From Bacteroidota bacterium (GTDB lineage: Bacteria > Bacteroidota > Bacteroidia > UBA7662 > CANHCV01), in contig CANMVY010000006.1 of the NCBI GenBank assembly GCA_947501265.1, forward strand, positions 64,005 to 116,267: a stretch of DNA of 52,263 bases. The letters run 5' to 3'. A model generated the notes under the pieces. The model did no database searches. It was not told where the DNA came from and was given only the letters and a program-made list of their open reading frames with translations. A program made the translations under genes and the position numbers. This document shows, one piece after another, positions 1-52,263 of the stretch. Numbering within the stretch: the stretch's first letter is position 1; each line of letters begins with the position of its first letter.

Positions 1-3000
1 CACCGTATCGATAGCAAAGCAATTCGCACTGCGCTGAGCCCGAACTGTATATGTTCCCGAAGCAGCAATGGCTAAGGTTGAAGATGTTTGTCCTCCCGGA
101 CTCCACAAGTAGGACACACCGCTACCGGTTACTTTAGGATTCAGCACCAAACGATTGCCACAAATTGCAGTATCTGGACCCAAATTCGGAATGGGGCGAG
201 TTAGAATACGAACTTGAATGGTATCTCGCTGAAAACAACCGGTTAGCGGATTCGTTACTTGAGCAATGTATGTACCCGATTGGCTAGTGGTAAGGGTTTG
301 ATTGGTGGTAGAATCGGGTAACCAGAAGTAAGAAAAATTGTTTGTTGCATTACCCGCATCCAAAGTAATGGTGGCAGCGGCTTGGCAGGTATCAATATCA
401 GGTCCCAACGAAACAATCGGCTTGGGATTTACGGTCACGGAAATGGGAACTCGATCGGACTCACATTCAATGATGGTGACTCTCCAATCGTAAAAGAAGT
501 AATAAAATCCTGCTCCACCTGCTGTAGGAACTTTCAAGGTTATGGAATTTGGAATAGAATAAGGATTGCTGGCACCGGAGGTATTTCGGTACAATCCGGT
601 GACATTTGATCCTTGTGTATTCAAAGAATACGAGCCCGGAGACACCCTAAAATTCAAGGGCAAATACGTTTTTGCGAATGGGGTAGCAACGAAAAAGGTT
701 GCTGTTTTTACAATCGTTCCTGAAGAATTTTTCAAATTAATCACCACATTGCCCGAAGAAGAGGTGTAAACCGCAATGGAATCGATAACGGTTTCTCGGA
801 AGACCTCGAATTGTTGTTCTATGACGAAAGCATTGAGCATTCCTCCAGGACCGATGGCATTATTCGAAGGTCCAACATTGGCTTTGGTCGTATTTACTCC
901 AGCCACGTAGAAGGTTTTATTTGCAAATAAAGGATTGGTTACAAACGTATCCGAAGTAGCTAAAATGGTATTACTCAAAAATGAATCGTACCAATTGTAG
1001 GTATCTCCATTACCGGAAGCGGTTAATACTGCCGGTTCACCAAAACATGTAGCGGTTGGATTGGTTACCGGGGCTAGAGGAATGGCATTGATGAAAATGT
1101 TGCCAGATAAGGTATCGTTTGCCATCAATTCATCAATATTCCATTCCGTAATGATTCGGTAATTTGATTGTCCACCAGCATAAGAATTAAGGGTATCAAA
1201 AAAGAATACAATGGAATCATTATAAGGAATGGGCCCAGGAATGGTATCAACAATCACTTTATTCCACGTCCCCGTTATTTCAAGTCGAATAGGAATATTT
1301 CTGGCGGTGTCGAGTCCGTTGTTTTTCACCCTCACTTGAATCACCGCCATGGAATCACCGCACGAATTTGTAACCGGAGAAATGAGCGCCGTTGGAGTAA
1401 CTTCTTTCCTTAAAATCCGGCGAATTCCGATATTATCAAAGGTGTATCCATCGGTAAATTGAAGATTAAAGCTTCGGTACAATCCCTCCTGCCCGAATCG
1501 GATTTGGGTTGACTTGGAATAATTCTGACGGGCAGCCTTCAACGCATTGGATACATTTAAACCGCGGATGTATCGGTAAATTCCAGAATTTCCTTGAAGC
1601 GTAAACAAATCGGCCAATTGCACCCAAGTAGAAGTATCTGAACCCCGAACCCAAATCTTATTGTTAATGTTGTTTTCTTGTTGATGATGCATGAAATCAA
1701 AGTCCAAAACAATCATGTCAGACGTATCGTATTGCGATAAATTCTTTGTTAATCTCAAATAATTTACGGCTGTAGTGGAATTGAACGTATTGAACGCTCG
1801 ATCCAAAGTCATCGCATACACCCCTGAGCTCGCATATCCAATTCCGGCATTCGATCGCCCTCTTCCGAAATTTCCATTCGTGAGGAAGTCAAAATCATTG
1901 GCACCTTCCAAAACTTTGAAAGAAGTATCAAATGATTCCAATTGCATCCTTTCAAAATTTTCTAAATAAGGAAAAACAATGGCTTCATTCGATGCCTGAA
2001 TAAATTTTCGCTCGGGCATGGAGTCGTTCGTTGCGTCTCCATCTTGATTCAAAAGCGTGAATGCCTTGACTTGATAACTACCTACTGCCGACATATTTGC
2101 AGTAGATGTAAAGGTGTAATTCAACGAAGTTCCACCTGCCAATGGACCGGGAACCGTATCAATGGGACCCAAGACACCATTTATAGAAAAGCGAATCGGG
2201 ATATTGGACTGTGCATTCTGCCCAAAATTTGTTACTCGAACGGTCATCGACTGGTTAGCAGAAAGTTCTTCACTGGTATTTTTTCTACCGTTGTAATAGG
2301 GTGAAATGATGGAGCTAACACCAACATCATTCGGGAGTAAATTGTACTCATCGCAACCCACATCGTGCAAAGTATTGGATAAAAACGGACGTCTTTCTCC
2401 ATCAAAATCAATTTTGATGGCAACCGAAGAATCTCCCCAATTGGCCAATTGCCCTGTAATGGCGTGCAAGTCACTTTGATAATTCAAATAGCCTGGATCT
2501 CCAACGCGGGACTGGGTATTGAACCCCGCTGCACCAATGACCGTAGATAAATTGTAATCAAGGTTATTGATACGAAGAACGTTGATGTTAGAGGGTTGAA
2601 TATGGAAATTGTTTCGATTAAATACGGTAGGGGTGGATCCAGATCCAATATTAACCAATCTTCCAATTGTACTGGTTCCGGATGCATTGTAAGAAGCAAA
2701 TGAATTATTGATGATGGTGTAGTTGCTCGAATTAAAAATATTCAGATTAGCACCTGTAATATTGACACTACTAAAGCTATTGTGAATGATGTCAACGTTA
2801 TTGCAATTGAACATTCTTAATCCGTCGTTAAACGAATTGTTGACGTTACGGGTAAACATGTTATTCGCTACCAAAGATCGTCTTCCAAAGGTGGAGGACA
2901 AATTTTGAAGAGATACCGATTCACCGTTGGTACTTGAAAATCGGTTTCCAACAATTCGAACATCAACGTCGTTATTGGAAACGATCCCTTGAGAAAACGT

Positions 3001-4680
3001 TCCAACGGCCGTGCGAATGTCGCAACGTTCGATGGTAAGGCTTTTTTGAAAAGTAGAATTGATGGCGTTGCGATCGAAATTATCGAAGAAACAATCGGAA
3101 ATCAAGGTATTGGAATCTGGACCTGCTGTTGTAGAAACCAAATTAATACCGTACTTCATCCCCAAAATTTGATTTCGACGATAAATGTTGTTGAAAGCGT
3201 TGTTTGGGGTCGATTGGGTAGTAAAATAAAACGTTCCTTGACTAATTCCTGTTGAAAAGGAAGATAGATTGGATGTTCCTGTTAGAATAGCATCTTCAAT
3301 GATGTTAAAATCTGCCCGATTCACCAATTGTACTGAAGCACAGAAAGTGGATGAACTCTGATTATCGACGGTGAGGTTACGGATGGTTACGAAATCTGCA
3401 CCATCCAATTTGATGGTTGTTACATTGGAGGAACGAATGGTTTCAATAACGGTATCGGCGGTTAGGGTTAAACGATTCAGAGCCGAAGCTCCGCGAATTG
3501 GTGGAATAACGACCGATTCAATGAAAGGGCCAGTTCCACGATTCAAAACCAATTCAACTGGGCCTTCCATTCCGGCACATACCAATTGATTGATGGCCCC
3601 TTGAACGGTTGTAAAATCTGCTCCAGCTCCACCAATACGATAGGTACCAATCATCATCGGGCAAACCGATCGTTGGGCATCATCGTTGGAGGTATCGGTA
3701 TCCAAAGCCCCATTTGGGGAATCGGTTCGCGCATCAATAACATAATTTTTGCCGCCTAAAAATGCGAAATTGCCCAACTGAACGGAAGTGGTTCCCAATG
3801 GCGCTAAACTGCCTGTCCATTGAACCGGGGTTTGAGCAGCGCCATTGATGCTCCAAGAAATGGTAGCCCGAGTTAATGTGGTGGGAGCAAAGTTTTTGAG
3901 CGTAACCACTACCGGATTCAATCCAGATCCAAAAGGATTCGAAGGCGTATCAATCGATAAAATACCTGCATCATCCGTTTGTTGAGGGGTGAACTCATAA
4001 TAATCATTATCGGCCGTTCCGGGACCATCGGTAGTGGAGAAAAATCCGAAAAAGTTGGTCCCAAACTGAAAAGCCTGAATCGAATTATTCTGAAGACCAA
4101 TCGTAGAAGTGATGTTTCTTGAAGCGTGATTCATATCTACCAAGTAAACTTTGTAGGTCGACTCTTCTAAAACGGCAGCAAAACTGGCATAGGCTGTAGC
4201 CGGATTTCCAATTCGATAATGATTCCACTTGATCCATAATTGGCGACTTCCAGGATTACCCGTCACCCTCATCCAAATTTTTGAGGAATCGGTTTGTGAT
4301 CCAGAAGCAATAAATTCATCCCAAAAACACAAAATCGATTTATCTGGAATGGTTGCTGAAGGCAAATTGGTGTTTGCATTTGCAGGAATTCCAGATGGAC
4401 TGGAAAACGAAATTTGTCCGTTTAAAGAAACTTTGAAATTGCTAACTGGATTTCCGTAAAAGAAAAACTGAAAAGGCAAATTTTGAGCAACGGTCCAACG
4501 ATTGCTTGTTTCCAATCCTGTTGTTAATGCTACCCAGCCTACCGTTTCGGTATCACTTCCTGCATATTGACCAGGATTACCTTGGTTGAGAGCTAAATTA
4601 AAATTGTAACCTTGTGAAAAGGTTACCTTGATAGCAAGAAAAAAGCACAAAAAAAGTGCCCATCGAAAAATAGTTTTCAT
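1..4680 (-). CDS. Giant secreted surface protein with beta-helix and Ig-like repeats (3' end outside window)
   Basis: The reading frame stays open for 1560 codons from the ATG at 4680 to the window edge, so the C-terminus is missing. The N-terminus is a clear signal peptide (MKTIFRWALFLCFFLAIKV, cleaved near FSQG). After a jelly-roll-like N-terminal part there is a CARDB-like segment (DAGILSIDTPSNPFGSGLNP), then a long Asn/Ser/Ile-rich stretch with short periodic turns (roughly residues 370-700) typical of a right-handed parallel beta-helix. More CARDB-like and Ig-like segments follow (NDVGVSSI, the PVTNPTATCFGEPAVLTASG type, LGPDIDTCQAAATITLDAG). Such proteins in Bacteroidota are usually T9SS cargo with a C-terminal sorting domain, which here would lie outside the window. 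Likely role: adhesin or cell-surface matrix (inference). It is the last gene of its strand and 68 bases separate it from rnz. Confidence 0.85.
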   Translation of the reverse strand, partial: MKTIFRWALFLCFFLAIKVTFSQGYNFNLALNQGNPGQYAGSDTETVGWVALTTGLETSNRWTVAQNLPFQFFFYGNPVSNFKVSLNGQISFSSPSGIPANANTNLPSATIPDKSILCFWDEFIASGSQTDSSKIWMRVTGNPGSRQLWIKWNHYRIGNPATAYASFAAVLEESTYKVYLVDMNHASRNITSTIGLQNNSIQAFQFGTNFFGFFSTTDGPGTADNDYYEFTPQQTDDAGILSIDTPSNPFGSGLNPVVVTLKNFAPTTLTRATISWSINGAAQTPVQWTGSLAPLGTTSVQLGNFAFLGGKNYVIDARTDSPNGALDTDTSNDDAQRSVCPMMIGTYRIGGAGADFTTVQGAINQLVCAGMEGPVELVLNRGTGPFIESVVIPPIRGASALNRLTLTADTVIETIRSSNVTTIKLDGADFVTIRNLTVDNQSSSTFCASVQLVNRADFNIIEDAILTGTSNLSSFSTGISQGTFYFTTQSTPNNAFNNIYRRNQILGMKYGINLVSTTAGPDSNTLISDCFFDNFDRNAINSTFQKSLTIERCDIRTAVGTFSQGIVSNNDVDVRIVGNRFSSTNGESVSLQNLSSTFGRRSLVANNMFTRNVNNSFNDGLRMFNCNNVDIIHNSFSSVNITGANLNIFNSSNYTIINNSFASYNASGTSTIGRLVNIGSGSTPTVFNRNNFHIQPSNINVLRINNLDYNLSTVIGAAGFNTQSRVGDPGYLNYQSDLHAITGQLANWGDSSVAIKIDFDGERRPFLSNTLHDVGCDEYNLLPNDVGVSSIISPYYNGRKNTSEELSANQSMTVRVTNFGQNAQSNIPIRFSINGVLGPIDTVPGPLAGGTSLNYTFTSTANMSAVGSYQVKAFTLLNQDGDATNDSMPERKFIQASNEAIVFPYLENFERMQLESFDTSFKVLEGANDFDFLTNGNFGRGRSNAGIGYASSGVYAMTLDRAFNTFNSTTAVNYLRLTKNLSQYDTSDMIVLDFDFMHHQQENNINNKIWVRGSDTSTWVQLADLFTLQGNSGIYRYIRGLNVSNALKAARQNYSKSTQIRFGQEGLYRSFNLQFTDGYTFDNIGIRRILRKEVTPTALISPVTNSCGDSMAVIQVRVKNNGLDTARNIPIRLEITGTWNKVIVDTIPGPIPYNDSIVFFFDTLNSYAGGQSNYRIITEWNIDELMANDTLSGNIFINAIPLAPVTNPTATCFGEPAVLTASGNGDTYNWYDSFLSNTILATSDTFVTNPLFANKTFYVAGVNTTKANVGPSNNAIGPGGMLNAFVIEQQFEVFRETVIDSIAVYTSSSGNVVINLKNSSGTIVKTATFFVATPFAKTYLPLNFRVSPGSYSLNTQGSNVTGLYRNTSGASNPYSIPNSITLKVPTAGGAGFYYFFYDWRVTIIECESDRVPISVTVNPKPIVSLGPDIDTCQAAATITLDAGNATNNFSYFWLPDSTTNQTLTTSQSGTYIAQVTNPLTGCFQRDTIQVRILTRPIPNLGPDTAICGNRLVLNPKVTGSGVSYLWSPGGQTSSTLAIAASGTYTVRAQRSANCFAIDTV

Positions 4681-4748
4681 GGATGAATGGTTGGTTAGTC
4701 AATAGAAACAAAAAACTCGGTTTTGTTGCGAACCTGGTTCATCATTTT

Positions 4749-5675
4749 TTAAACTACAAGATACGTTTTTCCCTCTTGAACTGCAAAAGCACGGGCAAAA
4801 CCTTGCTGAGCTTCAGCTTCGTGGCCCAAAACAGAAGCGTATCGCGAAGAGAAATGACCAAGAAGCAATGTTTTAACGTTACTCAACTTGGCTAATTCTG
4901 CTGCTTCTTTTGCGGTGGAATGATAGGTTACTTGAGCCTTTTCCTTTAAATCATCTAGAAAAGTTGCCTCATGGAATAAAGTGGTGATGTTGCTTAAATA
5001 GGTTGAATATTCTGAATGAAAAAGGGTGTCTGACCAGTAAGCATAGGATCGAATTTCCAAAATCTTTTCGGTAACTTCTTCATTGAAAATCGTTAACCCA
5101 TTTTCTAAATGGACATCGGAGCCTTGTTTGAGAGAACGAAGTTGAAGATGACTCAATTGGGGAAACTTGGATAACTCTTCTACCAAAATTTTACGAGGAT
5201 GTTCCTTTTCTCTGAACAGATAACCGTATGTTGATATTCGATGGTCCAAAGGAATGGCAAAAACCTCCAATCGCTCGCTTTCCCAAATCATTTTGGAACC
5301 CTCATGATTTAATTCAATCCATTCAATTTCAAAAGAAAGGTTTTCGCCTCCTGTTTGAAGCAGCGATTCAAGCGGTCCCCGAAGGCCCGATGGTGAGAAA
5401 ATTTGAATTTTTCGCTCGCGGTGATTCAAATGAAAAGTGGATAACAATCCGGGAAGGCCGAAAATATGATCTCCGTGCAAATGAGAAATAAAGATCTGAT
5501 TTATTCGATTCCATTTCACGTCGAATTCTTTCAAGCGATCTTGGGTACCTTCCCCACAATCAATCAAAAAAACATCCTGAAAATGGAATAACGCCTGAGC
5601 GGAAGGATGTCTACCAGCTCCAGGTGTCGCACTACCACACCCAATAATGGTTACCTCGAATTTCGGGTAATTCAA
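4749..5675 (-). CDS. rnz: Ribonuclease Z (tRNA 3' endonuclease)
   Basis: A 308-residue metallo-beta-lactamase-fold enzyme that cuts the 3' trailer from tRNA precursors, needed where CCA is not encoded; both tRNA genes in this window lack an encoded CCA. Visible motifs: N-terminal GCGSATPGAGRHPSAQ, the zinc site HLHGDHIFGLPGLL near residue 63, and later histidines in LFHEAT and LLLGHFSSRY, all as in the family and at normal length. The start is TTG at 5675: an in-frame stop lies a few codons upstream and no ATG or GTG occurs before the conserved N-terminus. It begins one base after the STAS gene stop codon, suggesting translational coupling in the PhoH-purC-STAS-rnz operon. Confidence 0.93.
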   Translation of the reverse strand: MNYPKFEVTIIGCGSATPGAGRHPSAQALFHFQDVFLIDCGEGTQDRLKEFDVKWNRINQIFISHLHGDHIFGLPGLLSTFHLNHRERKIQIFSPSGLRGPLESLLQTGGENLSFEIEWIELNHEGSKMIWESERLEVFAIPLDHRISTYGYLFREKEHPRKILVEELSKFPQLSHLQLRSLKQGSDVHLENGLTIFNEEVTEKILEIRSYAYWSDTLFHSEYSTYLSNITTLFHEATFLDDLKEKAQVTYHSTAKEAAELAKLSNVKTLLLGHFSSRYASVLGHEAEAQQGFARAFAVQEGKTYLVV

Positions 5676-5676
5676 T

Positions 5677-6054
5677 TTACTCTCCTTCAGCGCCTAATTC
5701 ACGTTGAATTTCCTCAATGAAAATGTAATCACTGGCTTCTTCCATCGACGGAATCATTTCCAAAACATCTTGCAATTGGGAGATTTCAATTAATTTTTTA
5801 ACGTTGTCTGATGCACGAGCAACAACAAACGTTCCATTGGAACCTTGACACAAACGGTTGCCAACCAACATGGAACTTAAACCTGAACTATCAGCAAAAT
5901 TAACCTGATGGATATCTAAAATAATGTTGCGAAACCCAGTGGAATTTAACAAAACCAATTCACTTTTCAAATTGGGAGCAAAACGGGTATCTAGCGTTTC
6001 TTCTTCGAGCGTTAAAACCGCATATTTTTCGTGTTTATCGATTGAGAATTTCAT
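5677..6054 (-). CDS. STAS-domain protein (anti-sigma factor antagonist type)
   Basis: A 125-residue single-domain STAS protein. The core is the FADSSGLSSM motif at residues 53-62, the site where SpoIIAA/RsbV proteins are phosphorylated on serine by partner kinases. Upstream is the usual strand-helix pattern (NIILDIHQVNF). In Bacteroidota such genes are commonly found next to ribonuclease Z, and no anti-sigma kinase or sigma factor is encoded nearby, so the partner is unknown. Its ATG overlaps the purC stop by 4 bases and rnz starts one base after its stop, so the three are co-translated. A structural scaffold role cannot be excluded. Confidence 0.88.
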   Translation of the reverse strand: MKFSIDKHEKYAVLTLEEETLDTRFAPNLKSELVLLNSTGFRNIILDIHQVNFADSSGLSSMLVGNRLCQGSNGTFVVARASDNVKKLIEISQLQDVLEMIPSMEEASDYIFIEEIQRELGAEGE

Positions 6055-6998
6055 GCTTCTGTTTTTAAAAAGTTTAAAATGGATTGTTCAATATCTTGGA
6101 GTAGATGATCCTGCAATGCAGGAACAAACTGTTTTCCAGTAATGGTTTCAAATAATTCTTGGTAACGATGGGTAACCAATTCAATGAAATCTTGGGGCAT
6201 TTCAGGAATACTTTGACCCTCTTTTCCCATGAAATCATGATCAATTAGCCATTGGCGAACGAACTCCTTCGAAAGTTGCTTTTGGGCTTCCCCGTTCGCT
6301 TGACGTTCTTCATATCCTTCCAAATAAAAGTAACGAGAGGAATCTGGGGTATGAATTTCGTCAATCACCATGATTTCACCCGAACTTGATTTTCCAAACT
6401 CGTATTTGGTATCCACCAAAATTAATCCTCTGCTTTTTGCATAATCGGTGCAATAGGCAAACAATTGAAGGGAATACTTCTCTAAAATCAAATAATCAGA
6501 TTCTGAAACGATTCCCTGGGCAATAATTTCCTCCCTTGAAATATCCTCATCGTGGCCTTCTGCGGCTTTGGTGGTGGGCGTAATGATGGGCTGAGGAAGT
6601 GCATCGTTTTCTTTCAATCCTTCGGGCAAATGAACCCCGCAAATGGTTCGAATCCCTTGGAGGTATAACCTGGCGGCGTGTCCGGCTAAATATCCACGAA
6701 CCACCATTTCAACTTTAAAAGCTTCCGCTTTATGTCCTATGGTTACATTGGGATGAGGTTGAGAAATCAACCAATTTGGTACCAAGTGTTGGGTAGCATT
6801 TAAAAAGAAAGATGCCGTTTCACTGAGGATCTGACCTTTCAATGGAATTGGCTCGGGCAATACGCAATCGAAGGCCGAAATACGATCTGAGGCAACCATT
6901 ACCAACAAATCATCACCGATGCCGTAAACATCTCTTACTTTACCTCGGTAAAAAAACGACTGATTGGGAAACGAATATTGGGTATTAAAAATGGGCAT
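6051..6998 (-). CDS. purC: Phosphoribosylaminoimidazole-succinocarboxamide synthase (SAICAR synthase)
   Basis: Catalyses the ATP-dependent joining of aspartate to CAIR in de novo purine synthesis, in the cytoplasm. The 315-residue protein is of the longer PurC type. Visible family motifs are the N-terminal YRGKVRDVY, the nucleotide/CAIR binding segment SDRISAFDCVLPEPIPLKGQ, VEMVVRGYLAGHAARLY, and DEIHTPDSSRYF near residue 215. It sits second in a four-gene minus-strand operon, 9 bases after the PhoH gene and overlapping the STAS gene by 4 bases. No other purine gene is nearby, so the operon is not pathway-specific. Confidence 0.96.
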   Translation of the reverse strand: MPIFNTQYSFPNQSFFYRGKVRDVYGIGDDLLVMVASDRISAFDCVLPEPIPLKGQILSETASFFLNATQHLVPNWLISQPHPNVTIGHKAEAFKVEMVVRGYLAGHAARLYLQGIRTICGVHLPEGLKENDALPQPIITPTTKAAEGHDEDISREEIIAQGIVSESDYLILEKYSLQLFAYCTDYAKSRGLILVDTKYEFGKSSSGEIMVIDEIHTPDSSRYFYLEGYEERQANGEAQKQLSKEFVRQWLIDHDFMGKEGQSIPEMPQDFIELVTHRYQELFETITGKQFVPALQDHLLQDIEQSILNFLKTEA

Positions 6999-7007
6999 TG
7001 TGCAAAG

Positions 7008-7976
7008 TTAAGAAGAAGGATTGGCTTCTGTAGTTTGTTGATGATGGGTTTCGTAGGCTTTAATGATTTTTTTCACCAATTTATGTCGAACCACATCTTC
7101 TGCTTTTAGGTAAATGAAGGGAATATCCTCTACCCCATCCAACACACGAATGGCTTGTTTTAAGCCCGAGCGCTGCCTCGAAGGAAGATCAATTTGCGTT
7201 AAATCGCCTGTAACAACAAATTTGGCTGAAGGTCCCAAGCGGGTCAAAAACATTTTCATTTGCATTTCCGTGGTATTCTGGGCTTCGTCCAAAATAACAA
7301 AAGCATGATCCAATGTTCTACCCCGCATGAACGCAAGAGGGGCAATTTCAATGATTCCCATTTCCAAATACTTGCTCAGTTTGATAGGGGGAATCATGTC
7401 TTCTAATGCATCGTACAGGGGCCGCAAATATGGATCGATTTTTTCTTTCAAATCGCCCGGCAAAAAACCGAGGTTTTCACCGGCTTCTACCGCCGGACGC
7501 GTAAGGACAATTTTCTTGACTTCTTTTTCTCGCAGCGCACGCACGGCCATGGCAACTGCCGTGTAGGTTTTCCCCGATCCAGCAGGACCAATGGCAAAAA
7601 CGACATCGTTTTGAATTACGGCTTCGACCAAAAGTTTTTGGTTGGCCGTTCGAGCCTTTACGATTTTTCCTTGAGGACCGTAAACCAAGGGCTCATCCGA
7701 CTTAAAAGGCATACGTTGTTTGAACCCGTCGTGGAGGATCAGGTCAACATCTTGAATGGTTAACTCCTTGAAATACCGGTAATGTTCCAGCATAAGCTCG
7801 AACTTTTCTTTGAACGAATCCAGGAATTCTTTTTCTCCGTGTAACTTCAAAAGACTTCCCCTCGCCGTAAATTTTATTTGAGGAAAAGCCTCCTTCATTA
7901 CGTCAAGTTTCTTGTAATCAGCTCCCAAAAAATCCATGGGATCGATATCTTCAAACAATAGTGTTAAATCAACCAA
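7008..7976 (-). CDS. PhoH-family NTPase (PhoH/YbeZ-like)
   Basis: A 322-residue PhoH-like protein, an RNA-associated P-loop ATPase linked to RNA metabolism and stress. The N-terminal KH-like part ([20 protein letters not shown]) is followed by Walker A in [16 protein letters not shown], the conserved [19 protein letters not shown], Walker B in [11 protein letters not shown] and [12 protein letters not shown]. The start is TTG at 7976. No ATG or GTG lies between it and the upstream in-frame stop, and using the first internal ATG (residue 13) would cut into the conserved N-terminal region. It is first in the operon with purC, STAS and rnz, and divergent from the SAM hydroxide adenosyltransferase gene, a pairing I recall as frequent in Bacteroidota. 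Confidence 0.93.
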
Positions 7977-7993
7977 TTTTAAGTCTTTTCTTG

Positions 7994-8001
7994 TAAATTT
8001 G
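7994..8001 (+). promoter_or_regulatory. Putative -7 element for the SAM hydroxide adenosyltransferase gene
   Basis: TAAATTTG matches the Bacteroidota -7 consensus TAnnTTTG exactly and lies 9 bases before the ATG at 8011. No good TTG element is visible about 19 bases upstream, so the call rests on the -7 box and its position in the short divergent gap. Its place also supports the ATG at 8011 over an upstream in-frame start. Confidence 0.5.
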
Positions 8002-8010
8002 TATCACTTT

Positions 8011-8790
8011 ATGCGCACCATCACACTTACTACCGATTACGGCCTTCGCGATCATTATGTTGGCGCCCTTAAAGGTACATTAATCCGTCGAATTCCCAAT
8101 ATTTCGATGGTAGATATTGCACACGAAGTTGAAAAATTCAATTCGGATGCTGCCGGATTTGTTGTTTCCAATGCCTTTCATTTTTTTCCAGAAGGAAGCG
8201 TTCATTTTATCGATGTAGGCGTACGATATGGGCACGAATTAATGTTTTATTTGGTGTACTCCGAACAACATTGGTTCATTTTCCAAAACCCCGATGTTGG
8301 AAATAAAATTTTCTTTGAGAAAGAACATCACGTTTGGGCTATCAACTTAAAAGCAAATAATCCTTTTTCTTTTTTCTTAGATGAAAAAATGATGGATACT
8401 TTGGCCTGGTTGGTCAATACGCCTAATCCTTCAGAGAGTTTAGGCGCCCCCCTAACCGAAACCCCTTTCGATCGATATCCATTGGCGCCTTTCAAGCAGG
8501 GAAATATTCTCATTGGTTACATTGAATACACCGATCATTATGGAAACCTTCACACCAATTTGCCGGAATCCATGGTGAGAGAGTTTACCAATGGAAAGCG
8601 ATACCAAGTTATTTTTTGCGGTGAAAGCATGGATATTTACGACAGTTTAGTAACGATAGGAGCTACCACTTCAGCTGCCTTGTTTAACCACGCTGGTAAA
8701 TTGGTTATTACCGTTAACAAGAATAGTGCTCATAGAATGTTATTCAATAACACACATGTTCAAGTTCAAATTGCATTAGCAGAATGGTAA
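8011..8790 (+). CDS. SAM hydroxide adenosyltransferase / chlorinase-family protein (DUF62)
   Basis: A 259-residue member of the family that cleaves S-adenosylmethionine with water (or, in rare members, halide) to adenosine and methionine. Family marks are the N-terminal TLTTDYGLRDHYVGALKG, the region VHFIDVGVRYG near residue 70, and YTDHYGNLHTNLP near residue 175. I chose ATG 8011 rather than an in-frame start 75 bases earlier, because MRTITLTTDYG is the usual N-terminus and a -7 promoter box lies between the two. The gene overlaps the downstream ABM gene by 7 bases, so they form one transcription unit. Halogenase activity is not suggested by anything seen here. Confidence 0.9.
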   Translation: MRTITLTTDYGLRDHYVGALKGTLIRRIPNISMVDIAHEVEKFNSDAAGFVVSNAFHFFPEGSVHFIDVGVRYGHELMFYLVYSEQHWFIFQNPDVGNKIFFEKEHHVWAINLKANNPFSFFLDEKMMDTLAWLVNTPNPSESLGAPLTETPFDRYPLAPFKQGNILIGYIEYTDHYGNLHTNLPESMVREFTNGKRYQVIFCGESMDIYDSLVTIGATTSAALFNHAGKLVITVNKNSAHRMLFNNTHVQVQIALAEW

Positions 8791-9068
8791 GAATCGTAAA
8801 AATGAGATTCAAGGTTGAGGATATTCCTGCTTTCTTACGCATGTTTGAAGAAAAAAGAGACCTCATTGCTGGATTCCCTGGATGCCAAGGAGTACGCCTT
8901 TTAAACGATGTTCATTCCCCTGAAACTTATTACACTTACAGCCACTGGAACTCACCTGCTGATTTGGAGAATTACCGCAATTCTGATTTGTTTAAAGGAG
9001 TTTGGGCAGAAACAAAAATCAAATTTTCAGACCGACCCGAAGCCTGGTCTTTTGAAGAAATTCAATAA
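8784..9068 (+). CDS. ABM-superfamily (antibiotic biosynthesis monooxygenase-like) small protein
   Basis: A 94-residue dimeric alpha-beta barrel protein. The pattern V-R-x-V-x-M-x-F...FLRMFEEKRDLIAGFPGC...YYTYSHWNSPADLENYRNSD...F is that of quinol monooxygenase/heme-degrading ABM folds; the substrate is unknown. The start overlaps the preceding SAM-hydrolase-family gene by 7 bases. A second in-frame ATG at 8802 is possible but would remove the first strand. The gene ends inside the stem of a bidirectional terminator, so the two-gene transcript stops here. Confidence 0.85.
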   Translation: MVRIVKMRFKVEDIPAFLRMFEEKRDLIAGFPGCQGVRLLNDVHSPETYYTYSHWNSPADLENYRNSDLFKGVWAETKIKFSDRPEAWSFEEIQ

Positions 9069-9096
9069 AAAAGTCCCAATTTCTTGGGACTTTTTT
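9067..9096. terminator. Bidirectional intrinsic terminator between convergent genes
   Basis: A perfect 13-base stem (AAAAAAGTCCCAA pairing with TTGGGACTTTTTT) around a 4-base loop TTTC. A-run and T-run at either end allow termination on both strands. It separates the ABM gene (plus) from the T9SS cargo gene (minus). Confidence 0.92.
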
Positions 9097-9097
9097 A

Positions 9098-9781
9098 TTA
9101 GTTCTTTTGAATCGTTTTCGTTATTGGTTGACCAGTTCTTGGGGTAATACGAACCAGATAATTTCCTCTTGGAAGATCTTCCATGCTAATTACAGGGCGA
9201 TCGTTAGAAGCATTCATTTTCTCAAAACGAACACGGCGTCCTAACAAATTGAAAATTTCAATGCTAGCCTCCCCCATTTCTTTTGGAGCACTAATTGAAA
9301 TCCAATCGGTTGCCGGATTCGGATAGATATTTACAGCATGTTTGTGCAAATCTGCAACCGAAACTCCAGTAGCTTTTACCGAAAATGTTTTGGTGATGAA
9401 CTGACTTGGATTCGCCGTTTCATAAACTTTTACCGTCATGCTTCCATTTCCAGGAATATTGTTGGGCATAAAGTGAACACTAAAAAGTGAACGACCTGTA
9501 TCCAAATAAAAGTTGGCATTGGAAACTCCGGGCTGTTGGCACGCTCCTGGATCGCAAACGTAATACTGCCAACCGGTTGGCATCGTTACCGAAGTTGCTT
9601 CCCATTTAACCGACGACAATGGTAGTGAAGTGGAATTTTGAAGGAAATCTTCAACAGAAACATCGGTTAATGTAGCAGCTCCCCACGATGATAAGTTTCC
9701 AGTTTTTACAAACTGAAACGGTTGTGCTTTCAAAGTGGCAGCAAACAAAAACGCAAAGGAGAGAAGGATTAGTCTTTTCAT
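9098..9781 (-). CDS. Secreted protein with T9SS type A C-terminal sorting domain
   Basis: A 227-residue exported protein of unknown function. The signal peptide is MKRLILLSFAFLFAATLKAQ. A beta-sandwich-like middle part carries a CDPGACQQPG cysteine pair. The last 75 residues are a classical Por/T9SS sorting domain: NIYPNPATDWISISAPK, then IEIFNLLGRRVRF, ending YLVRITPRTGQPITKTIQKN. An upstream in-frame ATG at 9817 exists, but the promoter at 9796-9825 lies between the two, so translation must begin at 9781. It is a single-gene unit with its own promoter and terminator. Confidence 0.9.
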   Translation of the reverse strand: MKRLILLSFAFLFAATLKAQPFQFVKTGNLSSWGAATLTDVSVEDFLQNSTSLPLSSVKWEATSVTMPTGWQYYVCDPGACQQPGVSNANFYLDTGRSLFSVHFMPNNIPGNGSMTVKVYETANPSQFITKTFSVKATGVSVADLHKHAVNIYPNPATDWISISAPKEMGEASIEIFNLLGRRVRFEKMNASNDRPVISMEDLPRGNYLVRITPRTGQPITKTIQKN

Positions 9782-9795
9782 GACTTTATTTTTTA

Positions 9796-9825
9796 CAAAG
9801 CTAAAACGCCTTTTCACAATAGCAA
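9796..9825 (-). promoter_or_regulatory. Bacteroidota-type promoter of the T9SS cargo gene
   Basis: On the minus strand TTG (9825-9823), a 19-base spacer and TAGCTTTG (9803-9796) match the Bacteroidota primary sigma promoter, and the ATG at 9781 follows after 14 bases. This arrangement decides the start codon of the gene. Confidence 0.75.
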
Positions 9826-9913
9826 GGTTGCATGCGTTAAAAAACTACAAATTGACTTGTTTTTTACCCAATTAAAATTTTGAGGAAAAAGTAATACCTT
9901 CTACCTTAGAGGT

Positions 9914-10300
9914 ATGAAGTGGTTAGCTTTATTTCTTTCATTTTTCTTTTTGGTCACGCATGAGCTTGTTCCTCATCGCCACCACGAAGAATTATCCGAA
10001 AGCGAGCACCACCTAGAACACCAAAGCGCCAATAATTTAGTCGATTTCTTTTCCTTGGTTTTTCACCAAAACTTAGGGAGTCACCACCTTCAAGAAATGG
10101 TGGTAGCATCAACAAAAAGCGAAGTTGCTTCCAAAATGGAACTTGAAAAGGAAAGCATTCAACATGATTTCCTTTCTTCAAATTTCAAAATCCCATCTTC
10201 TTTTTCCCCTTCAAATTCAGAGCTTTTTTTTCAAAAAGTTTCTCTCAAATCATCTCTAATCCATGTTAATCACCAACGACGAGGTCCGCCAGTAGGATAA
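9914..10300 (+). CDS. His-rich exported protein upstream of metal efflux genes
   Basis: A 128-residue protein with an N-terminal hydrophobic export signal (MKWLALFLSFFFLVT) and then a histidine-rich segment, VPHRHHEELSESEHHLEHQ, with further HH pairs at GSHHLQ. No recognised domain. It stands 44 bases ahead of a CzcA-type efflux pump gene on the same strand. The histidine clusters suggest periplasmic zinc, nickel or copper binding, as a buffer or sensor for the pump (inference). Similar small His-rich proteins ahead of efflux genes are familiar in Bacteroidota. No regulator gene accompanies the operon, so control is unknown. Confidence 0.75.
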   Translation: MKWLALFLSFFFLVTHELVPHRHHEELSESEHHLEHQSANNLVDFFSLVFHQNLGSHHLQEMVVASTKSEVASKMELEKESIQHDFLSSNFKIPSSFSPSNSELFFQKVSLKSSLIHVNHQRRGPPVG

Positions 10301-10344
10301 AACTGTTCAATTTTCTTTGAAGTTTTATCCTTAAAAATCGTCTT

Positions 10345-13300
10345 TTGATTAAAAAAATAATTGAGTACTCCATCCAAAAACCTTGGATGGTACTTCTCAC
10401 CATTCTAGCCTGGGTGGTGATCGGTGCCTGGGGAATTGCAGGCATCAATGTTGACGCTGTTCCCGACATTACCAACAATCAAGTACAAGTTGTAACTGTT
10501 GCACCCTCAGCTTCTGCGGAAGAGGTAGAACGGTTCATTACCTATCCTCTTGAGCTCACTTTAGGACATGTTCCCAACGTGGTGGATGTCCGCTCCATAT
10601 CTCGATTTGGACTATCGGTTATTACCATTGTATTTGAGGAAGATATTACGCAAGAGAAAGCCCGGTTCTGGGTTCAAGAAAGAATCAACGAAGCAGCTGA
10701 AAATATTCCAAACGGATACGGTAAACCTGGGTTGATGCCCGTTACAACAGGCTTAGGAGAAATTTTCCAATACACCATGCAAATCGCTCCCGGATTTGAA
10801 AACAGATACGATGCTGAAGATTTACGAACCATTCAAGACTGGATCGTAAAACGAAGAATGACTGGAATCGAAGGATTGGTGGAAGTTTCTAGTTTCGGAG
10901 GATTCTTAAAGGAATACGAAGTAGCTTTTGATCCCTCCAAAATGCAGTCCCTCGACGTTTCCATGGAAGATCTTCATCATGCTTTGGACCAAGCAAATCA
11001 AAGTCAGGGAGGAAGCTACCTCGAACAAGGTGATCGTGCGTGGTACTTAAGAAGCCCCGGACTCGTAAAAAGTTTGGAAGAAATTGAACAAATCCCCATC
11101 GCAACCCGCGGCCAAATCCCCGTTCAGGTAAAAGATATCGCCTCCGTTCGATTTGGACACGCTCCCCGATTTGGCGCCATGACCCAAGATGGAAAAGGCG
11201 AAGCCGTTGGTGGAATTACCCTCATGCTCAAAGGCGCCAATGCTTCGAAAACCATCGAAAAAATTGAAGCCCGAATTCAACAAATCCAAACCGAACTCCC
11301 CAAAGGCATCAGCATCAAACCATTTCTAAATCGAGCTAAACTCGTAGAAAAAAACATTGGAACCGTTCGAAACAACCTCATCGAGGGCGGATTAATCGTC
11401 GTTTTTGTCCTGATTTTCTTTTTGGGTAATGTCCGGGCCGGCCTCGCGGTCGCATCCATCATTCCTCTTTCGCTTCTTTTTGCGCTAGCTGGAATGCGGG
11501 TAATGAACGTATCTGCCAACCTCATGTCGTTGGGAGCCATTGATTTTGGAATCGTTGTTGACGGAGCAGTCGTCCTCATCGAAGCCATTGTTCACGTGAT
11601 TTTGTTCCGCAACCTTCGAGATGAATTGGAAGGCAATACCATTCCCAAAACCATTCAAGAAACTTCCGTCAAAATTCTTACTTCTGTATTATTCGGAGTG
11701 CTCATAATTTGGGTGGTTTTCCTTCCCATCCTTTCTTTGGAAGGAATCGAAGGGAAAATGTTTAAACCCATGGCCATTACCATGATGCTGGCCTTGTTGG
11801 GATCCCTCATTTTAACCGTTTGGTACTTGCCAGCGCTATCTTCCCTCCTATTCAAATCAGGAAAAATTTCAACCTGGAAGTTCTCTGAACGAATTCTGGA
11901 GAAAATTCAAAACGGATATCAACCCCTTCTTTTGAGCGCCCTTAAGAATTCAGGAAAAATGATTATTGGAGCCATCGTTTTATTTCTTCTATCCATTTTC
12001 GGATTTATGCAAATGGGTGGAGAATTTATCCCCACCTTGGAAGAAGGAGATTTAGCTATGCAGATGTCGGTTCCGCCGGGTACTTCCCTATCCCAAGTGG
12101 TGAAGATGAGCACCAAGGTAGAACAAACGCTGATGCGAAAATTCCCAGAAATTGAACACATTGTTTCGAAAATAGGAACAGCAGAAATCCCAACCGATCC
12201 CATGGCCGTGGAAGACGCCGATGTCATGATCATCATGCACGATAAATCTACCTGGACATCGGCACAAACCAGGGAAGAATTGGTTGAAAAAATGGAAAAG
12301 GAATTGGAGATTTTTCCCGGAGTTTCCTTTGAATTCACGCAGCCGATTCAACTCCGATTCAATGAATTGATGACGGGTTCCAAAGCCGATATTGCCATTA
12401 AAATATTTGGAGAAGATCCCGAAAAACTTAAATCCTTGGCCAACCAATTGGTAAAATCGGTCAAAAATTTACCCGGAATTGGCGATATCAAAGCCGAAAG
12501 AACCGATGGGCTACCCCAAAAATGGATTGAAGCTAATCCAGAGTTACTATCGTATTGGGGAATATCGCAACAGCAAGTCAATGAAGCCGTAAAAACCGCT
12601 TTTGCCGGACAAATGATTTCTCCGGTATACGAAGGTGAACGAAGGTTTGAATGGGTTGTACGATTGGATCCCGACCTCAAGCAGAACTTTCAATGGCAGA
12701 ACATCCCGCTTCGCAACGAAAGCGGAATCCTTGTCCCCCTAAGTGCTATCGCCCGTGAAAAGGAAACCGTTGGACCCATGCTCATTACTAGGGAAAATAC
12801 TAAAAAACGAATCGCAATTGGCGTTAACGTACGCGGAACCGATGTTGAAAAATTGGTAGAATCCATCCAGAAAAAGGTAAAAACAGAAATCTCTTTACCC
12901 AGCGGCTATCACATAGAATACGGTGGACAGTTTGAGAACTTGAAGGCTGCCAGCAAACGGTTGCAAATTGTTGTTCCAATTGCATTGGGCCTCATCATCA
13001 TCTTTTTGTATTTCGCTTTCCACCAATTTCGCCCGGCAATATTGGTTTTTACAGCCGTACCACTTTCTGCGATTGGAGGTGTAGCTACACTTTATTTGAG
13101 GGGAATGCCCTTTTCAATTTCGGCAGGGATTGGATTCATCGCCCTTTTTGGAGTAGCGGTATTGAATGGAATTGTTTTGGTAACCAGAGCTATTGAACTC
13201 ATTCACGATAAGAAACCATTAAAAATAGCCATTCAAGAAGCAGCTCAAAGCCGATTGCGTCCGGTACTCATGACGGCCATGGTGGCTTCGCTAGGTTTCC

Positions 13301-13449
13301 TTCCAATGGCGCTGTCTACTTCAGCCGGAGCCGAGGTTCAAAAGCCCCTAGCCACCGTTGTAATTGGTGGATTGATTTCGGCTACCTTGCTCACCCTTTT
13401 GGTTTTACCTGCTCTCATGAGCAAAATTTTAAAAGATGAAACGGAGTAA
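10345..13449 (+). CDS. czcA: CzcA-type heavy-metal efflux RND transporter
   Basis: A 1034-residue inner-membrane proton-driven pump with full-length RND architecture: two halves, each with one plus five membrane segments and a large periplasmic loop. The TM4 motif DFGIVVDGAVVLIEA fits the divalent-cation HME group (zinc, cobalt, cadmium, nickel) rather than the copper/silver group, which carries a MVDAAIVMIEN-type sequence. Other marks are VDAVPDITNNQVQV at the N-terminus and GGEFIPTLEEGDLAMQ at the start of the second half. The start is TTG at 10345: an in-frame stop at 10318 and no ATG or GTG between them leave it as the only candidate, giving MIKKIIEYSIQKPW, a normal start. It overlaps the outer-membrane gene by 14 bases. 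Confidence 0.95.
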   Translation: MIKKIIEYSIQKPWMVLLTILAWVVIGAWGIAGINVDAVPDITNNQVQVVTVAPSASAEEVERFITYPLELTLGHVPNVVDVRSISRFGLSVITIVFEEDITQEKARFWVQERINEAAENIPNGYGKPGLMPVTTGLGEIFQYTMQIAPGFENRYDAEDLRTIQDWIVKRRMTGIEGLVEVSSFGGFLKEYEVAFDPSKMQSLDVSMEDLHHALDQANQSQGGSYLEQGDRAWYLRSPGLVKSLEEIEQIPIATRGQIPVQVKDIASVRFGHAPRFGAMTQDGKGEAVGGITLMLKGANASKTIEKIEARIQQIQTELPKGISIKPFLNRAKLVEKNIGTVRNNLIEGGLIVVFVLIFFLGNVRAGLAVASIIPLSLLFALAGMRVMNVSANLMSLGAIDFGIVVDGAVVLIEAIVHVILFRNLRDELEGNTIPKTIQETSVKILTSVLFGVLIIWVVFLPILSLEGIEGKMFKPMAITMMLALLGSLILTVWYLPALSSLLFKSGKISTWKFSERILEKIQNGYQPLLLSALKNSGKMIIGAIVLFLLSIFGFMQMGGEFIPTLEEGDLAMQMSVPPGTSLSQVVKMSTKVEQTLMRKFPEIEHIVSKIGTAEIPTDPMAVEDADVMIIMHDKSTWTSAQTREELVEKMEKELEIFPGVSFEFTQPIQLRFNELMTGSKADIAIKIFGEDPEKLKSLANQLVKSVKNLPGIGDIKAERTDGLPQKWIEANPELLSYWGISQQQVNEAVKTAFAGQMISPVYEGERRFEWVVRLDPDLKQNFQWQNIPLRNESGILVPLSAIAREKETVGPMLITRENTKKRIAIGVNVRGTDVEKLVESIQKKVKTEISLPSGYHIEYGGQFENLKAASKRLQIVVPIALGLIIIFLYFAFHQFRPAILVFTAVPLSAIGGVATLYLRGMPFSISAGIGFIALFGVAVLNGIVLVTRAIELIHDKKPLKIAIQEAAQSRLRPVLMTAMVASLGFLPMALSTSAGAEVQKPLATVVIGGLISATLLTLLVLPALMSKILKDETE

Positions 13450-14605
13450 ATTGGCCTTAACCCTTGTGCTTGCCATGGTGTTCTTCAGCGCAAGCGCACA
13501 AATTTCTCAGCAAGCTCTAGTAGATTCCATGATCGCCAACCACGGTCGAATAAAATCTGCCCTCCTTAACGAAGAAATTCTTCGCATTCAAAGCAAACAA
13601 ACGTGGAACTTGCCCTCAACGGATTTCAACCTTCAACAAGGACAAATCAATGCCTCAAATTGGGATTATTTCTTCACCATTTCTCAATCGTTCGAAGGAA
13701 TTTGGCAGAAAAACTCCCTCATGAAATGGGTACAAACCCAAGGAAAAAGAACGAGCATTGAAAATCAAATTCTGATCAAAGAACTTACCCTCGAACTTCG
13801 GGAATTCATTTGGCTGTATGTTCAATCCGTTCGCTTTAAGGAAATCATTTCCAATCAAAAAGAAATGATGACATTATGGAAAGAACAACTCCAACAGCAA
13901 ACCAAATCGGGTTATTCTGCAAATTGGGAATTATGGATCGTGAATCAACAACTTCAAAAAATTATTCAGGAAGAAAATCGATTTTCGCAACAACTCATTT
14001 CCCTGAAGAAAAGCATCGAGCTTTACGCTCAGGTTGAAATTCAATCAGGAATAGAGAAATGGAATCTGTTGGACGAACCCATCAAAAAGGAGTTGGCCAG
14101 CATTTTCAAAGAACCGATGGGAAACATCGAATTAAGTTTTCAAAATCAACTTGATTACCTTCAAAACCAAAAAATCCCATCTCCTTATGTTGGCGCTTTT
14201 CAGCAACAATTGGAAAGCGTACCCGGATATTTCGGATTCGTTGCTGGCTTAAAAGTTCCCTTGAATTACGCCCATCTTCAACGCGAAAAAACCAAGGCCA
14301 AATTGGAATACCAACAGGAACTGGAGAATTTTTCACAAGAATTCAAAAGTAAAAATGCTGAACTTCAAATTAATCTGAATCAAATTGAATTGGAAAAAGT
14401 GAATTATTCCAAGGCCGTCCAATTGATGAATACCGATCAAAAAGATCTATTGAATTGGATAAAAAACAATCAATCTGTTGGAAATAAATCCTTCCTCGAA
14501 CAATCTCAACTGTACCAAACTTTTTGGGAAAACGAAAAAATGATTCAAGAAACCAAAACCCATTTGGGAATGCTGATTCTTCAAAACCAATTTTTAACAC
14601 AATGA
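13436..14605 (+). CDS. TolC/CzcC-family outer-membrane efflux protein
   Basis: A 389-residue protein with signal peptide MKRSKLALTLVLAMVFFSASAQ and long Gln/Lys/Glu-rich helices, as in outer-membrane efflux channels that trimerise into a tunnel. It is shorter and more divergent than TolC, as CzcC-like proteins of Bacteroidota often are. Position decides the call: it overlaps the pump gene by 14 bases and its stop overlaps the ATG of the adaptor gene (ATGA), giving a strict czcA-czcC-czcB-like order. It should connect the RND pump to the outside. Confidence 0.85.
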   Translation: MKRSKLALTLVLAMVFFSASAQISQQALVDSMIANHGRIKSALLNEEILRIQSKQTWNLPSTDFNLQQGQINASNWDYFFTISQSFEGIWQKNSLMKWVQTQGKRTSIENQILIKELTLELREFIWLYVQSVRFKEIISNQKEMMTLWKEQLQQQTKSGYSANWELWIVNQQLQKIIQEENRFSQQLISLKKSIELYAQVEIQSGIEKWNLLDEPIKKELASIFKEPMGNIELSFQNQLDYLQNQKIPSPYVGAFQQQLESVPGYFGFVAGLKVPLNYAHLQREKTKAKLEYQQELENFSQEFKSKNAELQINLNQIELEKVNYSKAVQLMNTDQKDLLNWIKNNQSVGNKSFLEQSQLYQTFWENEKMIQETKTHLGMLILQNQFLTQ

Positions 14606-15705
14606 AAAATCTACTTTATATCCTTTGCTTCCTCACTATTTCATGTGGTCAGAACAGTACCAAAACGGAGGAAACATCCAAATCGGATTCCAAATTTATC
14701 TCGATGAGTTCGGAACAGGAAGCGGCTTTGGGAATCGAAACAACCCCGATTCAAATTCAAAATTTTTCAAATCAAATCGTGGTTTCAGGAACCATCGAAG
14801 CTCCGCCCCAAAGCCTTTTTGCGGTAACCGCAAAAACCGATGCTTACATCAAAACAATGTTTTTTTACACCGGCGATAAAGTGAAAAAAGGAAGTGTTTT
14901 ATGCGAAATTGAGCACCCCAAAATCATCGAATGGCAAAAGGAATACAAACAAGCTTGCCAAAAGTATTCGGTATTGCAAAAACAATTCGAGCGAGGAAAA
15001 CAGCTCTTGGAAAAACAATCCATTTCCGAGCGCGACTTCGACCAATTGGAATCTGATTTCCAACAAATCAAGGCCGAAAAAGAATCGCTGGAAGCGAATT
15101 TTCAACTATTGGGAATGAATCCTCAAAAAGTCCTCACCTCCTCCATTACAAAATCCATCCTTATCAAAAGTCCCATCGATGGAATCATTGGAAAAATTTT
15201 GGTAAAACCCGGACAATTTATTTCTTCAGAAAATACCTTGTATGAAATCATTCAACCGGATCACCTTCATTTGGAGCTTTCGGTATACATTTCCGATCTG
15301 AGCTCCATTTCGGTGGGCGATGACGTTGAGTTTTCCATTCCCGGATCCTCGGAGGTTAAAAAAGCAAAGGTTCATCTTCTGGCTCCCACCGTGGGAACCG
15401 AGGAACGTTCAGCGAAAATTCATGCGCATTTAAATCAGGAAAATGACGACTTAATTCCTGGAACAAGCGTAAAAGCAACCATTTTTTCTAAACCAGCCAG
15501 CCAAATGGTTGTACAAAATTCGTCGGTGCTCCAATTGAGCGACAAAGAATTTGTGGTCGCGAAAGAAAAGGAAGGCTTTTGCTTTTACGAAATAAAAACC
15601 GTCGCCCAACAAAATGGAAAACGTGCCATTATATTTGCTCACGAAAAACCGAATGGCCCCATTGTTATTTCGGGAATTACGTATTTTTTAGATCAAGGAG
15701 AATAA
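14602..15705 (+). CDS. RND efflux periplasmic adaptor (membrane fusion protein), lipoprotein
   Basis: A 367-residue adaptor. The start at ATG 14602 gives a lipoprotein signal peptide MKNLLYILCFLTISCGQ with the lipobox cysteine at residue 16; longer in-frame extensions upstream lie inside the TolC-like gene and are rejected. Then come a lipoyl/barrel-sandwich half (residues 75-110, TMFFYTGDKVKKGSVLCEIE), a coiled-coil hairpin (110-170, SISERDFDQLESDFQQ), the second lipoyl half (SPIDGIIGKILVKPGQFI) and beta-barrel segments. It links the pump to the outer-membrane channel. A four-base overlap with the channel gene ensures coordinated synthesis. Confidence 0.92.
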   Translation: MKNLLYILCFLTISCGQNSTKTEETSKSDSKFISMSSEQEAALGIETTPIQIQNFSNQIVVSGTIEAPPQSLFAVTAKTDAYIKTMFFYTGDKVKKGSVLCEIEHPKIIEWQKEYKQACQKYSVLQKQFERGKQLLEKQSISERDFDQLESDFQQIKAEKESLEANFQLLGMNPQKVLTSSITKSILIKSPIDGIIGKILVKPGQFISSENTLYEIIQPDHLHLELSVYISDLSSISVGDDVEFSIPGSSEVKKAKVHLLAPTVGTEERSAKIHAHLNQENDDLIPGTSVKATIFSKPASQMVVQNSSVLQLSDKEFVVAKEKEGFCFYEIKTVAQQNGKRAIIFAHEKPNGPIVISGITYFLDQGE

Positions 15706-15706
15706 A

Positions 15707-16495
15707 ATGAAAAATGAGATGATATTAATTACCGGTTCCAACTCAGGGCTTGGATTGCACTTTGCAAAACTAGCACTTCAAGAAAAAAAGAAAGTCATCC
15801 TTCATGGTAGAAATGCTCAAAAACTCGAAAAAGTAGTTTCTGATTTCCGCTCCAAAGGATTCGAAGTTGAATCGGTTTGTTTGGATCTTGGTGTTCCAGG
15901 CTCTGCTCAAATTTTGTTTGACCACTGCGAAACAAACGGTTGGAACATTACCGAATTGATCAATAATGCCGGCTATGGCGCTTTCGGAAGATTCGATGAA
16001 ATCGATTTGAATACCCAGACCTCCATGATGCAACTCAACATGATCAGTTTGGTAGAGCTCTGCCATTTATTTGGAAAGAAAATGCTGGCTCATGGAGGAG
16101 GAAAAATTCTAAACATCGCTTCCATTGCGGCTTTCCAACCCGGCCCTAAAATGAATGTTTATTGCGCATCCAAGTCATTTGTACTTTCTTTTTCCGAAGC
16201 ATTGCATTTCGAATGGAAAGATGCCGGTGTCTCCGTGAGCTGTTTATGCCCCGGCCCTACCGACACCGGATTTGTTTCGGCGGCTAACCTTCAGGACAGC
16301 CATTTGGCGAGTGGAAAATTTATGAAATGGGTTCCCGCTGCTCCCGTTGCGCTAAAAGGTTATCAAGCGATGCAGCTAGGAACCATGACGGTGGTGGATG
16401 GATTGATGAATAATTTTCTAACGCTGCTTATCCGAATTCTTCCCAAAAAATGGGTGGTCGGTATTTCAGCAAAAATGATGGATCGAATCCATTAA
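15707..16495 (+). CDS. Short-chain dehydrogenase/reductase (SDR family)
   Basis: A 262-residue classical SDR. NAD(P)-binding motif ITGSNSGLGLHFA at residues 8-20, structural NNAGYGAFG near residue 86, catalytic Ser in NIASIAAF, Tyr and Lys in YCASK near residue 155, and PGPTDTGF after it. The arginine in HGRN after strand 2 suggests NADPH preference. The substrate is not evident. It starts one base after the adaptor stop, so it shares the efflux transcript, but a functional link is not obvious. A strong terminator closes the operon directly after its stop. Confidence 0.9.
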   Translation: MKNEMILITGSNSGLGLHFAKLALQEKKKVILHGRNAQKLEKVVSDFRSKGFEVESVCLDLGVPGSAQILFDHCETNGWNITELINNAGYGAFGRFDEIDLNTQTSMMQLNMISLVELCHLFGKKMLAHGGGKILNIASIAAFQPGPKMNVYCASKSFVLSFSEALHFEWKDAGVSVSCLCPGPTDTGFVSAANLQDSHLASGKFMKWVPAAPVALKGYQAMQLGTMTVVDGLMNNFLTLLIRILPKKWVVGISAKMMDRIH

Positions 16496-16521
16496 AAAAG
16501 GGGGCGGATGCCCCCTTTTTT
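16494..16521. terminator. Bidirectional intrinsic terminator
   Basis: A 12-base perfect stem (AAAAAAGGGGGC with GCCCCCTTTTTT) around the loop GGAT, overlapping the SDR stop codon. It ends the efflux/SDR operon and can also end the opposing fabI transcript. Confidence 0.92.
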
Positions 16522-16540
16522 ATTTTGCTTGCTCTAAATA

Positions 16541-17359
16541 TTATTCGGCAGATTTCGCTACCATTTCCATGACTTCGGTAGAAACACCTGTGAATGAAAA
16601 TCCTCCGTCGTGGAATAAATTCTGCATCGTTACCATGCGGGTTAAATCAGAAAACATCACCACGCAATAATCAGCACACGAATCGGCATCGGCATTGCCT
16701 AGTGGCGACATTCTATCGGCGTACTCGTAAAAGGCGTCGAATCCTTTTACTCCCTGACCAGCCGTTGTACGGGTTGGAGATTGGCTAATGGTATTCACAC
16801 GAACACCGCTTGATTTTCCAAAATGGTAGCCAAAACTTCTTCCAATGCTTTCCAAAAGTGATTTCGCATCGGCCATATCGTTGTAATCTGGAAAAACGCG
16901 TTGGGCGGCAATGTAACTCAAGGCCAAAACTGAAGCACCGTGAGAAAGAGCGTCCAATTTCTTGGCTGTTTGCATCACACGGTGAAACGACATAGCTGAA
17001 ATATCCATGGTTTTATGGTAGTTATCGTAATCGGTTTCGGTGTAGTGCTTTCCTTTTCGAACGTTTGGCGACATTCCGATGGAGTGCAACACAAAATCGA
17101 TTTTTCCACCTAAAATTTCTTGAGATTGGGTGAATAGATTTTCTAAATCTTCCAATGAAGTTGCATCTGCACCAACAACGGTTGAACCGGTGGCTTCTGC
17201 TAATTCATTGATTTTCCCCATTCGAAGGGCGATGGGGGCATTGGTTAGTACAAATGTTGCACCTTGTTCGTGGCACTTTTGAGCAACCTTCCAGGCAATG
17301 GAATTGGGGTCTAAAGCTCCAAAAATGATTCCTTTTTTTCCTTTTAACAATGCGTTCAT
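16541..17359 (-). CDS. fabI: Enoyl-[acyl-carrier-protein] reductase (NADH)
   Basis: A 272-residue FabI, the last step of each fatty-acid elongation cycle. Visible features: the divergent Rossmann start KKGIIFGALDPNSIAW, FVLHSIGMSP near residue 90, the catalytic Tyr-x6-Lys region as YIAAQRVFPDYN followed by DAKSLLES, and RVNTISQSPTRTTAG for the substrate loop. The length is normal. A near-match -7 box (TATCTTTA, 17381-17374 minus) lies 14 bases before the ATG. It is the last gene before the terminator and follows the barrel protein gene by 25 bases. It is the target class of triclosan and similar inhibitors. Confidence 0.96.
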   Translation of the reverse strand: MNALLKGKKGIIFGALDPNSIAWKVAQKCHEQGATFVLTNAPIALRMGKINELAEATGSTVVGADATSLEDLENLFTQSQEILGGKIDFVLHSIGMSPNVRKGKHYTETDYDNYHKTMDISAMSFHRVMQTAKKLDALSHGASVLALSYIAAQRVFPDYNDMADAKSLLESIGRSFGYHFGKSSGVRVNTISQSPTRTTAGQGVKGFDAFYEYADRMSPLGNADADSCADYCVVMFSDLTRMVTMQNLFHDGGFSFTGVSTEVMEMVAKSAE

Positions 17360-17384
17360 GAATAAAATTTTGGTAAAGATAAAA

Positions 17385-18233
17385 TTAATACCGTTTCAAC
17401 GGGTCCCAACCTCCAAATTGAACATAAAGTTTTAGCATTAAAACACCGTCTCGATCCTTGGGGTCTCCACGCAAAGCTTTAGGCTTATTATTTTGGGCAA
17501 TGAAGTTCCCAGAAATATTGGGATACAAGTTTTCTAAATTCCGATACGACAAGAAAATGGCATCTAATCCACCCCTTCTTTTTAGGTCGTTCATATCAGC
17601 ATAATAACCCGAAACGTCGTCCAGTCGATCCGTTAAGGTAAATTGGTAACTCAATTCTATTCCATAGCTAATGTGCCTAGATACTTCCGTTTCCCAACCA
17701 AGAGAAAAGGGAAATGCTATGGTAACAGGCAAGTATTTTTCAGACTCTGTTTGAATTTCTCTTAGTTTAACCCGCTTTCCTTGGAAGTTCGTTTGGGGAT
17801 CGAAATACATCAAGCCCGTGGAAATTCCACCATAAAAACGATGGTAATAATTATTTTCAAAAAAACGGAATTTTCCTTCTATTATGTTGAATTCAAATCC
17901 AACGCCCGCATCAATGCAATTCGAGAAAAAAGACAAATTTCTTTTTTCTCGGTACAAATAGTCCCTCGAATATCCTCCGGCATAATTTGAATCAGCACCA
18001 GAAATGGTGTAAGCCCTCAAATAGGCTTTTTTTCTAAAACGAGAATCCGGATTAAACTTCTTGTAGTTTACTTCAAACAAAGAATGTGTTTCTTTAATCA
18101 ATACTCCATTGAAAACTAAATCTCCCTTGTAATTGGCACCTCCATATCCAAAACCATATTCATGGTATTGAGAGAATCCAAAAAATGGAACAAGAAAGAT
18201 TAAAGATTGAAGAAGTATGAATTTCAAACGCAT
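17385..18233 (-). CDS. Outer-membrane beta-barrel protein (PorG / DUF6089-like)
   Basis: A 282-residue protein with signal peptide MRLKFILLQSLIFLVPFFGFSQ. The mature N-terminus HEYGFGYGGANYKGDL closely resembles the start of DUF6089/PorG barrels, outer-membrane parts associated with the type IX secretion machinery. Alternating amphipathic strands continue to the end, which finishes in LYVQFGGWDPLKRY. I use ATG 18233 rather than the TTG at 18239. A perfect -7 box TATTTTTG on the minus strand (18244-18237) abuts the start, so the transcript could be nearly leaderless. Co-transcription with the DUF1573 gene 29 bases upstream is also possible. Assignment to PorG itself is tentative. Confidence 0.7.
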   Translation of the reverse strand: MRLKFILLQSLIFLVPFFGFSQYHEYGFGYGGANYKGDLVFNGVLIKETHSLFEVNYKKFNPDSRFRKKAYLRAYTISGADSNYAGGYSRDYLYREKRNLSFFSNCIDAGVGFEFNIIEGKFRFFENNYYHRFYGGISTGLMYFDPQTNFQGKRVKLREIQTESEKYLPVTIAFPFSLGWETEVSRHISYGIELSYQFTLTDRLDDVSGYYADMNDLKRRGGLDAIFLSYRNLENLYPNISGNFIAQNNKPKALRGDPKDRDGVLMLKLYVQFGGWDPLKRY

Positions 18234-18262
18234 GTACAAAAATAATTCAGATTAACCTCTTA

Positions 18263-18664
18263 TCAATCAACATTAACTCGAATTGTTAACACGATGGGCT
18301 CACTTGAAAACGAAGTGCGAACCGTTATGAACTTTTGGTTGTACCCTTTTTGCTTGTATGAATCATAAATCGCCTTAATCTCTCCTTCTTCTCCGGGTTT
18401 TATGGGCGATTTTGGATACTTGGCAACCGTACAACCACAATTGGGCTTAACCTCTTGAATAACAATAGGAACATTGGAAACATTTTTAAAGTGAAATACT
18501 GCTGGCACTTTTTTCCCCGAACGAACATCGTCCAATTGCAAAAGGATTTCATCAAATTCTAGCCCTTTGCCATTTTGAATCCCCAAAAAAGAACTCAAAC
18601 AGAAGCTTGAAATAAGCAGGAAAAAAGAAAAAATTCGGGACAACAATTTCGTATTTTTGTGCAT
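18263..18664 (-). CDS. DUF1573-domain exported protein
   Basis: A 133-residue protein with an N-terminal signal segment (LLSRIFSFFLLISSFCLSSF) and one DUF1573 domain, an Ig-like fold widespread in Bacteroidota. The family pattern is visible as VPAVFHFKNVSNVPIVIQEV, then KPNCGCTVAKYPKSPIKPGE with the conserved CGC, and a final ITVRTSF strand. Function unknown; such proteins are periplasmic or surface-bound. It is divergent from the E1 dehydrogenase gene with only 14 bases between the start codons, so their promoters must overlap the coding ends. Confidence 0.85.
   Translation of the reverse strand: MHKNTKLLSRIFSFFLLISSFCLSSFLGIQNGKGLEFDEILLQLDDVRSGKKVPAVFHFKNVSNVPIVIQEVKPNCGCTVAKYPKSPIKPGEEGEIKAIYDSYKQKGYNQKFITVRTSFSSEPIVLTIRVNVD
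18652..18659 (+). promoter_or_regulatory. Putative -7 element for the E1 fusion gene
   Basis: TATTTTTG matches TAnnTTTG exactly and lies 19 bases before the ATG at 18679, inside the first codons of the divergent DUF1573 gene. No clear upstream TTG element is seen at the right distance. Confidence 0.45.
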
Positions 18665-18678
18665 CTTTTTGAAACGTT

Positions 18679-21081
18679 ATGACGGAGGCAAAGTTGCAAA
18701 AAAATGAAGAAGATTTCCGCCAAGAAATCTTAAATGACTATCGAGTTGCTTTTGAAAGTCGACAAGCTTCACTGCTTGGCAGAAAAGAAGTGCTCACCGG
18801 GAAGGCTAAATTCGGAATTTTTGGCGACGGAAAAGAAGTGGCCCAAATTGCACTTTCCAAGGCATTTAAAAAAGGAGATATTCGCTCTGGTTATTACCGC
18901 GATCAAACCCTCATGTTCGCTCTCGGAATGTCCAACGTGTTCGAATTTTTCACCCAACTTTACGCAGTACCCGATGTTAACCTCGAACCCGCATCGGCCG
19001 GCCGAATGATGAACGGACACTTTGGCACCCGTTTCCTGAACCCAGATGGCTCCTTTAAAAACCTAACCGACGATTATCATTCTACCATCGATATTTCTCC
19101 AACGGCCGGACAAATGGGACGATCTCTTGGAATCGCATACGCCTCAAAATTGTACAGAAATCTGCCAGAATTAAATTCTTTTTCCCAATTTTCGAAAAAT
19201 GGAGATGAAGTTTCCTTCGTTACCATCGGAAATGCTTCTGCCTCTGAAGGACACTTCTGGGAAACCATCAACGCAGCAGGCGTTCTTCAAGTGCCCCTTG
19301 CCGTAAACGTTTGGGACGATGGTTACGGAATTTCGGTTCCTGCCAAATACCAAACCACCAAAGAAAACATGGGAGAAATCCTTTCCGGATTCAACTCCAC
19401 AGAAGAAAAACCTGGTGTAGATATCTATACCGCCCGCGGTTGGGACTACCCAGCCTTGGTTCAAATGTACCAAAAAGGAGTCGATAAAATTCGAACCACC
19501 CACACCCCGGCTGTTTTTCACATCACCGAAGTAACCCAGCCTCAAGGCCACTCCACTTCCGGCTCCCACGAACGCTACAAATCAAAGGAACGTTTGGAAT
19601 GGGAAGCCGAATACGATGGCATCGCCCAAATGAGGAAATGGATGCTTGAAGTTCAATTGGCGACCGAGGAACAACTCGAAGAAATCGAAAAAGCCGCCAT
19701 TGAAACCGTTAAAAAAGCTCAGAAAGACGCTTGGGCGGCTTTCCGTAAAACCGTAGATCAACCCCTCAAAGAAGCAACTGATCTACTTCAACATTTGGCC
19801 GATTCAACCCCTAAAAAAGATTTGATCCTGGCCAATCTACAAGCTCTAACTTCTAGCATTGATCCTATCCAAAAGGATATTTTCAATGCTATCCGAAAAA
19901 GTTTATTCCAAACCCGTGGAGAATCATCTCCACAACGAGCTGCCTTGGAAGCATGGTTAGATGAACGTAAAGGCATCATGTTCGATCAATTCAGCTCCAA
20001 ATTGTATTCCGACACTTCCGAAAACCCCTTGTTGGTTCCCGAAGTTAAACCCGAATACTCGTCCTCCTCTCCTACTCTAAACGGATACGAAGTACTGAAT
20101 AAAGCCTTCGAACACTACCTTGAAACCCACCCACATTTTTTTGCCATTGGCGAAGATGTCGGAAAAATTGGTGACGTAAACCAAGGATTCATGGGCCTCC
20201 AAGATAAGTTTGGAGAACTTCGAGTGACCGATACCGGCATTCGGGAAATGACCATTTTGGGTCAAGGCTTGGGAGCTGCGATGCGCGGACTTCGCCCACT
20301 AGTCGAAATTCAATACCTCGATTATTTGCTTTATGCCTTGCAAATCATGAGCGATGATTTGGCAACCATGTATTACCGAAGTTACGGTGGCCAAAAATCG
20401 CCACTTATCATTCGCTCTCGTGGCCACCGCCTCGAAGGAGTATGGCACTCGGGAAGTCCCATGGGTATGATTCTTCACTCCTTGCGCGGTATTTATGTTT
20501 GCGTACCAAGAAATATGGTTCAAGCCATGGGATTCTACAATACCCTTCTCAAGAGCGATGCTCCTGCCTTGGTCGTAGAATGCCTTAACGGTTACCGCTT
20601 AAAAGAACGCATGCCCGATAACTTCACCGCATTTACTTTGCCTCTTGGCGTTCCAGAAACCATTCTCAATGGATCCGATGTAACCCTGGTTACCTATGGC
20701 TCCTGCGTAAAAATCGCACAAGATGCTTGCAAGGTTTTAAACGAAGCTGGAATTTCCGTTGAATTGATCGATGTACAAACCCTTATTCCATTCGATATCA
20801 ATCACAAAATTGTGGAATCGTTGAAGAACACCAATCGATTGGTGGTTCTTGATGAAGATGTTCCCGGTGGAGCAAGTGCTTACATCCTTCAACAAGTTTT
20901 GGAAGAACAAAACGGTTACCAATACCTAGATAGCAAACCCCTAACCATCACGGCAAAAGAACATCGTCCCGCTTACGCCACCGACGGTGATTATTTCTCA
21001 AAACCATCGGTTGATGATGTGGTTGAAGCCATTTATGAAATGATTTCCGAATCCAACCCCAACCAATTTCCAGCCCTGTAA
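18679..21081 (+). CDS. Fused 2-oxoacid dehydrogenase E1 (alpha + beta), branched-chain type
   Basis: An 800-residue thiamine-diphosphate enzyme joining E1 alpha (about residues 20-400) and E1 beta (about 465-790), which decarboxylates a 2-oxoacid for a lipoyl E2 partner not in this window. The alpha half has YYRDQTLMFALGMS, SAGRMMNGHFGTR and TAGQMGRSLGIAYA. The beta half has FFAIGEDVGKIGDVNQGF, RVTDTGIREM and VLDEDVPGGASAYI. The fused form is common in Bacteroidota and is usually annotated as 2-oxoisovalerate dehydrogenase. The cofactor motif is unusual: IGNASASEG with Asn185 where family members normally have Asp, and WDDGYG (Asp213-Asp214) in place of the usual NN. It heads a three-gene plus-strand run with dapD and a glycosyltransferase, with gaps of 1 and 3 bases. 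Confidence 0.93.
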   Translation: MTEAKLQKNEEDFRQEILNDYRVAFESRQASLLGRKEVLTGKAKFGIFGDGKEVAQIALSKAFKKGDIRSGYYRDQTLMFALGMSNVFEFFTQLYAVPDVNLEPASAGRMMNGHFGTRFLNPDGSFKNLTDDYHSTIDISPTAGQMGRSLGIAYASKLYRNLPELNSFSQFSKNGDEVSFVTIGNASASEGHFWETINAAGVLQVPLAVNVWDDGYGISVPAKYQTTKENMGEILSGFNSTEEKPGVDIYTARGWDYPALVQMYQKGVDKIRTTHTPAVFHITEVTQPQGHSTSGSHERYKSKERLEWEAEYDGIAQMRKWMLEVQLATEEQLEEIEKAAIETVKKAQKDAWAAFRKTVDQPLKEATDLLQHLADSTPKKDLILANLQALTSSIDPIQKDIFNAIRKSLFQTRGESSPQRAALEAWLDERKGIMFDQFSSKLYSDTSENPLLVPEVKPEYSSSSPTLNGYEVLNKAFEHYLETHPHFFAIGEDVGKIGDVNQGFMGLQDKFGELRVTDTGIREMTILGQGLGAAMRGLRPLVEIQYLDYLLYALQIMSDDLATMYYRSYGGQKSPLIIRSRGHRLEGVWHSGSPMGMILHSLRGIYVCVPRNMVQAMGFYNTLLKSDAPALVVECLNGYRLKERMPDNFTAFTLPLGVPETILNGSDVTLVTYGSCVKIAQDACKVLNEAGISVELIDVQTLIPFDINHKIVESLKNTNRLVVLDEDVPGGASAYILQQVLEEQNGYQYLDSKPLTITAKEHRPAYATDGDYFSKPSVDDVVEAIYEMISESNPNQFPAL

Positions 21082-21082
21082 T

Positions 21083-21889
21083 ATGCAACAAATCATTGAA
21101 AATGCTTGGGATAATCGAGCACTTGTTCAAGAAATTGAAACCAAACAAGCCATCGAATGGGTCATCGAAGAATTGGACAAAGGGCGACTTCGCACGGCTG
21201 AAAAAATCGATGGAAATTGGAAAGCTCACGATTGGGTAAAAAAAGCAGTCATCCTTTATTTCGGAATTCGGCAAATGGAAACCCTTCACGCCGGACCGAT
21301 GGAATTTCACGATAAAATGGCATTAAAATCCAATTATGCCGAATTGGGAATTCGTGTAGTCCCACATGCGGTTGCACGTTACGGAAGTTTCGTTGCTCCC
21401 GGAGTCATCCTCATGCCCTCCTACGTGAATATTGGAGCCTACGTTGATTCTGGAACCATGGTCGACACTTGGGCTACCGTTGGATCATGCGCTCAAATTG
21501 GAAAAAATGTCCACCTTTCTGGTGGCGTTGGAATTGGAGGAGTTCTAGAACCCGTCCAAGCAACTCCGGTCATCATTGAAGACAATTGCTTCATCGGTTC
21601 GCGTTGTATTGTGGTAGAAGGAGCAGTCATCGGTGAAGAAGCCGTTTTAGGAGCAGGAGTAACCATTACCGCCAGTACCAAAATTATCGATGTAACTTCG
21701 AAAGAGGCCATCGAATACAAAGGATACGTACCTCCTCGTTCGGTTGTAATTCCCGGTAGCATTCCCAAAGAATTTGAAGCCGGAACGTATCAGGTTCCTT
21801 GCGCTTTGATTATCGGTGAGCGCAAAGAAAGTACCGACAAAAAGACATCTCTCAACGATGCGTTGCGGGATCACGGGGTTCAAGTATAA
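21083..21889 (+). CDS. dapD: 2,3,4,5-tetrahydropyridine-2,6-dicarboxylate N-succinyltransferase
   Basis: A 268-residue left-handed beta-helix acyltransferase of the lysine/diaminopimelate pathway. The N-terminal helical domain contains VIEELDKGRLRTAEK and WKAHDWVKKAVILYF. The hexapeptide-repeat domain runs from VVPHAVARYGSFVAPGV to KIIDVTSKEAIEYKG, including YVNIGAYVDSGTMVDTWATV and HLSGGVGIGGVLEPVQ, the signature region. Length is normal. It supplies meso-DAP for peptidoglycan and starts one base after the E1 fusion stop, so it is co-transcribed. Confidence 0.97.
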   Translation: MQQIIENAWDNRALVQEIETKQAIEWVIEELDKGRLRTAEKIDGNWKAHDWVKKAVILYFGIRQMETLHAGPMEFHDKMALKSNYAELGIRVVPHAVARYGSFVAPGVILMPSYVNIGAYVDSGTMVDTWATVGSCAQIGKNVHLSGGVGIGGVLEPVQATPVIIEDNCFIGSRCIVVEGAVIGEEAVLGAGVTITASTKIIDVTSKEAIEYKGYVPPRSVVIPGSIPKEFEAGTYQVPCALIIGERKESTDKKTSLNDALRDHGVQV

Positions 21890-21892
21890 TCC

Positions 21893-22975
21893 ATGATCAT
21901 CGGGTTAGATGGCAAAAGAGCATTCTTCAATCATTCCGGATTGGGGAATTACTCTCGTTTGGTTATTCAAGCACTTTTGGATGCAGATCCTGAGCTACAC
22001 ATCATTTGTTATCTTCCCAAAACTCCAAAATTCGCCCCTTCATTTTTATCTCACCCTCGCTTCCATGTGGTTTTCCTAAAAGGTGGAAATCTAAAACGAA
22101 CCATCGGATTCGCAGATGAAATAGCAACGAATGGGTGCGACGTTTATTGGGGATTATCCAACGAATTGCCACTCGGACACAAACCTAAAGAGATTCCTTA
22201 TTGGGTCACCATTCACGACGTTATTTGGTACAGATTTCCGCATTTATTTCCTTGGATCGACCGAACCATCTACAAAATAAAAACCCTTCGAACCATCAAA
22301 AGAGCCGATCGAATCATTGCCGTTTCAACCCAAACAAAAAACGATCTCATCGAGTTCTTTCAGGCCGATCCTCAAAAAATTGACGTGATTGGACAAAACT
22401 GCGAAGCCATGTTTTATTCCGCAGTTAACGAAGATGTAAAACAAGGTGTTTGCGAAAAATACGGTCTCCAACCTCATAAATTTTTAGTACAAGTGGGGAC
22501 CGTTGAGGAACGGAAAAATGGAGAACTTACCCTTCGAGCGTTGAAAAAATCCGGATCAGCTTTGACCTTAGTTTTCTTTGGTAAGAAGACCAAATATCAA
22601 GATTTTTTGCAGCAACTTGCACAAGAATTGGGAATTTCCAATCAACTGCTTTTTGTGAACAACGCGAATTTTTCCGATTTGCCGGCCATTTACCAGTCTT
22701 CCTTGGGAAGTTGTTACCCCAGCAAATTTGAAGGATTCGGAATTCCTGTTTTAGAAAGCATTGCCTCAGGAACTCCGCTTTTGGTAGCATCCGGAAGTTG
22801 TTTAGAAGAAACTGCGGGCCCCTGCGCAACCGTGGTTTCTCCCCTCGATGTGGAAGGGGCCGCACAATGGATTTCCCAACTTTCAAACACAAAAAAGCCA
22901 CATCCCGAAAGTGAAATGTGGCTCGAAAATTTCAATACAAAAAATTTAGCGAAACGCTGGTTACAAAGCGATTAA
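21893..22975 (+). CDS. GT4-family glycosyltransferase
   Basis: A 360-residue GT-B fold glycosyltransferase. The N-terminal half begins IIGLDGKRAFFNHSGLGNYSR, with WVTIHDVIWYRFPHLF near residue 105. The C-terminal half has VGTVEERKNGELTLRAL and the donor-binding signature YPSKFEGFGIPVLESIASG, whose two glutamates are typical of GT4. Acceptor and sugar are unknown; lipid-linked glycan, exopolysaccharide or glycoprotein synthesis are options. It begins 3 bases after dapD, and its 3' end overlaps the convergent FMN reductase gene by 15 bases. Confidence 0.9.
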   Translation: MIIGLDGKRAFFNHSGLGNYSRLVIQALLDADPELHIICYLPKTPKFAPSFLSHPRFHVVFLKGGNLKRTIGFADEIATNGCDVYWGLSNELPLGHKPKEIPYWVTIHDVIWYRFPHLFPWIDRTIYKIKTLRTIKRADRIIAVSTQTKNDLIEFFQADPQKIDVIGQNCEAMFYSAVNEDVKQGVCEKYGLQPHKFLVQVGTVEERKNGELTLRALKKSGSALTLVFFGKKTKYQDFLQQLAQELGISNQLLFVNNANFSDLPAIYQSSLGSCYPSKFEGFGIPVLESIASGTPLLVASGSCLEETAGPCATVVSPLDVEGAAQWISQLSNTKKPHPESEMWLENFNTKNLAKRWLQSD

Positions 22976-23485
22976 CTCGTCCAATGTCCTTTCGATGTGC
23001 TGGGTATAGATCTCTTGATGCATGGTTCCATCGTAAAAATGCTGCCCAATATTGATCAATCTCGGACGACTTGAAACCACAATCACTCCCAAATAATTCA
23101 AAATATCGGAGAAATGGCTCATGGCCACGGTCGCACCTTGCGTTCCGTCTGAGAGTCCGATCATTCCACCCTTTTTTCCTCTAAAACTTTTGGGAAATTC
23201 TAAGGCATCTACAAAAGACTTTAATATTCCTGGAAAGGAACAGTTGTATTCTGGAATGATGAATAAAAATTTATCGGTAGCGGTCACCAATTCTTGAATC
23301 CCGCGAAATGAGTCCGATTTAGGGGAACGGTACAAAACAGAAGTAAAAAAATCTTCAGGCAAATCCTTAAGATCCAAAACTTTCGCTTCAATGCCTTTTT
23401 TTAGGAATAAACTTTGTACAAAATGCGATAGTTCTAAGGTTTTCGATCCGTTTCGGCTGGTGGTACTAACAATGGTAATGTTCAT
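22961..23485 (-). CDS. NADPH-dependent FMN reductase (flavodoxin fold)
   Basis: A 174-residue flavoprotein. The phosphate-binding loop STTSRNGSKTLEL and the ring-binding PEYNCSFPGILKSFVDAL are the family signatures, followed by KGGMIGLSDGTQGATVA. It reduces FMN or small acceptors such as quinones with NAD(P)H. It is the last gene of the tig-clpP-clpX strand, its ATG touching the clpX stop (1-base overlap), and its 3' end overlaps the facing glycosyltransferase gene by 15 bases. No functional tie to ClpXP is evident. Confidence 0.9.
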   Translation of the reverse strand: MNITIVSTTSRNGSKTLELSHFVQSLFLKKGIEAKVLDLKDLPEDFFTSVLYRSPKSDSFRGIQELVTATDKFLFIIPEYNCSFPGILKSFVDALEFPKSFRGKKGGMIGLSDGTQGATVAMSHFSDILNYLGVIVVSSRPRLINIGQHFYDGTMHQEIYTQHIERTLDELIAL

Positions 23486-24714
23486 TAACTGGCAGATTTC
23501 AAAGGTGCGTAAGACGATTGGTTAAATTTTTCTTCGGCATACGATCCAGAAATGATGGTTTTTCCTTCAGGATGATCAAACATCAAATCGAGCAAGATGG
23601 CCTCTAACATCGAACGCAATCCTCGAGCTCCTAGTTTTAATTCCAGTGATTTTTTCACTAAAAATTGAAGTGCTTCCTCCTCAAATACCAATTCTGATCC
23701 TTCCAACTCAAACATTTTTTGGTATTGTTTGGTGATGGCATTTTTTGGTTCCGTTAAAATTCGCATCAGTGTTTCTTCATCCAAAGGAAGCAAGGTCGCC
23801 ATAACCGGCAAACGTCCTAGTAATTCCGGAATCAATCCAAAAGCTTTTGCATCAGCATGCGAAGCATATTGAATGAGTTTCTTTGATTTCAGTTTATTGT
23901 CGCCTTCCGATTTAAATCCAATGGTTTGGGTGCGCATCCGCTTGGCAATGTGCTTTTCAATTCCGTCGAAGGCCCCTCCACAAATAAAGAGCACATTCTT
24001 GGTGTTCACGTGAATGTACTTCTGATCGGGGTGTTTTCTACCCCCTTGTGGTGGCACATTCACCACCGTTCCTTCCAACATTTTTAACAAGGCTTGTTGA
24101 ACCCCTTCTCCAGAAACATCTCGGGTGATGGAAGGATTATCTGACTTTCGAGCAATTTTATCGATTTCATCAATGAAAACAATTCCACGTTCGGCTGCTT
24201 CCAAATCGTAATCGGCGGCTTGGAGCAAACGCGTTAAGATGCTTTCTACATCTTCCCCTACATATCCTGCTTCGGTAAAAACAGTTGCATCAGCGATACA
24301 AAACGGCACATCTAACATTTTGGCGATGGTTCGAGCCAATAAGGTTTTACCTGTTCCCGTTTCGCCTATGAATAATACATTGGACTTTTCAATCTCAACA
24401 TCTTGAGCATCTAAGTTTTGATCGATGCGTTTTAAATGATTATAAACCGCTACCGACAATACTTTTTTGGCTTTTTCTTGCCCTATAACGTATTGATCAA
24501 GGTAGAATTTGATGGCCGTTGGCTTGGGAATATCTTTGCTTTTGCCCTTTTTCTTGCTTTTGCCAGAATGAGCAACCTTTTCTTCTTGGATGATTTTACT
24601 AGCTTGCTCGATGCAATCTCCACAAATATGGGCATCCATGCCGGTAATTAATAAATCGGTTTCGTTTTTGCTTCGTCCGCAAAAAGAACAATTCGTAGCG
24701 TTATTTTTTGACAT
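23485..24714 (-). CDS. clpX: ATP-dependent Clp protease ATP-binding subunit ClpX
   Basis: A 409-residue AAA+ unfoldase that feeds substrates to ClpP. N-terminal zinc-binding domain with [10 protein letters not shown] and [10 protein letters not shown] (four cysteines), Walker A in [14 protein letters not shown], Walker B in [15 protein letters not shown], the pore-loop region [13 protein letters not shown], and the ClpP-docking IGF loop in [12 protein letters not shown]. Standard length and start. It lies downstream of clpP on the same strand, separated by 51 bases that contain a terminator-like hairpin, and the FMN reductase gene follows at once. Confidence 0.98.
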
Positions 24715-24727
24715 AAAAAAGTGACGT

Positions 24728-24758
24728 AAAAAAGAATCGCCCCGTTGGAGCGGGGCGA
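24728..24758 (-). terminator. Intrinsic terminator / attenuator between clpP and clpX
   Basis: On the minus strand a GC-rich 8-base stem (TCGCCCCG with CGGGGCGA, loop 24745-24750) is followed after TTC by a run of six T. It stands 7 bases beyond the clpP stop and 13 bases before the clpX start, so it would stop or reduce read-through from clpP into clpX. Confidence 0.8.
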
Positions 24759-24765
24759 ATAAACA

Positions 24766-25446
24766 TTAACGTTTAGCGGTTCGCTCGAGAACTTCATCGA
24801 CCATGCCATATTCCTTGGCCTCTTGAGCAATCATCCAGTGATCGCGGTCGGAATCTGCCCAAACTTTATCAAAAGGCTGACCGCTGTGGTCTGCAATGAT
24901 TTGATACAGTTCGTTTTTGAGCTTTTGAATTTCACGGTGAGTAATTTCAATATCACTGGCCTGACCTTGTGCACCTCCCAAAGGTTGGTGAATCATGATT
25001 CGGCTGTGTTTAAGGGCAGTACGCTTTCCTTTCACTCCGGCACACATCAAAACAGCACCCATAGAAGCAGCCATACCGGTACAAATGGTAGCTACATCTG
25101 GAGCAACAAATTGCATGGTGTCGTAAATTCCAAGTCCAGCATAAACCGAACCTCCTGGACTGTTGATGTACAACTGAATATCACGAGAAGAATCGGTGCT
25201 TTCCAAGAACAACAACTGAGCTTGAACAATATTTGCCACTTGATCGTAAATGGGTACTCCCAAGAAAATGATGCGATCCATCATCAATCGAGAAAATACG
25301 TCCATTGCAACGATATTCATGGGGCGTTCTTCAATTACATTCGGGGTCATTCCAACAATGGAAGACGTGATGAATTGATCCACGTACATGCTGGTAATGC
25401 CTTGGTGCTTTACCGCATAATTTCTAAATTCTTTACCAAAATCCAT
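24766..25446 (-). CDS. clpP: ATP-dependent Clp protease proteolytic subunit ClpP
   Basis: A 226-residue serine protease subunit that forms the ClpP barrel. Catalytic Ser in TICTGMAASMGAVLM, catalytic His in RIMIHQPLGGAQG, and the late Asp in the DSDRDHWM region, with LYINSPGGSVYAGLGIYDT before them. I use ATG 25446 (MDFGKEF); a TTG six bases upstream is also in frame. The N-terminal extension of about 35 residues before RIIFLG is longer than in E. coli and may include a propeptide. It lies 18 bases after tig and is probably transcribed with it. Confidence 0.97.
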   Translation of the reverse strand: MDFGKEFRNYAVKHQGITSMYVDQFITSSIVGMTPNVIEERPMNIVAMDVFSRLMMDRIIFLGVPIYDQVANIVQAQLLFLESTDSSRDIQLYINSPGGSVYAGLGIYDTMQFVAPDVATICTGMAASMGAVLMCAGVKGKRTALKHSRIMIHQPLGGAQGQASDIEITHREIQKLKNELYQIIADHSGQPFDKVWADSDRDHWMIAQEAKEYGMVDEVLERTAKR

Positions 25447-25464
25447 GCTCAAAAGTAATTAGAA

Positions 25465-26808
25465 TTATTTAGACTCGGTTAATTTTTTGAACTCTTCGTA
25501 AGGAATTTCCTGATCCTCTGGCTGAACGAATTTCATGCACAAATCGGCAAAATAACGGTTCTTGGCGTTTTCAACGGCTTGGTTGTAAAAACGCTCGTTT
25601 TGCATCAAATCATCCGCTTGTTTGCGCAACATGCCAGGCTCTAAATCCATCATGCCGTATTGCGCGAAATACTGACGTACATAACGCTCGGCTTCTTCAT
25701 TCAAATCATCATAGGTAATTTGAACTTGGTTGGCTGCAAGAATCGATTCCAAAACCAAGTTGCGGCGCATATCTTCTTTAAATCCTTCAAAGTAAGCATC
25801 AAATTCGCCTTCCTTGATTTCAGACTTAGAGTTTTCCTTCAACCAACGTTGTAAGAATGGCTCCGGCAAATCAAACGTAGTTTTATGGTAAATCGATTCG
25901 AATACTTCGCGGAAGAAATGAGCATTGGCTTCGGTTTCCATTCCGCCACCAATTTCATGCTTGATGCGAGCCATGAAATCTTCTTCCGTAGTAACTACTC
26001 CTTCTCCGTAAACGTGATCGAATAATTCTTGGTTAATTTCATGCAATCCTTCACGTAAAATGGAACGAACAGTCAATTCCATAGATGTTCCAATCTCGGG
26101 CAATTGTTCTCCACCTTTTTGCATTTTTTCTGCAGCTGCTTCGATCGAACCAAACATGGCTACCAAATCAACCACAGTAACGTGGCTTTTAATAGCACCA
26201 GTAAACTCTTTCACCAATTTATCGTCCTTCAATTCCGATGGTTTGAAGGAGCAAAAAGATAGCAATCCACCTTCCATCGGATTGTTGTTTTCATCCAATT
26301 GCTTCAAACCTGCGAAAATGGTATCGTCGGCTTCAGCAACTTCAGGATATGAACCGTGGAAATGTTGTTTTTGAAGATTCTCAACGTACTCTTGAATGGT
26401 CGATTCCGCTGGAATCAATTTATATCTCGATTGTGAAGTTGGGAAATCAGCTTTAATTTCGGGTTGGATTCCTAAAGAAAAGGTTAGTTCGTAAGAACGA
26501 TCTGGAGTAATCTCACCATCCAACATGCTATCAGGCATAGGGCCGCCAAAAAATTTAATTTGGTTTTCGTTCAAGTATTGATCAACCGAATTTTGAACCA
26601 CTTTGTTTAACTCATCCAAGAGAACTTGGGTGCCGTACATTTTCTTTAGCATGCCGGCTGGTACCATCCCTTTTCGGAATCCTGGCATGGCTACCGTATT
26701 TTTCAATTTCTTCAATCCGCCTTCGTAAGCAGGCTGATAATCAGCAGGTTCCAAAGTAATGGTTAACTTCTTTTCCAGATTCCCTGAGTCGATAAGTTGA
26801 ATATTCAC
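25465..26808 (-). CDS. tig: Trigger factor (ribosome-associated chaperone)
   Basis: A 447-residue trigger factor. The N-terminal ribosome-binding domain has the signature GFRKGMVPAGMLKKMYG (family GFRxGKxP, with Met in place of the second Lys). A PPIase-like domain spans about residues 150-245 and looks divergent from canonical FKBP, and a helical C-terminal chaperone domain follows. The start is GTG at 26808, since the next in-frame ATG would fall at about residue 40, inside the conserved N-terminal domain. It leads the tig-clpP-clpX set, a widely conserved order joining nascent-chain folding with proteolysis. Confidence 0.94.
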   Translation of the reverse strand: MNIQLIDSGNLEKKLTITLEPADYQPAYEGGLKKLKNTVAMPGFRKGMVPAGMLKKMYGTQVLLDELNKVVQNSVDQYLNENQIKFFGGPMPDSMLDGEITPDRSYELTFSLGIQPEIKADFPTSQSRYKLIPAESTIQEYVENLQKQHFHGSYPEVAEADDTIFAGLKQLDENNNPMEGGLLSFCSFKPSELKDDKLVKEFTGAIKSHVTVVDLVAMFGSIEAAAEKMQKGGEQLPEIGTSMELTVRSILREGLHEINQELFDHVYGEGVVTTEEDFMARIKHEIGGGMETEANAHFFREVFESIYHKTTFDLPEPFLQRWLKENSKSEIKEGEFDAYFEGFKEDMRRNLVLESILAANQVQITYDDLNEEAERYVRQYFAQYGMMDLEPGMLRKQADDLMQNERFYNQAVENAKNRYFADLCMKFVQPEDQEIPYEEFKKLTESK

Positions 26809-26837
26809 AATTCTAAAATTTTGTTCTTAAATAACAA

Positions 26838-26857
26838 GGGCCCTGTTTTCAGGGCCC
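26838..26857 (-). terminator. Hairpin between tRNA-Leu and tig
   Basis: An 8-base perfect stem (GGGCCCTG with CAGGGCCC) with loop TTTT. On the minus strand it follows the tRNA 3' end by 6 bases and is followed by TTGTTATTT, a weak U-tract. It could end the tRNA transcript or lie in the tig leader as a processing or attenuation element. Confidence 0.6.
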
Positions 26858-26863
26858 GATTAG

Positions 26864-26945
26864 TGCGGGTGGAGGGACTCGAACCCCCACGCCGTGAAGC
26901 ACTAGATCCTAAGTCTAGCGCGGCTACCAATTACGCCACACCCGC
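26864..26945 (-). tRNA. tRNA-Leu (anticodon TAG)
   Basis: A class II tRNA of 82 bases. The acceptor stem GCGGGTG pairs with CACCCGC, with discriminator A. The anticodon stem CTAGA/TCTAG closes the loop CTTAGGA with anticodon TAG. The long variable arm and the T-arm GGGGGTTCGAGTCCC are present. CCA is not encoded. Confidence 0.95.
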
Positions 26946-26974
26946 ATTCCGTTAAAGAAAACCTTAACGGGGTG

Positions 26975-26982
26975 CAAATATA
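26975..26982 (-). promoter_or_regulatory. Putative -7 element of the tRNA-Leu gene
   Basis: TATATTTG on the minus strand matches TAnnTTTG and lies 29 bases upstream of the tRNA 5' end. It is separated by only 5 bases from the -7 box of the divergent rel gene. Confidence 0.5.
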
Positions 26983-26987
26983 GTGAC

Positions 26988-26995
26988 TAAATTTG
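26988..26995 (+). promoter_or_regulatory. Putative -7 element of the rel gene
   Basis: TAAATTTG matches TAnnTTTG exactly, 4 bases before the ATG at 27000, so the message would have a very short or no leader. It overlaps the control region of the divergent tRNA-Leu. Confidence 0.5.
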
Positions 26996-26999
26996 CATC

Positions 27000-29210
27000 A
27001 TGCCACCATTTGACGAAAATAAAGAAAAAAAAATCATCCTTTCGGCCTACTCCGATTTGTTGCGCAGTTGCCGTTCGAATACCACTATTGCCGAAAGAAA
27101 GCAAATTCGAAAAGCTTTTGAAATGGCCGCCGACGCTCATAAAGAGATGCGTCGGAAAAGTGGAGAACCCTACATCCTTCATCCCCTGGCTGTTGCTAAA
27201 ATTGTTTCCAAAGAACTAGGCCTCGGAACCACCTCTATCATCGCTGCATTACTGCACGATGTGGTTGAAGATACCGATATTTCTCTGAAAGATTTAGAAA
27301 TGGAATTCGGAAAAACGGTAGCGAAAATTGTAGATGGGCTGACCAAAATTTCTGAATTCTCAGAACAAACGGTGAGTAAACAGGCAGAAAATTTTAAAAA
27401 GATGCTGCTTACCATGGCCGACGACGTTCGGGTGGTGTTGATCAAAATTGCCGATCGACTTCACAACATGCGAACTCTTGGATCCATGGCCAAAGAGAAA
27501 CAGCTGAAAATCTGCTCCGAAACTTCATTCGTTTACGCTCCCCTCGCCCATCGTTTGGGATTATTCAATATCAAATCGGATTTAGAAGATTTATCTTTAA
27601 AATACACCCAGCCCGAAATATACAAGGACATTGAAATGAAACTGGCCGATTCAAAAAAGGCCCGTGATCGTTTCATTCGATACGTTACCGATCCCATCAA
27701 AAAACACCTCGATCAACTCGGTTTCCACTACCACATCAAGGCAAGGATGAAATCGGTGTATTCCATCCGACAAAAAATCATCAAACAAAACATTTCGTTT
27801 GATCAGGTTTACGACATTTTTGCGATTCGAATTATTCTGGATGCACCGTTAGAGACTGAGAAAGCAGATTGTTTGCGCGTATATTCGTTGATTACCGATT
27901 TGTATACGCCCAACCCCAAGCGCACACGCGATTGGATTACGGTTCCCAAGAGTAATGGTTACGAGTCCATTCATACCACGGTCATGACACCGAAAGGAAG
28001 ATGGGTGGAAGTCCAAATTCGAAGCAACCGAATGGATGAAGTGGCCGAAAAAGGCTTGGCCGCTCATTGGAAGTACAAAGATACGGGTACTGGAGCGGCC
28101 GATCGGGCTTTTGAAGATTGGTTGAACAAGGTTCGACAAGTTCTTGAAGATCCTTCACCCAATGCCCTGGAATTCATCGACGATTTTAAGACCAATTTAT
28201 TCGCTCACGACATTTTTGTTTTTACGCCAAAAGGAGATTTAATCACGATGCCTCAAGGGACCACTGCACTTGATTTCGCATTTGAAATTCACTCCCACAT
28301 AGGTATGAAATGCATAGGAGCGAAAATCAACCATAAATTGGTTCCATTGAGTCATGTATTACATACAGGTGATCAGGTAGAAATTCTCACTTCTAACATT
28401 CAGGAACCCAGTTACGATTGGTTGAATTTCGTTAAAACCCACCGAGCTAAATCCCACATCAAAAATTTCTTAAAAGAGAAAGCTCAAGAATTATCGACAC
28501 GTGGCCAAGAGAAATTAAACGCCATTCTTCGGCAACTGAACGTATCCATGGACGAGCATTTGTTGCTATTTCTTCAGAATCGTTTGGGTACCACCACTTC
28601 TTTGGAGTTTTATCAAAAACTTTCTGAAGGTCAAATTACTCAAGAAGACATCAAGAAATCCATCAAGCAAAGGGGGAAAAACAAGAAAGAAATTTCAACC
28701 AAGGCCACCGAAAATTTCGAAGCATTTATCAATTCCAACAAAGGCGTAAACGACGATTTGTTAGTTTTAGACGATACCATTTCCAAGTTGGAATACCGTT
28801 TGGCAAGTTGTTGTCACCCCATCCCTGGTGATAATATTTTCGGGTTCGTTGGCACCGATCATATTGAAGTACACCGTGTTAACTGCGACTATGCACCTTC
28901 ACTACTCGCTAAATTTGGCTACAAAGTGGTAAAATCCAAGTGGGGAAGCAGTCAGGAAATCTTGTTTTTGGTTGGAATTCGGGTCGAAGGAATCGATGAA
29001 ATTGGAATCATTCAAGGGATTACCCAAGTCGTTACCAGCGACTTCAAAATCAACATGCGATCCATGAAGATTTTCTCCCACGATGGCACCTTCGATGGCA
29101 CCATCTTCTTGTATGCGAAAGATACTTCCATCATCAACCAAATTATTCGAAAATTGATGCAAGTGAAAGGGGTTCATCACGCTGAAAGGGTGGATGCAGA
29201 AGAAATGTAA
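27000..29210 (+). CDS. rel: Bifunctional (p)ppGpp synthetase/hydrolase (RelA/SpoT family)
   Basis: A 736-residue stringent-response enzyme. The N-terminal HD hydrolase domain is intact (HPLAVAKI near residue 61, LLHDVVEDTD near 86, IKIADRLHNMRTL near 150). The synthetase domain has YDIFAIRIIL and DWITVPKSNGYESIHTTV, with a basic RTRD in the region where bifunctional enzymes carry RxKD and synthetase-only RelA carries ExDD. A TGS domain starts at IFVFTPKGDLITMPQG, followed by helical/zinc-finger-like parts (ASCCHPIPGDNIFGFVG) and a C-terminal ACT domain. Hydrolase and synthetase therefore both look functional. It stands alone on its strand, divergent from tRNA-Leu. Confidence 0.96.
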   Translation: MPPFDENKEKKIILSAYSDLLRSCRSNTTIAERKQIRKAFEMAADAHKEMRRKSGEPYILHPLAVAKIVSKELGLGTTSIIAALLHDVVEDTDISLKDLEMEFGKTVAKIVDGLTKISEFSEQTVSKQAENFKKMLLTMADDVRVVLIKIADRLHNMRTLGSMAKEKQLKICSETSFVYAPLAHRLGLFNIKSDLEDLSLKYTQPEIYKDIEMKLADSKKARDRFIRYVTDPIKKHLDQLGFHYHIKARMKSVYSIRQKIIKQNISFDQVYDIFAIRIILDAPLETEKADCLRVYSLITDLYTPNPKRTRDWITVPKSNGYESIHTTVMTPKGRWVEVQIRSNRMDEVAEKGLAAHWKYKDTGTGAADRAFEDWLNKVRQVLEDPSPNALEFIDDFKTNLFAHDIFVFTPKGDLITMPQGTTALDFAFEIHSHIGMKCIGAKINHKLVPLSHVLHTGDQVEILTSNIQEPSYDWLNFVKTHRAKSHIKNFLKEKAQELSTRGQEKLNAILRQLNVSMDEHLLLFLQNRLGTTTSLEFYQKLSEGQITQEDIKKSIKQRGKNKKEISTKATENFEAFINSNKGVNDDLLVLDDTISKLEYRLASCCHPIPGDNIFGFVGTDHIEVHRVNCDYAPSLLAKFGYKVVKSKWGSSQEILFLVGIRVEGIDEIGIIQGITQVVTSDFKINMRSMKIFSHDGTFDGTIFLYAKDTSIINQIIRKLMQVKGVHHAERVDAEEM

Positions 29211-29265
29211 TTTCATTTTTTCTTCAGTTTGATGAATTTCTTCCCCAAAAAGGTCGAAAAACTTT

Positions 29266-29273
29266 TATTTTTG
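29266..29273 (+). promoter_or_regulatory. Putative -7 element of the M43-type protease gene
   Basis: TATTTTTG matches TAnnTTTG, 4 bases before the ATG at 29278. No TTG element is seen 17-19 bases upstream. Confidence 0.4.
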
Positions 29274-29277
29274 AAGC

Positions 29278-30762
29278 ATGAGAAATCTAATTTTAGGCCT
29301 TTTGATGCTTTTTGCAACGTTGGCACAGGCACAAAACCTTGATAATCGTAATTGCGGTACGGTTCCAACAGCTTCGTATTGGGAGATGATCGACGCTATT
29401 GATACCAGTTTGCGATGGAATTACCCCAATCCTGAAAATCTCAAATATGTCCCGTTGAAAATATTTGCAGTAGCCAATAACGACGGTTCTGGGATCGTGA
29501 ACAACACCCGAATTTTAAACATGTTGTGTGAGTTGAACAACCGTTACGATTCTACCAACATTCGTTTCTACATGATTGAGCCTCCCCAGCCCATTTTCAA
29601 CTCGGTTTATTACAGTATTTCCGATCAAACGGTTGCCGATCAAATGATGTTGGGCTATAACCGAAACGACGTGTGTAATTTGTACATCTGCGATATTTCA
29701 GCATTAGGACTTTGCGGATATGCCTATTTCCCAGGAACAGGACCAGGGCCTAATTCCAGAGCTAAAGGCGGAATTGTATTGAGTACGGGCTGTGTTGAAG
29801 GAACCACATTAACCCACGAAATGGGACATTATTTAGCGCTTCCCCACCCTTTTGATGGGACTTCTGGTTTTCCGTCTTCACCGGGAAGTGAATTGGTTAC
29901 CCGCAATCCGAATGACACCACCAACGGACGTCGACGCGCTAATTGTGGTACGGCTGGTGATCGCTTTTGCGATACCGAAGCGGATTTTATCGGCAACCGC
30001 TGGGGATGTCCTTATAGAGGCTCACAGAGAGATTTCAACGGGGATGCGTACCGCCCTGATGGCACGTTGTACATGAGTTATTCCAGTGATGCTTGTCAGA
30101 ATCGTTTTTCGAATCAGCAAGTAAGTACCATGCGTTACACCTTGGATAATTTCAGGGCTAATTTCTCGGTATGGCCAGCTCCGATGAATCCGAAGAAGGG
30201 CCCCATGTCTAGTGTTGGAGTTTACCCACCGGCTGGCACCGTGAACATTCCGCGGAATTTCGCTCGTTTTCGGTGGACTTCCACGCCCAATGCGAGTCAG
30301 TATTTACTTCAGATCAGTTCTTCGACTGCGTTTACTAATCCTGTTTTTGAAACCGTGGTGAACGACAGCACGTATTTGTACACGGGTTGGAGGTTAACGG
30401 AAGGTCGCACCTATTTCTGGCGAATTCGTCCATTCAATCCGAACGATTATTGCGGGATTTTTTCGAGTTATTCTGATTTCGTTGCGAGCAGGGGTTACGG
30501 CATTGGGATCCAGGAGACGGCGGAAGATGCAGGATGGATGGTTTATCCGAATCCTTCTTCCGGTGGTTCGTTGACGGTAGCTTTTTCGGGTATGGGATCA
30601 AAATCGTTGCGAGTGATGAACGGCATGGGGGCGATTGTTCGCGAGATGGGGATTCGTGCTGGACAAACGGAAATAGTTTTAGATCATTTTTCTTCGGGAG
30701 TTTATTTCATTGAAGTAATTGAAAACGGAAAGGTTAGCCGGAAGAAATGGCTTAATTTGTAG
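29278..30762 (+). CDS. Secreted M43-type (pappalysin-like) metalloprotease with T9SS sorting domain
   Basis: A 494-residue exported protease. Signal peptide MRNLILGLLMLFATLAQAQ. The zinc site is HEMGHYLALPH (His180, Glu181, His184, His190), a metzincin pattern. The Met-turn region LYMSYSSDACQNRFSNQQV matches the M43 family form with its conserved Cys. A fibronectin-like domain follows (FRWTSTPNASQYLLQIS). The C-terminus is a T9SS type A sorting domain (MVYPNPSSGGSLTVAFSG to RKKWLNL). It should be cleaved and displayed at or released from the cell surface, probably for protein degradation. It is a single gene between rel and tRNA-Asp. Confidence 0.92.
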   Translation: MRNLILGLLMLFATLAQAQNLDNRNCGTVPTASYWEMIDAIDTSLRWNYPNPENLKYVPLKIFAVANNDGSGIVNNTRILNMLCELNNRYDSTNIRFYMIEPPQPIFNSVYYSISDQTVADQMMLGYNRNDVCNLYICDISALGLCGYAYFPGTGPGPNSRAKGGIVLSTGCVEGTTLTHEMGHYLALPHPFDGTSGFPSSPGSELVTRNPNDTTNGRRRANCGTAGDRFCDTEADFIGNRWGCPYRGSQRDFNGDAYRPDGTLYMSYSSDACQNRFSNQQVSTMRYTLDNFRANFSVWPAPMNPKKGPMSSVGVYPPAGTVNIPRNFARFRWTSTPNASQYLLQISSSTAFTNPVFETVVNDSTYLYTGWRLTEGRTYFWRIRPFNPNDYCGIFSSYSDFVASRGYGIGIQETAEDAGWMVYPNPSSGGSLTVAFSGMGSKSLRVMNGMGAIVREMGIRAGQTEIVLDHFSSGVYFIEVIENGKVSRKKWLNL

Positions 30763-30789
30763 GATAAACAAGAAAATTTTAAAAAAAAG

Positions 30790-30820
30790 TTTGCAGAAAC
30801 ACAATGTGATTGTATTTTTG
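30790..30820 (+). promoter_or_regulatory. Textbook Bacteroidota promoter of tRNA-Asp
   Basis: TTTG (30790-30793), a 19-base spacer and TATTTTTG (30813-30820) match both elements of the Bacteroidota primary sigma promoter. The tRNA begins 16 bases further on. Confidence 0.85.
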
Positions 30821-30836
30821 CACCACCCTAAACCAC

Positions 30837-30910
30837 GGTCCGGTAGTTCAGTTGGTTAGAATACATGCCTGTCACGCATGGGGTCGCGGGTTCGAGTCCC
30901 GTCCGGACCG
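30837..30910 (+). tRNA. tRNA-Asp (anticodon GTC)
   Basis: A 74-base tRNA. The acceptor stem GGTCCGG pairs with CCGGACC, with discriminator G. Anticodon loop CTGTCAC gives GTC, and the T-arm is GCGGGTTCGAGTCCCGT. CCA is not encoded. The sequence downstream turns abruptly into gene-poor accessory DNA, as at many tRNA integration sites. Confidence 0.96.
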
Positions 30911-30924
30911 CATTTTGCGGAGTT

Positions 30925-30951
30925 AAGCCATTGATTATCAATGGCTTTTCT
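30925..30951 (+). terminator. Intrinsic terminator after tRNA-Asp
   Basis: A 10-base perfect stem (AAGCCATTGA with TCAATGGCTT) with loop TTA, followed by TTCTTTT. It lies 14 bases beyond the tRNA and ends its transcript. Confidence 0.75.
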
Positions 30952-31067
30952 TTTGACCGTTGCTAAAACCGCTGCTAAATTTTTCACAAATCTTAGCAAA
31001 TTCGCCTCTCTTGACCCTTTAAAGGGCGATTTTTAGGATAATCGTTTTATCCCAATTTGGTTATTTT

Positions 31068-31253
31068 TTGTATTCCTTCCATATTCACGACGAGCTTGCC
31101 GATGGTACATCCATTTCCATTCAGGCCTTTCAGGTTCCCATCATCCATCACGCAATGATTCAGGAGGGCTGGGATTCATCCCAGAAATTGCAGGCCGTAT
31201 TCGAGCCAACGACATTGGCTTTGCGGGAACGGCTGCGAGATATTTTGAAATAA
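31068..31253 (+). pseudogene. Short coding-like remnant, hypothetical
   Basis: A 61-codon frame starting TTG (upstream stop at 31020, no ATG) and ending TAA. The protein YSFHIHDELADGTSISIQ... ends TLALRERLRDILK. Its codons are more balanced than in the surrounding AT-rich DNA, which suggests true coding origin. I recognise no family. It may be the 3' end of a truncated gene, left over from an insertion next to tRNA-Asp, or a genuine small gene. An inverted repeat of GCTAA motifs lies just upstream (30973-30998). Confidence 0.3.
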
Positions 31254-31680
31254 GGTTCTGAAAAGGTGTTTTGTAGACCTGTTTTGCACGAATGTTGTGA
31301 ACGAAAGTTGTGTATTCTTGGGAATACCACAGAATTCAAAAACATCTCAAATTCAACAAGTTACAACTCCGCATATCCACTTGTCATTAAAGCAATTCAT
31401 TGGGGGATTGATTTGCCTATGAGACAAGTTTATCCCCTATTCTGCTCCATTTAATAATCCTACATTGACAATTCAAGGTTCGAATGACATTAAGGTTATC
31501 TTGGAGTAATTTAGGGAATGAAATGTGTAATACTAAACCTCATAATAAGGCCTTGGAATAAGTATTCATTGGGGTAGAATAGTCAGTAAAATTACACATT
31601 GCACTACAATAAAAAATCGCAGGGAAAACAATGGATAGTAATGTACTACAGTACAAGGTTTGTAGTAAATCATAGTGAAC

Positions 31681-31882
31681 AAAAATGGCATTTAAATTAG
31701 ACCACATTTACTCATTCACTTTGCATTAAATGGTAGAAGGTTTGCTATGTATTATTAGTAACCGTTAAAAACGCGTTTTGGAGTATTTCAACTTACTATT
31801 TTGATGTATCGGAGGATAAGGTTTGCCTATGATTAAAATTGGTTTTTGAGACCTGATTTAATCACTTTATTCAAACGGCAAT
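31681..31882 (+). repeat. 200-bp direct repeat, copy 1
   Basis: Runs from AAAAATGGCATTTAAATT to TTCAAACGGCAAT and is aligned with 31928-32128 almost without gaps. The best kept blocks are TTTGCATTAAATGGTAGAAG, GCGTTTTGGAGTATTTC and ATTAAAATTGGTTTTT. The copies start 247 bp apart, with partly similar sequence before each, so the unit may be a longer tandem duplication that has drifted. Confidence 0.85.
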
Positions 31883-31927
31883 GTATAAGTGAAATATGTC
31901 AAGGGATAATGGTGAAACATCGTCTTC

Positions 31928-32128
31928 AAAAATGGTAATTAATTTGGACCTCTTTTACATATTCATTTTGCATTAAATGGTAGAAGGTTTGCTATGTAAT
32001 ATTCCTACTACTCAAAAATGCGTTTTGGAGTATTTCCGCTTAATTTTTTGATGTATTGGAAGATAAGGTTTGCATAGAATTAAAATTGGTTTTTTAGACC
32101 TGGTTTAAGTACTATATACAAACGGCAT
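31928..32128 (+). repeat. 200-bp direct repeat, copy 2
   Basis: Second copy of the element at 31681-31882, same orientation. Starts AAAAATGGTAATTAATTTGG and ends CAAACGGCAT. Shared blocks are interrupted mostly by point differences, so the duplication is old or under weak constraint. No long reading frame is conserved between the copies. Confidence 0.85.
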
Positions 32129-32248
32129 TTTTTTGAGTGTATTTAAGTGGTAAAAACTCAAATAACGATTACGAGAAATCACTAGATAAACGAGAGCAAA
32201 TTCATTATGCTTTAATTGCAATTATCACTTGCGAAAAAAGAAGACTAT

Positions 32249-32368
32249 TGCAGGGTGTGGCAAGTATTGGCTATGTGCTTAGTTTATTGATTTTATCCAT
32301 CGAGAAAACCTATTTTTCTTATGGCTTGATGTGCCTACGAATCCCTAATTCCCCAAGGGGAATTAAAT
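32249..32368 (+). repeat. Dispersed 120-bp repeat, copy 1
   Basis: Begins TTGCAGGGTGTGGCAAGTAT and ends GGGGAATTAAATG. It aligns with 33504-33625 over its whole length, with shared TTGGCTATGTGC, ATCGAGAAAA, GGCTTGAT and CCAAGGGGAAT blocks. The element has the look of a short family spread through the accessory region of this genome. Confidence 0.75.
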
Positions 32369-32446
32369 GTAAACCAATGAAGTTATTTATTATTGAATGG
32401 CACTCAAACAGTGGAGCTTACACAGAGGTTTTGGGATAGGTTTTCA

Positions 32447-32773
32447 ATCAGTGAAATTTTAGGTAAACGCTGGCATTTTTTAGGTGTGGTTGATTAGGGT
32501 TTGAAACTGTGAAATTGTAGGCAAACCCTGGAGGTTATTTGTCTTGGGATAACGGAAGTTAATGAGGGTTGTGGATAAGATTTTAATCACTGAAATTGTA
32601 AGTAAAAAATGGTTTTCATTGCCTATCAATGTGGTAATTAGAACAAGGTTTATTAATGACTTTTCATGAGCAAAATTGTGGGTAATTTTTGGCCAATGGA
32701 TTAAGTTTTTTGGCGGAAGTGAATTAGGTTTGATATGCGATTTTATACAATGAAATGCTTTGCAATTACTGGT
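32447..32773 (+). repeat. Series of degenerate 28-nt motifs at 57-85-bp spacing
   Basis: Related motifs of the form GTGAAATTGTAGGTAAACCC ending TGG occur at about 32447-32473, 32504-32531, 32585-32612 and 32665-32692, with a weaker fifth at 32748-32773. Later steps are close to 80 bp. It looks like a decayed tandem array. The units are too variable and the spacing too uneven for a CRISPR array. Confidence 0.5.
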
Positions 32774-32944
32774 GAAACACTTTGAAATTACCCGAATGAA
32801 ATCAAAACTTAAGTACATTATTTCTCCATTTGGAGCAAAGATGAATTCAAGTGTGAATGAAGAATTACGATTTCAAGGGAATTACTACGGTGAAGACCCA
32901 TTGCATTACTCAGGCAAACCTTTGCATAAATAAAAGATCAAACC

Positions 32945-33307
32945 ATGTCAAAAACCAGAAAAATTACACCTGAATCATTGCAAGTAATTATGGACTATTA
33001 TTTTCCAGATGCATACAGGGTAGAAATTGAAAAGAACTGGCACCAAAAGTTTATTGAAGATGTTTTTGGGAAAATGAGAAATGCTGATACCATTGAGTTA
33101 GCAGCTGGGCGATTTGCTCCTTTATTAAAGGAATATGAATATTTATGTGGTCCAATTCAAATTCAATTTAGCCTGATGCAGTTTGCATTTGTTCTTTTCC
33201 ATAAAAAACAATGGAAGAATCATCACGATGCCACACTCCGGGAAAGTTTAGAAATATTCAAAAAATACCTTGAATTTGATCCCTTATCATTTTTGGAAAT
33301 AGAATAG
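32945..33307 (+). CDS. Hypothetical 120-residue protein
   Basis: A cytoplasmic-looking protein without signal peptide or membrane segment, starting ATGTCAAAAACC. It begins MSKTRKITPESLQVIMDYYF and contains aromatic and charged helices (LMQFAFVLFHKKQWKNHHDA). I recognise no family. It is the first credible gene of the accessory stretch, on the same strand as the next small genes, and is preceded and followed by repeats, as gene cassettes or immunity-type genes often are. No promoter motif is clear. Confidence 0.6.
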   Translation: MSKTRKITPESLQVIMDYYFPDAYRVEIEKNWHQKFIEDVFGKMRNADTIELAAGRFAPLLKEYEYLCGPIQIQFSLMQFAFVLFHKKQWKNHHDATLRESLEIFKKYLEFDPLSFLEIE

Positions 33308-33970
33308 AATTAGGGCAATACAGGTAATTGGTTTTAGCAATTTATTCCTATACCTGGTCTGCTGAAGTTTGCAAGTTTTCCAATGCATATTTTACGTTGC
33401 TAGTAGCCTCGGTAATATCGGATACATTACCGAAAAAAATCTTTAAAGCCCTGCCCAAAGCGATCGATTATAGAAGAAATACGGCAAGATAAAAAAGCAG
33501 CCATTAGCAGGGCGTGGCGAGTGTTGGCTATGTGCCAAAAGAGTTTATTTTATCAATCGAGAAAAATGATTTCTTAAGGCTTGATTTACCTGCGTCTTTG
33601 CCAATATACGCCAAGGGGAATAAAATGGATTAAAAAATGATGCAACTACCTTCTTTGTACAGTTGTAAAATTTATAGCTTACCAAACTTTTGATAATTTG
33701 CAAATAATATGTAGATTTGAGAAATCTTGAAAAAAACACCAATTATCTCAATTTGGGCTGATTGTGAGAAGAAAAAAAGCGTTTTTTAAAGAGTTATGGG
33801 CAAGATGAATAAACATAGCGGTCAAACAAGAGAACCACCGAAAGACTGAATTGACTCATCTTAAGAGCATAAATATGCTGACAAAAAACAGTGGAGCCAA
33901 GAAAACCACTTAAAAAACAGCGAAGATTCTGAAAATCGATAAGAGTAGGAATAAAATAAATTAAATTAAA
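33308..33970. other. 663-base intergenic stretch with repeat copy and hairpin
   Basis: No supported gene. It contains a hairpin at 33410-33432 (CGGTAAT/ATTACCG) followed by an A-run, the second copy of the dispersed 120-bp repeat (33504-33625), and just before the next gene a leader (33930-33970) resembling the leader of the gene at 34652. Frames on either strand, such as 33545-33742 minus, run across the repeat and look spurious. Confidence 0.6.
33504..33625 (+). repeat. Dispersed 120-bp repeat, copy 2
   Basis: Begins TTAGCAGGGCGTGGCGAGTG and ends GGGGAATAAAATG, in the same orientation as copy 1 at 32249-32368, 1.25 kb away. The GC-richer GCAGGGCGTGGCGAGTGTTG core stands out in this AT-rich DNA. 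Confidence 0.75.
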
Positions 33971-34429
33971 ATGAAATTTTTATTTATTGTAGTAACAATG
34001 TTATTTACATTTTGTTTTGCAAAAGCACAAAGTCAAATCAATTATTATGAGCACTTACCTAATGGTTATCAATTGAAAGATGCTAATGGAGAATTAGGAC
34101 CAGCTTCAAGCTCTGATTTTGATAAAGATGGTATCAAGGACTTAGCTATAATTCTATTTGATGATAAAGACAATCTGCCGATTTTCTGCATTTATCTCAG
34201 TTCAAATTTTAATACTTTTAAATCTTATAAATATTGTGATTGGGTATTCATGATGAATAATTTAAATTATGAAAACGGCATACTTTCACTTTTTTCAGAT
34301 AATGGAAGTATGGGGCAATATGGCTCAATAGAAATGAAATATGATAGTGTTAAAAAGGACTTTAAAATCATTAAATATGAAGACCATGCAGGTAATAAGA
34401 CAATAACATTTAAAGTCGGACGATTATAA
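33971..34429 (+). CDS. Small exported protein with calcium-loop-like motif
   Basis: A 152-residue protein with signal peptide MKFLFIVVTMLFTFCFAKAQ. Near residue 52 it has DFDKDGIKDLAIILFDD, an FG-GAP/EF-loop-like calcium-binding pattern common in secreted Bacteroidota proteins. The rest is beta-rich (GQYGSIEMKYDS). Family and function are unknown. It is followed directly by an attC-like palindrome and preceded by a leader shared with the next gene, so it may be a mobile gene cassette (inference). Confidence 0.75.
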   Translation: MKFLFIVVTMLFTFCFAKAQSQINYYEHLPNGYQLKDANGELGPASSSDFDKDGIKDLAIILFDDKDNLPIFCIYLSSNFNTFKSYKYCDWVFMMNNLNYENGILSLFSDNGSMGQYGSIEMKYDSVKKDFKIIKYEDHAGNKTITFKVGRL

Positions 34430-34440
34430 AGCATAACAAG

Positions 34441-34573
34441 CCCATAACAGCTGGTTTAAAGAAATTAGGGTTTGAATGGTTAATTAATTATTCTACCACG
34501 TATCAACTTATGTACTAGGTAGAAAGTTTAGCGCTTCGAAATGCCCAACTTCTTATACCAGCAAAACGTTATA
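34441..34573 (+). other. Integron attC-like imperfect palindrome
   Basis: The two ends form nested stems: ATAAC (34444-34448) with GTTAT (34568-34572), GCTGGT (34450-34455) with ACCAGC (34557-34562), AAGAA (34459-34463) with TTCTT (34550-34554), and GGG with CCC further in. The spacers are unequal (1 base against 5), giving unpaired bases on one arm. Nested short stems with asymmetric gaps, ending in GTTATAG-like and CCATAAC-like sites, are the structural hallmark of attC recombination sites. The element sits between two co-oriented small genes. No integron integrase is in the window. Confidence 0.5.
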
Positions 34574-34651
34574 GGAAAGTTTAAACAACAATTAAAAAGA
34601 GAATGCCGAAAATCCATTAAAAAGTAGGCAAAAATTTAAAATTAAAATTAA

Positions 34652-35119
34652 ATGAAAAGGTTTTTTCTTATCTTGTTTTTATTTTTATTCCTCGGACAAG
34701 GAAATATTATCGCACAAAGTGTCAAAATAAATTTCATAAGGTATAAAACAGTAAATTTCAATAATTATAAAAATGCATGGGATCCCTGGCCTGTTGCATG
34801 GGATGAAAGTGGTGCTTCTGCAATTATTAAGAAAATCTACGGAGAGACCTATAAAGTATCTATTTACAATTACAAAGGAGATTTTGTTGTTTCTTCCACA
34901 TGTACTTTTGATTCCTATACAACTGCAAAAAAAAGAAAGGCACAACCAGATTTGCCCTATTTAAATTGTTATGTAGATTCAGATGGAGATCAAGTATGGA
35001 CAAATGTTGTTTCTTTGGAATCATTGTTGAACAATGTAAAAGGCTGGGGACAAGAAGAAGCTCAACTATACCTGTGGATTTTTAATTCCGAAACCCCCTT
35101 TGCCATTCTTTTAGAATAA
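34652..35119 (+). CDS. Small exported hypothetical protein
   Basis: A 155-residue protein with signal peptide MKRFFLILFLFLFLGQGNIIAQ. The mature part is Tyr/Trp-rich (NNYKNAWDPWPVAWDESG, YVDSDGDQVWTNVV), with an acidic DSDGD loop. No family recognised. It follows the attC-like site, has the same kind of AT-rich leader as the gene at 33971, and is oriented like its neighbours. A secreted effector, immunity or binding protein are all possible and none is supported by motifs. Confidence 0.7.
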   Translation: MKRFFLILFLFLFLGQGNIIAQSVKINFIRYKTVNFNNYKNAWDPWPVAWDESGASAIIKKIYGETYKVSIYNYKGDFVVSSTCTFDSYTTAKKRKAQPDLPYLNCYVDSDGDQVWTNVVSLESLLNNVKGWGQEEAQLYLWIFNSETPFAILLE

Positions 35120-35435
35120 AAAAATAAATTAACTAGTTACTAACATTTAAATTATAATGTATTGAAAGAATAAATAGAGTTTATTGAGGTTGGTCAACTG
35201 ATTCATCAGATTGTGTTGCGAAAATACACGAATTTCTTTATTCTTAAATTTTAGCTTGTATTGTTGGGAGAGATTAACTAAAACCATCCCACAACAACAC
35301 CTACCCAAAAGTGGGGCTATTGTGTGTTAATTAAACATTGGTGCTAACTTGGAAGTGAAGTGCTTCAATTGCCCCACCTTCAGGTAGCTGCAAACCGTTA
35401 TAATCCATGTTTATCTACCTACTCTACTCCATTAT
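35120..35435. other. 316-base gap with a second nested palindrome
   Basis: No gene seen. The stretch holds CTACC (35301-35305) pairing with GGTAG (35383-35387) and GTGGGGC (35311-35317) pairing with GCCCCAC (35371-35377), with a 53-base loop, followed by CAAACCGTTATAA. It could be another attC-like site downstream of the gene at 34652, though the outer stem is poor, or simply a transcript-ending hairpin. Confidence 0.4.
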
Positions 35436-35717
35436 ATGCTACTTTATCGATCTATACAAGGAAAGGATGATGGTTCGTTCATCCCAGAAATAAATTGCAA
35501 TAAAGGAGGTGTAGTTTTAGGTATCAAGTATTGGCTTGGAGTCGAAGTTATATGTATTCTCAGTCTCAAAAACGTGATTATTCAAGTACTTGATTTTTCA
35601 CGCTATTGCCTAGAGCCAAAGAGAATAAACAAGTATTGGAAGAAACTTAAAGATTTTATTATTGAATGGTACACAAATGAGAAAAGTTCTAATAACAACA
35701 AGAAAATCAAAAAGTAA
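35436..35717 (+). CDS. Doubtful small gene or gene remnant
   Basis: A 93-codon ATG frame with no signal peptide or known domain. Its C-terminal part (KKLKDFIIEWYTN) resembles the end of the frame at 32137-32439 (KPMKLFIIEWHSN), and a 15-bp identity (TTTATTATTGAATGG) underlies it at 35655-35669 and 32386-32400. The two may be remnants of one family. It lies in AT-rich repeat-bearing DNA without a clear promoter. Confidence 0.3.
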   Translation: MLLYRSIQGKDDGSFIPEINCNKGGVVLGIKYWLGVEVICILSLKNVIIQVLDFSRYCLEPKRINKYWKKLKDFIIEWYTNEKSSNNNKKIKK

Positions 35718-35803
35718 AATAACAATTTAAAGGGAATTTTCTGTATTCTAATTTATCTAAATATTTGAAAAAAAATACTACTTTAAAAAGAAGAAAAATG
35801 AAA

Positions 35804-35962
35804 TCACTTTTCTTCTTTTTCTTTATTTCTTTTGGCTTCACCCCTCCATTGGCCTGCTTTGAAAATAAAAAAAAGAATTAAAATTATAAAACAAAGAAAA
35901 ATAAAAATAATTAACCAATCAGAGGGTTGGTTAAGAAACAATAAAGTTAAGTTCATATTCAT
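35804..35962 (-). CDS. Small single-pass membrane protein (52 residues)
   Basis: A 53-codon minus-strand frame starting ATGAATATGAAC. The protein has a hydrophobic segment of about 20 residues (WLIIFIFLCFIILILFFIF) followed by a charged tail GQWRGEAKRNKEKEEK, a typical small membrane protein layout. A perfect -7 box (TATCTTTG, 35992-35985 minus) lies 22 bases upstream of the start. No family recognised. An alternative start is the ATG two codons later. Confidence 0.5.
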   Translation of the reverse strand: MNMNLTLLFLNQPSDWLIIFIFLCFIILILFFIFKAGQWRGEAKRNKEKEEK

Positions 35963-35984
35963 TTTTTTATTTTTAGTAACTAAA

Positions 35985-35992
35985 CAAAGATA
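35985..35992 (-). promoter_or_regulatory. Putative -7 element of the small membrane protein gene
   Basis: TATCTTTG on the minus strand matches TAnnTTTG and precedes the ATG at 35962 by 22 bases. The upstream element is not evident. Confidence 0.4.
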
Positions 35993-36221
35993 AAGTAAAA
36001 ATGAATATAGTAGGTTGTTTTAGGCAACAACAAATAGTTCTTTTATTCAAATTTTCGTTTCTTTTCAGCATTTACAAAGCTCCACGAGGAAAAAAAAATT
36101 TCAATAAATTAGGCGTACATATTTCCTAAAGGTTTGTTATTTACTTTAACTATAATAACTCTTCAAAAAGAATGAATTTAATTTTAATTCACTAAAAATG
36201 GTATTTCTATGTCAAAACTTA

Positions 36222-37025
36222 CTACCTTTTTCGATAGAATCCGCTGTAGGGCCCACAATTATTTCCATAGAAACAATCGTAAATACGAATTTCCAATTGT
36301 CCTGGATTAAATGTAAAATTTATGTGACAAGTTCCCTCTTCAGAATAATTTGCAACTGCAGAACCCGTAAGGTAAGCAGATCCATCAAAACCCTCTCCTG
36401 TACAAATTTCATTAACTTTGGTAGAAAAGTGAAATTTGACTTCTCCATCAGATGAAGGGCCTGTGATATTTACAAAATTTCCGAATTCATCATAGTAAGT
36501 TCCGCTCCAATTTGAGTAATCATTTGATTGAGCTGGTTCCAAATTTTCTTCTTCCATCGGAACCTCTTCTGTATTTTGATTTTCATTGGAATTTAACGAT
36601 GTCGGATTTTCAATAGGAATTGGTTGAACATCATTTGAATGATTGTCATGTGATAAATTAACCTGTGAAGTAATAAAATAAACAATGCCAAGGAGAATCA
36701 AGGCTCCAATTCCAAAGTACCATTGGGTGTACTTTTTATTACCAACATTTTGATTATTGAGGGCTAAAGGACTTTCTAATTTTTCTTTGTTTGGTTGATG
36801 ATCTAAAAAATTTGGAGTTTTGGGGGGAATTTGCTTTTCGTTCGTAAGTTGGGGCGAATTGTTATTTTTGAAAATTTCTTGAAGAGAAAAAATATTTTTC
36901 GCTTTTGTCCATTCCGTTAGGCCTTCGTGCCACACCAATGTTTCTTCAGTAATCGGTAATTTTGAAAACTCTTCAAAAGAAAAAGGGCCCTTTTGAACTT
37001 TATTATCTACGTAATAGTATTTCAT
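36222..37025 (-). CDS. GYF_2-domain membrane protein, divergent to the kinase operon
   Basis: A 267-residue protein with an N-terminal GYF_2 (DUF4339) domain (residues 1-48: YYYVDNKVQKGPFSFEEF to TLVWHEGLTEWTKAKNI), an Asn/Pro/Gln-rich cytoplasmic linker, one membrane segment near residues 103-122 (YFGIGALILLGIVYFITSQV), an acidic linker (EEVPMEEENLEPAQ) and a 90-residue C-terminal beta-rich domain with paired cysteines (EICTGEG, GTCHINF, YDCFYGNNCG). GYF-type domains bind proline-rich peptides; here it may sense a partner in the cytoplasm. The start is ATG 37025 (a TTG lies directly before it). It points away from the kinase operon and shares the 411-base control region with it. Confidence 0.8.
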   Translation of the reverse strand: MKYYYVDNKVQKGPFSFEEFSKLPITEETLVWHEGLTEWTKAKNIFSLQEIFKNNNSPQLTNEKQIPPKTPNFLDHQPNKEKLESPLALNNQNVGNKKYTQWYFGIGALILLGIVYFITSQVNLSHDNHSNDVQPIPIENPTSLNSNENQNTEEVPMEEENLEPAQSNDYSNWSGTYYDEFGNFVNITGPSSDGEVKFHFSTKVNEICTGEGFDGSAYLTGSAVANYSEEGTCHINFTFNPGQLEIRIYDCFYGNNCGPYSGFYRKR

Positions 37026-37436
37026 CAATTATTTATTAAACGAAATTTTATTCCCTTAACACAAACAAAAATATCAAAAAAATGAAGTAATTAAATTTTT
37101 CCTTTTTTTAAAGTCATTTCTGTTATTTTTATTTCTTTAGTAAAATTAAAAAATCCTGCTATTCTTTATAAATCAAGCTAGCCTGATTCTAAACCCGTTT
37201 TAGTGGCTATCGCTTCTTCATCTACAAAAAAACTGTACCCCAAAAGAATTGGATCAAATAAAATCTTTACCTATTCTTCTCTTTAAGATATTTCTACCTA
37301 ATTATCATTGGCAAAATCCAATGAATTTAATTCCAAACGTCAATTTTTTTCTTTATTGTATTTTTATTAAAGGCAATTTACATGGAAAAACAATGGTGAT
37401 TTGTTTTATATTTGCCTATGAAAGAAAGTCGATATA
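37026..37436. other. 411-base divergent control region between GYF_2 gene and kinase operon
   Basis: Very AT-rich and without a supported gene; the frame at 37249-37437 plus has no recognisable content and ends at the kinase start. It must contain the promoters for both directions. A -7 box for the operon is listed separately. No clear operator palindrome was seen. Confidence 0.6.
37407..37414 (+). promoter_or_regulatory. Putative -7 element of the kinase/FHA operon
   Basis: TATATTTG matches TAnnTTTG exactly and lies 22 bases before the ATG at 37437. The upstream TTG element is not recognisable at 17-19 bases, so the promoter may be weak or activator-dependent. Confidence 0.5.
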
Positions 37437-38819
37437 ATGATTGGAAATCAGATTTCAAATTATGAGATAAAATCGCTTATTGGCGAAGGTGGTATGGGTT
37501 CAGTTTTTTTAGCTGAACATACCCAAGTGAATAGAAAAGTTGCGATTAAGGTATTGTTTTCTAAATACCTAAAAAATGAAGAAATTAAGCAAAGATTCAA
37601 AAACGAAGCCTCTACATTAGCACATTTAAAACATCCAAATATTGTAAGTCTATACGACTATCTGGAAGATGAAAATGGAATGTTTTTAATTTTGGAATAT
37701 GTTGAAGGTAAACAACTTGATGATCAAATTTCTCAAATAACAGGTCCAATGCCTGAAGAAAATGCAATTCCATTGATTAAAAAGATTCTTTCCGCATTTT
37801 CTTACGCCCACGAAAAAGGAATTGTTCACAGAGACATTAAACCAGCCAACATCATTGTTACAAAGGATAATGATGTGAAAATATTGGATTTTGGAATTGC
37901 CAGAATTTTAGGAGATGGCATGCAGGGAATGACAAAAACTGGAACCCAAATGGGCACAGTTTTTTACATGGCACCAGAACAAGTTAAAGGTAAGAAAGCA
38001 GATTTTCGGTCGGACATTTATTCCCTAGGAATAACTTTCTATCAAATGTTAACTGGAATTAATCCTTATTCCAATTTCAATACTGAATACGAAGTTTACA
38101 ACAGTATTGTTAATGAAGACCTACCTCCCGCAAATGAAATTTATCCTGGAATAACCAAAAAAATGGTTCTCATTCTGAAAAAGGCATTGTCTAAAAATCC
38201 TGATGAAAGGTTTCAAACCTGTTCTGAGTTTATTCATGCCATAGATGCAGAAGTGGTAAATGAATCCGGCCCTCCTGAAATCCTTTCTAAAAGCCCTTCT
38301 GAGAGCCCTCCTGAAATCCTTTCTGAGAGCCATCCTGATATCTCAAACAAGATTCAAAATAAATCCTCAATTGATCCACTTTATTCCATTTTTTTCTCCA
38401 TTATTGGAATTTTGTCATCCTTGGCTTTCGGATTGGTCGGCCTTGTAATTTCAATTGTTTCAAGAATTATTTATTTCAAATCGAAAAAAATAGGAGAAGG
38501 GCATTCTTATTTTCAAAAGAATTTAAAAACGTTCTCAGCTGCTAAATATTTATCGATTTTTGCATTAATTATTTCAATTATTGCTACTATTTTAAATTGT
38601 TATACATATTTAAATGAAAAAGACCGAATTTTGCAATACAACGAAACCATTTATTCAACTGAAGATTCTGTAACTGAAATGCCAGCTGAGGAACCAATGC
38701 CAGCTGAGGCTGCTGAAGCTCCTAGAGCAGAAGAGTTCACTGAAGACGAACCGTCAGAAGAAGACTTATATGGACAAGATTCAACTGCAACTTTTGAATA
38801 CGAAGACTACTCACACTGA
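37437..38819 (+). CDS. Membrane Ser/Thr protein kinase with CD225-like C-terminal region
   Basis: A 460-residue Hanks-type kinase. All catalytic marks are present: GEGGMGSV (residues 16-23), Lys38 in VAIKVL, HRDIKPAN (His131, Asp133), LDFGIAR and MAPEQVKG. After the kinase domain (to about residue 275) comes a repeat-rich linker built of PPEILS/SPSES units. Two membrane segments follow (around 322-346 and 375-395) with the spacing and basic loop (IIYFKSKKIGEGH) of CD225-like proteins. The C-terminal tail is acidic (MPAEEPMPAEAAEAPRAEEF) and ends EYEDYSH. It is the first gene of an operon of nine that also encodes a PP2C phosphatase and four FHA proteins, so its products are likely read by those FHA domains (inference). 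Confidence 0.92.
   Translation: MIGNQISNYEIKSLIGEGGMGSVFLAEHTQVNRKVAIKVLFSKYLKNEEIKQRFKNEASTLAHLKHPNIVSLYDYLEDENGMFLILEYVEGKQLDDQISQITGPMPEENAIPLIKKILSAFSYAHEKGIVHRDIKPANIIVTKDNDVKILDFGIARILGDGMQGMTKTGTQMGTVFYMAPEQVKGKKADFRSDIYSLGITFYQMLTGINPYSNFNTEYEVYNSIVNEDLPPANEIYPGITKKMVLILKKALSKNPDERFQTCSEFIHAIDAEVVNESGPPEILSKSPSESPPEILSESHPDISNKIQNKSSIDPLYSIFFSIIGILSSLAFGLVGLVISIVSRIIYFKSKKIGEGHSYFQKNLKTFSAAKYLSIFALIISIIATILNCYTYLNEKDRILQYNETIYSTEDSVTEMPAEEPMPAEAAEAPRAEEFTEDEPSEEDLYGQDSTATFEYEDYSH
38272..38340 (+). repeat. In-gene microrepeat encoding PPEILS/SES units
   Basis: CCTCCTGAAATCCTTTCT occurs twice (38272-38289 and 38308-38325), with AGCCCTTCTGAGAGC-like units between and after. It encodes the linker between kinase and membrane domains and is a probable site of slipped-strand length change. 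Confidence 0.75.
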
Positions 38820-38861
38820 TTTATAACTAATCACTTTAGATATTTTTAAAATATTAAACAA

Positions 38862-39665
38862 ATGAAATACTGCTTATTTTTTATTTTTTCATTTAATATA
38901 TATTGTATTTTTGCTCAGAAAAACAATAAGGATGCCTTAAATTTAAAAAATAAAATTAAACTACAAGATTCAATATTATCCATTAATTCTAGAACAATTG
39001 ACTCCCTAACAAAAAACAATATTAGATTAACGCTTCAAAATGATTCACTTCGAAATCAAATAAGTCGTTTTCAGTTTGAAAATAACTTGGTTTCGGTGGG
39101 TGGACAAATGTGGTGTAACAACAACCTAAAAGTGAAAGAATTAAATGATGGAACACCAATTCTTTATGCAAACACACCAGAAAAATGGGATTCCGCCTTT
39201 AATGGTAAAATACCTGCGTATTGCTTCCACAAAAACGATACTTCGGGGTCTTTTGGCTACCTCTACAATTATTACGCCCTCAATTCAGGCAAATTAGCAC
39301 CAAAAGGCCTTAGAATTCCCAACACGAAAGATGCAGAAGAATTAATTCAATTTACCAACGCTATTAACGATGGAAAAGGTGCTATCCTATTGAAATCAAA
39401 TGCTTCTTTTTCCGATGGGTTACCCTTATGGAAAGAAAAAGGTCAAGATATTTTCAGAATGAATATTAGACCCTTAGGTTTTAGATTGAACGATAGAAAT
39501 GAATGGTATATTGGAAATAAAATTTATTTTTGGTGCCTAAGTAATTCAGCTAAGATTTTCCATGCTTTGGTATTGACTGAAATAAATGAAGAGCCCTTTC
39601 TTATGGAAAAAGATCTAGAAGTACAAAATAGCAATTATGGACTTTATGTTCGATGTATAAAATAA
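38862..39665 (+). CDS. Exported FISUMP-domain protein with coiled coil
   Basis: A 267-residue protein with an N-terminal signal segment (YCLFFIFSFNIYCIFAQ), a coiled-coil stretch (residues 28-70: KNKIKLQDSILSINSRTI, NDSLRNQISRFQFEN) and a FISUMP (Fibrobacter major paralogous) domain from about residue 78: VGGQMWCNNNLKVKELNDG, YCFHKNDTSGSFGYLYNYYA, LAPKGLRIPN, NIRPLGFR, ending NYGLYVRCIK. Such domains have a C-type-lectin-like fold and are found in Bacteroidota surface proteins. Its place as second gene of the kinase operon suggests an extracytoplasmic partner or ligand-binding component of the system (inference). Confidence 0.8.
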   Translation: MKYCLFFIFSFNIYCIFAQKNNKDALNLKNKIKLQDSILSINSRTIDSLTKNNIRLTLQNDSLRNQISRFQFENNLVSVGGQMWCNNNLKVKELNDGTPILYANTPEKWDSAFNGKIPAYCFHKNDTSGSFGYLYNYYALNSGKLAPKGLRIPNTKDAEELIQFTNAINDGKGAILLKSNASFSDGLPLWKEKGQDIFRMNIRPLGFRLNDRNEWYIGNKIYFWCLSNSAKIFHALVLTEINEEPFLMEKDLEVQNSNYGLYVRCIK

Positions 39666-39675
39666 AATAAAAATT

Positions 39676-40335
39676 ATGAATGGTTTTAAAAAATGCAAAA
39701 ATGGACACTTTTTCAAAGAAGATTTAAGTCATTGTCCATACTGTCCAGGAGAAAGTGTAGACGCTTCAAAAAACTTGGCAAATAATGATTTAAATAAAAC
39801 AATGGTTGCTGGTGCTGTTACTTCCCATGGTACAGACCACGCCAGTACAGAAGTCTTTGGAACACCTAGCTCAAGTTCAAATCAAACAAAAGTTTTTGGA
39901 TCTGGAAGTGCACAATTGCAAAAAAAAGATTTATCTAGAACTTTTATTGGTGGCATTACCGATTCAGATCCACAAAACACGGGCGATGGTACAAGCTTGG
40001 AACCTTCTATTCCCCGAGCCTCAAGAAGAATTGTTGGTTGGATCCTTTCATATACCCTTGATCCTATGGGGGTAGATTATCGCCTTTACGAAGGAAATAA
40101 CACCATTGGACGAGAACCAAGTAATTCCATTACCATTTCAAAAGATAGTACCATTTCTGGAAAACACGCCAATATTCTTTATAAAAAAGGTAGTTTTTGG
40201 ATAAAAGATGAAATGGCAGCCAACGGAACTTTTATCAACGACGAAGAGATTGAAATTGAAAAGGCTTATCCTTTAAAAGACGGTGATACCATTCGAATGG
40301 GATCAACAACCTTCAGGTTCAAATCTAGTGAATAA
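39676..40335 (+). CDS. Zinc-ribbon + FHA adaptor with four T-x-[VI]-x-G motifs
   Basis: A 219-residue cytoplasmic protein. A zinc-ribbon-like N-terminus (Cys7, His11, Cys20, Cys23: CKNGHFF...HCPYC) is followed by a low-complexity region with four spaced threonine motifs TMVAG (42), TEVFG (58), TKVFG (71) and TFIGG (89), and then an FHA domain from about residue 140 (NTIGREPSNSITISKD, SGKHANI, NGTFIN). The FHA residues for phosphothreonine binding (Gly-Arg, Ser-x-x-His, Asn-Gly) are intact. The regular threonine motifs look like kinase targets that could be bound by FHA domains of the neighbours, making it a scaffold (inference). It lies 10 bases after the FISUMP gene. Confidence 0.85.
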   Translation: MNGFKKCKNGHFFKEDLSHCPYCPGESVDASKNLANNDLNKTMVAGAVTSHGTDHASTEVFGTPSSSSNQTKVFGSGSAQLQKKDLSRTFIGGITDSDPQNTGDGTSLEPSIPRASRRIVGWILSYTLDPMGVDYRLYEGNNTIGREPSNSITISKDSTISGKHANILYKKGSFWIKDEMAANGTFINDEEIEIEKAYPLKDGDTIRMGSTTFRFKSSE

Positions 40336-40350
40336 GGAAAAAAGAAAACC

Positions 40351-41919
40351 ATGAAAAACTTTTATCTCCATTTAAAGTCGACGAAATCTATTCCTACTGT
40401 TTTTTGTTTATTTTTAATACTCTTTTCAAACCAATCATTTTCTCAGAAAAATGAATTGGATGTTAGGAAATTAAATACACAGAATTTTCCTGAGGTTACT
40501 GGTAAATTATGGGTTAGAGATCCTGAGGGTGTGAAAACCGAACACATTCAGTTTTTTGAAGAAGATAAACCTATTATGGTTAATTTCGGTTCTTTTGAAA
40601 AAGTCGATTCTTTTGCCAAAAACAAATCCATATTATTCTTGGTCCGTAATTCGGGAAACCAAGAAGAAATGAATTGGTATAAAAATGTTTTAATTAATGC
40701 GATAAAAACAGGAGACATAAAGAATGGAGATAAAATTGCGGTTATCGGATTTAGTTGCCTCATCAATAAACAAATACTTTTTCCAAATAAGCTCAATTTT
40801 ACCGATAACACTAACGAATTAATTTCAAGGGTTAATGAAATTTCAAACAAAGGCAAAAAAGAAATCTTTGGTCGAGTTCAAACTCATATCGCAATCAATG
40901 AAGCACTTCAATTATTAGAGGCTCAAAATTTAAACATTCCCACAGGAATATTTGTGATTTCAGATGATCAATCGATGCCCCCATTATTGACTGGAGAATT
41001 GCCTGGGCCTCGTTCAAAAAGGTTGAATGTTCCCATTTATGGAATATCCTTCCATAAAAAAAGCACTTTTTACGACATCAAGGAACTTTGTATTCAAACC
41101 TATGGTCGGTATTACTCTAATACTTCAAATAAAGTTGAATTAGCATCAAAAGAAATCAACCTTTATTTATCAAATTTTATTGAAAGACATTCTGGATTAT
41201 TTTACCCGTTTACTTATCAATCTACCTTTGAAAAAGATGGTAAAAATCATACGGTTAAAATTGATTCTAAAGAAGGTCAATCAGGTTTCAGTTTGGCAGT
41301 TCCATCTAAGAATATTATCGAAATAATTTCAGACAATCCAATCATTTCTGGATCTTTTTTCCTGTTATTTTCTGGAGTAGCCATTATTCTTTTCAATATA
41401 ATCAAAAGGAATAAAATTAAAAAAAATGAACTAGAATTGCAACAAAAGTTGCAATTTGAAGAAATGGATAAACAGCAAAAAAATGCTGAACATAAACTCT
41501 CCAATCAAGAAACCGAACTTCAAAAACTGAAAGAGGAAGAGCATCGAAAAGAAGAATTACTGCGACTTCAAAAGGCAAAGGAAATCAAGCAAAAAGAAGA
41601 AGAGGTTCAACTTAACAAAATGCTTGAGAGAGGGAATTTGCCTTGGTTTGAGTTTCGTTTTGGCGAAGAAACTGGTAGTTATCAAATTCAATCCCCACGG
41701 ATAAGTGTGGGAAGAGACGCGGGGAATACCTGGGTCATCAATCATCCAACTGTCTCTAGGAATCATTTTCAACTCACGTTCCACAATTACTCTTATTCCA
41801 TAAAAGATTTAGGTAGTTCTAATGGGTTGTATGTGAACGGTGATCGTGTTTCTGAAATAGAATTAAAACATGGAGACTGTATTCAAATTGGTGAAATTAC
41901 TTTATCATTCCACATTTAA
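40351..41919 (+). CDS. vWA-like - TM - coiled coil - FHA membrane protein
   Basis: A 522-residue protein. N-terminal signal/anchor (VFCLFLILFSNQSFSQ), a periplasmic von Willebrand A-like domain (about 85-290: KSILFLVRNSGNQEE, GDKIAVIGFSC, HIAINEALQLLEAQN, IFVISDD), a membrane segment near 335-355 (SGSFFLLFSGVAIILFNII), a Glu/Gln/Lys-rich coiled coil (360-425) and a C-terminal cytoplasmic FHA domain (RISVGRDAGNTWVINHPT, SRNHFQL, SSNGLYVNG). The vWA MIDAS motif DxSxS is replaced by RNSGN, so metal-dependent binding is doubtful. The layout can pass a signal between envelope and cytoplasm via FHA binding to phosphoproteins (inference). Confidence 0.82.
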   Translation: MKNFYLHLKSTKSIPTVFCLFLILFSNQSFSQKNELDVRKLNTQNFPEVTGKLWVRDPEGVKTEHIQFFEEDKPIMVNFGSFEKVDSFAKNKSILFLVRNSGNQEEMNWYKNVLINAIKTGDIKNGDKIAVIGFSCLINKQILFPNKLNFTDNTNELISRVNEISNKGKKEIFGRVQTHIAINEALQLLEAQNLNIPTGIFVISDDQSMPPLLTGELPGPRSKRLNVPIYGISFHKKSTFYDIKELCIQTYGRYYSNTSNKVELASKEINLYLSNFIERHSGLFYPFTYQSTFEKDGKNHTVKIDSKEGQSGFSLAVPSKNIIEIISDNPIISGSFFLLFSGVAIILFNIIKRNKIKKNELELQQKLQFEEMDKQQKNAEHKLSNQETELQKLKEEEHRKEELLRLQKAKEIKQKEEEVQLNKMLERGNLPWFEFRFGEETGSYQIQSPRISVGRDAGNTWVINHPTVSRNHFQLTFHNYSYSIKDLGSSNGLYVNGDRVSEIELKHGDCIQIGEITLSFHI

Positions 41920-41934
41920 AAGCAATAAAACGAA

Positions 41935-43392
41935 ATGAAATATACAAATAATTCAAATTCACATGTTGGGCATGTCCGAAATGCAAATGAAGATCATTTT
42001 GGAGAATTACAAACTAAAAATGGTCATTTGTTTGTTGTTTGTGACGGTATGGGTGGTCACGTTGGAGGTGCGCAAGCGTCAAAAATTGCAGTAAATAGCA
42101 TCTTCGATTTTTTTAATCGAGAAGAATACGACAATATCATTCAAGCTATTGATCATGCTTTTGCATATGCAAACGAACAAATTTTTGCATCAGCTTTAAA
42201 TAATGCAGAATTAAAAGGAATGGGCACTACTGCCGTAATCTTACTGATTAAAGGAGATGCGTGTTTCTTTGGGCATGTTGGTGACTCTAGATTATACCTG
42301 CGCTCAAATGGTAAATTAAATCGTATTACAAAAGACCATTCCTATGTTCAAAATTTGGTTAATTCAGGAATCATCGATGATGATGAAGCTGAAAATCACC
42401 CAAATAAAAATCAAATATTACAAGCCCTAGGAATTTCCTCTTCAGTTAAAGGTACCATTTGTCAAGCGCCTATTTTACCTAAAGCTGGAGATATGTTTTT
42501 ACTATGTTCGGACGGTTTGAACGGCATGGTAAAAGACCAAGTCATTGAAAAATTAATGCAAGAGAATACCTTGCAAGTAACTACAGAAAATTTAATTACT
42601 GCCGCTTTGAATGAAGGTGGGAACGATAATGTTACTGTTTCTTTGGTGTTAATTGAGGAAAGCCCACATACTGTTTCAAGCTTCCATCATTTCAATCCAA
42701 CAAAGAAATCAAAACAAGATGATTTTTCAGCAACCCAAAAAATTGAAGGAAAAACACCTAAACCAAAAAAGAAATTAAAACTGCCCCTAACCATTGGATT
42801 ATTTTTACTTCTAATTACATCTGCTATTCTTTTTATATTTTTAAATAAAGATCAAAGCGTTATTCAATCTCATGTAAAGAGGTTAAATAAACAAGAACTA
42901 GAAGAATATTTATGCAACAATATTGAAGATATCAAAGAAGGAGATACTGTAAATTTTGAATCTGGCAAAATCGTTAATCTACTTTGTGAAAAAGAGAAAA
43001 TCACCTTCGTTGTTAAGGATAGCGTAATTGTTGAAATTAAAAAAGAAAAAATTATAGATGTAATTCCTAAAGATCCTACAAAAAAAGATCCAACTACCGC
43101 TACTGAAGGTGATAAAATAAAAATAAACCCAACTGAACCAAAGACAACCGGCAAAATTGATTCATCAAGATTAAAACAAGTTACAAAAGAAGAAAAACCA
43201 AATATACACCTGGTAAAAAAGGGGGAAACACTAAACAAAATAAGTGCTGATTTAGGAATTTCAAAAGAGGATTTAATCAAATTGAATGTTGATTCAAATA
43301 AAAATCTTGACAAAACCCAAAGACAAAATTTAGAAAAAGAAAAAATAGCCATTGGAATGAAACTTATTATTCCTTCTAAAAAAATTAAATGA
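41935..43392 (+). CDS. PP2C-type Ser/Thr phosphatase with TM segment and periplasmic LysM
   Basis: A 485-residue protein. The PP2C domain (1-240) is intact: VRNANEDHFGEL, VVCDGMGGHVGG, KGMGTTAVILL, FGHVGDSRLYL, LLCSDGLNGMV and EGGNDNVTVSLV, with all metal-binding aspartates. Then come a basic linker, a membrane segment near 283-304 (LTIGLFLLLITSAILFIFL), a periplasmic region with a KDPTKKDPTTATEGDK linker, and a C-terminal LysM domain (VKKGETLNKISADLGISKED...IGMKLIIPS) that should bind peptidoglycan. It reverses the action of the operon's kinases and could sense the cell wall (inference). Its last 4 bases overlap the second kinase gene. Confidence 0.9.
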   Translation: MKYTNNSNSHVGHVRNANEDHFGELQTKNGHLFVVCDGMGGHVGGAQASKIAVNSIFDFFNREEYDNIIQAIDHAFAYANEQIFASALNNAELKGMGTTAVILLIKGDACFFGHVGDSRLYLRSNGKLNRITKDHSYVQNLVNSGIIDDDEAENHPNKNQILQALGISSSVKGTICQAPILPKAGDMFLLCSDGLNGMVKDQVIEKLMQENTLQVTTENLITAALNEGGNDNVTVSLVLIEESPHTVSSFHHFNPTKKSKQDDFSATQKIEGKTPKPKKKLKLPLTIGLFLLLITSAILFIFLNKDQSVIQSHVKRLNKQELEEYLCNNIEDIKEGDTVNFESGKIVNLLCEKEKITFVVKDSVIVEIKKEKIIDVIPKDPTKKDPTTATEGDKIKINPTEPKTTGKIDSSRLKQVTKEEKPNIHLVKKGETLNKISADLGISKEDLIKLNVDSNKNLDKTQRQNLEKEKIAIGMKLIIPSKKIK

Positions 43393-44198
43393 GGCGAATT
43401 AATAACATAGAACTTGTTGAAGTATTAAATTCAGGGGGAACGGCTACGGTTTACCTTGGGGTTGATTTATATACTGGGATGCCCGTAGCTGTAAAAGAAC
43501 TAAAAGCAAGTCTGTTTAAAAGTGATTTCATTCGAAATAAGTTTATTGAGGAAGCCAATCAATATTTGTATTTGGATCATCCCAATATTGTAAAACTAAA
43601 AGATTTCATCATTAAGGACAATAGCCATTACCTGGTTATGGAGTATGTAGAAGGTGAAAACCTGTATGATTACATGAAAAACATCACCGGACCACTACCC
43701 ATTCAAAATGTGGCATTATTGTTAAATGAAGTTCTTGGAGCACTCGACTATGTCCATCAAAAAGGTTTGGTACATTTAGATATTAAGCCATCAAACATCA
43801 TGTTGTCATCAAATAACTCAGTTAAATTAGTAGACTTTGGAATTTCAAAAGATAAAAATGAGGATTCATCTAAAAAACTAATGGGAAGCCCTTCATACAT
43901 GAGTCCAGAACAAGTTGAAGAAAAAGAATTAAATTCTCAATCTGATATTTACTCAACTGGAGTTACCATGTTTGAATTGCTCACAGGAAAATTACCGTTT
44001 CAATCTTGCAATACAAGAGAAGATTTATTTAGAGCAATCATTGAAAATAAAATGCCACGATTGAAAGCAATTTATCCCATTGATGAAGCTCATGAAGAAG
44101 AAATAAATCGAATATTTCTAAAGGCTACCTTAAAAAACAAACAAGAGAGATATCAGTCATCTGAAGCCTTTCAATTGGATATAATTCAATTTATATGA
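43389..44198 (+). CDS. Compact Ser/Thr kinase with HLD loop and degenerate glycine loop
   Basis: A 269-residue protein that is all kinase domain, with no membrane segment. Lys36 in VAVKEL, DFGISK, SPEQVEE and the SDIYSTGVTMFELLTG helix are canonical. The catalytic loop reads VHLDIKPSN (His129, Leu130, Asp131), so it is a non-RD kinase, and the glycine loop is NSGGTATV (residues 14-21), lacking the first and third glycines of GxGxxG. The catalytic Asp and Asn remain, so activity is possible without activation-loop control. It overlaps both neighbours by 4 bases. It may be phosphorylated by, or scaffold for, the first kinase of the operon. Confidence 0.88.
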   Translation: MRRINNIELVEVLNSGGTATVYLGVDLYTGMPVAVKELKASLFKSDFIRNKFIEEANQYLYLDHPNIVKLKDFIIKDNSHYLVMEYVEGENLYDYMKNITGPLPIQNVALLLNEVLGALDYVHQKGLVHLDIKPSNIMLSSNNSVKLVDFGISKDKNEDSSKKLMGSPSYMSPEQVEEKELNSQSDIYSTGVTMFELLTGKLPFQSCNTREDLFRAIIENKMPRLKAIYPIDEAHEEEINRIFLKATLKNKQERYQSSEAFQLDIIQFI

Positions 44199-45568
44199 AT
44201 TACAAAATAATTAAAGTAGGTCGCGCAAAAGACAACGACATCATTTTATCTGATAAATCGGTTTCAAGATACCATTGCGAGTTTTTTTTCGATAATGATG
44301 GAAACATATTTCTTACCGACAAAAATTCATCCAATGGGACTTTTGTAAATGGTAAAAAAATTTCAGGTTCAGTTCAATTGAATCAAAATGACATCGTAAA
44401 ACCGGGTTTAGACTCTCCTATTCGGTGGAAAGACTTTTCTTCCAATTCCCAACAACAAAATCATTCTTCAATTGGTCCAATAGACAATCAGGAAATCTCA
44501 GAACCATTGAATGAACTAAAAATTGAAGAAAAAGGCTCTTTAAAATCTATTATAAAAACCATAAGTATTACCTTATTGGTGATTGCCGCTCTAATCGGAA
44601 TTATTTTTTTTATCAATGAAAGCGATGATGGTCGTAAAAATTCAAATGCAAATCAGACCTCAGAAATCGATCATTCCGACAATCATTCTAATTCAATTGA
44701 TCCAGAAAATCCGAATGGCTCCACAAACTCTAAAGATTCACCGACTCAAAATGATCAAGAGCCTATTGTTGATCCAAACACATCAGATGAAACACAAAAT
44801 AAACCCAAATTCCCAGAGGCGAATCAAGAGATCCGCTATGATTTCAGCTGTTTAAATGACAAAAATGATTATGGAACAACTGCTGTCCTCGGTGAGCTCG
44901 AGAAATTAGGATCCGAAATCACCAATGAAATAGGACCGAAAATAACAATCAGGGACGAAGAAATGGTTGGTAATAATTTATTGCGCGATTGCAAAAGAAA
45001 ATTTACTTTCATCAACAAAGGAGAGGAAATCGAAAATCTAAGAATTTTATTAAACCAATTGACAAATCAAATTAAAAATCCTAAAGGATTTGCATATGAA
45101 ATTTATTTGATAAGTTCAAAAGACTTAAATGCATTTACTGCTGGCGGAAAAATCTTTGTAACCACTCAAATGTATCAATTTTGTAATTCAAACGACGAAT
45201 TGGCATGTATCATTGGCCATGAAATTTATCATAATGAATTAGGTCATATTAAAGAACAAATAAAAAAGGAAAAAATTTTTACTGAAGAAGTTGCAGTTTT
45301 AGCCCAAATCGCTAGCATTCCTTTCGGACAAAAAAAAGAAACCCATTGCGATTTAACTGGGATTGATTTAGCGATTGCAGCTGGCTACAATGGATGTGTA
45401 AATATCAATTTATGGAACCGAATGCAAAAAGAATCCAAAGAAGGCGAGTACAACGTGTTTGAAAATTTATTGAGATCTCATCCTTATTCCACAAAAAGAG
45501 CACAATGTTCAAGCAACCATATATATAATAATTATGGAATAAATTGCCATTCGAATAAAACAAATTAA
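44195..45568 (+). CDS. FHA - TM - M48-like periplasmic metalloprotease
   Basis: A 457-residue fusion. The cytoplasmic FHA domain is at residues 1-75 (IIKVGRAKDNDIILSDKS, SRYHCEFFF, SSNGTFVNGKKI). A membrane segment spans about 120-140 (ISITLLVIAALIGIIFFI), followed by a long Asp/Asn/Ser-rich linker (about 145-205) and a metalloprotease domain with GHEIYHNELGH (His342, Glu343, His346) plus a probable third ligand in KKETHCDLTGIDLAIAAGY, matching the ExxAD region of M48 peptidases (periplasmic relatives: BepA, LoiP). This joins phosphothreonine recognition inside to proteolysis outside. It starts inside the second kinase's stop (ATGA), indicating coupled synthesis. Confidence 0.87.
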   Translation: MNYKIIKVGRAKDNDIILSDKSVSRYHCEFFFDNDGNIFLTDKNSSNGTFVNGKKISGSVQLNQNDIVKPGLDSPIRWKDFSSNSQQQNHSSIGPIDNQEISEPLNELKIEEKGSLKSIIKTISITLLVIAALIGIIFFINESDDGRKNSNANQTSEIDHSDNHSNSIDPENPNGSTNSKDSPTQNDQEPIVDPNTSDETQNKPKFPEANQEIRYDFSCLNDKNDYGTTAVLGELEKLGSEITNEIGPKITIRDEEMVGNNLLRDCKRKFTFINKGEEIENLRILLNQLTNQIKNPKGFAYEIYLISSKDLNAFTAGGKIFVTTQMYQFCNSNDELACIIGHEIYHNELGHIKEQIKKEKIFTEEVAVLAQIASIPFGQKKETHCDLTGIDLAIAAGYNGCVNINLWNRMQKESKEGEYNVFENLLRSHPYSTKRAQCSSNHIYNNYGINCHSNKTN

Positions 45569-45576
45569 TTTTATTA

Positions 45577-46194
45577 ATGGCTATATCAAAAAAAATTAAG
45601 TCAAAAGTATTAATTACGGCTATCACCACTTTAATTTCAATGTTGGTTCTAGCATTGAATTTCAAAAGTCCGGAAATTAAACAAATAGATTCTTTCAGAA
45701 TTCAGTCTTACAATAAAAGTGTAATCAAATCTACCACAAACATTGAACTACAAAATGCTAATTGGTATACCATTCAGGGAAAAGATATTCACTTTAAAAT
45801 AATCTACAAGGAAAAAATTGTCGCAATTGTTAGCCCAATTTCTTCATTAAAAATACCCAAAAATTCAATAGCCAAATTAAATGTAGAAATTAGCTTTTTC
45901 CCAGATTCGTTAAAAAATCACTTGGCGGATTTTTTAATCAAGGATTCAATAGACATAAAAGTAATTATTAATGGGAAATTGACTTTTTTGGGAATTCCAT
46001 TCCATAGTGAAGAAAATTCCTTGATTAACGTTAAAACTTTGTTTGAGTCGATAGTTTCAAATTTTTTCAAAAAAAATAATAGCATTTTAAACTTCGCAAA
46101 TAACGAAAAGATGCAAGTTTCTAAAAAAGATAACTTCATCTTTCCTAAACAGTTTAAAAGCCATAAAACATTTGCTCAAGTTCACATAAAATAA
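45577..46194 (+). CDS. Membrane-anchored LEA-2/WHy-like protein (tentative)
   Basis: A 205-residue protein with an N-terminal signal anchor (VLITAITTLISMLVLAL) and a periplasmic beta-rich domain. The pattern IELQNANWYTIQGKDIHFK, IIYKEKIVAIVSPISSLKIP, KNSIAKLNVEISFFPDSL, ending VIINGKLTFLGIPF, resembles the LEA-2/WHy fold (a seven-strand Ig-like domain found in desiccation and envelope proteins). The match is by eye and not certain. It stands 8 bases after the FHA-protease gene and 35 before the ABC fusion gene, so it belongs to the operon, perhaps as an envelope partner or protease substrate. Confidence 0.7.
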   Translation: MAISKKIKSKVLITAITTLISMLVLALNFKSPEIKQIDSFRIQSYNKSVIKSTTNIELQNANWYTIQGKDIHFKIIYKEKIVAIVSPISSLKIPKNSIAKLNVEISFFPDSLKNHLADFLIKDSIDIKVIINGKLTFLGIPFHSEENSLINVKTLFESIVSNFFKKNNSILNFANNEKMQVSKKDNFIFPKQFKSHKTFAQVHIK

Positions 46195-46229
46195 AAAACT
46201 TCTCTCCACAATTCAATTTATTAGGCCAC

Positions 46230-48611
46230 ATGAGTAATTCTATTCCTTTGAAATTTGGTTTTATTTGTAATGATCAATTGGTTACTAAATTTGCATTTGT
46301 CCCAGGTAAACCATCCGAAGTAGTTGTAGGAAGGGATAGCTCTAATCAAATTCAACTTCCAATTGATTTTATTTCAAAACAGCATGTTCAATTAGTTTTT
46401 GATTCAAATTCAAATTTATTTGTAATTGATTTAGACAGTTCAAACGGAACTTTTCTAAATGATCAAAGAATAACGTCAGGTGTTCCATATCAAGTTAGAA
46501 ATTCAGATAAACTTAGATTAGCAAATCAAAATGGAGTTTTTCTAGTCAACAATCCTGATACCTACCCAAAGGGTCACTTTTTTCATGATAAAAATATTGA
46601 AACTAGAAACAACTTTAAACAAACGAATATTCTAGAAAAATTTAAAAACAAGAATAAAATTTCAATTGGTAGAAATGAAGAAAATGACGTCATTTTAGCA
46701 CACTCCTCCATAAGTAGAGTTCATGCTAGTATTGAAAAGAGAAGCGATTCTGAATTTATTATTACTGATGAAGGATCTACAAATGGAACATTTGTAAATG
46801 GCAAAAGGATCAGTGGCCATCTCAAAATTTCACCCATGGATAATATCATCATAGGGCGATTTCAACTAACATTAAATGGTATATATAAAGATCTTTCAAG
46901 GGAAGTTGCGATTCGGGCAGAACGAATTGTAAAACAATTTGACAATGGGAAAATTGGCTTACACGAATGCACATTGGAAATTCCAAGTAAATCATTGTTA
47001 GCAGTAATGGGGCCATCAGGTTGCGGAAAATCTACTTTATTAAAAGCGCTAAATGGAGATGCTCCCCCAACTAGTGGGAATGTTTATATCAGTGGTTTAG
47101 AACTAAACAACCATTATGATTACCTGAAGACACAAATAGGTTATGTTCCGCAGGATGACATTGTTCATAAAGATTTAACTGTCCAACAAGCGTTATTTTA
47201 CTCTGCCAAACTACGACTACAAAATACAAATGATGAATTTATTCAACAAAAAATAAATCAGGTTATGGATGATTTGAAAATCAGCCATATACGTGAAAAT
47301 TTAGTCGGAAAAATTAGCGGTGGACAAAGAAAGCGAGTATCCATTGCAGTAGAAATTCTTACAGATCCATTGATTCTTTTTTTGGATGAGCCAACTTCTC
47401 CTCTTGATCCACAAACCATCGAAGAATTTCTAACCATTTTGAGGAATTTATCCAATAAGGGAACTACCGTGATTATGGTGACCCATAAACCAGAGGACCT
47501 CAACTATATGGATTCTGTTATTTTTATGGCCGAGGGTGGCCATAAAGTATATCATGGGGATCACCATTCTTATTTAAGTCATTTCAAAGTAGAGGATACC
47601 ATTAAGGTTTATTCTCAACTGGCTATGCCCAATGCCTTAAAATGGATTAATCAGCAAAAAGAAAATCATCCAAAATTAGGAGAAATTGAAATTTCAAAAG
47701 AGAGGAGAACCTACCACAGTGCAAATTTGATTTCCCAATTTTGGTGGTTAACCCTGCGCTACTTTAATATCAAATTAAATGATCGTTTAAATACCTTTAT
47801 CCTTCTTGGTCAAGCTCCAATTATTGCTATACTCATTTGTTTGATTTTTGATCACATTTCTATGTCTGTTCCCTTTCTATTGGCAGTTAGTGCGGTTTGG
47901 TTTGGCACAAACAATGCGGCTAGAGAAATTGTGGGTGAGGCACCTATTTTCAAACGCGAACGAATGTTTAACCAAGGTATTTTCCCATACATTTTTTCAA
48001 AAATTACCGTTTTGGGCACCTTTGCTGCTATTCAATCTTTCCTTTTTACACTGATTATTTCAATTAATTTTTCAAATACAGATCCTCAATGGCAATCGCC
48101 ATTTCATACCTTTTTATGGATGCTATTCATTTCCATCTCAGCATCATTATTTGGTTTATTTATTTCTGCCATTGTTAACACTACAGAAAAGGTAATGACC
48201 CTCGTTCCAATTGCATTGATTCCTCAAATAATGCTTGCAGGTATCGTTGCAAAAATATCTTCTCCATTAGTTGAATTTTTAAGTTATTTCACCTTGTCGA
48301 GGTGGGGTAATGAAGGTTTTTGCATCATTCAAAAAAACATAAAAATGGAAATGCCCATTGTTCAAGATAGCATTTCAAATTCTGTTTCACCTGCAGTAGA
48401 AATTCAACCTACTAATCAAACAAGTTTTGTAACAAAAAATGCCATTGAACAATTAAAAAACTGCTTTCATGATAGTTACGAGGATTTATTTGGATTGAAT
48501 TGGGCTTATACATTAAACTTAGATCTGATCATTGTTAGTATCATCTCTATTTTGTCCCTATCTGGTATATATTTCTCTTTGAAAAGGAAAGATGCAATAA
48601 AAATTAAATAA
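46230..48611 (+). CDS. FHA-FHA-ABC exporter fusion (Rv1747-like, ABCG/ABC-2 type)
   Basis: A 793-residue half-transporter. FHA1 (about 30-85: VVVGRDSSNQIQLPID, SKQHVQL, SSNGTFLN), a linker with possible phospho-sites (ETRNNFKQTNILEKF), FHA2 (about 143-205: ISIGRNEENDVILAHS, SRVHASI, STNGTFVNG), then the ATPase: Walker A GPSGCGKST (261-269), signature KISGGQRKRVS, Walker B LILFLDEPTSPLDP, H-loop VTHKPED. An ABC-2 membrane domain with six predicted segments follows (from about 520). The order matches mycobacterial Rv1747, an exporter controlled by FHA binding to its phosphorylated linker. Here it is the last gene of the operon and likely the regulated output. The cargo is unknown. Confidence 0.92.
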   Translation: MSNSIPLKFGFICNDQLVTKFAFVPGKPSEVVVGRDSSNQIQLPIDFISKQHVQLVFDSNSNLFVIDLDSSNGTFLNDQRITSGVPYQVRNSDKLRLANQNGVFLVNNPDTYPKGHFFHDKNIETRNNFKQTNILEKFKNKNKISIGRNEENDVILAHSSISRVHASIEKRSDSEFIITDEGSTNGTFVNGKRISGHLKISPMDNIIIGRFQLTLNGIYKDLSREVAIRAERIVKQFDNGKIGLHECTLEIPSKSLLAVMGPSGCGKSTLLKALNGDAPPTSGNVYISGLELNNHYDYLKTQIGYVPQDDIVHKDLTVQQALFYSAKLRLQNTNDEFIQQKINQVMDDLKISHIRENLVGKISGGQRKRVSIAVEILTDPLILFLDEPTSPLDPQTIEEFLTILRNLSNKGTTVIMVTHKPEDLNYMDSVIFMAEGGHKVYHGDHHSYLSHFKVEDTIKVYSQLAMPNALKWINQQKENHPKLGEIEISKERRTYHSANLISQFWWLTLRYFNIKLNDRLNTFILLGQAPIIAILICLIFDHISMSVPFLLAVSAVWFGTNNAAREIVGEAPIFKRERMFNQGIFPYIFSKITVLGTFAAIQSFLFTLIISINFSNTDPQWQSPFHTFLWMLFISISASLFGLFISAIVNTTEKVMTLVPIALIPQIMLAGIVAKISSPLVEFLSYFTLSRWGNEGFCIIQKNIKMEMPIVQDSISNSVSPAVEIQPTNQTSFVTKNAIEQLKNCFHDSYEDLFGLNWAYTLNLDLIIVSIISILSLSGIYFSLKRKDAIKIK

Positions 48612-48613
48612 CT

Positions 48614-48730
48614 TTATCTTTTTCTTTTCCTTCCTCGCCTTGGAATTAATTGAAATGCAATCAGCCCAAGAATGGTCAAGAAAGCACTTTTTCTAAAAAA
48701 GGTTGATAAAAAGCTACTGAATACCCCCAA
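48614..48730 (-). CDS. Possible 38-residue basic membrane peptide
   Basis: A minus-strand frame starting TTG, with a hydrophobic stretch (SAFLTILGLIAFQLIP) and a strongly basic end RRGRKRKR. It lies just beyond the gene at 48771-49547 and converges on the ABC fusion. No ATG or GTG start exists and its first codon falls in a hairpin, so it may be chance or a gene remnant. Confidence 0.2.
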   Translation of the reverse strand: MGVFSSFLSTFFRKSAFLTILGLIAFQLIPRRGRKRKR

Positions 48731-48755
48731 TAATTGTTTTACGGAAACAATTATT
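48729..48755. terminator. Hairpin between convergent genes
   Basis: An 11-base perfect stem (AATAATTGTTT with AAACAATTATT) with loop TACGG, lying between the kinase operon's end (48611) and the stop of the facing gene (48771). On the plus strand it is followed by TACTTTTCC and on the minus strand by GGGGGT, so the U-tract is weak. Confidence 0.5.
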
Positions 48756-48770
48756 TACTTTTCCAAAGCA

Positions 48771-49547
48771 CTAAAAATTAGCAAATTGAATCATAAAATC
48801 TCCCCACATCATTTTTAGACCAACTTTGGAATCATCAAAAATTTGAAATCTAAAAACATTTCCATCTTCATCTAATGCTTTAATGATTTGATAGTGGTGA
48901 TTTCCTTCATCAGTATACCCCTCTTCTACCCCCGACAATTTTTTATAAATCACCGTTTCTCCATTTGCCTTTAGGTGAGCAATATCGCCTTTTTCATTGA
49001 TATTAATCACGAAAGTATTGTCCCCTTGTTTCCATTCACCCCAAGTTTTGGTATCTGAATCATAAAATGTTACATAATTGTAATCTCTTCTAAACTTTTG
49101 GGCGGAAACAGACGATGTTTCATCTTTTTGAAGTTTTACTCCATAAAAATTCCAACTTCCAGAACCCCCTTCTATCAGATCAAATTGAGTTGTGTAGGAA
49201 GGAAGACGTTCAAATCTAGCCGAAAATTCAACAACTTCATTGGGACTAGCTAAGCTAGTTCTATCACTGTTTGCAATACTTTGAGTACTTAATAGCTTAT
49301 AGATTTTCCCATTCGCTCTTATGTAGTATGCATCTTTATGACGAGGTGGGTTGAGAAAAATAAAATGACCATCATCTTTCGTGTTTCGATATAAAAAGTT
49401 AATTTGGGTATAGTAGTCTGTGGTGTTTACTGATTTTATGTGAACATCCCTATCTGCTTTTTTTTCGTAATCAGGATAAGAAATGGATTGGGAGAAACCA
49501 CTTATTCCCAATAGCAATAGTGCAAAAAGTGAAATTATTTTCTTCAT
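48771..49547 (-). CDS. Exported hypothetical protein
   Basis: A 258-residue protein with signal peptide MKKIISLFALLLLGISGFSQ. The mature part is beta-rich and full of Tyr/Phe/Trp (KAYSV-type strands such as HIKSVNTTDYYTQINFLYRN, GSGSWNFYGVKLQKDE, TFYDSDTKTWGEWKQGDN). No family recognised. The TQINFLYRN and DGHFIFLNPP segments recall Bacteroidota proteins reporting on envelope or stress responses, but that is weak. It faces the kinase operon and is divergent from the giant protein gene at 49694. Confidence 0.8.
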   Translation of the reverse strand: MKKIISLFALLLLGISGFSQSISYPDYEKKADRDVHIKSVNTTDYYTQINFLYRNTKDDGHFIFLNPPRHKDAYYIRANGKIYKLLSTQSIANSDRTSLASPNEVVEFSARFERLPSYTTQFDLIEGGSGSWNFYGVKLQKDETSSVSAQKFRRDYNYVTFYDSDTKTWGEWKQGDNTFVININEKGDIAHLKANGETVIYKKLSGVEEGYTDEGNHHYQIIKALDEDGNVFRFQIFDDSKVGLKMMWGDFMIQFANF

Positions 49548-49653
49548 GAATAATACTTTTTTTTGGTACTAGTTTAACTTTCAATATTGCTAAAATACTG
49601 ATATCCTTTTTAATTGCTGCATTAAAGAGAATCAATTTTACAAAACATTTTTG

Positions 49654-49661
49654 TAATTTTG
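49654..49661 (+). promoter_or_regulatory. Putative -7 element of the right-hand giant protein gene
   Basis: TAATTTTG matches TAnnTTTG exactly and lies 32 bases before the ATG at 49694. The upstream element is not clear. Confidence 0.5.
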
Positions 49662-49693
49662 AAAAATCTCATTTACAATAATAAAGGAACGAT

Positions 49694-52263
49694 ATGAAAA
49701 TAAATTTTTGGAAACTGTTTTTTTTCATTATTTGCGTTCAATTCACCTCGATTGCCTTTTCGCAACCCCAATTTACGAATTCTACTCTTCCCCCTAGATG
49801 TGCTGGTACTTACCAAACAGATTCATTAACTGGCCTTATTAATGGACAAGATTATGTCATTACCCTAATGCCTGGAAATATTGACACCATTGAGCTGTTA
49901 AATGTGAGTCAAAATCAATCCTTTTCATTTCCATTTCCAATTCCATCTAGAACCCCACTGGGCAATAATTATTATTTTATCATAGCTCGAAAAAGCTCTA
50001 TTGGAACAAACTTAGATACTTCTGCAATATTTAAAATTTTGGATAGGCCAACATCAGTTTTAGATGTTGCAAGTTCAGGAATTGATTGGGACGGAACATT
50101 AAATATTTTTAAAAATTGTGGCGCAACTCGAAGTAATCCAAATTTCAGCTTAACAGTTTACAATAACACCCCACTCACAACTGATGTAAATTATAAAATA
50201 AATTGGAGTTCAGGACCCATTGTAGATTTGGGAACAAGTTTTAATTCTGCTACAAAAAACTACAATAGTCTTGGGTATTTTAATATTTCCATTATTGCTA
50301 GTAGAGCAGGATGCTCTGATACAAGTCGTTATAAATTTTTCAATGGGAATACGCCTGCCGGTGGAATTAATAATCCGGGGAGTCTCAATGGTTTATGTGG
50401 TCCAATTACCATTGGTTTTCCGGTTGACACTGCAAATACAAATACAAATCCTCCAGGAACGGTCTACACATTTACAGTAAATGACGCGACTCCACCTCAA
50501 GTATTTAATCAAAGTAATTTACCTAATGTTATTTTTCACACTTTCACTAAATCATCCTGTAATGTTAATTCAGTTGTAGGGACAAATACTTTTCCAAATG
50601 CTTTTCAAGCAACGATGTTCATTACAAACCCTTGCGGTGATGCTGGAAATACCTTAGCACCAATTAGGGTATCAAATAAACCAAAAGCAAATTTCAGTTT
50701 TCCAGATTCAATTATTTGTAAAACTGAAAATGTTCCCCTTACAAATTTAAGTAGTTCAAATTGGATAAACGGAACTACGTGCGCATCAACTTTTTCAAGT
50801 AATTGGATAATTTCTCCAGGAGTAGAAAATGTGGATTATCGTGTAATCATAGGTTCACTCACAAGTCTAAATCCTACAATAAAATTCCTAAAATCTGGAT
50901 CCTATTCAATTTTACTTGAAGTATCCAATACAACTAATTGCCCCAAAGACTCTTTAATTAAATTTATCTGTGTTCAAGATTCTTTAAGACCTCGTTTTAC
51001 TTCCACTGCAAATCCCACTACCTCCTGTGCGAATGTTCGGTACACCTTAACGAACATCACCGATATCTCCCAAACGTGCAATCAGAAACAATGGAGATGG
51101 AGTGTTTGGAATGGATTGGGAACCACGCAAATACCATCGGGCACATCTGGGGTAACCATCAACAACCCCACCAACACCAACGGCGATATTCAATTTGCCA
51201 TTCCAGGCATATACACCATTCGCTTGTCGGCCACCAACGATTGTGGCACCTTCGACACCTCCATTCAGGTTATTGTAAAAGGGAAACCCATCTTAACCAT
51301 TAGCCCCAACATTGCATATTGTGGAGATCAAACCATCTCCTTTCAGTCGGCCAACCACACCCTTACTGCCGACCAAGGGTTCGGAACCATTAGCCAATAT
51401 TCCTGGAGTTCAAACAGTTTATCTTTTAGCAGTGCAACTACCTCAAGTATTTCTAATTCCATCGCATTAAAGGCAGTTAATAATTGTCCAAGGACCTACC
51501 AACTGACTATAAGAGCCACCAATGAATGTGGAATATCTGATCCAGTAACTCAAGATGTAACCATTCACCCTCCCCTGACGCCAGATGTTATTTCGGGATT
51601 CCAAATGATTTGTCAAAATGCACCGGCCAACCTCATTACCGGTACCAATCATTTGTATAACACCTGCCGTAATCTTACCTACATTTGGGAAACAGCAACA
51701 AGTGGTTCTGGTCCATGGAGTACAGCTTTAGGGACATCCAACGGAGTTAATTACAACCCAGGAACTATGAGTATTCCTGGTACCTATTTTTATCGAAGAA
51801 GGGTGACCGATGGAGTTTGCAGCAGCATAACCAACACCATGAGCATTGTGGTTAAACCATCGTTGGCCAACAACATCATTTCCGCTAACCAAGAAATTTG
51901 CAATGGATTTACCCCAGCACCATTAACTGGTTCCACTCCAATAGGGGGAAATGGCGTTTATACCTACCAATGGGAGTTTAGTACCAACTCTGGTACCACA
52001 TGGAACAATGTACCTTCTGCCGGAACTTCACCAAACTATTCGCCCGGTTCTTTAACGGTTACAACCTGGTATCGAAGGATTGTAGAAGGAGTGCCTTGTA
52101 TTGGAAATACATTTCGTTTACCTTCCAATACGGTAATCATTACTGTTAATCCAAAACCGCGTGGTGTTATTACCTTCAATCCGAATACAACTTGCAGTAA
52201 TTTACCATTTACTGCGACCCTTACCCCAACAACTCCACCTGCGGCAAACATTTACCAATGGTC
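49694..52263 (+). CDS. Giant secreted protein with PKD/Ig-like repeats (3' end outside window)
   Basis: The frame is open from ATG 49694 to the window end (856 codons), so the C-terminus is missing. Signal peptide FWKLFFFIICVQFTSIAFSQ, then a series of PKD/Ig-like domains: NPNFSLTVYNNTPLTTDVNY, FSFPDSIICKTENVPLTNLS, RFTSTANPTTSCANVRYTLT, YTIRLSATNDCGTFD, and later repeats of the form IWETATSGSGPW...TYFYRRRVTDGVC and YQWEFSTNSGTTW...TWYRRIVEGVPC. These are typical of gliding/adhesin-like T9SS cargo of Bacteroidota, whose sorting domain would lie beyond the edge. Codon use becomes more GC-rich from about 51000 on, where the repeats begin, which may mark a repeat block of different origin. Confidence 0.88.
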   Translation, partial: MKINFWKLFFFIICVQFTSIAFSQPQFTNSTLPPRCAGTYQTDSLTGLINGQDYVITLMPGNIDTIELLNVSQNQSFSFPFPIPSRTPLGNNYYFIIARKSSIGTNLDTSAIFKILDRPTSVLDVASSGIDWDGTLNIFKNCGATRSNPNFSLTVYNNTPLTTDVNYKINWSSGPIVDLGTSFNSATKNYNSLGYFNISIIASRAGCSDTSRYKFFNGNTPAGGINNPGSLNGLCGPITIGFPVDTANTNTNPPGTVYTFTVNDATPPQVFNQSNLPNVIFHTFTKSSCNVNSVVGTNTFPNAFQATMFITNPCGDAGNTLAPIRVSNKPKANFSFPDSIICKTENVPLTNLSSSNWINGTTCASTFSSNWIISPGVENVDYRVIIGSLTSLNPTIKFLKSGSYSILLEVSNTTNCPKDSLIKFICVQDSLRPRFTSTANPTTSCANVRYTLTNITDISQTCNQKQWRWSVWNGLGTTQIPSGTSGVTINNPTNTNGDIQFAIPGIYTIRLSATNDCGTFDTSIQVIVKGKPILTISPNIAYCGDQTISFQSANHTLTADQGFGTISQYSWSSNSLSFSSATTSSISNSIALKAVNNCPRTYQLTIRATNECGISDPVTQDVTIHPPLTPDVISGFQMICQNAPANLITGTNHLYNTCRNLTYIWETATSGSGPWSTALGTSNGVNYNPGTMSIPGTYFYRRRVTDGVCSSITNTMSIVVKPSLANNIISANQEICNGFTPAPLTGSTPIGGNGVYTYQWEFSTNSGTTWNNVPSAGTSPNYSPGSLTVTTWYRRIVEGVPCIGNTFRLPSNTVIITVNPKPRGVITFNPNTTCSNLPFTATLTPTTPPAANIYQW

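Follow-up and report, generated by a model that had tools for sequence, protein, structure and literature searches.

Here we report a nine-gene operon from a Bacteroidota genome that looks like a real signalling cassette, new in itself and built on a known type of exporter. We propose, giving the idea about even weight, that it is a self-contained phosphothreonine/FHA circuit, horizontally spread, which controls an ABCG-type envelope exporter. The operon occupies positions 37437-48611 of the window, the 52,263-nucleotide stretch of DNA that was analysed, and its nine genes (g1 to g9) all lie on the + strand, where the initial annotation had placed them. Neighbours overlap by 4 bases at two junctions (43389/43392 and 44195/44198) and are otherwise separated by 8-42 bases. 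A possible promoter lies 23 nt upstream of the first start codon, where the candidate -7 box TATATTTG (37407..37414, + strand) was read against the Bacteroidota-type consensus TAnnTTTG; a Sigma-70 promoter scan gave fewer matches than the shuffle count and was uninformative.

Pfam searches bear out the parts list: protein kinase domains in g1 and g6, PP2C in g5, FISUMP in g2, Peptidase_M48 in g7, ABC_tran with ABC2_membrane (an ABC exporter) in g9, and four FHA proteins with five FHA domains, one each in g3, g4 and g7 and two in g9. Of the weaker assignments, the LysM match in g5 lies above the Pfam cut-off, whereas vWA in g4 and LEA_2 in g8 fall below threshold; an AlphaFold model backs the vWA fold, and LEA_2 matches 18 of 19 homologues. 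The FISUMP-domain protein g2 (38862..39665), which has a signal-like N-terminus, is accessory and present in a subset of relatives. Catalytic and phosphate-binding motifs of the operon proteins are intact.

The writers, eraser and readers of the proposed circuit form a closed set within this genome. The Hanks Ser/Thr kinase g1 (37437..38819) carries C-terminal membrane helices and intact HRD, DFG and VAIK motifs, while g6 (43389..44198) is a soluble Hanks kinase in which a family-specific HLD replaces HRD. Neither contains a match to PASTA repeats, and both score below the cut-off of 450 bits for the Stk1/PknB PASTA kinase model NF033483 (g1, 313.5; g6, 246.3). The phosphatase g5 reaches 246.8 bits against the Stp1/IreP model NF033484, over its curated cut-off of 230. 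All detected Hanks kinases (2/2), FHA domains (5/5) and PP2C_2 domains (1/1) of the host genome, which is 99.99% complete, lie inside the operon, and two sampled genomes of the same genus have no kinase and no PP2C_2.

Three membrane proteins were initially described as joining a cytoplasmic phospho-domain to a periplasmic one, and this topology is consistent with our predictions, although some of the domains are less general than the description implied. In g5 (41935..43392) the cytoplasmic PP2C is followed by a membrane helix (residues 285-303) and a periplasmic tail with the weak LysM, a domain found in only 2 of 14 PP2C homologues; wall sensing through LysM as a general principle was therefore rejected, and the tail is probably a sensing or docking part in the periplasm. 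The g5 linker reads TQKI where close relatives have STQQF. The best PDB matches to the AlphaFold model of g4 (40351..41919; periplasmic vWA-like domain, membrane helix 330-348, cytoplasmic coiled coil and FHA) are vWA-containing proteins, but the MIDAS metal site (DxSxS) is absent, with Asn at the expected first Asp in all ten homologues. We accordingly discarded a canonical metal-dependent vWA for g4, and regard its vWA-like domain as another probable sensing or docking part. In g7 (44195..45568) a cytoplasmic FHA domain and a membrane helix (122-140) precede an M48 metallopeptidase, predicted to face the periplasm, whose zinc ligands (HExxH and a downstream ExxxD, here HEIYH and ETHCD) are invariant across 26 homologues, g7 included. 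The arrangement stands for this protein; as a common fusion it does not, being found in 9 of the 26. At loci L043 and L054 FHA-TM and M48 are separate genes on either side of the kinase, and the split and fused forms make a fusion/fission pair linking FHA-TM to M48.

The soluble adaptor g3 (39676..40335) consists of a Zn-ribbon-like region with invariant residues C7, H11, C20 and C23, a Thr-rich linker carrying several T-x-V-F repeats, and an FHA domain. The pattern T-x-[VIQ]-[FI]-G occurs 9 times across 11 g3-type linkers (0.15 in shuffles), and T-x-[VI]-F, which resembles the GarA phospho-motif, is present in 8 of 10 g3-type proteins; the homologues at loci L067 and L068 lack T-x-V-F. Like GarA and OdhI, g3 is small and soluble and carries a Thr motif of similar pattern upstream of its FHA domain; unlike them, it has several motif copies and the N-terminal Zn-ribbon-like region, shows no link to 2-oxoglutarate dehydrogenase, and scores 29.3 bits against an OdhI model with a cut-off of 200. 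It is from the resemblance of the motif that a GarA/OdhI-like mode of working may be read. Relatives of the Zn-FHA and the vWA-FHA type occur in some genomes without this exporter, so such parts are not exclusive to the exporter.

The initial annotation knew of no described system of this kind, a claim that must be narrowed. In g9 (46230..48611) two FHA domains, a nucleotide-binding domain (NBD) and an ABC2 membrane domain share one polypeptide (Pfam), as in Rv1747 of Mycobacterium tuberculosis, which likewise has a Ser/Thr kinase, PknF, in the same operon (PMC3908365); the sequence match of g9 to the solved Rv1747 FHA domains is weak. Rv1747 is a PknF substrate in vitro and is modulated by this kinase (PMC3908365), and its FHA module condenses once phosphorylated by PknF, an effect reversed by the PP2C PstP, while Rv1747 itself forms nanoclusters in cells (reviewed in PMC9312465). 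The present operon differs in its host, which has a Gram-negative envelope, and in seven extra genes (second kinase, PP2C, Zn-ribbon FHA adaptor, vWA-FHA, FHA-M48, LEA-2 and FISUMP), and we found no description of the combined gene set in the open-access literature.

Based on these parts, we suggest that the membrane kinase g1 and the soluble kinase g6 would phosphorylate threonines of the operon's own proteins, chiefly in the g3 repeats, and that the five FHA domains would read such sites. Adaptor g3, vWA-FHA protein g4, FHA-M48 protein g7 and exporter g9 would then assemble into inner-membrane clusters resembling those of phosphorylated Rv1747, until dispersed by g5, and clustering would switch export on or concentrate it. 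The periplasmic M48 domain may process or quality-control the product or its partners, while the LEA-2 lipoprotein or anchor g8 may receive or chaperone hydrophobic cargo, be it a lipid, a glycolipid or a lipopeptide. The state of the envelope as input and a gating of proteolysis, both part of the original proposal, are conceivable extensions of the same circuit.

Conservation within the cassette is strongest for a core of exporter and periplasmic protease, and the g9 NBD resembles bacteriocin-export and drug-export ATPases, which could instead indicate a maker and exporter of a peptide or lipopeptide (bacteriocin-like or a signal), matured by M48, exported by the ABCG protein and timed by phosphorylation. 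We consider this improbable, if the best of the alternatives: ABCG/ABC-2 exporters mostly carry lipids, glycans and hydrophobic molecules, the LEA-2 protein suggests hydrophobic cargo, and when unassigned ORFs of 90 aa or longer were clustered, no conserved small precursor, nor any other extra gene, recurred in full cassettes. What the clustering did recover were ORFs antisense to the exporter gene, a single large secreted protein encoded close to three loci, and genes confined to Muricauda-like or Ignavibacteria-like variants.

The cassette is a conserved unit. Nine or more further Bacteroidota contigs, drawn from several families, carry the gene set with its order kept, the M48/FHA-ABC/LEA-2 core reaches more Bacteroidota, Muricauda/Allomuricauda (loci L060-L062) among them, as well as Ignavibacteria, and distance matrices of the cassette genes correlate at r=0.60-0.93; recurrence in order in unrelated genomes indicates more than chance. 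One relative (L076) has an exporter without FHA. Horizontal acquisition, as first suggested, is likely: exporter, protease, kinase and PP2C_2 are all missing from the sampled genomes of the same genus, and the operon is AT-rich (GC3 0.20-0.29 versus 0.35-0.47 in 15 host genes of the same window). Both sister contigs, G001:C204 and G002:C44, stop close to the operon site, leaving the insertion junction unreadable, and the contig of the operon itself ends with the window. The supposed proximity to a tRNA is weak, the end of tRNA-Asp lying 6.5 kb upstream.

The same absence from sister genomes, a coding-poor flank at 31-36 kb with repeated remnants, and the truncation of g8 would also suit an acquired island, selfish or decaying, that serves no coherent function for this host. 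The membrane-anchored g8 (45577..46194) has lost its second, C-terminal domain (205 aa versus about 300 in relatives), so this copy of the operon may be partly decayed; Foldseek returned only generic beta-sandwich matches for its model, the best compact one being archaeal Af_0446 (TM 0.69). No truncation is visible in the remaining eight ORFs, however, the enzymes keep their catalytic motifs, and relatives keep the set at about 20-70% protein identity, which needs purifying selection; we judge such an island unlikely. A defence (anti-phage or conflict) module of the KKP or PD-T4-6 type, in which the kinases would detect infection and bring the host to a halt, with exporter and protease as effector arm, is the least probable and was rejected, for despite a patchy placement in an AT-rich island, the precedent of defensive kinase-kinase-phosphatase modules (PMC11341870) and high PADLOC scores of g1 and g6 against PD-T4-6 and mad6 models (309.6 bits for PD-T4-6, from a model without curated cut-off), the kinase matches are generic (both g1 and g6 are hit by about 20 PD-T4-6 models), the FHA, vWA, M48 and LEA-2 proteins have no meaningful PADLOC match, and the parts are envelope parts, among which neither a nuclease nor an NTPase sensor nor a toxin domain is present.

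Other known systems share single elements with the FHA circuit. The threonine phosphorylation pathway of type VI secretion (PpkA-PppA-Fha) has the same logic of kinase, PP2C and FHA together and the same post-translational control of an export machine, but the operon kinases lack FHA, the output is an ABC exporter with a protease, and no T6SS gene is in the operon (nine proteins and flanking proteins scanned), as first noted. Triads of vWA, PP2C and kinase are known from TerY-P. GAP1-N2-associated triads (PMC7159879) also encode the three together, whereas here the vWA protein is membrane-bound, periplasmic, devoid of MIDAS and fused to FHA, and neither a GAP1-N2 GTPase nor Ter proteins are in the operon. 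The KKP prophage module (PMC11341870) matches the operon in its two Ser/Thr kinases and phosphatase in a mobile cluster, to which the operon adds five FHA domains, an exporter and a protease; among the flanking proteins scanned, none was recognised as a prophage product.

Ser/Thr kinases of bacteria tend to be pleiotropic, and their substrates are difficult to assign. Here all detected Hanks kinases, FHA readers and PP2C_2 sit in one operon, movable as one unit, and every kinase-substrate-reader pair could be tested together. With slightly less assurance than for the circuit itself, we view the operon as a mobile Bacteroidota cassette, not described before, that brings writers, eraser, readers and outputs to lineages otherwise lacking them, and in which an FHA condensate driven by phosphorylation would gather exporter and periplasmic protease into one switchable export site. 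M. tuberculosis depends on Rv1747-type exporters to grow in its host, yet they are poorly understood; the cassette would show how such FHA exporters are built in Gram-negative bacteria, and offers the M48 protease and LEA-2 lipoprotein as new candidate partners.

The nine forward-strand open reading frames at 37437-48611 show the overlaps of 4 bases and gaps of 8-42 bases reported in the initial annotation, and Pfam and NCBIfam searches define their domains. The first gene, g1, encodes a kinase with a membrane tail, g2 a FISUMP protein, g3 an FHA protein with a Zn-ribbon-like region (ZnFHA), g4 a vWA-like protein with an FHA domain, g5 a PP2C phosphatase (246.8 bits against the NCBIfam Stp1/IreP family cut-off of 230) with a weak LysM match, g6 (43389-44198) a second kinase, g7 an FHA-M48 protein, g8 (45577-46194) a weak LEA_2 match, and g9 two FHA domains followed by an ABC NBD and an ABC2 membrane domain. 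By hydropathy scan, a single TM helix separates a cytoplasmic from a periplasmic half in g4, g5 and g7, g8 has a TM helix at its N-terminus, g1 and g9 have several, and none was detected in g3 or g6. Immediately upstream lies a divergent minus-strand gene for a GYF_2-domain protein (36222-37028), of which no recurring homologue was found among the cassette loci.

HRD, DFG and VAIK are all present in g1, whose juxtamembrane linker also carries PPEIL/SES-like repeats encoded by a 12-nt tandem repeat (38269-38338). HLD replaces HRD in 9/9 copies of g6 and its eight orthologues (homologous loci L048, L049, L050, L053-L056 and L059), whereas the remaining cassette kinases have HRD wherever the catalytic loop is readable; HLD is a family-specific non-RD signature of the soluble cassette kinase. 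The acidic motifs of PP2C are invariant among its homologues, LysM occurring in 2 of 14, and HExxH and ExxxD are found in all 26 M48 homologues, nine of which carry an FHA domain. The FHA domains of g3, g4, g7 and g9 retain the G-R, S-x-x-H and N-G residues. The fold of the g4 vWA domain is supported, with inter-alpha-inhibitor heavy chain, a TFIIH subunit and alpha-2/delta as best PDB matches, and its homologues share an invariant Asn at the expected first Asp of the MIDAS. LEA-2 relatives are built of two LEA-2-like beta domains, as modelled with a pLDDT of 84.5, and several have a lipobox-like N-terminus; g8 is about 100 codons shorter and stops after the first, and because no room is left before g9 the second was deleted, not frameshifted.

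Close exporter homologues occur in four other genomes among the 295 of the class searched, and in two of these, from different families, the cassette is present on sufficiently long contigs (L043, L044). In L043, FHA-TM and M48 are separate genes (10845-11375 and 12192-13019) flanking a kinase and matching the two halves of g7. Screening some 85,000 species genomes yielded 80 loci, onto which all nine proteins were mapped. The order [FISUMP]-ZnFHA-vWA/FHA-PP2C-kinase-(FHA)M48-LEA-2-FHA/ABC is found in six (L049, L050, L053-L056), recurs in pieces interrupted by contig ends in four (L048, L051, L052, L059) and is rearranged in three (L067, L068, L070). The initial annotation had proposed that these genes form one system, and their homologues are indeed not scattered: order is conserved across loci, and pairwise distances for seven cassette proteins in seven loci correlate (r = 0.60-0.93), as expected when the genes travel together.

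Up to four additional kinases often lie downstream of the exporter, as in the 3-4-kinase arrays of L048, L049, L050 and L053; their variable number against a constant remainder suggests interchangeable input kinases. A smaller core of M48, FHA-ABC and LEA-2 is found in Muricauda, Allomuricauda, Flavivirga and others (L060-L062, L065, L066, L079) and, with PP2C and a kinase, in two Ignavibacteria-like genomes (L078, L084). In L060, L061, L062, L065 and L079 these genes are followed by an apparent ECF sigma factor and a membrane protein (possibly an anti-sigma), then in most by a large kinase. Within the stretch fetched around the exporter, M48 is present in 22/28 and LEA-2 in 19/28 Bacteroidota loci, and in 3/52 and 2/52 loci of other phyla. 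One close exporter homologue (L076) is without FHA domains and is still flanked by M48 and LEA-2 genes, an arrangement suggesting that protease, exporter and LEA-2 protein are the functional core. Relatives of ZnFHA and vWA/FHA also exist without the exporter, for instance adjoining an alpha/beta hydrolase gene in genome G076 (the G112 neighbourhood is similar) and, in one genus (G100, G192; L164, L165), within an FHA-FHA-PP2C trio that has no adjacent kinase; they are therefore a reusable sub-module.

The operon is not classed with T6SS pathways, KKP or PASTA-kinase systems, whose defining features were not found or not established here. The domain order of g9 is that of Mycobacterium tuberculosis Rv1747, which shares an operon with the kinase PknF and is phosphorylated in vitro and modulated by it (PMC3908365). 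Rv1747 is a proposed exporter of phosphatidylinositol mannosides (PMC5549992); it forms nanoclusters in cells, and its FHA module condenses upon PknF phosphorylation, which the phosphatase PstP reverses (reviewed in PMC9312465). We file the operon as an Rv1747/PknF-like FHA-gated exporter system. The initial view that no described system has this gene set agrees with searches of open-access papers, which turned up no account of it, but the kind of system is known.

The operon holds just such components, namely a pair of kinases, one phosphatase, a soluble multivalent adaptor and three FHA-bearing membrane proteins. By analogy, we infer that phosphorylation would gather the exporter, the protease and the vWA protein into clusters, which PP2C would reset. 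The cargo is most likely hydrophobic, because the exporter is of the ABCG family and has a LEA-2 partner, although this is the weakest step of the mechanism.

A candidate phospho-switch lies in the ZnFHA linker, whose repeats include STEVFG and QTKVFG. Across 11 linkers, T-x-[VIQ]-[FI]-G was counted nine times, whereas shuffling gave 0.15 on average and at most 2 in 1000 shuffles, a significance somewhat overstated because the motif was picked after sequence inspection; the motif reaches a density of 3.7 per 1000 aa within ZnFHA and 0.04 in background ORFs. T-x-[VI]-F is present in 8/10 ZnFHA homologues. The ETTS motif of GarA likewise runs on as VF, and its phosphothreonine binds GarA's own FHA domain. 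Phosphorylation at this motif acts as a switch (PMC5448819). Immediately before the membrane, the PP2C linker of four close relatives has a comparable TQxF, and that of g5 has TQKI; the resemblance is suggestive only.

The host genome (2.33 Mb, 26 contigs, 99.99% complete) has exactly two Pkinase, five FHA and one PP2C_2 matches, all within the operon. Neither of two same-genus genomes has a Pkinase or PP2C_2 match, and both lack the protease and exporter. GC3 is 0.20-0.29 in the operon versus 0.35-0.47 in 15 neighbouring host genes, and horizontal acquisition is the simplest reading of its origin, although the sister contigs end at the insertion junctions. Separately, AT-rich, low-coding DNA lies at 31665-32127, 32234-32315 and 33491-33572, where a 216-bp direct repeat (82%) accompanies an 82-bp repeat (76%); it resembles decayed mobile or repeated sequence, and a sister genome matches about 33422-33571 at 80% just past its tRNA-Asp. 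Pkinase scored above the Pfam cut-off in none of 18 sampled same-order genomes, so the operon appears to introduce Hanks-type Ser/Thr signalling to a lineage otherwise without it.
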